A stretch of 32,102 nucleotides of DNA from a virus. The stretch is taken from IMG/VR virus record IMGVR_UViG_3300027736_000149, positions 1-32,102 of that record; one strand, written 5' to 3'. Shown one piece after another: positions 1 to 32,102 of this stretch (within the stretch, counting starts at the first letter, position 1; each line of letters begins with the position of its first letter). The translations under genes were made by a program, and so were the position numbers. The notes beneath the pieces were generated by a model that searched no databases, was not told the origin of the DNA, and was given only the letters and a program-made list of their open reading frames with translations.

Positions 1-32
1 TCGATCCGCAATGAAGTCCAAGTTTTGAAAAC

Positions 33-47
33 AGGTAATTGTTACCT
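33..47. promoter_or_regulatory. 15-bp dyad just upstream of terS
   Basis: Two perfect 6-bp arms, AGGTAA and TTACCT, flank a TTG spacer and end three bases before the terS ATG at 51. It could be an operator, an RNA hairpin covering the translation start, or part of a packaging recognition site, since such sites often lie near terS. The sequence alone does not decide between these. Confidence 0.4.
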
Positions 48-50
48 ACT

Positions 51-458
51 ATGAACTCCAGAGGCCCACTCCCGAAGCCAGATTCCCGGCGCGGGCTCAA
101 TGGCACCAACAACGCGGCGACCGACTTCATTCAGGAGGTCGTCACCCCTCCGTCCTGGCTTACGAAAAAGCACCACGCGGAATTCCAGCGGCTCATTGAC
201 ATGCAGCACGGGGCCGGCGTAGGCACCCGCCAAGCGGACTCTGACTTGTACGCGCAGTACGTGATCCTCTTAGACGATTTCCGCCGCGCCAAAAGCGCCG
301 ATGAACGCCAGAAAGCACGCCGCGTAATGGCCGGGCTGGAAGATGCCCTAGTGATTGGCGAGAAATCCCGCCAGCGCGTCGGAATCCGTGGGAAGAAAGC
401 GGCGCCGAAGGGCAAATTGGCGCTGATGATCGCCGAGAAGAATGGCACAGACGGATAA
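51..458 (+). CDS. terS: Terminase small subunit, P27-like
   Basis: Small terminase subunit of 135 residues, expected to recognise phage DNA and hand it to the large subunit for packaging. The opening GPLPKPDSRRGLNG is the kind of N-terminus seen in P27-family small terminases. The rest is mostly helical and charged and ends in a Lys-rich stretch. I chose ATG 51 rather than the TTG at 39 because the family-like GPLPKP segment follows ATG 51 directly and the TTG would add only four residues inside the upstream dyad. The gene overlaps terL by 17 bases, which suggests translational coupling. The call rests on the N-terminal motif, size and position immediately before an unmistakable large terminase. 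Confidence 0.75.
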   Translation: MNSRGPLPKPDSRRGLNGTNNAATDFIQEVVTPPSWLTKKHHAEFQRLIDMQHGAGVGTRQADSDLYAQYVILLDDFRRAKSADERQKARRVMAGLEDALVIGEKSRQRVGIRGKKAAPKGKLALMIAEKNGTDG

Positions 459-2019
459 CTATTTCGATCAGGCCAAAGTCGATCACGTCATCCGTTTTAT
501 CGAATCGCTCACGCTCACCAAGGCGACCAAATCAGACGAGCCTGAGCCGTTCATCCTCCTGCCGCACTGGCGCGAAGCCATCACCCAGCTATACGGCTGG
601 CGCAGACCGGACGGCCGCCGGCAGTACCGCAAAGCCTTTTTGACATGTGGCCGCAAGCAGGCTAAAACGCAATTCGCCGCGGGCGTCTGCACCTACGAGT
701 TTTTTATGGGCGATACCGCCCGGCACGAGATTTACTTTGCCGCCACCGACGTATCGCAAGCTGGAATCTGTTTCGACGCGGTACACGACATGATCAAAGC
801 CGAGCCGGATCTGTCCGACCTCTGCCGCATCACTCCATCTCTAAAGCGCATCGAGAACCGGCAAAACGGAAACATCATGCGCGTCCTCTCCGCCGAGGGC
901 GCGGGCAAGCACGGATACAACCCCTCGCTGGTCGTTTGCGACGAACTGCACGCCTGGGGGCCGGCGCACATGGAGCTTTACCGAGCACTGACGACCGGTG
1001 GCAAATCCCGCCGTGACCCGCTTCGCATCATGCCGACAACCGCCGGGCATGACATGGAAAGCCTGTGGGGGCAGGAGTACCAATACGCCAAGGAAGTGCT
1101 CTCCGGCAAGATCAAAGACCCGTCGTACCTCGCCATGATTCATGAGGTGCCGATGGACGCAGACTGGCGTGACCGCTCACTGTGGCCGCTGGCTTTGCCG
1201 CTCCTCAAGACCGGGCATCACCAAATCGAGGACTACGAAGAGGACTACCTCAAAGCCGAGCATTCCAAGGCCGAAGAGTCCACCTTTCGACGACTGTACC
1301 TCAATCAGCCGATGGGCTCGGAAACGGCATGGCTGGACATCCAACTATGGGACGAGCGTACCGGTTCCGTCACCGAAGAATTACTCCGCCGCTGTCCGTG
1401 TTTTGGCGGGCTCGACCTTGGCGCCACCCGTGACCTAACGGCCTTCACCTTGGCATGGAAGCTACCCGACGGCAGCGTGTTTATCCGCTCCTGGGGCTAT
1501 CTACCAGAAGACGATGTACGCGGCCGCGAGAAGCGCGACGCTGTTCCATACGGGCAATGGGCGCTGGATGGGCACATTGTGCTCACGCCGGGCAACGTCA
1601 CCGACTGGCGATTTGTAGCCGATCACATTAAAACGCTCAACGAACAGTACCAGATCCAAAGCGTTTGCTATGACGCATGGGGCGCCCGTGACACCGCAGT
1701 GGCCTTGGCTGAAGGCGGCATGGAGGTGATCAAATTCGGGCAGGATTATCGGGACCAATCGCCAGCCGTGAAGCGGGTAGAAGACCTACTGCACATGGGC
1801 CGGCTGATCCATGAAAACGATCCGTCGTTGCGCTGGTGTATCGACAACACGATGGTCAAAAGCGACGACAACGGGCACCGCAAGATTGCCAAAGTGCAGC
1901 GGCTCACCAACCGGAAACGAATCGACAAGGCGGCATCTATGGTAATGGCAATCGGCGGACTGATTCAGGCGGAAGAATACAGCGATCCGTACTCTGACGG
2001 GCGAGCGAATCTCAATTGA
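442..2019 (+). CDS. terL: Terminase large subunit
   Basis: ATP-driven packaging motor and headful or cos nuclease, 525 residues, HK97-like (Terminase_1 family). A deviant Walker A motif, CGRKQAKT, lies at residues 69-76, and a Walker B segment LVVCDE ends in D167-E168. The C-terminal RNase H-like nuclease starts at GGLDLGATRD, with D325 as the likely first metal ligand. Further candidate acidic residues are D411 in YDAWGA and D495 in RIDKAASM. All blocks are in the expected order and the length is normal, so it looks intact. It overlaps terS upstream, and its TGA lies inside the TTGA that starts the portal gene, so the packaging genes form one coupled unit. Confidence 0.95.
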   Translation: MAQTDNYFDQAKVDHVIRFIESLTLTKATKSDEPEPFILLPHWREAITQLYGWRRPDGRRQYRKAFLTCGRKQAKTQFAAGVCTYEFFMGDTARHEIYFAATDVSQAGICFDAVHDMIKAEPDLSDLCRITPSLKRIENRQNGNIMRVLSAEGAGKHGYNPSLVVCDELHAWGPAHMELYRALTTGGKSRRDPLRIMPTTAGHDMESLWGQEYQYAKEVLSGKIKDPSYLAMIHEVPMDADWRDRSLWPLALPLLKTGHHQIEDYEEDYLKAEHSKAEESTFRRLYLNQPMGSETAWLDIQLWDERTGSVTEELLRRCPCFGGLDLGATRDLTAFTLAWKLPDGSVFIRSWGYLPEDDVRGREKRDAVPYGQWALDGHIVLTPGNVTDWRFVADHIKTLNEQYQIQSVCYDAWGARDTAVALAEGGMEVIKFGQDYRDQSPAVKRVEDLLHMGRLIHENDPSLRWCIDNTMVKSDDNGHRKIAKVQRLTNRKRIDKAASMVMAIGGLIQAEEYSDPYSDGRANLN

Positions 2020-3311
2020 ACATCATCCGAAAAGCATACGAGGCCGTGGCAGCCGCGTGGTACCAGCGTAACGGCTACTATCGCCTAGCCGGGCTGTACG
2101 GCGCCGGGCAGCAGACCGACGCGGGAGTGTCGGTCACCGTCGAAAGCGCCATGCGCTGCGGGCCGGTGGCCGCCTGCACCCGCGCTATCTGTTCGCCTAT
2201 CGCGTCGATGCCGCTTCCGGCCATGCGGAAGGACGGAGTGCGGACCATATTGGAGCCTAACTCCCGCCTCCATCGCATCCTCAACCTGGAGCCTAACAGC
2301 TTCCAAACGCCTCAAAAGTGGCGCGAAACGACGTTACACCACGCGCTGAACTACGGCAACGGCTACGCAAGGATCATGCGGGCCGCCAATATGGGCGAAC
2401 CGGTGGCACTGATCCCTATTCACCCGTCGGCGCTGGTAAAAAAGGACATTGTGCGCGGTGAGCCGGAATACTTGTTTCGCATCGCCAACAAAGAGGAGCG
2501 GCTGAAAAACCGCGAGGTCTTCCACCTGCAAGGGCACTCCGAGGACGGCGTAATTGGCATCGGAGTAGTCGATCTCGGCAAAGAATCTATCGGTCGAGCA
2601 ATGGCAATGGAAGCCTACGGCGGGACGTTTTTCGGCCGTGGCGGCGTTCGCGCCGGACTACTCAAGCGGACGATGCCATTCGCCGACGCCACTGCTCAAG
2701 AGCGTTTTGAGGACGAGTGGCAGAAGAAGTACCGCAACGGGAAAGATTCTTTCCACCGCAATATCCTTCTCGTTGCCAACTCCAAGGGCTCCGACGGCTG
2801 GGAGTGGGAGGGAATCGGATCGCAACCGTCCGAGGCGCAACTAGTCGAGCAATCCCGCGCTGTCGTCTCTGATATCTGCCGTTTCTATGGCGTCTCGCCT
2901 ACCCTCGCGCAAGACCTTACCGACGCGCACTACAACAACATTGAGCACCTCTGGCGCGCGCACCTCAATACGGCGCTCACCCGGTGGATGACGGCGTTTG
3001 AGCAGGAGTGCTATCGCGTCCTCCTCACTGACGCGCAAAAGCAGGCCGGCTGGGCTGTCAAGCATGACGCCAGCGGGTTCCTCCGTGGCGACTTCAAGTC
3101 GATGCTCGAAGCCATCGCCGCGGCACTGGAAAAAGGCCTCATCACCATCAACGAAGGCCGCGAAATGATCGACTTCGACCCGATGGACGGCGCCGACGCG
3201 CTGTACATCCAACTCAACCGGCAGACCGTACCAGGCACCGGCGAGCCAACCGCGGCCGAAGCCGCACAAATCGCAAAAATGAACGCAGGAGCACCCGCCA
3301 ATGGACAATAA
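2016..3311 (+). CDS. Portal protein, HK97 family
   Basis: Portal (head-tail vertex) protein of 431 residues; twelve copies would form the channel for DNA entry and the base for packaging and tail attachment. The family pattern is clear: an N-terminal segment with VESAMRCGPVAACTRAI, a central part with HHALNYGNGYARI and a PIHPS strand, and the C-terminal FYGVSPTLAQDL segment followed by an NNIEHLW helix, typical of HK97-like portals. Translation most likely starts at TTG 2016, which overlaps the terL stop; there is no strong Shine-Dalgarno sequence, so re-initiation is likely. The 3' end overlaps the protease gene by 11 bases. Length is usual for the family. Confidence 0.92.
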   Translation: MNIIRKAYEAVAAAWYQRNGYYRLAGLYGAGQQTDAGVSVTVESAMRCGPVAACTRAICSPIASMPLPAMRKDGVRTILEPNSRLHRILNLEPNSFQTPQKWRETTLHHALNYGNGYARIMRAANMGEPVALIPIHPSALVKKDIVRGEPEYLFRIANKEERLKNREVFHLQGHSEDGVIGIGVVDLGKESIGRAMAMEAYGGTFFGRGGVRAGLLKRTMPFADATAQERFEDEWQKKYRNGKDSFHRNILLVANSKGSDGWEWEGIGSQPSEAQLVEQSRAVVSDICRFYGVSPTLAQDLTDAHYNNIEHLWRAHLNTALTRWMTAFEQECYRVLLTDAQKQAGWAVKHDASGFLRGDFKSMLEAIAAALEKGLITINEGREMIDFDPMDGADALYIQLNRQTVPGTGEPTAAEAAQIAKMNAGAPANGQ

Positions 3312-3912
3312 AGGCCACATCTACACCGAAATCAAAGCCATGGGCGAGGATGGCACCTTCACCGGCATTGCTTCTATGTACGGCGTCACCGACCTTGAAG
3401 GTGATGTCATTGAAAAAGGTGCCTTCACGAAAACCATTCGTGAAAACCCCGAGGTGCCCGTGCTCTGGCAGCACGACGATGAAGAAGTTATCGGACTCGG
3501 CACTGTAAGCGAAAAGGGAAACAAGATCGAAGTCACCGGCAAGCTAGACATGGAAGACCCGGTGGCGCTGAACGCCTACCGAAAGATCAAAAACGGACTC
3601 GTAAAGGGCTTGTCCATCGGCTTCATGGCCGTCAAGAAAACATATGGCGAAGAAGACGGAAAATATGTACGCCGCCTCCAGGAAATCAAGCTCATGGAGG
3701 TGTCTATCGTCACCTTCCCCGCAATGTCGCAGGCTCAAATCACTAGCGTGAAGGCCGCCGACGAAACCACGCAGCGCATCGCCGCGCTTGAAGCAAAAAT
3801 TTCCGCACTGGAAGCCGAAAAGGCCGCACCAGCCGCACCCGCTAAACCCGAGCCGGTCCAGGACCACTCGGCGGCCATTGCACTCGCCATTGCGCGAATG
3901 TCTCTCAACTAA
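3301..3912 (+). CDS. Prohead protease, HK97 (U35/S78) family
   Basis: Capsid maturation protease of 203 residues that would cleave the capsid protein's N-terminal scaffold and itself during head assembly. The fold's hallmark segments are all present: GIASMYGVTDLEGD near residues 22-35, WQHD with H58, GLSIGF with S105, and LMEVSIVTFPA with E133, matching the His, Ser and acidic positions of the HK97 enzyme. The last 50 residues contain a short coiled coil (RIAALEAKISALEAEK) and an Ala/Pro-rich linker, which may bind the scaffold. AGGAG lies nine bases before ATG 3301, inside the portal gene. The complete catalytic set suggests an active enzyme. Confidence 0.93.
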   Translation: MDNKGHIYTEIKAMGEDGTFTGIASMYGVTDLEGDVIEKGAFTKTIRENPEVPVLWQHDDEEVIGLGTVSEKGNKIEVTGKLDMEDPVALNAYRKIKNGLVKGLSIGFMAVKKTYGEEDGKYVRRLQEIKLMEVSIVTFPAMSQAQITSVKAADETTQRIAALEAKISALEAEKAAPAAPAKPEPVQDHSAAIALAIARMSLN

Positions 3913-3914
3913 CC

Positions 3915-3926
3915 GCCGAATTCGGC
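3915..3926. promoter_or_regulatory. 12-bp perfect palindrome before the capsid gene
   Basis: GCCGAATTCGGC is perfectly self-complementary and lies between the protease stop and the AAAGG ribosome site of the capsid gene. As RNA it would form a 4-bp hairpin with an AATT loop. It may protect or punctuate the mRNA, but it is short enough to be chance. Confidence 0.25.
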
Positions 3927-3944
3927 CCAACAGAAAGGCTCCAC

Positions 3945-5126
3945 ATGGAACTCAATCAACAGATCGAAGCACTCACCAGTGCGGTGATGGCGAATCAGAC
4001 CAAGCAGGCCGAAGAGTTGAAAAACATCGGCTCCACGCTCGCGGAAACCAAGGCCGCAAATCTCCAATTGCGCAACGAATTGGACCAGTACATCGCCAAG
4101 CAGGGCGAGTACACCAGCAAGACCGAGCAGAAGGGCCTTGCCGAGCAGTTGAAGGAAAACGACGAAGTCGGCCGCATTATGAAGAGCGGCAAGGGCGCCA
4201 CGAAGTTCAAGCTGACCGGCAAGGCCGTGTCCGACATCCTGGAACATAAGAACATCGATTCCTCGACCATCGGGCTCACCACGGCGGCCGTGATGCCGTT
4301 TGAAATGGGCTCCTACGTCGTGGAGCCGCGCAAGCAACTGCGGATGCGCGACGTCATCCCAAACCGTCCGATCTCGTTGGTGCAGTACAGCTTCCCGAAG
4401 TACTCGAACACCGGTACGAAAGCCTCGCCGGTGGCCGAGCGCAGCTCGAAGCCGATCAATCAGTTTGATCCGACCATCGTGACCGAGCGCGTCAAGACCA
4501 TCGCCACCTACTTCGATTGTTCGCGGCAGGTGCTCGAAGATTACACCGAGCTTCAGGGCATTCTGACCTCGCTGGGCTCGTACAAGGTCAACGCCGAAAT
4601 CGACCGCCAGATCCTGACCGGCTCGAACACCGGCGAAGATTTGGACGGCGTGATCACGCAGGCGACGGCCTATGACACTACGTTGCTTTCTGCGGCCACC
4701 GGCTACACGCTGTTGGATCAGATCAACGCGGCAGCGCAGCAAGTGGCGGCGGCCGACGAGTTTCCGGCCAGCTTCTTCGTCGTGCATCCGACGGACTACT
4801 TCCGTATGCTGCGGCTGAAGGATAGCAACAAGATGTACCTGCTCGGTGGTCCCATGATGGGCACCGGTGCGATTGACATCTGGGGCATGACGCCGGTTCC
4901 GACCACGCAAATCACTGCGGGCACGTTCCTCGTTGGCTCCGGCTCCTCGGCCGCCATCGAGTACCGCAACCGCATGGAGCTCGAAGTCGCCATTTCGACC
5001 GAAGAAGGCAACAACTTCACGAAGAACATGGTCACGATCCGCTTTGAGGCGCGCGGCCTCCTGGCCGTCTACCGCCCCGGCAGCTTCATCACCGGTACCT
5101 TCCTCAATTCGCCGGCTCAGTCGTAG
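3945..5126 (+). CDS. Major capsid protein, HK97 fold
   Basis: Main shell protein, 393 residues. Residues 1 to about 85 are strongly helical and heptad-like (MELNQQIEALTSAVMANQ onward), like the delta scaffold domain that the prohead protease removes. The remainder resembles HK97-type capsid proteins: the ATYFDCSRQVLED helix, a GLTTAAVMPFE strand, FFVVHPTDYFRMLRLKD in the A domain, and the late PVPTTQITAGTFLVG and RFEARGLLAVYRPGSF segments. AAAGG precedes ATG 3945 at good spacing. A terminator-like hairpin follows the stop, which could let this gene be transcribed at a higher level than those beyond it. It contains a single cysteine, unlike the fibre proteins farther right. Confidence 0.95.
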   Translation: MELNQQIEALTSAVMANQTKQAEELKNIGSTLAETKAANLQLRNELDQYIAKQGEYTSKTEQKGLAEQLKENDEVGRIMKSGKGATKFKLTGKAVSDILEHKNIDSSTIGLTTAAVMPFEMGSYVVEPRKQLRMRDVIPNRPISLVQYSFPKYSNTGTKASPVAERSSKPINQFDPTIVTERVKTIATYFDCSRQVLEDYTELQGILTSLGSYKVNAEIDRQILTGSNTGEDLDGVITQATAYDTTLLSAATGYTLLDQINAAAQQVAAADEFPASFFVVHPTDYFRMLRLKDSNKMYLLGGPMMGTGAIDIWGMTPVPTTQITAGTFLVGSGSSAAIEYRNRMELEVAISTEEGNNFTKNMVTIRFEARGLLAVYRPGSFITGTFLNSPAQS

Positions 5127-5146
5127 TTCTCCTAGCCCTTCGACAT

Positions 5147-5172
5147 GGGGCGGCTCCTCCGCCCCTATTTTT
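5147..5172 (+). terminator. Terminator-like hairpin after the capsid gene
   Basis: A perfect 7-bp stem (GGGGCGG with CCGCCCC), a five-base CTCCT loop and a TATTTTT tract lie in the 49-bp gap after the capsid gene. It looks like a Rho-independent terminator. Because essential connector and tail genes lie downstream on the same strand, it is probably a partial stop or is read through. Confidence 0.75.
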
Positions 5173-5175
5173 CCC

Positions 5176-5952
5176 ATGCAACTCATCGCCAATCGACAAC
5201 TGACCGTCGGCCGCGTCGGCTACGAGGCCGGGCAGCAATTCAGCGCCGACCAGTACACTGCGAAGCAGCTATTGCGGGAAGGCAAAGCGCACGAGGCAGC
5301 AGTATTTATCCCGCAATCGAACGTCGGTCTGGTGTCCTGCATCATGCCGACAAAGGACCGCCGCAAGTGGATACCACGGGCTCTGGAGTGCTGGCAGGCG
5401 CAAACCTATCAACCTCTTCAACTCGTCGTGCTCGACAACGGCGGCGACCCGATCAAAGACCTCCTCCCCGCCGATCCGCGCATCATCTACACTCGCGCTG
5501 GCCAAGGGATGAAGCTCGGGATGCTCCGAAATCTTGCCTGTCAGCTTGCCAATGGCGAGTTTATCGCCCATTGGGATGATGATGATTGGTACTCGCCGGA
5601 TCGAATCGCCAAGCAAGTCGAGGCCATTGGCTCCGCGCCGATGTGCGTGCCTTCTGGGTGCCACTTCGCAGCTGAAAAGCAGGCCTACCGGCTGGACGCT
5701 GACCCGATGTATGGTATTGGCTCCGGTTTGCTGTATCGCCGCGACTACTGGCAGCGTTCGCGCTTCTCCGGCGTGGCCCATTGTGGCGAAGACTCAATTT
5801 TCATTCAGCAGTGCCGCGAAAAAGTCCACATCGACGGCTACGGCCTCATGGTGGCTTCTGTTCATGATGGGCACACAGCCCAGCGCGTACTGCACCGCAA
5901 ATGCTCACTGTCTGAACTTCCGAAAGGGTACCAATGGCCGTCTGGTATGTGA
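5176..5952 (+). CDS. GT2 glycosyltransferase with N-terminal extra module
   Basis: Probable GT-A glycosyltransferase of 258 residues. The GT2 core starts near residue 52 with LVSCIMPTKDRRKWIPRAL, continues through LVVLDNGGDP, and has the metal and nucleotide-sugar motif DDDDW at 134-138. Residues 1 to about 46 are not part of a normal GT2; they contain RVGYEAGQQFSADQYTA and a LLREGKAHEAA end, like short accessory ORFs often found after phage capsid genes. ATG 5176 is used because it opens this module just after the capsid terminator; the open frame farther upstream is capsid sequence read in another frame. No Shine-Dalgarno sequence is visible. The donor sugar and target are unknown; virion proteins or host surface glycans are both possible. 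Confidence 0.8.
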   Translation: MQLIANRQLTVGRVGYEAGQQFSADQYTAKQLLREGKAHEAAVFIPQSNVGLVSCIMPTKDRRKWIPRALECWQAQTYQPLQLVVLDNGGDPIKDLLPADPRIIYTRAGQGMKLGMLRNLACQLANGEFIAHWDDDDWYSPDRIAKQVEAIGSAPMCVPSGCHFAAEKQAYRLDADPMYGIGSGLLYRRDYWQRSRFSGVAHCGEDSIFIQQCREKVHIDGYGLMVASVHDGHTAQRVLHRKCSLSELPKGYQWPSGM

Positions 5953-6635
5953 TCCCGAGCGCAAAGCCCGCGCGTGATGCGCAAGACTGCATCGACGCTT
6001 GGCGGCGAATGGGCTATAAGGTGGCTGTGTGGCGCGATGCTGACGCGCAGCCGGTAGACGCAGACTTCGCCACTTACGGACCCTATCCAGGCTACGCCAA
6101 GGCGGTGAATGCGTTGACGCAAACCGTCCTTGCGATGGACCCTGATTGCCAATGGGTAGTAACTGGTGGAGACGATGTTTTCCCCGACACGTCCAAGCAC
6201 CCAGACCAGATCGCGCGCGAGTGTTCGCGCCGGTTTGGGAAGGGCGATATCCTCGACCACGGGGACGCTGAAAACCTGTTCGGTACCTACGGCGTCATGC
6301 AGCCAATCGGCGACGGCTGGGGCGGCATTGAGCGTATTTGCGGCAGCCCTTGGATGGGTCGAGAGTGGTGCGAGAAGGCCAACAAGGGCGCTGGGCCACT
6401 GCACCCGGACTACTGGCACATGCACGTAGACGAGCACCTACAAGAAGCCGCAAAGACCCAAGGGTGCCTCTGGCAGCGAAAAGACCTGAAGCACGAACAC
6501 CGCCACTGGGCGCGCGAAAAGCGGCCGATGCCGGAGTATCTCATCAAAGCCAACACCATGAAGCACTGGGAGGAGTCGAAAGCGCTGTTTAATCGCCACC
6601 GGTCTACCGGCTTCGCGGAGAGTTACCCGATTTGA
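5934..6635 (+). CDS. Putative glycosyltransferase-like protein
   Basis: A 233-residue protein that I read as a diverged GT-A enzyme. It opens with a beta-strand and helix pair (MAVWYVIPSA, then DAWRRMGYKVAVWRD), followed by a GYAKAVNAL helix and WVVTGGDDVFPD, where D80-D81 could serve as the metal-binding acidic pair. Two later regions, the PWMGREWCEKAN segment and the His-rich KHEHRHW near residue 182, may form an acceptor or metal site. AAAGGG lies before ATG 5934 and the gene overlaps the preceding GT2 by 19 bases, so the two are probably coupled. Fold assignment depends on the DD motif and context; a nucleotidyltransferase or an inactive relative remains possible. Confidence 0.55.
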   Translation: MAVWYVIPSAKPARDAQDCIDAWRRMGYKVAVWRDADAQPVDADFATYGPYPGYAKAVNALTQTVLAMDPDCQWVVTGGDDVFPDTSKHPDQIARECSRRFGKGDILDHGDAENLFGTYGVMQPIGDGWGGIERICGSPWMGREWCEKANKGAGPLHPDYWHMHVDEHLQEAAKTQGCLWQRKDLKHEHRHWAREKRPMPEYLIKANTMKHWEESKALFNRHRSTGFAESYPI

Positions 6636-7429
6636 CCAAACACCTCATCACCTTCGGCGGTGCCGCCTACGACGAGATCACAGAGCGCATGGTGCGCGAT
6701 GCTCCCGTGCTTGGCGTCGATCAAATCCACGTCTATGACGACAAATGGCTTACCGAACAGCCGTTCTTTTCGACGCCTGAGTTTCAGTGGTTGTTCACGC
6801 ACCGCGGCGTCGGAAATCCCACTGGCCGGCGCGGTTTTGGATGGTTCGCGTGGAAGCCGTACATCATCCGGCACGCGCTAGACACCTACTGTGCCGACGG
6901 TGACATCGTGCTTTTCATTGACGCCGACACCTACCCCATCGCCGACCTGTCCGTGTTATACGAAGAATGCGCACGCATCGGCGGCATCATGGCCTTCGCC
7001 GCGACCGCCGGCCCGCAGCCGTTCAAGAACCGCGAATGGAATAAGCGCGACTGCATGATCCAGATGGGTATGGACGAGGAGCGGTACTTGGAAGCTCCTA
7101 CTGCCGTCGCCCGGTTCATGCTGTTTCAAAAGGGCGCGCCGTTAGTGGATTCATTCCTGGCTGAATGGCAGTATTACTGTCTAGACCCGGTGTGCCAGAC
7201 ATTCGAGCCGTCCACGCTGGCACCCGAGCATCCAGGCTTCCGCGAACACCGCACTGAACAGGCGATCTACACAAACCTCTGCCACAAGTACGGACTGAAG
7301 CTGTACCGCGAGGCGTGCGCGTTCGGGAACGAGCACCAGCAGGACTGGGATCTGTACCCGCAGCTTTTCATCCAGAAAGACCCCGCCCGCCCGAAGTCAT
7401 TGCAAGGGAGCCGTTACCGAAATGTTTAG
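6632..7429 (+). CDS. Putative glycosyltransferase with DAD motif
   Basis: A 265-residue GT-A-like protein. The start LITFGGAAYDEITERM, the GFGWFAWKP block at residues 68-76 and VLFIDADTYP with the D97-A98-D99 triad form a pattern known from polysaccharide-related glycosyltransferases, where W-x-WKP precedes a DxD site. The C-terminal HRTEQAIYTNL segment is also typical of these proteins. The start is TTG 6632, overlapping the previous TGA; a GGAG lies somewhat far upstream. The protein may transfer a sugar onto the glycan begun by the first enzyme. Donor and acceptor cannot be read from the sequence. Confidence 0.7.
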   Translation: MTKHLITFGGAAYDEITERMVRDAPVLGVDQIHVYDDKWLTEQPFFSTPEFQWLFTHRGVGNPTGRRGFGWFAWKPYIIRHALDTYCADGDIVLFIDADTYPIADLSVLYEECARIGGIMAFAATAGPQPFKNREWNKRDCMIQMGMDEERYLEAPTAVARFMLFQKGAPLVDSFLAEWQYYCLDPVCQTFEPSTLAPEHPGFREHRTEQAIYTNLCHKYGLKLYREACAFGNEHQQDWDLYPQLFIQKDPARPKSLQGSRYRNV

Positions 7430-7859
7430 TACCACTCAATTGCTGTCTGTCTTCCCACACATTGACCCTGACAAGGTGCGGGACTGGAAACGGCGGAAGC
7501 TGTTTGACTTTGGTCCTCCATCCGGGCAGGGGGTTGAGTCTCAATACGAACTCGGGGTGGCGGTGAAAATCGCCGTCCTGTCGTTTTTATCTCAAATGAT
7601 GCCGGTATCCACCGCACTGATCCCAGCTGATCGCATCTCGATGGCGGTCCTTGCTGATCTAGAGCGGGCAGATCCAGGCCTCTCATATCGATATGTCGTC
7701 AACGCGGTCACCGGGATGTGCTATGCGGCGACTGTGGCAAGGCTGATCGAAAACGAATTCGGGAGCGAGATAGAGCCTGTATTCGTTGTGAATCCATGGG
7801 CGTTTTCCAAGAAAATAGCGAACTTCTTAAAAGGCACGGATGATGCACAGTCAGAATGA
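7422..7859 (+). CDS. Small MerR-like helix-turn-helix protein
   Basis: A 145-residue protein of uncertain role. The first 60 residues look like a MerR-type winged helix: FSTTQLLSVFPHIDPDKVRDWKR would be the two helices, followed by a turn and a Y-E-L-G-V-A-V-K-I helix. The rest has hydrophobic helices (VAVKIAVLSFLSQMM; YRYVVNAVTGMCYAATVARL) and no known effector domain. AAGGGAG precedes ATG 7422, and overlaps on both sides (8 and 20 bases) show it belongs to the sugar-modification block. A phage accessory regulator, or a structural protein reusing the fold, is possible. Annotation as MerR-like rests on pattern recognition, not on a database match. Confidence 0.5.
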   Translation: MFSTTQLLSVFPHIDPDKVRDWKRRKLFDFGPPSGQGVESQYELGVAVKIAVLSFLSQMMPVSTALIPADRISMAVLADLERADPGLSYRYVVNAVTGMCYAATVARLIENEFGSEIEPVFVVNPWAFSKKIANFLKGTDDAQSE

Positions 7860-8430
7860 CGAGGAGTGGTACATCCTCAAATGGACGCCTGAAAACGGCC
7901 GCGTGCTGGACATAGGCGCATGGTGGCCGACGAACCTCTCTAACTCCCGCGCGCTGATCGAAAAAGGATGGGACGCAGTGCTCGTTGAGCCGTCACCGGG
8001 GCCGATGCGAGTTTTGCTCGGCGAGTACGGCACCAACGACAAAATCACGCTCCTCCAAGCTGCCGTCACCGCCCATGGCAAGCACATTACCATGCAGGTG
8101 ACAGATTACCCGGTGTCCACCAGCGATCACAAAGTCTACTCTCTCTGGCAGACAGACCCGCTGACGCAGTACCTCGGTCCGCTGGTGGTTCCATCACTAA
8201 CCATTGCCAACATTTTCGAGGAGTTCGGGCGCTTCGACTTTATTGATATTGATGCCGAAGGCCAGTCTGTCGAACTCGTGACCCAACTCCTCGAATTTCC
8301 AGACGAAATGCTTCCGCAGTGCTTTTGTGTCGAGCATGACGGCTACGCTTCGCAGATCGAAGTCGCCGCCCGTCGCCGCGGCTACACCAATTTTCACGTC
8401 ACCGGGGAGAACCTAGTTGCGGCTCATTAA
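7840..8430 (+). CDS. FkbM-type SAM-dependent methyltransferase
   Basis: A 196-residue class I methyltransferase. RVLDIGAWWP (residues 21-30) is motif I for S-adenosylmethionine, AVLVEPSP ends the second strand with the acidic E50, and FDFIDIDAEGQSVEL near residues 132-145 is the hallmark late block of the FkbM family. Known members methylate sugar hydroxyls in polysaccharides and antibiotics. Set among glycosyltransferases, this one may cap a sugar attached by its neighbours. Two adjacent ATGs, 7840 and 7843, both fit; AAGG at 7831 suits the second slightly better. It overlaps both neighbours. At 196 residues it is a little short but holds the core motifs. Confidence 0.8.
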   Translation: MMHSQNDEEWYILKWTPENGRVLDIGAWWPTNLSNSRALIEKGWDAVLVEPSPGPMRVLLGEYGTNDKITLLQAAVTAHGKHITMQVTDYPVSTSDHKVYSLWQTDPLTQYLGPLVVPSLTIANIFEEFGRFDFIDIDAEGQSVELVTQLLEFPDEMLPQCFCVEHDGYASQIEVAARRRGYTNFHVTGENLVAAH

Positions 8431-9268
8431 CATCCAACCCGTCCGCAATGAGGCGTGGTGCCTGGGTTTAACAGCCCGCGCCTTGCTTCGCTGGTGCGAC
8501 GATGCCGTATTCCTCCTCCACGCCTGTACAGACGCCTCTGAAGCGATCCTGGAGGCCGTAGCGGCCGAACATCCGGGCCGCGTCCATGTCATGCACGAAG
8601 CGGAAACGATCTGGCGCGAGATGCACCACCGGCAACGGCTGTTAGAATACGCGCGCTGCCTTGACGCCACGCATGTCTCTGTGGTGGACGCCGACGAGAT
8701 CATCGCGGGCGACACGCTGCCCGCCATGCGCGATCACGTTGCGCACCTGGCACCCAAGCAGTTCGCCGCCATCAAGTTTCGGAACATCATTGACGGCCTC
8801 GACCAGTACCGCGCCGAGCGCGGGCCATGGGGCACCGAGGCAGGAACCATAGTCGCCTTTGGAGATCATGGCCGCCTATGCTGGGAGGCCCGAAACGGAT
8901 ACGACCACCACCAGCGCAGCCCGTATGGGGCGGTGCAAGCGTCGTATATCCAGGGCGGCGGACTTCTCCACCTGCAATTCGCCAGCCGTCGCCGCCTGAT
9001 CGCCAAGCACGCGCTATACAAGGCATCCGAGCGTGTGAAGTACCCGCAGAAGTCCATCCGCGACATCGACGCGCTTTACAATATGGCGCCGTCGCTTGGC
9101 GGCATCGAACGCAGGCCGACGCCGGCCGAATGGTGGGCACCGTATGCCGACCTGATGGGCCACTGCGACATCGACGCCGAGCCGTGGCAGGAACAGGCCA
9201 CGCGCGATCTAGTGGCGCAGTACGGCGCCGCGCATTTTGGCGGACTCGACCTTTTTGGAGTGGCATGA
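8417..9268 (+). CDS. GT2-like glycosyltransferase
   Basis: A 283-residue GT-A enzyme. The start RLINIQPVRNEAWCLG has the RNE signature of GT2-like transferases related to those acting on lipopolysaccharide cores. It is followed by a MHHRQRLLEYAR helix and VSVVDADEII, where D91-A92-D93-E94 is the metal motif. The C-terminal half has the HHQRSPYG and GGGLLHLQFASRRRL segments, the latter a W/H-rich region often near the active site of this group. TTG 8417 is the start: GGGGAG lies six bases before it. The last codons form an ATGA overlap with the head-tail connector gene, so the sugar block is joined translationally to the virion genes. Confidence 0.78.
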   Translation: MRLINIQPVRNEAWCLGLTARALLRWCDDAVFLLHACTDASEAILEAVAAEHPGRVHVMHEAETIWREMHHRQRLLEYARCLDATHVSVVDADEIIAGDTLPAMRDHVAHLAPKQFAAIKFRNIIDGLDQYRAERGPWGTEAGTIVAFGDHGRLCWEARNGYDHHQRSPYGAVQASYIQGGGLLHLQFASRRRLIAKHALYKASERVKYPQKSIRDIDALYNMAPSLGGIERRPTPAEWWAPYADLMGHCDIDAEPWQEQATRDLVAQYGAAHFGGLDLFGVA

Positions 9269-9849
9269 GCACAATCCTCAAACTTACCGTTACTTCGCCG
9301 GTGCAAGCGCCAGCCGAGCCGGTCACCCTGACCGAGATCCGCGAAGCGCTGGGCATTGCCGACGCCGACAACACACGCGACTCGCTCCTATTGGCATACG
9401 GCGCGGCGGCCCGCGAGGTGGCCGAGGTGTGCCAACAGCGCGACATCGTGGCGAAGCAATGGGACTTGTTTTTGTCATCTTTCCACGGCTATGCCATCGA
9501 CCTCCGCGACAACGCCACCGCCGTTACCACCTTCCGCTACCGGAAGAGCGATGGCACTTACACCACAATGGTGTCTGGCACGGACTACGAGTTTGATTCC
9601 TCCCTGTCGATCCTTACGCCGGTGAGCAATGGCACTTGGCCGACCGCTGAACTCTGGCCGTCGTCTGCCATCGAGATTCAGTTCACGGTTACGCCGCCAG
9701 CCATCACCAGCCGTCTAAAACGCGGCATCCTGGCGCTGATCTCCCTGTGGGATGCCAATCAAGTGCCCGCCGAACTCGGCGCATCGGCAGTACAGAATTA
9801 CCCATTCATGCTGTCGTTGCTTGAGATCGGACGGCGTGAAATCGTATGA
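9265..9849 (+). CDS. Head-tail connector, gp6/phiE125 gp8-like
   Basis: A 194-residue connector that would sit under the portal and help seal the filled head. PVTLTEIREALGI followed by a DSLLLAYGAAAREVAEV helix and a basic W-D-L-F segment is the usual start of gp6-like and phiE125 gp8-like proteins. A beta-rich insertion (YRKSDGTYTTMVSGTDYEF) precedes the C-terminal RLKRGILALISLWDAN helix, also typical. ATG 9265 overlaps the TGA of the preceding glycosyltransferase; the longer open frame extends only through that gene in another frame. This gene restarts the standard head-to-tail order interrupted by the sugar block. Confidence 0.85.
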   Translation: MSTILKLTVTSPVQAPAEPVTLTEIREALGIADADNTRDSLLLAYGAAAREVAEVCQQRDIVAKQWDLFLSSFHGYAIDLRDNATAVTTFRYRKSDGTYTTMVSGTDYEFDSSLSILTPVSNGTWPTAELWPSSAIEIQFTVTPPAITSRLKRGILALISLWDANQVPAELGASAVQNYPFMLSLLEIGRREIV

Positions 9850-10217
9850 CCAACCGCCAACGTCACAAGGGCAACCCCGGCCGGTTTACGCAGTTGCTCA
9901 CCATCACCGCATCAAGCGGCGTGCGCGGCGATGGCGGCGACTTCCAACCCGCCTGGAGCGGCACCAGCACGCAAGTCCGCGGCATGTGGCGGAAGACCTC
10001 GTATACAGAAGCGGCAATGGAGGGCGGGCGATTCTCGCGCGCCGCTGGCGTGTGGGAGATTCCGTGGATTCCATCGCTTGCCGAGGACTTCCGCGTGAGT
10101 TACGCCGACCGCAATGGGACGACGCAATACCAGCGCATTGTGGGCATTGATGAGCCCGAGCGGCGGGGCCGCGAGCTGCATCTGTACGTGGTCGAGGACG
10201 AAGGGGCGAAGTTATGA
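9846..10217 (+). CDS. Head-tail adaptor (head closure) protein
   Basis: A 123-residue protein of the Phage_H_T_join type (SPP1 gp16 and HK97 gp7-like in role). It begins with a Gly-rich basic stretch, then FTQLLTITASSGVRGDGGD, a W-containing G-x-Q-V-R-G-M-W strand, and YQRIVGIDEPERRGRELHLYV, the usual C-terminal beta hairpin of these adaptors. It would close the head channel and bind the tail. Overlaps of four bases at both ends tie it to its neighbours. Family assignment rests on size, strand pattern and exact synteny between the gp6-like connector and a DUF3168-like gene. Confidence 0.82.
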   Translation: MTNRQRHKGNPGRFTQLLTITASSGVRGDGGDFQPAWSGTSTQVRGMWRKTSYTEAAMEGGRFSRAAGVWEIPWIPSLAEDFRVSYADRNGTTQYQRIVGIDEPERRGRELHLYVVEDEGAKL

Positions 10218-10645
10218 GGGTTCAAGAGGCCATCACTCGGCAACTTGCGCAAACCAGCAGCGCGACGTATGCGCTGGCCGGTACGCGGGTGTATTGGAAC
10301 CTTATTCCCAAAAACCCGACGTTCCCCATGGTGCGCATCAGCAAAACCGCCAAGCGCTCGATTATTCAGGGGATCACCTTCGCCTCCGAGCCCAGCATCA
10401 CTGACATTCAGATAGGCTGCTTCGCCAAAACGCAGGAAGCCGCGGCTGACCTGGCCGACGCCGTTTCCTCCGACCTCTCCACCTACGGCACCATCTGGCA
10501 GGCGCTGCCGCTTACCAGCCCGGTCACCGGCGACGCGCTCACCGCCAAGATCGAGCCGACCGGCGAGGAAGATTTAATCTCTGACGACCTGATCGAATTA
10601 GGCGTGGCCGGCGAGGCCCGCACTTTCTCGGTCCATACGCGCTAA
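10214..10645 (+). CDS. Tail completion protein, DUF3168-like
   Basis: A 143-residue protein like SPP1 gp17 and lambda gpU-type tail terminators, expected to cap the tail tube and join it to the head. It shows the familiar sequence of a short N-terminal helix (MRVQEAITRQLAQ), a strand with RVYWNLIPKNPTFPMVRIS, a core with ITDIQIGCFAKTQEAAADLADAV, and a C-terminal strand ending RTFSVHTR. GAAGGGG precedes ATG 10214. It ends 54 bases before the tail tube gene, the first real gap since the capsid gene. Confidence 0.8.
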   Translation: MRVQEAITRQLAQTSSATYALAGTRVYWNLIPKNPTFPMVRISKTAKRSIIQGITFASEPSITDIQIGCFAKTQEAAADLADAVSSDLSTYGTIWQALPLTSPVTGDALTAKIEPTGEEDLISDDLIELGVAGEARTFSVHTR

Positions 10646-10673
10646 CCGCGCGCAACCTATAACCCATTAGCTA

Positions 10674-10688
10674 CCGCCCAAGCGGCGG
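10674..10688 (+). promoter_or_regulatory. Hairpin before the tail tube ribosome site
   Basis: CCGCC and GGCGG arms with a five-base loop lie just upstream of the AAAGGAAA ribosome site. There is no T tract, so it is not a terminator. It may be a processing site or stabilise the tail tube mRNA. Confidence 0.3.
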
Positions 10689-10699
10689 AAAGGAAACAT

Positions 10700-11116
10700 A
10701 TGGCACAAGCCTACTCTGCCTCCGGGTCATTGCTCCAGTTTGGTAGCTCCAGCCCGGTCACCTACGCCACCATTCCCTACGTCGTTGGGTACTCCTACGG
10801 GGGTTCCGAGCGCTCACGAATCGACGTTACTCCAATCTCGGCCAGCGCTTTTGAGTTTATTGCCGACATTCCGGGTGAACAAAACGTATCTTTCGACCTC
10901 AACATCGACCCGGACGACACGCAGCACGCCGCGCTTTTGAGCGCGTATAACAATCAGACGCTGCTCTACTTCCGCGACCGCCACGACAACACCGGGGCCT
11001 GTGACGAGTATTTCACCGGCTACGTGACCCAGTGGAATCGCAGCGCGGCCAAAGGCTCCGCCCGCATGGTGTCCGTGGTTGTCACGATCACCGGCTCCGT
11101 CAACACCGTTCCGTAA
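10700..11116 (+). CDS. Major tail tube protein
   Basis: A 138-residue protein fitting the siphovirus tail tube group. It is beta-rich and Gly/Ser-rich at the start (YSASGSLLQFGSS), and the block PISASAFEFIADIPGEQNVSFDLNI recalls tube proteins that build the hexameric ring. A VTQWNRSAAKGSARMVSVVVTIT segment is the last beta hairpin. It has the strongest ribosome site of the tail region, AAAGG before ATG 10700, and a 54-bp untranslated leader with a hairpin, as expected for a highly made protein. Position between the tail completion gene and the assembly chaperones supports the call. No Ig-like extension is present. Confidence 0.8.
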   Translation: MAQAYSASGSLLQFGSSSPVTYATIPYVVGYSYGGSERSRIDVTPISASAFEFIADIPGEQNVSFDLNIDPDDTQHAALLSAYNNQTLLYFRDRHDNTGACDEYFTGYVTQWNRSAAKGSARMVSVVVTITGSVNTVP

Positions 11117-11121
11117 ACTTT

Positions 11122-11556
11122 ATGCTAAACCCAATCAACCCGCCAATCGAGATCGGTTGGCGCGGTCAACTTTATTACTCCGATCTCTCCCTTGGCCAGC
11201 TCGCGCTGGTCGAGGGGGAAGTTGGCGTCGCAATTGTCTACCCTGCCGAGTCGATGCTTTGGCAGAAGCCGGAAGCGTATCAGCGCGGGGTGCTTCTGTA
11301 CGCCATGTTGCAGCCGCACGGCATCAAGGGCCTCACCCTTGCCGATTGCATGGCTGCCATTGTCGGCGACCAGCGCGAGTATTTCCTCACCAAACTCCAG
11401 AAGGCAACCGACCGGCTGAAACCGCAGCTACAGGCGCTTTGGGGCGTGAAGGAAGAGGCACCAGCAGCCCCTTTGGACGAGAGCAATGGTGGACAGAACT
11501 CTGGGCCAGCGCTCGTATCCACCTCGGAATCAGCGAGTGCGAGTTCTGGAGTCTAA
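11122..11556 (+). CDS. Tail assembly chaperone, short (gpG-like) form
   Basis: A 144-residue protein that would bind the tape measure and recruit tail tube subunits but not be in the finished virion. It has short helices with ESMLWQKPEAYQRGVLLYAML and LTADC-like segments and a low-complexity Ser-rich tail (STSESASASS), a common feature of the unshifted form. ATG 11122 opens the conserved part; the upstream frame extension overlaps the tail tube gene and was rejected. There is no clear ribosome site, so coupling from the tail tube gene is likely. A -1 slip near 11469-11475 makes the longer form listed separately. Confidence 0.75.
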   Translation: MLNPINPPIEIGWRGQLYYSDLSLGQLALVEGEVGVAIVYPAESMLWQKPEAYQRGVLLYAMLQPHGIKGLTLADCMAAIVGDQREYFLTKLQKATDRLKPQLQALWGVKEEAPAAPLDESNGGQNSGPALVSTSESASASSGV

Positions 11557-11651
11557 CGCCCGGTCAGTTCATGGACCTCGCGCTGACGAAAGCAAAGGAC
11601 AATGGCGAGACCTCGGAACGTAATCACACGCGCGGGACGATGGCGCGTTGA
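11122..11651 (+). CDS. Tail assembly chaperone, frameshifted (gpGT-like) form
   Basis: A predicted -1 frameshift product of about 176 residues. The first 118 residues come from the short form; then the ribosome moves back one base and reads 58 residues ending at TGA 11649-11651. The new part holds EQWWTELWASARIHLG, then CEFWSLTPGQFMDLALTKA, which matches the W-S-L-T-P pattern of T-domain chaperones. This segment has no good start codon of its own before the conserved W-rich part, so a shift is the simplest explanation. The slippery heptamer is listed separately. The two forms together would bind the tape measure and control tail length. Confidence 0.7.
11469..11475 (+). other. Candidate -1 slippery heptamer
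   Basis: CCCTTTG is read in the first frame as ..C CCT TTG, fitting the X XXY YYZ rule. After a -1 slip both tRNAs pair with CCC and TTT. It lies where the tail chaperone must change frame to join its conserved W-rich second part. CCC-TTT is not one of the most efficient known slip sequences, so efficiency is uncertain. Confidence 0.6.
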
Positions 11652-12156
11652 AGTTCAAGGACTGAAGGCCGTTCAAACCAGCTTCGCCGAGCTATCGTCG
11701 ATCTTGACGGCTGACGACCGCGTGGAAAAATATCAGCGCGGCCTCGCCATCGTCAAGTACGGATTTGCGCAGGCGTCCATGATCCTTCGGGATGCGGCAC
11801 GTTCTGCGCTGGGCGGAAAATCGCGCCGCGTCACCGCCGCCACCTTTGCCTTTGCAGACCTCGACGCAGGCCGCACGAAAGCGCAAAAGCGCTCATCGCT
11901 TGTGGGCGTCCGAACCGGCGCTCCGCCACGATTAGATAAAAGTATCTACCGCGTGTGGGGCGCTGGATCAACCCGCAAAAACGGCACAACCGCAACCAAC
12001 GGGCTCGGCATTTCGCTCGGTCGAATCTTTGAATCTGGCACGCGCTATCAGCGCGGAACGCGGTTTTTCTCATCGGCCATCCGTAATACAAAATCCCGTG
12101 CAATCTCAACGCTCGTGACCGCCTACAAGGACGCGATCAAACTATTCAATGGCTAG
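11602..12156 (+). CDS. HK97 gp10-like tail protein (tentative)
   Basis: A 184-residue basic protein. The start VEVQGLKAVQTSFAELSSIL, the central ASMILRDAARSALG helix and the late IFESGTRYQRGTRFFSSAIR are reminiscent of HK97 gp10-like connectors, which carry an E-x-G-T-x4-G-x-x-F-F pattern before the last helix. Such genes normally lie before the tail tube gene; here it sits between the chaperones and the tape measure, overlapping the frameshifted chaperone end by 50 bases. AAAGG precedes ATG 11602. It may be a displaced gp10 equivalent or an unrelated minor tail protein with similar spacing. Confidence in the exact family is limited. Confidence 0.5.
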   Translation: MARPRNVITRAGRWRVEVQGLKAVQTSFAELSSILTADDRVEKYQRGLAIVKYGFAQASMILRDAARSALGGKSRRVTAATFAFADLDAGRTKAQKRSSLVGVRTGAPPRLDKSIYRVWGAGSTRKNGTTATNGLGISLGRIFESGTRYQRGTRFFSSAIRNTKSRAISTLVTAYKDAIKLFNG

Positions 12157-14653
12157 CCTAATCGTCAAAATCACCGGGGATGCCAGCGGCTTTAAGGGCG
12201 TGGCTGGGGCGCTGAACCGCGACCTGGATTCCATCGCAACCAAAGCCGACAAGGTGAGCGGTGCCATTGGCTCACTCGGAACCACGATGTCCGTGGGCCT
12301 GACCGCGCCTATCCTCGCGCTTGGTGCGGGTGTCATCAAGACTGCTTCCGACATGGAGTCATTGCGCCTAGGGCTGGCTTCTGTCGCCAAGGGAGCGGAC
12401 ACCACTGAGGTACAGCTTGCGCGGCTGAAAGAGGTAGCGAAACTCCCCGGCCTTGGGTTTTCCGAAGCCATCCAGGGCTCCGTTCGCCTCCAGTCTGCTG
12501 GATTCTCCGCGCAGCTCGCGGAACGCAGCCTGAAGGCATTCGGGAACGCGCTGGCCACTGTCGGCAAGGGCAAGGCCGACCTCGACGGCGTTACGCTGGC
12601 GCTGTCGCAGATCGCCTCCAAGGGCAAGATCAGCGCGGAGGAAATCAACCAACTAGCCGAGCGGGTGCCGCAGATTCGCGTGGCCATGAAGGCCGCGTTT
12701 GGAACCGCCGACACCGAGGTTTTGCAGAAGGCTGGCATTGGCGCGGAGGAGTTTGTAACGCGCGTCGTTGCGCAACTGGAAAAGCTGAAGCTCGTGTCTG
12801 GCGGCACCAAGAACAGCCTCGAAAACCTCGCCGACAAGTTCAAGGAAACCGCCGACCGCATTGGTTCCAAGATGCTGCCAGCGGTCAATGAGATTCTGCC
12901 GAAACTAGAGGCTTTGGCTGGCATCGCCGGGGATGCGGTGGAGGGCTTCACAAAGCTGCCGAACGAGGTACAGAATACCGCGCTGGCACTCGGCGCCGTG
13001 GCCATCGCGGCCGGGCCGGTTATCAAGGCATTCCAAAGTATGCAGGCGGGGCTTGCGTCGATCCAATTGGCGGCCGGATTGGCTGGAGTTGGGTTGGCTA
13101 CGCTGTTCGGCGCTGTCGTCATCGCCGGTATCGCTCAAACCATGAGCGCTATCGACCAGTTGCGCGCGAAGACCAAGGCGTATTACGATGACCTGGAGCG
13201 CCGCCGCACGGGCAAACAAGACATTATCGCGGGCCAGGAAAATGCAGGGCTTGGCGGGGTGCGCACGCGCGAATCGTTTATCACGCCGGAGGTGTCAAAC
13301 GTAGCGGAAAAATACAAAATCGATCTTAAGGGGATCTCGGAAGAACTTGGTCTGTTAGGTAAAAAAACCGTAGTTGCTAAAGACAACACGCTGGATCTAG
13401 CCAAAGGCATGGCCAAGGCCTCGGATGAAATTAAGGTAACCAGCGTGGCTGGACTTGATGCGCGCGGGGCGCTGTCTAAAACCTCTCTCGTGTACATCGA
13501 AATGCTCCAGCGTACTAAGGCAGGCGTGGAGACGGTCAAGAATGCGATGTATGACTACATCACGGCTGGATCTATCTACGGAAAGCAGATTGGCACACAT
13601 GCAGCTTTGTTTGATGAGGCAGGTTTAGCGGCCACGCAATATGCGATCAGCCTGGGCAACATCCGGCGCGAACTGGAGAACATGCCAGCGGCCAAAGTGC
13701 AGGAGATCACCGTTAACCAGCGGCGCGGGACGGTATTGGAGACGCAGGATATTCTCGGCTCATCGTCAACTCTTAGCCAGTCTCAGCGAGTGGCACAGGC
13801 TGAAGCCGACCTTGCCCGCATCAAACAACTGAACGCCGAGGGCAAGGCCACCGGCAATGATGTCATTGCCGCTCAACAGCAGCTCAAAAAGGTTACGGAA
13901 GAAACTGGGCGCGCAGCGACTACCAGCGGTAAGGCGCAAACCAAGGCCATGCAGCAAGTTTCCACCGTTATCACTGACCTCTCGCGCGGCATCGCCGAAA
14001 TCATCTTCAAGGGCGGCAAGTTTGGTGACATGATGGCCAACGTGGCCAAGCAGGCCGGGCAGGCTATCGTGCGCGAACTTATCGAAGGCGCGCTGAAAAA
14101 GCTGGCCACGAAGCTCCTCGACGTTGGCGGCATCATGGGCAAGGTATTCGGTGGCGCCGGTGGCGCTGGCGGCACGATCTTCTCCGCAGCCGGAAGCGCT
14201 GGCGGTAGCGCAGCGGGCGCGGCGGGTAGCGCGGCTGGCGGCATAGGCAGCGCAGTTGGTGCCGTCGCCTCGGGCGGGATTACCGCTGTAGTTGGTGCCG
14301 TGGCGGGCGTAGTTGGCGCTGTTTCATCGGTCATCGGTAATTTCCAGATGGCCCACATGAACACCGCCCTCGGCCGCATCGAGGAATCCACGCGCTACGT
14401 GAAAATCTGGACCGGCGAACAGTCGCAATCGCTCCTCTGGTGCGCGCAGAAGTCCACTGAATACCTCGGCTACGCGGTGAAGTCGCTCGACATGATCGGC
14501 CTCCTGAACTCGCAAATGCTCGGGCTCGCGCAAGCTGGCGGCGGGGCTGGCGGAACGACGATCAACATGGCCGGGGCGTACCTGCTCACCGATGCCGCGC
14601 TGGACGACTTTATCGAGCGCTTCTCGCGCCGGCTGAAAACACAGGGCCTCTAA
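12149..14653 (+). CDS. Tape measure protein
   Basis: An 834-residue protein that sets tail length and is delivered with the DNA. Residues about 70-220 match the tape-measure N-terminal domain: LRLGLASVAKGADTTEV, the LPGLGFSEAIQGSVRLQ segment, and ISAEEINQLAERVPQIR are its typical elements. Hydrophobic helices lie near residues 273-293 and 307-330, and a Gly/Ala-rich, membrane-active-looking stretch lies near 669-730. The middle is helical. At roughly 1.5 angstrom per residue the tail would be about 120 nm long, which is an estimate only. It overlaps the gp10-like gene by eight bases and has one cysteine (near residue 759). No peptidoglycan-hydrolase motif was seen within it. Confidence 0.93.
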   Translation: MASLIVKITGDASGFKGVAGALNRDLDSIATKADKVSGAIGSLGTTMSVGLTAPILALGAGVIKTASDMESLRLGLASVAKGADTTEVQLARLKEVAKLPGLGFSEAIQGSVRLQSAGFSAQLAERSLKAFGNALATVGKGKADLDGVTLALSQIASKGKISAEEINQLAERVPQIRVAMKAAFGTADTEVLQKAGIGAEEFVTRVVAQLEKLKLVSGGTKNSLENLADKFKETADRIGSKMLPAVNEILPKLEALAGIAGDAVEGFTKLPNEVQNTALALGAVAIAAGPVIKAFQSMQAGLASIQLAAGLAGVGLATLFGAVVIAGIAQTMSAIDQLRAKTKAYYDDLERRRTGKQDIIAGQENAGLGGVRTRESFITPEVSNVAEKYKIDLKGISEELGLLGKKTVVAKDNTLDLAKGMAKASDEIKVTSVAGLDARGALSKTSLVYIEMLQRTKAGVETVKNAMYDYITAGSIYGKQIGTHAALFDEAGLAATQYAISLGNIRRELENMPAAKVQEITVNQRRGTVLETQDILGSSSTLSQSQRVAQAEADLARIKQLNAEGKATGNDVIAAQQQLKKVTEETGRAATTSGKAQTKAMQQVSTVITDLSRGIAEIIFKGGKFGDMMANVAKQAGQAIVRELIEGALKKLATKLLDVGGIMGKVFGGAGGAGGTIFSAAGSAGGSAAGAAGSAAGGIGSAVGAVASGGITAVVGAVAGVVGAVSSVIGNFQMAHMNTALGRIEESTRYVKIWTGEQSQSLLWCAQKSTEYLGYAVKSLDMIGLLNSQMLGLAQAGGGAGGTTINMAGAYLLTDAALDDFIERFSRRLKTQGL

Positions 14654-16281
14654 TGGGTATATCAGTTCTAATTCAATCTACCCTTCGGAATAACCTGACG
14701 GGGCGGGACGGAGTGTCGATTACCAAGGCACTCCGCACTATCCCCACGGCCACGATCCGCACCGTGGACAAAACCGGGGCATTCCTGCCCGCCGTCGGCA
14801 ACCTGATCGAAGTTCAAGACGACCTCGGCGGGCCGACGGTGACGCTGTTTGGTGGCTCGATCAACGAAGTCGAGCGCATCCGGCGCCGCACCAGCATCGC
14901 CACACTCGAAACCAACTGCTCATGCGTCGGCAAAGCTGACCGGCTAGAACGGCGCCTGGCTGGCTATTACGAGTGGACAGGGAAAACGGGCGGCTACATT
15001 CTTGGGCAGATGGTGGCGAATAGTCTTTCCGGCGATATCTCTATTGCATCCCCATCCGGCATCACCGCCGGCCCGGTGATTGATTCGCTGGTGTGGGATT
15101 ACCCGACCTGCAAGGACGCCGCCGATTCCGTTTGCAACCTCACCGGGTACGAGTATTACGTGACGCCGGAAGGCACATTTTCGTATTTCTTGCCCGCATC
15201 CAATGCCTGCCCGGTGAGCATCACTACCGGGGCGAACGTCAATAAGATCACCACCCGCGAGACGCGCGAGGACTTCTGCAACCGCGTCACGATCAAAGTA
15301 GCCAACGCGCTACGCGATCCAGACACCGAAAACTTCACGGGCGACGGGGTGTCCACCAGCTTCAACGTCACCAACCCCATCGCCCAGGCGCCCGACATCT
15401 TTATCGGCTCGCCAGCCGTAGCTCAAACCGTCGGCATCATCGACGTAGACACCGGCAAGGATTGGTACTGGCAAGAAGGCTCAACCGAGATACGGCAGGA
15501 CAGCGGAGCCACTGTCATCAGTGCCGGTGTCTCGATCATGGTCACCTACGTCGGAACCGAATCGATTCTGGTGGCGGCAGCCAACACGACCAGTATCAGC
15601 GACCGGGCGACAGCCGAGAGTAACAGCGGGATCTACCACAAGCTACTCACCCTTGACACCAAGCTCACGCGCGCCAACGCGCAAGCCGTAGCCGACGCCT
15701 ACGTTGACCGCTATTCCGAGCTTTCAGTGGTCATGGTCTTTGAGACAGATACCATCCTGGAGCCCGACTGTATCAACATCGAGCCAGGCCAAACGCTTAC
15801 CGTTTCCCTCACCGGATACCAGTGCGCCGGAACCTATCTAGTCCGCTCCGTTACGCTTCAATCCCGCCTGAATGATCAGCACGAGGCCCGCTGGGCTGTG
15901 CGCGTCGAGGCCGTGAGCGGGCCGGTGCTGCGCAATTACGTGGACGTGTTCCGCGATCTATCGGGCGGCGGCGGGAATATCAGCGGCTCCAGTTCCATCG
16001 CATCGGCCGGGAGTGGTGCCGGGGTGTACGTCTACGAGCCAGCAAAGCTGACGGCCAACACCACGATTACCGCGCCGGTTCCGGCGACGAGTGGAGCGAC
16101 GATGGTGGTGTTTATCAAGCAGGGTGCTGGGCCGTATACGATTAGCTTTGACGCCACGCAGTTTGCGCAGATCGTCAACACAAACATTCCAGCCGTCGAA
16201 AACATGGAGATAGCCTTCCCTTTCGTCGGCCGCTCTGACGGCCTTTGGTGGCCGATGTCTTTTGCCCGTGAGATGTCCTAA
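14653..16281 (+). CDS. Tail hub/baseplate protein
   Basis: A 542-residue protein right after the tape measure, in the place of the tail-tip hub. The first third alternates strands and has TVTLFGGSINEVERIR and ATLETNCSCVGKADRLE segments like hub domains that surround the tape measure. The middle has a beta-rich insertion with FTGDGVSTSFNVTNPIAQ, and the DRYSELSVVMVFET to NIEPGQTLTVSLTGY part recalls the second hub domain. A Gly/Ser linker near residues 440-455 leads to a C-terminal beta domain of about 85 residues, perhaps for fibre attachment. There are eight cysteines and no signal peptide. TAATG links it to both neighbours. Exact family was not determined. Confidence 0.65.
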   Translation: MGISVLIQSTLRNNLTGRDGVSITKALRTIPTATIRTVDKTGAFLPAVGNLIEVQDDLGGPTVTLFGGSINEVERIRRRTSIATLETNCSCVGKADRLERRLAGYYEWTGKTGGYILGQMVANSLSGDISIASPSGITAGPVIDSLVWDYPTCKDAADSVCNLTGYEYYVTPEGTFSYFLPASNACPVSITTGANVNKITTRETREDFCNRVTIKVANALRDPDTENFTGDGVSTSFNVTNPIAQAPDIFIGSPAVAQTVGIIDVDTGKDWYWQEGSTEIRQDSGATVISAGVSIMVTYVGTESILVAAANTTSISDRATAESNSGIYHKLLTLDTKLTRANAQAVADAYVDRYSELSVVMVFETDTILEPDCINIEPGQTLTVSLTGYQCAGTYLVRSVTLQSRLNDQHEARWAVRVEAVSGPVLRNYVDVFRDLSGGGGNISGSSSIASAGSGAGVYVYEPAKLTANTTITAPVPATSGATMVVFIKQGAGPYTISFDATQFAQIVNTNIPAVENMEIAFPFVGRSDGLWWPMSFAREMS

Positions 16282-19200
16282 TGAATAAACTCCCCATACT
16301 TTGCGTCCTGGCAGCCGTGGCGGCGTTTCCGCAGGCTCAAACGCCTCTCACTATCACCCAATCCGCTGGCAGCGCTACGGGCGAATTGCGGATGCAGGAG
16401 CGGCGGACGAACGGCACAAACTACGTTGGAATAAAGGCCCCGCAGTCAGTGGCGACTAACACCGTCTGGACTCTTCCGAGTGCTGACGGCACCAGCGGCC
16501 AATGCCTCACCACCGACGGCGCCGGCCAATGGCAGTGGGAAGCGTGCAGCGATACCCGCCTAGTCAGCGATTACGACTGGACGCAGGTAATGGGCGCGCG
16601 CAGTGGCTCCGGGGCCATCACGCTGACCTTTACGGGCACAAGCTGCCCAGCGGCGGGCGCGGATGCGGCCTACGTCTTCCGCGTCTACGAAACCAGCACG
16701 CCAACGACTTACGAACTCGCCACCAGCAACGCCACGGGCACCTGCACGCGCGGCGGCGCTGGCACCATTGTGGCCACCGGACCCACTGGCACCTACACCA
16801 ACGCCACCGCTACCAGCGCCTCCAGCGGCTGGCAGGAGGCCGTGTTCAGCGTCGCCGATAGCCTCCCCGTTTACCTCCGCGCTGCCGTGGGCGGATACTA
16901 CGTCTACAGCGACATCCTCACCGAAGACCGCTACCTGACCGTCGAATGCGATGGGCCGGGGGCGCTGCTGGTACCCATGGCGAACAACGTCAGCGTCTTC
17001 AACGCCGCCTCCCCGGGCGGGATCAGGGTGAGTCATTGCGGCTTCAACAACGTGTACGCCAAGACCGGAACAAAGGCCGTCTACACCTACAACCCCGACG
17101 GCGACAGCTTCGGGACTCTCCTCTACGACAACAATATCAGCGGCTTCGAGAAGTGCGTCCACCTTGAATCCGTCTACGGCCTGACCGGGTACGCCTACAA
17201 CCGCCACATCGACTGCACGGACACGGCGCTGCACCTGGAAAATCCGAACACCGGGGACGCCGGGATTGGGCTGGTCGGGCCAGGGAATATCTTCAGTGAT
17301 TCGGTTCCTGGCGGCGCAAACTACGGGATTTTATGGAACGGGCCGGGAAACTTGAAGGTTATTGGCAACTCCTTCAACGGCTACTTGAAGCAAATCTATG
17401 GGCGCCTGAAAATGGGCGTTGCCGACGTCAGCGGTACCGCTGTTACTTGGCAATCCGGCCACAAGTTTCGCCCGTCCTACTTCACCCCAACGCCCGGAAA
17501 CTTCGTGTGCGGTTCGACCGTCGCCTCTACAATCGCCGGATACACCGACGACGAAAACCTCACTCTCACCACTGGCCCCGCGTCGCCAGTCAACGACTGC
17601 GACTACTACATCAACAACACCGGGCAGCTCCTCATCCAGAACAACACGTTCGACTCCTGGACCTGGACCACAAACGACGTTGAGCTAGCCGGGGACATCC
17701 TCTATCTCAACTGGCAAATTCAGAACAATTTCAGCTCAAACCCTAACCAGACCACCTTCGACGCTTCCTACAAAGTCAGCGGGGCTAACTGGTACTTCGG
17801 GAGCATCAAGGGCAATAACTGCCAAACCTCCTACGTCATCGGAACGTGCGTTGAACTCGACGGCGGTAGCTATATCGACGTGAGCGATAACCAGGTGGTG
17901 AACCTCGTCACGGGTACCGCCATCGGCGCCGGGGCATCCTACGTTATGACCGACGGCAACCGGTGCGCGAACTCCAATACGACGGACTGCGTGACCTCCG
18001 CGGCCTCAACGTCAATCCTCCGCGAAGTCACGCCGGTGACCTACACCCAACTCGTCGCCCTCAGCGCGGCCAACTCCAGCAGCCTCTACTGTTCCAATTG
18101 CAAGCAGACCTCCGCATCCTCCGCCACATGCGCCACGGGTGGCAGCGGGGCGCGGGCTACGCGCATAAATGGCGCCTGGAAGTGCGACGACGGCAGCGTG
18201 GCGAATGCGTTTGTGCAGGGCGGTAACTCGTTCGGGGCGACGGCGGAACTGGGGACCGCGGACGCCTACGGGGTCCAGTTCAAAACGAATAACACGGGCA
18301 TATGGGCATTCCAGACCACCGGCCATTTATGGGCCTCGTCCAATAATGTCTACGACATCGGCGCGGGTATTTCCTCGAACTCGCCACGCAATATCTATGC
18401 TGCGACGTCGATGGTGGCGCCGGCGTTCTCTGCCATCGATTCTAGCGGCTCCTATGTCGCCGCCAGAAAGCTCGAAGTCCACATGGACGGCACAGGCACG
18501 GCGTTCTTTAATTGGTCCTTCGGCACGTCAAACACCATGGACCTACTGGACACCGCCAGCGGGGTAATCCAGCGATGGGACCGCAACACGTCCGACGTGT
18601 CTTTTGACGCGAACGTATGGCCGCGCGGTACTACCGAGACGCGGAATCTTGGGCTGACGACGGCGCGATGGCTTGCGCTAAACACAAAGAACCTGAACCT
18701 CTCCGGCAACGTCACCAGCAATCTCACGCCATCTGGCACGCGCGACCTTGGCGCCACGGGCAGCGAGTGGAACGGGCTCTATGCTGGTACCGCAGTGGTC
18801 ACATCAATTATTGAGCCGAAAGTAAATGGCGGCGCGCAAAACGGGGATTCCACCAAGCGCTGGTCTACGACTTACACGCAAGACCTGAACGCCTCGGGCA
18901 CGATCACATTTCCAACCGGAACTACCGGATACGTCTGGACCAATGCTGGCTCCGGAGTAGGTGGATGGGCGGCGGCGGGGGCATGCTCCACCTGCATCAT
19001 CAACGGCGGCAACACCACCGGGGCCACGCTGACCATTGGCACGAATGACGCGCAAACGCTTTCGCTTGAAACGAACAATATTTCCTACCTGCAAATCAGT
19101 TCCACCGGCGTAACGACCATCGCGGGCAACGTAATTCCATCCGGCACGCGGTCACTTGGGATCACTGGGACCGAGTGGGATTCGATCTATGCCGGCTCGG

Positions 19201-20129
19201 GCGTCATCACCTCCATCATTGAGCCAAAAGTCAACGGCGGGGCACAGAACGGCGACACGCTGAAGCGCTGGAGCAACGTCTATACCGTCGACCTGAACGT
19301 ATCCGGCACCTGTACGGGATGCTCATCGCTGCCTGTCGTGGACACCACTGGAATCGCCAAGGGATCGGCCGACGCCACGAAGATAGTGCGGCTTGAGGTG
19401 GACGGCCTGACCACCGGAACCACCCGCGTGATGACCGTGCCAGATGTCAACATGACCCTAGCCGGGCGCGACGTTGCAAACACCTTCACCGCTGCTCAGA
19501 CCTACAACAGCACCGTGTCATACGCCTCCACGATCTCCAGCGGCCTATCGCCAACCACCACGCTCGCCTATGACCAGGGCTCCGCGTCGCTCCAATGGGC
19601 AACAATCTACACCGGCAACATCACCGCATCGCTCACCGGCACCTTCGGGACGCTGGTGGTCAACAGCCGCACGCTGACCCCGCAGGCGGCTAACTACACG
19701 CTGGCCGGCACGAACCTATCTCAGACGTTTTCAAACACGCAAACATTTAGCGGCACGCTGGCCGTGAGCGGCACAGTGGGCGACGATTTCATTCCCAACT
19801 CCGACGGCACTTATGTAAACGGCACAACGTCATTCAGGTGGGGCTCCATTGCCACTTACAACGCCGATTTCAACGGCGTGCTGACGTTCAGCGGCGGGAC
19901 TACCTTTACAGGCTCATTCCTGCCGACTACGAATAATCTCTACTCCATCGGCAACACGTCATTCCGGCTATCAACCGTCGTTACAACCAACTTCAACGTC
20001 TCTGGCACGATCACGGCGCCCAGCGGCTCATCTGGCTTATCGGCGACAAAGACGGTCCGGGACTCCGCTGGCACCGGCACCTGCACGCTGATCTTCAGCG
20101 GCGGAATCCTGACCGGCGGCACCTGCTAA
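16281..20129 (+). CDS. Large tailspike/fibre protein with apparent signal peptide
   Basis: A 1282-residue receptor-binding candidate. The N-terminus (Lys3, then PILCVLAAVAAF and PQAQ) reads as a Sec-type signal peptide, strange for a phage tail protein. An early TLPSADGTSGQCLTTDG block is common in phage fibres. Residues about 212-374 and 449-567 look like a right-handed beta-helix, the fold of tailspikes that cut polysaccharide (repeated N-N-x-I/F strand turns), but no catalytic residues can be assigned. From about 775 to the end run five or six fibre repeats. The mature part holds 24 cysteines, an even and unusually high number. TAATG couples it to the hub gene. No C-terminal self-cleaving chaperone was recognised. 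Confidence 0.7.
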   Translation: MNKLPILCVLAAVAAFPQAQTPLTITQSAGSATGELRMQERRTNGTNYVGIKAPQSVATNTVWTLPSADGTSGQCLTTDGAGQWQWEACSDTRLVSDYDWTQVMGARSGSGAITLTFTGTSCPAAGADAAYVFRVYETSTPTTYELATSNATGTCTRGGAGTIVATGPTGTYTNATATSASSGWQEAVFSVADSLPVYLRAAVGGYYVYSDILTEDRYLTVECDGPGALLVPMANNVSVFNAASPGGIRVSHCGFNNVYAKTGTKAVYTYNPDGDSFGTLLYDNNISGFEKCVHLESVYGLTGYAYNRHIDCTDTALHLENPNTGDAGIGLVGPGNIFSDSVPGGANYGILWNGPGNLKVIGNSFNGYLKQIYGRLKMGVADVSGTAVTWQSGHKFRPSYFTPTPGNFVCGSTVASTIAGYTDDENLTLTTGPASPVNDCDYYINNTGQLLIQNNTFDSWTWTTNDVELAGDILYLNWQIQNNFSSNPNQTTFDASYKVSGANWYFGSIKGNNCQTSYVIGTCVELDGGSYIDVSDNQVVNLVTGTAIGAGASYVMTDGNRCANSNTTDCVTSAASTSILREVTPVTYTQLVALSAANSSSLYCSNCKQTSASSATCATGGSGARATRINGAWKCDDGSVANAFVQGGNSFGATAELGTADAYGVQFKTNNTGIWAFQTTGHLWASSNNVYDIGAGISSNSPRNIYAATSMVAPAFSAIDSSGSYVAARKLEVHMDGTGTAFFNWSFGTSNTMDLLDTASGVIQRWDRNTSDVSFDANVWPRGTTETRNLGLTTARWLALNTKNLNLSGNVTSNLTPSGTRDLGATGSEWNGLYAGTAVVTSIIEPKVNGGAQNGDSTKRWSTTYTQDLNASGTITFPTGTTGYVWTNAGSGVGGWAAAGACSTCIINGGNTTGATLTIGTNDAQTLSLETNNISYLQISSTGVTTIAGNVIPSGTRSLGITGTEWDSIYAGSGVITSIIEPKVNGGAQNGDTLKRWSNVYTVDLNVSGTCTGCSSLPVVDTTGIAKGSADATKIVRLEVDGLTTGTTRVMTVPDVNMTLAGRDVANTFTAAQTYNSTVSYASTISSGLSPTTTLAYDQGSASLQWATIYTGNITASLTGTFGTLVVNSRTLTPQAANYTLAGTNLSQTFSNTQTFSGTLAVSGTVGDDFIPNSDGTYVNGTTSFRWGSIATYNADFNGVLTFSGGTTFTGSFLPTTNNLYSIGNTSFRLSTVVTTNFNVSGTITAPSGSSGLSATKTVRDSAGTGTCTLIFSGGILTGGTC
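18617..20040 (+). repeat. Diverged fibre repeats in the tailspike gene
   Basis: The encoded repeats follow a loose pattern: an aromatic or hydrophobic residue and P, an S/T-G-T-R or similar turn, L-G, a W or F about seven residues on, then a Y-x-x-x-L/F-N-x-S-G strand. Two adjacent units share the segment TSIIEPKVNGGAQNGD exactly, although the DNA differs at several synonymous positions. Starts lie near residues 779, 815, 951, 1088, 1170 and 1212. They probably build the trimeric shaft. Confidence 0.6.
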
Positions 20130-20134
20130 ACCTC

Positions 20135-20191
20135 CCCGGCGTCTGAACTGTGCCGTATAGCGGCTGCGTGGCGAAAGCCTAGGGCGCCGGG
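20135..20191 (+). ncRNA. Candidate three-way-junction RNA
   Basis: The gap between the tailspike gene and the next small gene folds compactly. CCCGGCG (20135-20141) pairs with CGCCGGG (20185-20191), extendable by three pairs including two G-U. Inside are GCCG/CGGC at 20152-20155 and 20161-20164 with a TATAG loop, and GGC/GCC at 20170-20172 and 20177-20179 closed by a GAAA tetraloop. There is no T tract, so it is not a simple terminator. It may be a cis-regulatory element for the downstream gene or an mRNA processing signal. It does not fit any riboswitch or ribozyme core I know. Confidence 0.35.
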
Positions 20192-20206
20192 AAATAACTC
20201 GACTTT

Positions 20207-20470
20207 ATGCGCACCATCGCACTACTCGCAAGCATGGGCCTGCTTGCGGCGGCTGAACAGCCGAAACCAACGCCCTCCCTGAACACCGCCGAGCGCACCG
20301 CGCTGGGCTACGTAGTCGCCGAGTCCAAAAAGCTCGACGACCAGCAAAAGCAACTCCGCGCGCAATACGAGGCCATCGTGGCCGATGCGTGCAAGCGCGC
20401 CGTAGGCGTCCCCGCGTGCAAGATCGGCGAAGACGGCACGCTGACGAAAATCGAAGAGGTGAAAAAGTGA
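20207..20470 (+). CDS. Small exported protein, coiled-coil
   Basis: An 87-residue protein not recognised. RTIALLASMGLLAAAEQ looks like a short signal peptide; after it come a Pro-rich KPTPS segment, a helix (ERTALGYVVAESKKLDDQQKQL) and two cysteines (DACKRAVGVPAC) close enough for a disulfide. It ends Lys-rich. The gene lies where lysis genes often sit; a periplasmic helper of lysis (spanin-like) is one possibility, but no lipobox or clear spanin feature is present. The N-terminal half resembles the 60-residue protein at 23615, which also has LAAAE, then K-P and P, near its start. Its TGA overlaps the next gene's GTG. Confidence 0.6.
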   Translation: MRTIALLASMGLLAAAEQPKPTPSLNTAERTALGYVVAESKKLDDQQKQLRAQYEAIVADACKRAVGVPACKIGEDGTLTKIEEVKK

Positions 20471-20826
20471 TCTCGCCCAAGCTCGTACCTGCTATCCTCC
20501 TCGCCATCGCCGCGCTGCGGGGCGAGTCCATCTGCGGCACCGACGAGCGCAACCAAACGCCCAACATCGACCTCATCCAAGTCGCTTGCGTGGACTACGA
20601 CCGCCTCCGCGAGCTGGCACCGCAGTACCCATGGCCGGTGGGCAAGGTGACGCAGGTGCTTGTCCACGTCCGCGAGGGCGACGCCGTGCGCGTGACCGTC
20701 GATGGCGTGGCGAAATTCGCCGATCTGGTACGTGACGCCTGGGGCCGGCTGATTGCGCTGATACAGCTCGATGGCGTGGAGCATACCAGCGTGAGCGTCA
20801 AGGTTTACCGGGCGGTGGAGGAGTGA
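20467..20826 (+). CDS. Small exported protein of unknown function
   Basis: A 119-residue protein with a probable signal peptide (PKLVPAILLAIAALRGES) and two cysteines in the mature part (SICGTDE and VACVDY). The C-terminal two thirds, with VTQVLVHVREGDAVRVTVDGV and VEHTSVSVKVYRAVEE, look beta-rich, possibly an Ig- or beta-sandwich-like domain. GTG 20467 is chosen because it gives a GTGA overlap with the previous stop; the longer frame upstream is just that gene in another frame. No family was recognised. The next gene again starts with GTGA overlap, so the three are one unit. Confidence 0.65.
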   Translation: MISPKLVPAILLAIAALRGESICGTDERNQTPNIDLIQVACVDYDRLRELAPQYPWPVGKVTQVLVHVREGDAVRVTVDGVAKFADLVRDAWGRLIALIQLDGVEHTSVSVKVYRAVEE

Positions 20827-20984
20827 AGCTCCGCACCGCTGCCGTCGTCGCTACCACCGACGACGGCGACAAGATCGGCGGGCCGTATTTTCTTCCATTA
20901 GACCCGCCCGCCAAGCAGGAAATTAACCAACTCGCCCGTGAATACGGGCCGCTCGACATCAAAAATCAGGAGCAAAAACCATGA
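20823..20984 (+). CDS. Small hypothetical protein (53 aa)
   Basis: A short gene starting at GTG 20823 and ending at TGA 20982-20984, with a GTGA overlap upstream and an ATGA overlap downstream. This tight packing on both sides is the main evidence that it is real. The product has a short beta-like start (KLRTAAVVATTDDGD), a YFLPLDPPAKQEINQL segment and a charged end; it lacks a signal peptide or membrane segment. No family was recognised. Confidence 0.6.
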   Translation: MKLRTAAVVATTDDGDKIGGPYFLPLDPPAKQEINQLAREYGPLDIKNQEQKP

Positions 20985-21355
20985 CCTACAAGGCCCCCAA
21001 TTCCGCCTACAATATCACCATCGAGGCCGCTGAGAAGTTCGTCGCCAAACTCCGCGCCCTCGGCTTCCCGGTGGGCAAGCTACACGCCAACGGGCAGGCG
21101 GCGGCGGAAACCGCGGACTATGTGCCCGTGGATGAACTGGCCGGGCTGGAACCGGGCGAGAAGTACAATCTCGTCGCGTTCAGCGCGGGCGACTGGCACA
21201 ACATCGCGTTGCTCGTTCAGACGTTCGGCAGCGGCTCACTGGAAGAATTCCGGCGCGTCTGCGTGGAGTTCGGCGCTGACTACCGGGCGCAACTCCTGAA
21301 CATCCCCGGCGCCGCGAAGGCCATCGAGAAGCTGATTCAAAAGGCCGGCGCATGA
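20981..21355 (+). CDS. Hypothetical protein (124 aa)
   Basis: A 124-residue protein, mainly helical, with no known motif. It has AAEKFVAKLRALGFPVGKLHANG, a loop, NLVAFSAGDWHNIALLVQTF, and a C-terminal helix with LLNIPGAAKAIEKLIQKAG. CAGGAG lies at good spacing before ATG 20981. It overlaps the following small membrane gene by four bases, so it may act with that protein in lysis or the virion. There is no endolysin signature: no clear amidase, lysozyme or transglycosylase catalytic set. Confidence 0.7.
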   Translation: MTYKAPNSAYNITIEAAEKFVAKLRALGFPVGKLHANGQAAAETADYVPVDELAGLEPGEKYNLVAFSAGDWHNIALLVQTFGSGSLEEFRRVCVEFGADYRAQLLNIPGAAKAIEKLIQKAGA

Positions 21356-21594
21356 ACTGGCGCAAGATCCTCAAAGCCGCCCTCATCGCCGCCGGTTCCG
21401 GTGCCGTTGGTGCCGTCGCGCAGTCCGCACAGGAAGGCGCAAAGCCGGAAGCGCTGAAGACCGCCGCTATCGCCGGGGCCGTCCTTGGCCTAATTGGCCA
21501 CCTGACGCAATCGCCACTCACACCCGAGGCACCACCGCCCGACGGCCAGTATCCTCCGCCGCCACGTCAAGCACCGCCACCGCCCGAGAAGTGA
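21352..21594 (+). CDS. Small membrane protein, possible holin
   Basis: An 80-residue protein with two short Ala/Gly-rich hydrophobic helices, about residues 9-27 (AALIAAGSGAVGAVAQ) and 37-54 (LKTAAIAGAVLGLIGHL). The C-terminal end is Pro-rich (PPPPRQAPPPPEK). Size, two membrane segments and the neighbourhood of another small membrane protein suit a holin, the protein that opens the inner membrane at lysis, but the helices are weakly hydrophobic and no holin family is recognised. A structural membrane-binding role is also possible. It overlaps the preceding gene by four bases. Confidence 0.5.
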   Translation: MNWRKILKAALIAAGSGAVGAVAQSAQEGAKPEALKTAAIAGAVLGLIGHLTQSPLTPEAPPPDGQYPPPPRQAPPPPEK

Positions 21595-21601
21595 AAATTC
21601 C

Positions 21602-21919
21602 ATGCCGGAGCAAATCTTGGCCGAACAGGAACCACTCGCAGCACTTCACCGCATTGGCGAGGTACTCGTCAATTTGCGCGACGACGTGGCGGAGTCCCGC
21701 ACGTCTCAAGCTGTCACCGTCGAAAAGCTGACGACAATATCAGCTCATCTCACCACACTCAACGGGCGCACCGCGAAAAGCGAGGATCGAATTTCGATGC
21801 TTGAAACCGCCCTCGCTGAAGTGCGCGGGGCGTGGAAGTTTGTCGCGCTAATCTCCTCGATTCCAGCCAGCATCATCGGTGCCGGGGCGATGTGGTGGGC
21901 TAATCACGGGGGCAAATAG
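21602..21919 (+). CDS. Coiled-coil tail-anchored protein, XhlA/holin-like
   Basis: A 105-residue protein. Residues 5-75 form a long amphipathic helix with heptads (IGEVLVNLRDDVAES; EKLTTISAHLTTLNG; SEDRISMLETALAEV), and residues 79-100 are one membrane segment (KFVALISSIPASIIGAGAMWW), followed by a short basic end. This architecture is shared with XhlA-type proteins in phage lysis cassettes and some antiholins. With the gene at 21352 it could form the membrane-opening pair. The TAG overlaps the GTG start of the metallophosphoesterase gene. No exact family match can be claimed. Confidence 0.55.
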   Translation: MPEQILAEQEPLAALHRIGEVLVNLRDDVAESRTSQAVTVEKLTTISAHLTTLNGRTAKSEDRISMLETALAEVRGAWKFVALISSIPASIIGAGAMWWANHGGK

Positions 21920-22668
21920 TGGCCAACATCAACCGCGTCTGGAAACGCTGGATGGCGACTGGGTGCTTACACAGCACCCACGCCTGCGCTGAATACCAGC
22001 GCAACGTCCGGGCCTTCAAGGCGGCATTCCACCCGGATCGGCACATCGAACTAGGCGACCTCCTTGAAACCACCGCGCTTCGATCCGGCGCCCGCGGCAC
22101 GAAGGACGAAGCCGAACCGTTGGAGCCAGATGTCAACAAGGCGCTGGCGTGGCTCACCGAAATGGAGCCGTCCGACTGGCTGCTGGGCAACCACGACGAC
22201 CGCATCATCCAGCTCCTCTCGCACCCGTCCGCTATCGTCGCCGAACTCGCCCGCCGGCTGTGGTCAGACATGCAGGCGGCGGCAGAGAAGGCCGGGGCGA
22301 AAATTCACCCCTACGACATCGAGCGCGGCTGGATTCGCGTGGGGAATATGTACATGGGGCACGGCTATATGTACAACATCAACGCACTGCGCGATCACGT
22401 CGAAATGATGGGCGGACATGTGGTCATGGCGCATCTGCACGTGGCGCACACGTTCCGGGCCCGCAATCATGGCGGGCACTGGGGCGTATGCGTCGGCACC
22501 GGCGGCGACCCGCGCACGATGGGGTACGCGCGGCGGCGGCGGCAGACCTTGGCGTGGAATCACGGCATTGCCTACGGCGAGTACACGGACAGCGACAGCA
22601 CGATGCACCTCCTCCAATGGAACTGCGCACACGGCGCGAAGGAGTCACCCCGATGGCTAATCTCCTAG
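21919..22668 (+). CDS. Metallophosphoesterase-like protein
   Basis: A 249-residue protein of the calcineurin-like phosphoesterase superfamily. Motifs in order: GCLHSTH at residues 15-21 (motif I, normally G-D-x-H), ELGDLLE with D47, LLGNHDDR with N91-H92-D93, MGHG with H148, and MAHLHVAH with H172 and H174. The motif I aspartate appears replaced by Cys16. Such phage enzymes may cut phosphodiesters in nucleic acids or nucleotides, or be altered to other tasks; substrate is unknown. GTG 21919 overlaps the previous TAG. The loss of the first metal ligand could mean reduced or altered activity. Confidence 0.7.
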   Translation: MANINRVWKRWMATGCLHSTHACAEYQRNVRAFKAAFHPDRHIELGDLLETTALRSGARGTKDEAEPLEPDVNKALAWLTEMEPSDWLLGNHDDRIIQLLSHPSAIVAELARRLWSDMQAAAEKAGAKIHPYDIERGWIRVGNMYMGHGYMYNINALRDHVEMMGGHVVMAHLHVAHTFRARNHGGHWGVCVGTGGDPRTMGYARRRRQTLAWNHGIAYGEYTDSDSTMHLLQWNCAHGAKESPRWLIS

Positions 22669-22886
22669 CAGACCTCGCCGCGGCGCTGGCGGCGGGCGGA
22701 ATTGAGACTCCAGGCGAAGGCTGGAAGACATCCGAGGCGCTGGCCGAGGAGTGCGGAGTGTGTCGGGATCACGCGCTCAAAATCCTCCGGCGAGGCATCA
22801 AAGCGGGCAAGGTGGAGTTACGGAAGTTCCGAATCATGAGCGGTGGGCGGCCGGCTCCCGTACCGCATTACCGAGTGATTGCATGA
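22653..22886 (+). CDS. Small helix-turn-helix DNA-binding-like protein
   Basis: A 77-residue protein. EGWKTSEALAEECGVCRDHALKILRRGIKAGKVELRKFR is the pattern of a winged helix: one helix, a turn at GVC, a recognition helix, then a G-K-V-E wing followed by a basic strand and a YRV ending. AAGGAG precedes ATG 22653, which lies inside the end of the metallophosphoesterase gene. It is the last intact plus-strand gene before the minus-strand operon, and could regulate late genes or that operon, though this is inference. Two cysteines (ECGVC) sit in the turn. Confidence 0.6.
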   Translation: MANLLADLAAALAAGGIETPGEGWKTSEALAEECGVCRDHALKILRRGIKAGKVELRKFRIMSGGRPAPVPHYRVIA

Positions 22887-23027
22887 CCCGCGAACGCTCA
22901 GGCACTGCTGGTCCATGAACTCCTCCACGTCCGCAGCGGCTGCACGGACCAGGCGCACGAGCCATGGATCAGGGACGTTGCGGCGGCGTTGGTGGGGTTG
23001 AAGAGACGCTCTTCGCCCGCCGCGTAG
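22883..23027 (+). pseudogene. HExxH metallopeptidase-like remnant or frameshifted small gene
   Basis: ATG 22883 overlaps the previous TGA in the ATGA manner common here but stops after 11 codons. The +1 frame from about 22887 stays open to TAG 23025-23027 and encodes QALLVHELLHVRSGC and HEPWIRDVAAALVGL. HELLH fits the HExxH zinc-binding motif of metallopeptidases. No standard start codon lies before the motif in that frame, so a one-base indel, a programmed +1 shift, or an unusual CTG start must be assumed. It could also be a coincidental open frame. The 3' end overlaps the minus-strand gene at 22969. Confidence 0.35.
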
Positions 23028-23154
23028 CAAGTGACTTCGCCATTGCCTCCGCGCGGCGTTCTGGCGACATCGAGCCGAATCCCTTGCGGGGGTTTTTTAC
23101 AGCCCCGCCAAGCCTCCCGATTTCAACGGCGGCGGGGTTTTTCGGGGTGGTCAT
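22969..23154 (-). CDS. Small basic protein, third gene of minus-strand operon
   Basis: A 61-residue basic protein read leftwards. AAVEIGRLGGAVKNPRKG followed by GSMSPERRAEAMAKSLATRR resembles small bacterial and phage proteins with a G-R-x-G-G start and an S-P-E-R-R helix, often proposed to bind nucleic acid. The C-terminal end is Ser/Thr/Pro-rich. Its start codon overlaps the stop of the middle gene (ATGA at 23151-23154), which supports it as real. It ends antisense to the HExxH remnant. It partly overlaps a plus-strand terminator-like hairpin, so that DNA would be doing two jobs. Confidence 0.55.
   Translation of the reverse strand: MTTPKNPAAVEIGRLGGAVKNPRKGFGSMSPERRAEAMAKSLATRRAKSVSSTPPTPPQRP
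23103..23142 (+). terminator. Plus-strand terminator-like hairpin at end of the first late block
   Basis: CCCCGCC (23103-23109) pairs with GGCGGGG (23131-23137), with a further inner GCC/GGC stem, and is followed by TTTTT at 23138-23142. A weaker CCC/GGG hairpin with six T lies just before it, at 23081-23098. Together they would end plus-strand transcription after the small helix-turn-helix gene. The same DNA encodes part of the minus-strand gene at 22969, so chance through its AAA-AAC-CCC codons cannot be ruled out. Confidence 0.5.
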
Positions 23155-23360
23155 GCGATCAACCCCCGGTACACGGCGGAAAACGAGTGGTTCGGCGTAA
23201 CCGGCAAGCGTCGCCAGCGGGGATCGCCATTTTCGGCCCAGACTTCGCGGATAAACTGATAGGCGGCTTCGACGCTGGGGTACTCGCCGGGCTGGAAGGC
23301 ATCGCGCACGCTGGCGGCTGCTTCTGTTGCGGCGGCGGCGGATATGTTTGGGTTGTTCAT
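23151..23360 (-). CDS. Hypothetical protein, second gene of minus-strand operon
   Basis: A 69-residue protein read leftwards. It begins with an Ala-rich low-complexity helix (ISAAAATEAAASVRDAF) followed by YPSVEAAYQFIREVWAENGDPRWRRLP, a compact helical unit, and ends FSAVYRGLIA. A clear GAGGAG ribosome site precedes the start at 23360, and its stop overlaps the next gene's start. No family was recognised. Both the strong ribosome site and the coupled layout argue that it is a real gene rather than a shadow; no plus-strand gene competes here. Confidence 0.6.
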   Translation of the reverse strand: MNNPNISAAAATEAAASVRDAFQPGEYPSVEAAYQFIREVWAENGDPRWRRLPVTPNHSFSAVYRGLIA

Positions 23361-23383
23361 CTTTTCATCTCCTCTGCGGGCTT

Positions 23384-23402
23384 AACGCCGCCCGCTGGCG
23401 TT
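23384..23402 (-). promoter_or_regulatory. Hairpin between first and second minus-strand genes
   Basis: AACGCC and GGCGTT arms with a seven-base loop lie in the 51-bp gap between the two genes. There is no T tract following on either strand. It may protect the mRNA or reduce downstream expression. Confidence 0.3.
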
Positions 23403-23411
23403 TGGGTTGGG

Positions 23412-23573
23412 TTAGCGGGTGGCCTTGGCGATCAGGAAGGCCGTTACGGTCGCTTCCAGCGCCTCGCCAGTAAGGCCCTGCGCGGCGAAGTGGTTTGTCG
23501 TGGTTTGCCACATCTCGAAAAGTCTCCGCATCGCCTGGCCGGTGGTCATGTCGGTTTGTTGTGCGCTGTTCAT
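23412..23573 (-). CDS. Small hypothetical protein, first gene of minus-strand operon
   Basis: A 53-residue protein read leftwards from ATG 23571-23573 to TAA 23412-23414. It is helical: MTTGQAMRRLFEMWQTTTNHF, then LTGEALEATVTAFLIAKATR. No family was recognised. The promoter on the minus strand is so near that transcription should begin at or next to the ATG, giving a leaderless mRNA, and indeed no Shine-Dalgarno sequence is visible. The gene is the first of three in the minus-strand block and could be made in lysogens or early infection, independent of late genes. Confidence 0.6.
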   Translation of the reverse strand: MNSAQQTDMTTGQAMRRLFEMWQTTTNHFAAQGLTGEALEATVTAFLIAKATR

Positions 23574-23579
23574 ACTTCT

Positions 23580-23607
23580 ATATTAGCATAACCGCTTATA
23601 CTGTCAA
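23580..23607 (-). promoter_or_regulatory. Sigma-70-like promoter of the minus-strand operon
   Basis: On the minus strand a perfect -35 TTGACA (23607-23602), a 16-base spacer and a -10-like TAATAT (23585-23580) lie six bases before the ATG at 23573. The spacer holds ATAA-GCGG-TTAT, a small dyad that could be an operator. The gap also faces the plus-strand gene at 23615, so it is divergent; a weaker TATACT at 23597-23602 could serve the plus strand. Confidence 0.65.
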
Positions 23608-23614
23608 CAACAAA

Positions 23615-23797
23615 ATGACCCGCCGCGCATTATTTTTTCTCGCCGCCGCTGAACCGGACAAGCCGCCACCCGTCAGCGAGCAAGCGTGGAACGACTTCGC
23701 GGGCAGGGCGAACTACTACGCGGAGCAGTTGAAGCTCGGCATCATTGACCTGAAGGCATGGGCGGCGGTGCTGAAGGCGTGGAAGTCGCTGCGGTGA
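23615..23797 (+). CDS. Small protein with short hydrophobic N-terminus
   Basis: A 60-residue protein starting at ATG 23615; the frame continues upstream but only through the promoter and minus-strand gene. RRALFFLAAAE is a short hydrophobic start that may be a weak signal peptide or membrane anchor; a Pro-rich KPPPVSE segment and two helices (WNDFAGRANYYAEQLKLG; LKAWAAVLKAWKSLR) follow. Its layout resembles the 87-residue protein at 20207, so the two may be distant relatives, one before each fibre-type block or beside it. No family was recognised, and there is no cysteine. Confidence 0.5.
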   Translation: MTRRALFFLAAAEPDKPPPVSEQAWNDFAGRANYYAEQLKLGIIDLKAWAAVLKAWKSLR

Positions 23798-23810
23798 ACG
23801 AAAGGACTTT

Positions 23811-26414
23811 ATGACCAAGATTTTATACACGCTTTTCCTTGGTGCGCTTGCCGCCTACGGGCAACAGGTAACGCTGTCTGATACCCTCACAAACGCCGTC
23901 GGCGGCGGCTCGTTCACCGGGCGCGTGACGGTAACCCTCAACGCTCCCGGCAGCGCCTCGCCGCTTTACTACAGCACCACCAGCTTGACCGGCTGGCAAG
24001 CTGTGTACTGTATCGGCGTCACGGGCGCCGATTGCACGACGACGACCAGCGCTGGCACCTTTTCGGCGACGCTCTACGCCAACAGCACCATCACGCCTGC
24101 CGGCACCTCGTACAGCGCTCGGTTTCAGCCGGCGAAGGGCGCGGCGTGGTCTGAAACGTGGAGCGTCGAGCCTTCGGATACCAAGCTATATCAGGTGCGG
24201 ACCTCCACCGTACCATCCCCAGCCGTGATGTTCCAGCCGTCGCAATTGACGGCGGGCGGTGCGTCCAACGGAAGCTGTCTGGTGTACGACGGAACCACCT
24301 GGGAGCCCGGCTCATGTTCTTCGGGCAGCGGCACCGTTACGAGCGTGGCGGCAACCGTTCCGTCTATCCTCAGCGTCACCGGTTCGCCGATCACCACCAG
24401 CGGCACGCTGGCGCTCTCGCTGGCTACGCAGACGGCCAATACCGTCTTTGCTGGGCCAACGACGGGCAGCGCTGCCACGCCGACCTTCCGCTCACTGGTA
24501 TCGGCCGACATTCCGGCCAACGCGGCAAACACAAGCGGCAATGCTGGCACTGCAACGGCCTTAGCGGCCAACGGTACTAACTGCTCTGCTGGCTCGTATC
24601 CGCTCGGCGTGGACGCATCCGGCAACGCCGAAGGCTGCACAGTGGCCAGCGGCGGAAGCGGCACCGTCACCAGCGTGAGTGTCGCCACGGCTAACGGCGT
24701 GTCCGGCTCGGTGGCCACGGCGACCACCACGCCAGCGATATCTCTTACCTTGGGTGCCATCACGCCCACGAGCGTCGCCGCGGGCGGTACGGTGACCGGA
24801 TCAAACCTCAGCGGTACCAATACGGGCGACCAGACCACGATCACGGGCAACGCCGGGACCGCCACCGCCCTCGCCGCGAACCCTGCAAACTGCTCGGCAG
24901 GTACTCTGCCGCGTGGCGTCGATGCTTCGGGCGCTGGCGAGGGCTGCGCGGCTGTCGCGCTGGCGTCTGAAGTCACAGGGACGCTGGCAAATAGCAGCAC
25001 GACCGCCACCGCGCTCAACACTGCATCGGCCATCGTTGCGCGGGATGGATCGGGCAATTTTGCGGCCGGCACGATCACGGCCGCGCTGACGGGCAACGCT
25101 TCGACCTCGACGGCTTTCGCCGCCAACGGCGCCAACTGTAGCGCTGGCAGCTTTCCGCTGGGCGTCGATGCTTCGGGAGCGTCAGAGAGTTGCACGGCGC
25201 TGCCGACGACCATCAGCGGCACGGCAAACCAGATTACCGCCAGCGCTTCCACGGGGGCTGTCACGCTGTCGCTGCCCGCAACCATCACAGGGCTGACGTC
25301 AGTAAGCTCTACGGGCTTCACGGGCGCGCTGACGGGCAACGCTTCGACCTCGACGGCTTTCGCCGCCAACGGCGCCAACTGTAGCGCTGGGTCTTATCCA
25401 AAAGGCGTTGATGCAAGCGGCGCCGCGGAATCCTGCTCCGCGGTCTCATTGACCGCGGATGTGTCTGGAATTCTGCCCGTCGCAAACGGCGGCACCGATA
25501 ACGCATTTTTCACGGTTGCCGGGCCAGCCACGAGCGCAAAAACCTACACCTTCCCGAACGCGTCGGCGACCGTCCTAACATCCAATGCCGCCGTCACCAT
25601 CGCGCAGGGAGGCACGGGTACTGCCTCCACGCTTACTGGCCTGGTGCGCGGCTCGGCGTCGGCCATGACCGCAGCGGAATTGAGCGGCGACGCGACGACC
25701 AGCGGCAGCAACGCAATAACTGTGATTCGGATCAACGGCACCTCGTTGTCCGGGTTGGCCACTGGTCTACTGAAGAACACGACGGGTACGGGTGTTCCAT
25801 CCATTGCGGTGGCTGGGACGGATTACAGCACGCCCTCCAGCACGGACACGTTAACCAATAAGACCTATAACGTGGCTTCGACTGGCAACGCCTTCACGGA
25901 CACGTCCAAAATTACTTTGATCACGGCAGGCTGCCAAAACGCTACCGCTGCCCTGTTTTGGGATACGCCAACAACCAATCCAGCGGTCGCCGCTTGCGTA
26001 ACCGGCACCAACACGCAGAAGGGCGTCGCCGATTTCGCCGATGGCGCCAACAGCCTCTCGATGCAAACCGGCTTCCTACTGCCTTCGGATTGGGTGGCCG
26101 GGATCGATGCGAAGTTGCTCTGGTTGTCTTCGGTAACGACGGGGGATGTAGTTTGGCAGGTGGCCACCATCTGCACGGCCGACGCCGAGACGGACGACCC
26201 GGCGTTCAACACTGCGTCCACTGTAACGGACACGACCAAAGGGACCACTAATCAACTCAACACCGCGACAATCACCGGGATCACGGCCACCGGCTGCGCG
26301 GCGGGAGAATTCATGCACGTTAAAGTATTCCGCGACCCGACGCACGCATCAGACACAATGGCAGGGACGGCGCGGCTAATGGCAGTAGAACTGACACTCA
26401 CGAGGACCCAATAA
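23811..26414 (+). CDS. Second large fibre protein with apparent signal peptide
   Basis: An 867-residue protein. KILYTLFLGALAAYGQQ is a convincing Sec-type signal peptide. A beta-rich N-terminal domain (to about residue 150) is followed by fibre sequence: SGTVTSVAATVPSILSVTG, four C-x17-C repeats (cysteines at 258/276, 361/379, 443/461, 524/542), and the TFPNASATVLTSNAAVTIAQ segment typical of phage tail fibres. The last 120 residues look like a jelly-roll, perhaps the receptor- or sugar-binding tip. Sixteen cysteines, again even. GAAAGGA precedes ATG 23811. The gene may encode an alternative or side fibre; export would be unexpected and is treated as a finding. Confidence 0.7.
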   Translation: MTKILYTLFLGALAAYGQQVTLSDTLTNAVGGGSFTGRVTVTLNAPGSASPLYYSTTSLTGWQAVYCIGVTGADCTTTTSAGTFSATLYANSTITPAGTSYSARFQPAKGAAWSETWSVEPSDTKLYQVRTSTVPSPAVMFQPSQLTAGGASNGSCLVYDGTTWEPGSCSSGSGTVTSVAATVPSILSVTGSPITTSGTLALSLATQTANTVFAGPTTGSAATPTFRSLVSADIPANAANTSGNAGTATALAANGTNCSAGSYPLGVDASGNAEGCTVASGGSGTVTSVSVATANGVSGSVATATTTPAISLTLGAITPTSVAAGGTVTGSNLSGTNTGDQTTITGNAGTATALAANPANCSAGTLPRGVDASGAGEGCAAVALASEVTGTLANSSTTATALNTASAIVARDGSGNFAAGTITAALTGNASTSTAFAANGANCSAGSFPLGVDASGASESCTALPTTISGTANQITASASTGAVTLSLPATITGLTSVSSTGFTGALTGNASTSTAFAANGANCSAGSYPKGVDASGAAESCSAVSLTADVSGILPVANGGTDNAFFTVAGPATSAKTYTFPNASATVLTSNAAVTIAQGGTGTASTLTGLVRGSASAMTAAELSGDATTSGSNAITVIRINGTSLSGLATGLLKNTTGTGVPSIAVAGTDYSTPSSTDTLTNKTYNVASTGNAFTDTSKITLITAGCQNATAALFWDTPTTNPAVAACVTGTNTQKGVADFADGANSLSMQTGFLLPSDWVAGIDAKLLWLSSVTTGDVVWQVATICTADAETDDPAFNTASTVTDTTKGTTNQLNTATITGITATGCAAGEFMHVKVFRDPTHASDTMAGTARLMAVELTLTRTQ
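25082..25147 (+). repeat. 66-bp direct repeat, copy 1
   Basis: Identical to 25325-25390, offset 243 bases (81 codons, in frame). It encodes the end of one fibre unit, including TAFAANGANC and the first cysteine of a C-x17-C pair. Exact identity over 66 bases suggests recent duplication or gene conversion. Confidence 0.9.
25325..25390 (+). repeat. 66-bp direct repeat, copy 2
   Basis: Second exact copy of the sequence at 25082-25147 within the same fibre gene. Recombination between the copies would delete or add 81 residues without changing frame, so the fibre may vary in length. Confidence 0.9.
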
Positions 26415-26415
26415 T

Positions 26416-26859
26416 ATGCCCAACATCACAATTCCAGACATTGTGGTAAATGCAGCCGGACAGGCCGCAATTACCAAATGGCTGGCGGCGGAATCGACGT
26501 CGATCCAATCCGCTCTCGCCGCTGATATCGCGGCTGGCGATTTAACACTGACGGTTGCCGTGTCCAATTGGCAACCGGCAGTCGGGCGTTTGGTCGGCGT
26601 TGAAAACGAGGTGTGCGCGGTCACGGCCAAAAACGGCTCCGTGCTTACGGTCACCCGTGGCCTGGGCGGCACCGCTGCCGTCACTCATACCGCTGGCGTC
26701 CTGGTGCGCGAGTTGAAATATCAAAGCGTGGCCGATGGGCTCCGCGATCAGATCATTCAATTCGTGCGTCAGCGAATCGCCAGCGATTCGACCATCAACG
26801 CGGCCGTTCTAGCCGAGCAGTCAAAGCGGGACTCGGCCATCGTTGCGGCGGTGTCGTGA
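26416..26859 (+). CDS. Phage structural protein, probably fibre-associated
   Basis: A 147-residue protein. After a helical start (NAAGQAAITKWLAAESTSIQSAL) comes a beta segment with DLTLTVAVSNWQPAVGRLVGVENEVCAV and LTVTRGLGGTAAVTHTAGVLV. The R-G-x-x-G-T-A-A-x-x-H-x-A-G pattern is met in phage tail and baseplate proteins near fibres. The C-terminal end is helical (LRDQIIQFVRQRIAS). There is no signal peptide, in contrast to both neighbours, and one cysteine. It follows the fibre gene at once and its stop overlaps the next start, so it is likely a tail-tip or fibre-linker part. Confidence 0.6.
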   Translation: MPNITIPDIVVNAAGQAAITKWLAAESTSIQSALAADIAAGDLTLTVAVSNWQPAVGRLVGVENEVCAVTAKNGSVLTVTRGLGGTAAVTHTAGVLVRELKYQSVADGLRDQIIQFVRQRIASDSTINAAVLAEQSKRDSAIVAAVS

Positions 26860-27569
26860 TGTGGCTGCGCGTATTCGGCTTCCTGGCGTTGCTGTTCGCG
26901 GCGGCGGTGCCAGCGTTTTCGGCCATCACTTACGTTAACGGGGTCGCTACCGCCGGGTCCACAATGGGCGCGCTCAATGTCACCACGGGCAATATGGTGG
27001 TCGCCTGTGCGCTATACCAAACTGGGGGCGCCTCAGTTACGGCAGCGGATACTGCTGGCAACACCTACGTAGCGTTGCCGCAGCAGGTCCGTGGCACGGA
27101 TTTTGCCTATGGCGTTTGGTGCTTCTATGTGCTGAATGCGACGGGCAACGCCTCCAACATAGTCACTTTCTCCGGCCCGTTCATTTACGAGGGAGCAGTG
27201 GCTCAATACTCCGGCGTGGCCACATCGGCGGCGCTTGACGTCACTAACAAGGGAGCCGGCGGGAATAGCATAACGGCCACGACTCAATCGTTTTCAACGA
27301 CCACCGCAAACCAACTCATCCTCATTTCTGGCCCTGCCGAGAACTGGGCGTTAGTGTCAACAGATATAGCGGGCACTGCTGGAAATGTTCGGGTCACCGC
27401 TCCCAACGGAACCATCACTATTGCTGATCGCATCGTGGCTAGTATTCAAAGCAGTGTCACCGCGTCCATGACAAATACCAGTAGCCAAAAGTGGGCCATC
27501 GTCGCGTACAGCTTCAAAGAGGCGGCGGCTGCCACAACCCAGCAACGCCGCGTAATCGTCATCCAGTAG
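26859..27569 (+). CDS. Exported beta-rich protein
   Basis: A 236-residue protein with an obvious signal peptide: WLRVFGFLALLFAAAVPAFSA, predicted cut after AFSA. The mature part is beta-rich with GNMVVACALYQTGGASVTAADTAG, then FAYGVWCFYVLNATG and a VAQYSGVATSAALDV segment, a pattern known from uncharacterised secreted or phage-associated beta-sandwich proteins. The two cysteines lie about 39 residues apart and could pair. The gene ends the second fibre block; the strong terminator 24 bases after it closes the operon. It may be a decoration or receptor-binding protein, or act on the host cell surface. ATG 26859 overlaps the previous TGA. Confidence 0.65.
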   Translation: MWLRVFGFLALLFAAAVPAFSAITYVNGVATAGSTMGALNVTTGNMVVACALYQTGGASVTAADTAGNTYVALPQQVRGTDFAYGVWCFYVLNATGNASNIVTFSGPFIYEGAVAQYSGVATSAALDVTNKGAGGNSITATTQSFSTTTANQLILISGPAENWALVSTDIAGTAGNVRVTAPNGTITIADRIVASIQSSVTASMTNTSSQKWAIVAYSFKEAAAATTQQRRVIVIQ

Positions 27570-27593
27570 CCACCAACCAACACCCGGCCACCT

Positions 27594-27628
27594 AGCCCCG
27601 TTCCGCATTCAGCGGAGCGGGGCTTTTT
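27594..27628 (+). terminator. Strong Rho-independent terminator
   Basis: A 13-bp stem (27594-27606 with 27612-27624, one G-T pair) with an ATTCA loop, followed by a T run. It ends the fibre operon and separates it from the early-type operon that starts at 27715. Confidence 0.92.
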
Positions 27629-27662
27629 GCGTCTCAGGTGCTATATAGCAGTTTGTTTGGCG

Positions 27663-27686
27663 TGACCGCATTTTGCCATTGACCGC
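27663..27686 (+). promoter_or_regulatory. Tandem TGACCGC sites and possible promoter upstream of the early operon
   Basis: Two exact TGACCGC heptamers (27663-27669 and 27680-27686) are 17 bases apart. TTGACC at 27679-27684 could be a -35 element, with a poor -10 (TTAAGG at 27702) 17 bases later. A 10-bp palindrome GCTATATAGC lies at 27640-27649. The sites may bind the ribbon-helix-helix-like protein encoded next, a common autoregulatory arrangement. Confidence 0.4.
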
Positions 27687-27714
27687 CCTACGCCACCTCG
27701 GTTAAGGTTGTGTT

Positions 27715-27882
27715 GTGAAGGACACAGACACCATACAGGCCGAGCAACGAAAGGCGGTACAGGTCAGCCTGCGACCGTCGATCTATGCAATTGCCACCAA
27801 CTTAGCCACGGAACACGGAACGTTTCCTGGCCGAATTATTGAGCGGGCGCTGCTGGTGCTCGCCGGAAAGAAGGGCAAATGA
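27715..27882 (+). CDS. Ribbon-helix-helix-like regulator (55 aa)
   Basis: A 55-residue protein starting at GTG 27715 with AAGG seven bases upstream. KAVQVSLRPSIYAIATNLATEHG followed by FPGRIIERALLVL has the layout of a ribbon-helix-helix DNA-binding protein: a short N-terminal strand, then two helices separated by a turn, ending in basic residues. It would dimerise and bind tandem sites; the repeats just upstream are candidates. It is the first gene of the second operon and may control it. The ATGA overlap with the next gene supports reality. Confidence 0.55.
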   Translation: MKDTDTIQAEQRKAVQVSLRPSIYAIATNLATEHGTFPGRIIERALLVLAGKKGK

Positions 27883-28085
27883 GCGGAATACATCGTTATC
27901 CATCGAACGCCGCCGCGTTGCCGATGCCGAAGGCAGCGCGGGTAGCGGACGAGATTCTAACGCGCAACGCGCGCCGCCAAAACGCGTGGCGCATGGCATG
28001 GGCGCTGATTGAGGCCAAGGCGAAGGCTGGCGATCACGAAGCCGCGGACCTGATTGCGTTTGTTGACGCTGGAGGTGCCGCATGA
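27879..28085 (+). CDS. Small hypothetical protein (68 aa)
   Basis: A 68-residue protein, not recognised. RVADEILTRNARRQNAWRMAWALIEAKAKAG is a long basic helix region, with an acidic Ala-rich end. AAGAAGGG lies before ATG 27879, and both ends overlap neighbours by four bases. It could bind nucleic acid through the Arg-rich helix, but this is only a guess. Confidence 0.6.
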   Translation: MSGIHRYPSNAAALPMPKAARVADEILTRNARRQNAWRMAWALIEAKAKAGDHEAADLIAFVDAGGAA

Positions 28086-28264
28086 AGAAGGAAGTGATGG
28101 CCGACGTACTGGACGAGTTTATTGTCCACATCGGCAAGATCCACGCCGAGCAGCAGGAGGAAACCGCGGCCAAGCTACGCAAGGCCGAGCGATGCCTGTA
28201 CCTCACACTGGCGATGGCCGCTTGTTCGCTGGCGGCGGTGGTGATTATGGCGGTGGCGCGATGA
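28082..28264 (+). CDS. Small single-pass membrane protein
   Basis: A 60-residue protein. The N-terminal two thirds are a charged helix (DVLDEFIVHIGKIHAEQQ; AAKLRKAERCL), and the last 22 residues are one hydrophobic segment (YLTLAMAACSLAAVVIMAVA). It is likely tail-anchored in the inner membrane with most of the chain in the cytoplasm. It overlaps both neighbours by four bases. Function is unknown; early phage membrane proteins may modify host membranes or exclude other phages. Confidence 0.6.
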   Translation: MKKEVMADVLDEFIVHIGKIHAEQQEETAAKLRKAERCLYLTLAMAACSLAAVVIMAVAR

Positions 28265-28491
28265 GCGAACAGCAACGCGAAGTGTATCCGAGCGAACTGG
28301 AATTGGCGGCAAACTTAGCGGCTGCAGTGATCGCTTATCAGCTTGGCAACTCGTTTTCTACGGAACGGCGAAAGATCGCAAAAGAAAGCGTGGGTATGTA
28401 TTGGGTAGTGCTTGGGCGAGAGCTAGTCAAAGATATGGCGCGTATGCAGGACGCCAAAATGCGTGACGCTATGGCGGCGGTGTCCCGATGA
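28261..28491 (+). CDS. Small hypothetical protein (76 aa)
   Basis: A 76-residue helical protein starting at ATG 28261 in an ATGA overlap; the longer upstream frame belongs to the previous gene read in another frame. It contains ELELAANLAAAVIAYQLGNSF, then GMYWVVLGRELVKDMARM and a C-terminal basic helix. There is no clear membrane segment or motif. No family recognised; packing with neighbours is the main support. Confidence 0.6.
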   Translation: MSEQQREVYPSELELAANLAAAVIAYQLGNSFSTERRKIAKESVGMYWVVLGRELVKDMARMQDAKMRDAMAAVSR

Positions 28492-28658
28492 CACCCCTCT
28501 ACTGGATTGCCTTTCACATCGTCGCGCTATGGGCGATCTGCTTAACCGCCACACGCTACGACTGCCAGGACCGATGGACTGCGACGCTGTGCGGGGTGGC
28601 GTTTGGGCTGAACATCATTGCGCTGGGCGTTAAGGTTTGGGAGGTGCTGGCATGGTAG
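28488..28658 (+). CDS. Small two-pass membrane protein (56 aa)
   Basis: A 56-residue protein from ATG 28488 to TAG 28656-28658. Residues 4-21 (LYWIAFHIVALWAICLTA) and 30-55 (TATLCGVAFGLNIIALGVKVW) are two hydrophobic segments joined by a charged RYDCQDR loop. Overlaps of four bases upstream and seven downstream, in a genome where this is the rule, support it. It has no recognised family. Confidence 0.6.
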   Translation: MTPLYWIAFHIVALWAICLTATRYDCQDRWTATLCGVAFGLNIIALGVKVWEVLAW

Positions 28659-29689
28659 AGCAATTTGTCAACGCTGAACGCTTCGACGCGCTGGCGGCGC
28701 ATGTGCCGGAAGTCTCGCAAGACCCGGCGCAACGGCAAGGGTTCATCGGCGGCACGGACGTGCAACATATCCTCGGACTGGAGCCCTACGGCTGCGCGCG
28801 GCGGCTGTGGTACCAAAAGACCGGCGCGCCGCCTGACCGTGACTTCCGCATGACCGAGCCTATAGTGTGCGGCAAGCGAATGGAGGACTCCGTGGCGGAA
28901 GACGTGAAGGAGATGACTGGCTGGAACATCCGTCGCAAGAAAGCGACGGCCAACGGCCACGAACTCCAGCGCGTTGACCGGGAGATAGTCGGACAGGACC
29001 GCGGACCGGGCGTGCTCGAAATCAAGACCGTGAGCGGCCGGGCTTACTGGGATTGGAAGCGTGACGGCGTGCCCTTGGGCTATCTAATGCAGGTGCAGTG
29101 GTATATGCGCGTGCTTGGCTGGAAGTGGGCCTGTATCGCGGCGCTGAACCGCGAAACGGATCAGATCGAACTCTTTGAGTTTGAAGCGCGGCCCGACCTC
29201 ATGGCGGCCGTGGCGGAAAAAGTCGATTGGTTTATGACCCACCACGTCGATCAGCGGACGGCGCCCGCATGGCTGGAGGAGCGCGACGGGCGCTGCGAGT
29301 CCTGCCAGTGGGAGCCGACCTGCCAGATGGATGAGTGGTCGGCGGTGAGCGATCAGGGGTTGGTGCAGATCGAAGGGTTGGCGCCGATGGTGGCGGAATA
29401 CCAGCGGGCGAAGGATCTTATCAAGCGTGCGGAGAAAATGGCCGACATTCTCCGCACGGGCGACGAGTCAGCGGAGGACGAACCGCACCGGCTGGGGATT
29501 GACGCGCTGATGGGGGTCAATGAACAGGCACGGGCGAGTGCGGATGAGCGGGTGTCGTTCAAGGTACAGGAGGCGCAGCGTGTTGATGTTGACGCGCTGA
29601 AAACGAAGTACCCGGACACGTATATGGACGTGTTGAAGCGGTCGGTATCTCGGCCGCTGAAGATTCTGAAAATTAAGGGAGCAAAGTAA
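28652..29689 (+). CDS. PD-(D/E)XK exonuclease, YqaJ/Cas4-like with Fe-S cysteines
   Basis: A 345-residue nuclease that would resect DNA ends for annealing-based recombination with the next gene's product. GGTDVQHILGLEPYGCARRLW (first part) is the typical opening of YqaJ/RecB-like phage exonucleases; the core is D116 followed by V-L-E123-I-K125-T. Four cysteines, C48 and then C215-x2-C218-x5-C224, repeat the iron-sulfur staple layout of Cas4 and AddB nucleases. The last 100 residues are helical. GGGAGG lies eight bases before ATG 28652; the short upstream extension was rejected. The TAATG overlap couples it with the annealase gene. Confidence 0.85.
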   Translation: MVEQFVNAERFDALAAHVPEVSQDPAQRQGFIGGTDVQHILGLEPYGCARRLWYQKTGAPPDRDFRMTEPIVCGKRMEDSVAEDVKEMTGWNIRRKKATANGHELQRVDREIVGQDRGPGVLEIKTVSGRAYWDWKRDGVPLGYLMQVQWYMRVLGWKWACIAALNRETDQIELFEFEARPDLMAAVAEKVDWFMTHHVDQRTAPAWLEERDGRCESCQWEPTCQMDEWSAVSDQGLVQIEGLAPMVAEYQRAKDLIKRAEKMADILRTGDESAEDEPHRLGIDALMGVNEQARASADERVSFKVQEAQRVDVDALKTKYPDTYMDVLKRSVSRPLKILKIKGAK

Positions 29690-30375
29690 TGAGTACGCAG
29701 ATGAGCACGCCGGAACAAGCACCGGCACAGACGATGGAGCCCAAGAAGGCACCAGTGAATATTCTAGATTCTATCGTTGAAAATATCGACGCTCGGAAGC
29801 AGGCAGAGCAGGCGGGCTCTGATCAATTGACGGCGAAGATTTACGCCAACGACCCGAACGCCTACGCCATCGCCATGGGCCGGGATCTCGGCCTCAACGC
29901 GGCGCTGGCTCTGCAAAACATTCACATTATCGGCGGCAAGCCGGCGTTGAGTGCCGGCGCCCGCGCCATGTTCCTGCGGCAAGCCGGGTACAAGTGGCTT
30001 CCGGTGGTCCACACCGACAAAGTGTGTACTCTCCGGTTTTGGGAAGCGGGCGAGATGATGACCGACGTGAACGGCAAGCCGCTGGACGTGACGATCACGA
30101 TGGAAGACGCGGAAAAGGCGGGTTGGGTGGCGAACTCTCGCGGGACTGGCAAGGTCGGGAACTATGACAAAGTGCCGAAAAACATGCTGCTTGCCCGTGT
30201 GATCTCCAATTTCCACCGCTGGTACGCGCCGCAAGTGGTGGGCGCGCAGGTGTACGACGTCGGCGAGGTGACCATGGAGAACGTAATTGCGGCAACGGAA
30301 AGCAAGTCGGCCAGCAAGCTCGACGCGCTGGAAGCCGAACTGACGCGCGAACCGGCGGCGGTGGCGAATGTTTGA
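29689..30375 (+). CDS. RecT-like single-strand annealing protein
   Basis: A 228-residue annealase expected to coat the single strands exposed by the exonuclease and pair them with homologous DNA. GRDLGL (64-69), ALQNIHIIGGKPALS (74-88) and the later PKNMLLARVISNFHRW and VVGAQVYDVGEV segments are recognisable RecT-family features. The first 25 residues are Pro-rich and likely flexible, and the end is acidic and helical. It overlaps the exonuclease gene by one base and the single-strand-binding-like gene by eight. The three together form a complete phage recombination set. Confidence 0.82.
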   Translation: MSTQMSTPEQAPAQTMEPKKAPVNILDSIVENIDARKQAEQAGSDQLTAKIYANDPNAYAIAMGRDLGLNAALALQNIHIIGGKPALSAGARAMFLRQAGYKWLPVVHTDKVCTLRFWEAGEMMTDVNGKPLDVTITMEDAEKAGWVANSRGTGKVGNYDKVPKNMLLARVISNFHRWYAPQVVGAQVYDVGEVTMENVIAATESKSASKLDALEAELTREPAAVANV

Positions 30376-30847
30376 GCATGGCGCGTGGTACACGGGCGCA
30401 ATAACCTCCGTCGATTACATCAAGTCCGAAAAAAAGGGCACGCCGGGACTTCAGATCACCGTCGATGTGTCCGACCGCGGCACGATCACGGGCGTTTGGT
30501 GGCTCACGGCGTCACTCGTCAACAACCCGGACGACAAGGCGGCCAGCAAGGTTCCGCAATGGGAGGCCGCGCAGATCCGTTGCAAGCAGTTTGGTTGCAC
30601 GCAGGAGGGTTTGGTTCACCCGGAGACGTGGCTTAAGCACATCCAATCAACGCTGATTGGCCAGCAGGCCTCGGTCATGGCCGAAGTCAATACTTACGGC
30701 GACACGTCGGCGCAGGTGATTTGCAAGCCAAAGGCGGGCGGCAGCGGTGGTGGATTTGCCAAAGCAACGGCGACGGTTTCGCCGTTCGCGGCGCGGCCGG
30801 CGGCTGGCGACCCGTTCGCGGTCGGGGATGACGACCTCCCCTTCTAG
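30368..30847 (+). CDS. Single-strand-binding-like protein with DDDLPF tail
   Basis: A 159-residue protein. The first 120 residues, with WYTGAITSVDYIKSEKKGTPGLQITVDV and GTITGVWWLTASLV, form a beta-rich domain not of classical SSB sequence, more like phage DUF669-type proteins. Then comes a Gly/Ala/Pro linker and a final GDDDLPF. That acidic tip is the hallmark of bacterial SSB proteins, used to recruit partners such as exonucleases and repair enzymes. In this context it would protect single strands and coordinate the exonuclease and annealase. No strong ribosome site; likely coupled to the annealase gene. Confidence 0.75.
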   Translation: MFEHGAWYTGAITSVDYIKSEKKGTPGLQITVDVSDRGTITGVWWLTASLVNNPDDKAASKVPQWEAAQIRCKQFGCTQEGLVHPETWLKHIQSTLIGQQASVMAEVNTYGDTSAQVICKPKAGGSGGGFAKATATVSPFAARPAAGDPFAVGDDDLPF

Positions 30848-30850
30848 ACA

Positions 30851-31023
30851 CCGTGGGCAACCGCCCACGGCCTGCCGACCACGTTGGATCACGGGCCTGG
30901 GGAGGTACCGCCAGCGAATCGGCAGACCGGGCGCGGCGCGCTCTACTAGCGGCAGATGCGGCCGGAACAAAGCATCATGAGTCCTCGGATATGGCGGGCG
31001 GCGTTCTGATTACTCGCCGCCCG
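30851..31023 (+). ncRNA. Structured non-coding interval in the early operon
   Basis: This 195-bp gap is the only long non-coding one in the early operon. It holds a perfect 8-bp hairpin (30851-30870, AACC loop), a long-range 7-bp stem CTGCCGA/TCGGCAG (30872-30878 with 30919-30925), and a 9-bp hairpin (30995-31003 with 31015-31023, 11-base loop) before the AGGAG of the next gene. A possible ten-codon leader peptide (ATG 30977, stop 31007-31009) ends in that last loop. It may be a leader regulating downstream genes or a separate RNA. No known RNA family is recognised. Confidence 0.4.
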
Positions 31024-31042
31024 TTAAAAATAGGAGATAAAA

Positions 31043-31216
31043 ATGGAAATAGCAGCCATTTGCGGCTTTTTACTCGGCGGCGGCGCCTACCTGAAATGGA
31101 AGCCAACGCGCGCCGGCATATGGAACTACATCGCGGCATGGGCGGCGGCGAATCGGGACGCGGCGATTACGCGAGAAGCGCGCAAGCGCGAGTATTTAGC
31201 GGCGGAGGTGGGGTGA
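31043..31216 (+). CDS. Small protein with hydrophobic N-terminus (57 aa)
   Basis: A 57-residue protein from ATG 31043, with AGGAG seven bases before it. MEIAAICGFLLGGGAYLKW is a short hydrophobic start that may anchor in the membrane, followed by a Trp/Ala-rich middle (GIWNYIAAWAAANRD) and a charged Arg/Glu-rich helical end. Not recognised. Its stop overlaps the next gene's start. Confidence 0.6.
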   Translation: MEIAAICGFLLGGGAYLKWKPTRAGIWNYIAAWAAANRDAAITREARKREYLAAEVG

Positions 31217-31398
31217 TGGCTGAGAAAACACTTGCACAAATAGCCTGGGAGGCGATGGACGCGGCGTGGTCACTGCCAGCGGAGGAGTCTTGGCAAGCCG
31301 TAGCCGACGCCGTTGTAGCGGAGCATGAGCGGAGGCGATGGAAGGAAGCGTATGCCGCTCTCCCCGCGCCGCCGAAGGAGGTGGAGCGTGGATCGTGA
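31216..31398 (+). CDS. Small hypothetical protein (60 aa)
   Basis: A 60-residue protein starting at ATG 31216, which overlaps the preceding TGA. KTLAQIAWEAMDAAWSL and ESWQAVADAVVAEHERRRW are two helices with a Pro hinge (LPAPPKEV) near the end. Size and layout are like small unknown early phage proteins; no family recognised. The long open frame upstream crosses the non-coding interval and was rejected. Confidence 0.6.
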   Translation: MAEKTLAQIAWEAMDAAWSLPAEESWQAVADAVVAEHERRRWKEAYAALPAPPKEVERGS

Positions 31399-31603
31399 CC
31401 CGAGGAATGACCCGCAGGCGGGCGACATCACAACTTTCAGCGGTGAAGGTGAGACAAGCATCTATCATGTGACGAAGCTCGACGGGCGACTGGTGTATTA
31501 CCTCCAGACGACCAACGGGACAACCGAGCAGCACGACACCTACATCCAGGATTGGATTGATGGATCACAGGAAGACGAGGTGCTGTATGTCGCAGAATCA
31601 TAG
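31388..31603 (+). CDS. Small hypothetical phage protein (71 aa)
   Basis: A 71-residue protein from GTG 31388, which overlaps the previous gene by 11 bases. The start DRDPRNDPQAGDI is a recurring N-terminus in small early phage proteins, followed by a beta-rich IYHVTKLDGRLVYYLQTT and an acidic end. The upstream ATG (31325) would add an Arg-rich segment that is the previous gene in another frame, so GTG is preferred. Function unknown. Confidence 0.65.
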   Translation: MDRDPRNDPQAGDITTFSGEGETSIYHVTKLDGRLVYYLQTTNGTTEQHDTYIQDWIDGSQEDEVLYVAES

Positions 31604-32102
31604 CGCGGAGTGGCTGCGGGGCGCGGTGGAGTCCCACATAAACACCTGCAATCTCATCACGTCGATAACATCGGTCAACGAAAGCCGCACGTCGCGGCAC
31701 GGTCTGATCGCAGCGAACACCGAACTGCACAATCAACTCGACAGCTACCGCGCCCTCCTCGCCGAAGCCGAAGCCAGCGAGGCCAGCGTGCCCACGGCGG
31801 CGGACCTTGCTGTGGCGGACGAGCTGGACTTGCTGGCCGCTCACATCCAGCAGTACATCGGACCAGACGATGCCCGCGACGACATCCGGCGTATCTGCCG
31901 AAATCGGGCGGCGGATCTACGGCGCGGGGTGAAGCGTGGGCCGTCAGCGGCGGAGGTGATCGCGACTGCGGAGCGGGCGTTGTACGGTATTGACAGCATT
32001 ACCCGCTGTGTCCACCTCGACATGGGTGGCAAGCACAAGTACCACATTCAGCATCCAGGCCAGCATGAGGCCATCGAAGAAGTGAAGCGAACGCTCGCCG
32101 CA
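31587..32102 (+). CDS. Hypothetical protein, truncated by window edge
   Basis: An open frame of 172 codons without stop runs off the right edge. ACGAGG lies before ATG 31587, and the start overlaps the preceding gene by 17 bases. The first half is helical with EWLRGAVESHINTCNLITS and a long LHNQLDSYRALLAEAEA coiled-coil-like stretch; the latter part has IRRICRNRAADLRRG and TAERALYGIDSITRC. No known motif is visible in what is present. Confidence 0.6.
   Translation, partial: MSQNHSAEWLRGAVESHINTCNLITSITSVNESRTSRHGLIAANTELHNQLDSYRALLAEAEASEASVPTAADLAVADELDLLAAHIQQYIGPDDARDDIRRICRNRAADLRRGVKRGPSAAEVIATAERALYGIDSITRCVHLDMGGKHKYHIQHPGQHEAIEEVKRTLAA

Follow-up and report, generated by a model that had tools for sequence, protein, structure and literature searches.

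The assembly of tailed phages is taught as a wholly cytoplasmic process, and tailspikes of the P22 type are made and folded in the cytoplasm, with no signal peptide. A few phage-related proteins that do leave the cytoplasm have been described. The antiholin RI of phage T4 is phage-encoded, has a cleavable Sec signal and is released into the periplasm (PMC8385771), although it is a small lysis regulator rather than a fibre and is not encoded beside a tail hub. XepA, encoded in the PBSX region of Bacillus subtilis, is exported across the membrane in the course of phage development (PMC6834076), but it is a pentamer from a lysis cassette and is absent from particles (PMC6834076). One report mentions one or two signal peptides in two rumen Bacteroides phages (PMC5723332). 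In the open-access papers that we searched, we found no report of fibres or tailspikes bearing Sec signal peptides.

The window considered here, that is, the whole stretch of DNA analysed, is an entire virus record of 32,102 bases from an environmental tailed phage. It contains HK97-type head genes (terminase, portal, protease and capsid), then a tape measure, a hub and a fibre region; for the terminase, the only matches are to distant phages, with about 35% identity. The features discussed below are as follows.

14653..16281, + strand: tail hub gene, 542 aa, no signal, 8 cysteines (from gene order after the tape measure and from hub relatives)
16281..20129, + strand: putative exported tailspike/fibre-like protein, 1,282 aa, ATG start, 24 mature cysteines (from the ORF, a beta-helix model and relatives)
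16281..16337, + strand: predicted signal peptide of the 1,282-aa protein, MNKLPILCVLAAVAAFPQA followed by Q, cleavage site approximate (from the signal test)
16500..16550, + strand: adaptor module with the cysteine pair C75-C89, GQCLTTDGAGQWQWEAC (from the count of pairs and signals in homologues)
16872..18194, + strand: predicted right-handed beta-helix region of the 1,282-aa protein, limits approximate (from an AlphaFold2 model and Foldseek)
20207..20470, + strand: putative small exported protein, 87 aa, ATG start, signal MRTIALLASMGLLAAA, 2 mature cysteines (from relatives)
20467..20826, + strand: putative small exported protein, 119 aa, GTG start, signal MISPKLVPAILLAIAALRG, C23 and C41, predicted Ig-like beta-sandwich (from relatives and a model)
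23811..26414, + strand: putative exported fibre-like protein, 867 aa, ATG start, 16 mature cysteines in eight near-neighbour pairs (from relatives)
23811..23861, + strand: predicted signal peptide of the 867-aa protein, MTKILYTLFLGALAAYG followed by QQV (from the signal test)
24582..25436, + strand: four NCSAG...EGC repeat modules of the 867-aa protein, one cysteine pair each (258/276, 361/379, 443/461, 524/542)
26416..26859, + strand: fibre-domain protein, 147 aa, no signal, one cysteine, between two exported genes (from PHROG tail and tail fibre matches)
26859..27569, + strand: putative exported protein, 236 aa, ATG start, signal MWLRVFGFLALLFAAAVPAFS, C50 and C88, weak minor-tail similarity (from a PHROG match and the relative L089)

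A first-pass annotation had pointed out five open reading frames in the fibre region with signal-type N-termini, and we could confirm these at the starts it gave. Our signal test was home-made and rule-based, requiring a net positive n-region, an uncharged hydrophobic window of 9 residues and small residues at -3/-1, and it accepts all five. Each N-terminus has at least one positive residue, then a hydrophobic core free of charges, then small residues around the predicted cleavage site, as in preproteins of the Sec/signal peptidase I type, whose core spans 8-15 residues. Among the 36 listed genes of the window, the test accepts just one more, at 21352, which encodes an 80-aa protein with two hydrophobic segments; it rejects all of the first 20, of which the hub is the last. 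In the loci of 13 relatives, about 1 in 126 genes upstream of the hub scores, versus one to four per locus downstream. We considered and rejected two other classes of exported protein: by eye there is no lipobox ([LVI][ASTVI][GAS]C with its cysteine) in the five N-termini, as a bacterial lipoprotein processed by signal peptidase II would have, and the RR of a Tat substrate is absent from all five n-regions. The cysteine counts of the first pass also stand: the mature parts have 24, 2, 2, 16 and 2, all even, compared with one in the capsid, one in the tape measure and eight in the hub. The 1,282-aa protein has 25 cysteines in total, of which one (position 8) lies inside the signal.

Several other genes of the fibre region deserve mention. 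The 80-aa protein at 21352 is followed by a 105-aa protein that, with its coiled coil and a membrane segment at the C-terminus, resembles XhlA-type holins, and the pair (21352-21919) is likely a lysis module within the fibre region. Next to it, at 21919-22668, is a metallophosphoesterase-like gene (phrog_221) with 94-97% identity between phages whose hubs are 30-46% identical, suggesting recent exchange. A 60-aa protein at 23615-23797 (MTRRALFFLAAAEPDKPP...) is kept in more than 10 relatives; its very short hydrophobic start fails the signal test and is possibly a minimal signal. The 147-aa fibre-domain protein had no homologue among the first relatives collected. The 119-aa gene overlaps the 87-aa gene (20467 versus 20470). 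The two products do not look like a spanin pair, which consists of a partner anchored in the inner membrane and an outer-membrane lipoprotein with a lipobox: there is no lipobox and the hydrophobic core is short and of the cleavable type. A model of the 119-aa protein is a beta-sandwich (pLDDT 82) with a poorly defined N-terminus; its fold has no significant match, the best (VIA, Z 7) being to Ig-like domains. The 236-aa protein has no Pfam match and a weak match to the minor tail family phrog_553 (E 1.7e-4), and the 867-aa protein matches neither Pfam nor PHROGs; we do not take missing PHROG or Pfam matches as novelty of fold.

A survey of relatives for the same trait had been proposed, and in homologues taken from IMG/VR (the counts in this paragraph are of complete, distinct members) the signal is inherited in the families of all five proteins. 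The signal is present in 18 of 18 members of the 1,282-aa family (MNKPLLLCALAALAAFGQSQ, MRQLLLILATLAAFGQA and MKALIYILAAAALFGQA are examples), with even mature cysteine counts in 15 of 18 (3 to 24 cysteines). All 16 members of the 867-aa family have both a signal (for example MKKLLLFLGALAAYAQ, MKKLLLFLGALALQAQ and MARIALCLASCVGLFAQ) and an even count (4 to 16), all 12 members of the 87-aa family have a signal and two mature cysteines, and both members of the 236-aa family have a signal. In the 119-aa family the signal is found in 15 of 16; the exception, L133, is on the same contig as L017 and is cut at an internal start; when the reading begins further upstream, in L017, there is a signal and an extra segment. 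The relative of the 867-aa gene at L017 has a TAA (10052-10054) at the junction of signal and mature protein, with MTLTKIFSALFLGALALQA before the stop and QVTISDT after it; this is a broken gene or a contig error, and the other relatives are intact. L262, the single locus from our scan with the 867-aa C-terminal domain, has a fibre that by eye appears exported and has ten mature cysteines.

The signals are conserved by type and not by sequence. Members of the 119-aa family are 61-83% identical to the window's protein over their whole length and the mature part is strongly conserved, yet it is preceded by at least four N-termini that do not align with one another (MISPKLIPAILLAIAALRG, MTPHPRTKLGLQIDWGIVLFFLLLAGACIARG, MNTLKGIALAAVIALAVALRA and MTRPRWAIRADWGILIICLIAACAVARA). 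Similarly, the relative of the 236-aa protein at L089 has an unrelated signal, MIRALLLIVAALPSFGA, before a mature part that is 88% identical. In the 1,282-aa family, 226 of 359 codon differences within the signal change the amino acid, versus 314 of 1,089 just after it, and hydrophobicity is kept throughout. Cleavable signals evolve in this way, with fast amino-acid change and the type retained.

It had been anticipated that the true starts might lie downstream of the hydrophobic segments. We weighed this explanation, in which the segments are not translated, together with chance as the origin of the pattern. In its favour are the start codon of the 119-aa protein, which is GTG, and the weakness of the ribosome sites of two genes. 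The starts and the hydrophobic segments are kept in all relatives, however, and codon-position counts within the signal segments give a third-position excess of differences, from which we conclude that these segments are translated. With so few upstream genes scoring in the signal test (about 1/126), we regard this explanation as extremely improbable.

Even cysteine counts had been offered as evidence for disulfides, and here the earlier argument survives in weakened form. In a set of 947 non-redundant ORFs, proteins with at least two cysteines have an even number in 78 of 104 cases with a signal (78:26) and in 290 of 503 without (290:213; Fisher p ~0.001), so parity is indeed more often even behind a signal, but even counts exceed half without a signal too, and for this reason we do not use parity alone as main evidence. 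The difference is real but modest. Pairing at the level of modules is much stronger. Both cysteines of the NCSAG...EGC module are present in 41 of 41 modules at all loci. The adaptor module, LP..DGT.GQ(x)L.TDG.G....(x), is common to exported proteins and to ordinary fibres, such as that of a Pelagibacter phage, and allows a direct comparison: its homologues (distinct sequences from viral and bacterial contigs with an intact 5' end, which are related and are therefore not independent trials) include 25 with both pair and signal, none with the pair and no signal, 63 with neither, and 15 with a signal and no pair, a group made up largely of proteins from bacterial chromosomes. In phage fibres without a signal, the first adaptor site is mostly V, F or A, and the whole protein mostly has zero to three cysteines. 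If disulfides could form in the exported versions alone, one would expect to find the pair solely behind a signal, as is the case here.

These observations also bear on the possibility that the hydrophobic N-terminus is a retained anchor that fastens the fibre, while the particle assembles or enters a cell, to a membrane or to the hub. Some of the cores are short, and the -3/-1 site of the 1,282-aa protein (PQA/Q) is not ideal. We nevertheless think an anchor unlikely, as the same type of N-terminus is found on the small proteins and on unrelated fibres of unrelated phages, the swaps for unrelated hydrophobic sequences would not be allowed by a specific contact with the hub, and the cysteine pairs track the hydrophobic N-terminus. 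The first-pass reading of export and disulfide formation gains support from the relatives in so far as the signal is conserved by type, is swapped on a conserved mature part and is the only context for the pairs; judged from these sequences, Sec export and cysteine pairing of the five proteins appear well supported.

What the 1,282-aa protein is can be suggested from its fold and position. An AlphaFold2 model of residues 19-652 of the 1,282-aa protein (built from five sequences) is a right-handed beta-helix, with a mean pLDDT of 63 and better values in the middle. Foldseek matches among solved structures (3th0, 1tyv and 7vyv among them) are polysaccharide-acting enzymes, the P22 tailspike and the Klebsiella depolymerase Depo32, and the matches among viral models are annotated tailspikes. 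Two features expected of a tailspike are found, a right-handed parallel beta-helix (in a moderate-confidence model) and a gene adjoining the hub at the end of the tail module. The relatives of this protein keep their N- and C-terminal parts while the centre is divergent, as in receptor-binding proteins.

The stop codon of the hub (TAA) overlaps the ATG of the 1,282-aa gene, an arrangement from which the protein is predicted to be translationally coupled to the hub. At about 28 distinct hub loci, down to hubs about 30% identical, the next gene starts at the hub stop or overlaps it by a few bases and carries a signal; wherever a relative has signal fibres, this coupling of hub stop and start codon is present. 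L111 and L112, with hubs 43-46% identical, have a different next gene with no signal. These two loci offer a natural contrast in which the non-exported next genes are still fairly cysteine-rich (8, 6, 2 and 8 at L111 11712-16213; 9 and 10 at L112 11712-13956). The window's signal and adaptor recur almost unchanged on the fibre of L017, beside a hub that is 30% identical, so this end of the fibre appears to move between phages as a unit. The eight cysteines of the hub, which has no signal, had been raised as an objection to the disulfide argument; this objection fails, since among hub relatives 28-95% identical only C209 is invariant, unlike the conserved pairs of the exported proteins.

A more serious alternative is that the proteins are exported, never enter the virion and do their work in the periplasm or as secreted products, whether as adhesins of the infected cell, as free depolymerases, as receptor decoys or as blockers of superinfection. 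Signals and cysteine pairs require export alone, and there are known precedents in XepA of PBSX (PMC6834076) and T4 RI (PMC8385771), as well as in WceF, an exported bacterial enzyme of tailspike fold that acts on exopolysaccharide without a phage (PMC7949094). The hub could moreover supply its own receptor-binding tip, as a tip-like domain ends it and might be the receptor-binding part, although this terminal domain is conserved and not variable. Against a purely secreted role, all relatives that possess the first fibre gene have it coupled to the hub stop.

Unrelated phages contribute further evidence on this point. Several phage contigs that share only a repeat with the window also have signals on fibre-like genes. 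In L049, a tape measure and a hub are accompanied by an exported protein of 1,093 aa that contains a tail fibre domain, and L043 encodes an exported protein of 785 aa with a C-terminal match to the distal fibre subunit of the T4 type (a gp37-like tip). At L156-L158 a similar signal-bearing gene follows a host-specificity hub, and L034 has six signal-bearing fibre-like genes in a row. A scan from L034 led to podovirus-like loci (L264-L278) in which portal, ejection or internal virion proteins, often cysteine-free or cysteine-poor, are followed by runs of exported cysteine-rich genes, as in L270, where seven consecutive exported genes have 10, 16, 28, 16, 8, 16 and 22 mature cysteines. Such runs of four to seven signal genes with many cysteines, mostly in even numbers (L270 484-14392, L268 6858-16248, L034 5552-20216, L264 4513-13241) are on contigs of 45-105 kb from podovirus-like or unclassified phages. 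Where as many as seven large genes for exported fibre-like proteins stand in a row, they resemble a set of virion fibres and not accessory secreted enzymes. In addition, several relatives are without any cytoplasmic fibre: at L014, L091 and L139 every fibre-like gene after the hub carries a signal, so no cytoplasmic fibre is left there for the job. On the other side, the adaptor is found in bacterial chromosomal contigs of Ignavibacteria, Bdellovibrionales, Patescibacteria and Planctomycetota (L228-L251), and several of these proteins bear a signal, without the cysteine pair. On balance, we consider secretion without incorporation into the virion the main rival reading, possible though less likely than not.

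We looked for precedents in the cultured Bacteroidota phages B40-8, 11b, 6H and RAP44 and rejected them, as the signals there are mainly on small spanin-type lipoproteins, several beside lysis genes; apart from such lipoprotein-type N-termini there is one weak signal hit, 6H gp34. The search for a host gave no hub relative in a GTDB scan. For a Holophagaceae hit, 396 genomes of its phylum were covered, and they contained no phage-like fibre. An Acidobacteriota host, guessed from the AYGQ/AFGQ endings of the signals, is not claimed here.

We lean slightly toward the view that the two large proteins are exported, disulfide-bonded receptor-binding spikes or fibres that mature in the periplasm and join the tails at lysis. 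A role in receptor binding is favoured by where the genes lie, after the hub, by the beta-helix of tailspike type, by the fibre adaptor module and by a centre that varies while the ends are conserved. Starting from what can be read in the sequences (signals conserved by type, cysteine pairs tied to them, a predicted tailspike fold and coupling to the hub), we infer cleavage, disulfide formation, presence in the virion and attachment at lysis. The five preproteins would pass through the Sec translocon of the host and lose the N-terminal signal, and the mature proteins would fold in the oxidising periplasm, where cysteines would pair within each small beta module. The two large proteins would be receptor-binding tailspike or fibre proteins, and the three small ones exported partners, perhaps helpers in folding or attachment or decoration domains. 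Since, to our knowledge, all studied tailed phages assemble their tails in the cytoplasm, attachment of exported fibres would have to wait for lysis, and the finished spikes would most likely wait in the periplasm until then. For such late attachment there are examples in vitro, where P22 tailspikes, and likewise T4 fibres, are able to join particles. On the other side, exported spikes could bind the producing cell's own receptors, and the window may be incomplete, in which case another fibre could be encoded outside it.

Taken together, the signals and paired cysteines on spike- or fibre-like proteins, here and in many unrelated uncultivated phages, suggest folding outside the cytoplasm. More tentatively, and with somewhat less than even confidence, we propose a class of phages that build their receptor-binding spikes by way of Sec and oxidative folding in the periplasm and attach them only at lysis, a class that would have arisen or spread among siphovirus-like and podovirus-like phages for which metagenome contigs are the only source. 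Exported disulfide-bonded fibres, if real, would mean that the cell makes one portion of the particle in a separate compartment and adds it at lysis, and they would also explain many uncharacterised cysteine-rich proteins of uncultivated phages. Even if these proteins never enter the virion, up to seven large secreted proteins per genome would amount to an unnoticed phage secretome at the surface of the infected cell or in its surroundings.

Each of the closest known systems shares part of this combination. The tail fibre of the Pelagibacter phage Mosig (MT647606) has the same LP..DGT.GQ.L.TDG.G adaptor, but it has no signal, F/V in place of the cysteine pair and one cysteine in 569 aa. The cage protein Alg11 of AlgoCIS has a functional disulfide (C268-C1000) in a phage-tail-like particle (PMC13314943), although that particle is an extracellular contractile injection system and Alg11 is not an exported fibre. 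WceF of Pantoea stewartii is a tailspike-like trimeric beta-helix with an export signal (PMC7949094), indicating that a tailspike fold can be exported; it differs in being a bacterial gene product from an exopolysaccharide operon, in using Tat and not Sec, and in that no disulfides are mentioned (PMC7949094). The P22 tailspike and other beta-helix tailspikes and depolymerases share with the 1,282-aa protein a right-handed beta-helix in mid-protein, an N-terminal adaptor and a gene in the fibre region, and what sets the 1,282-aa protein apart from the P22 type is its Sec-type signal together with 24 mature cysteines.
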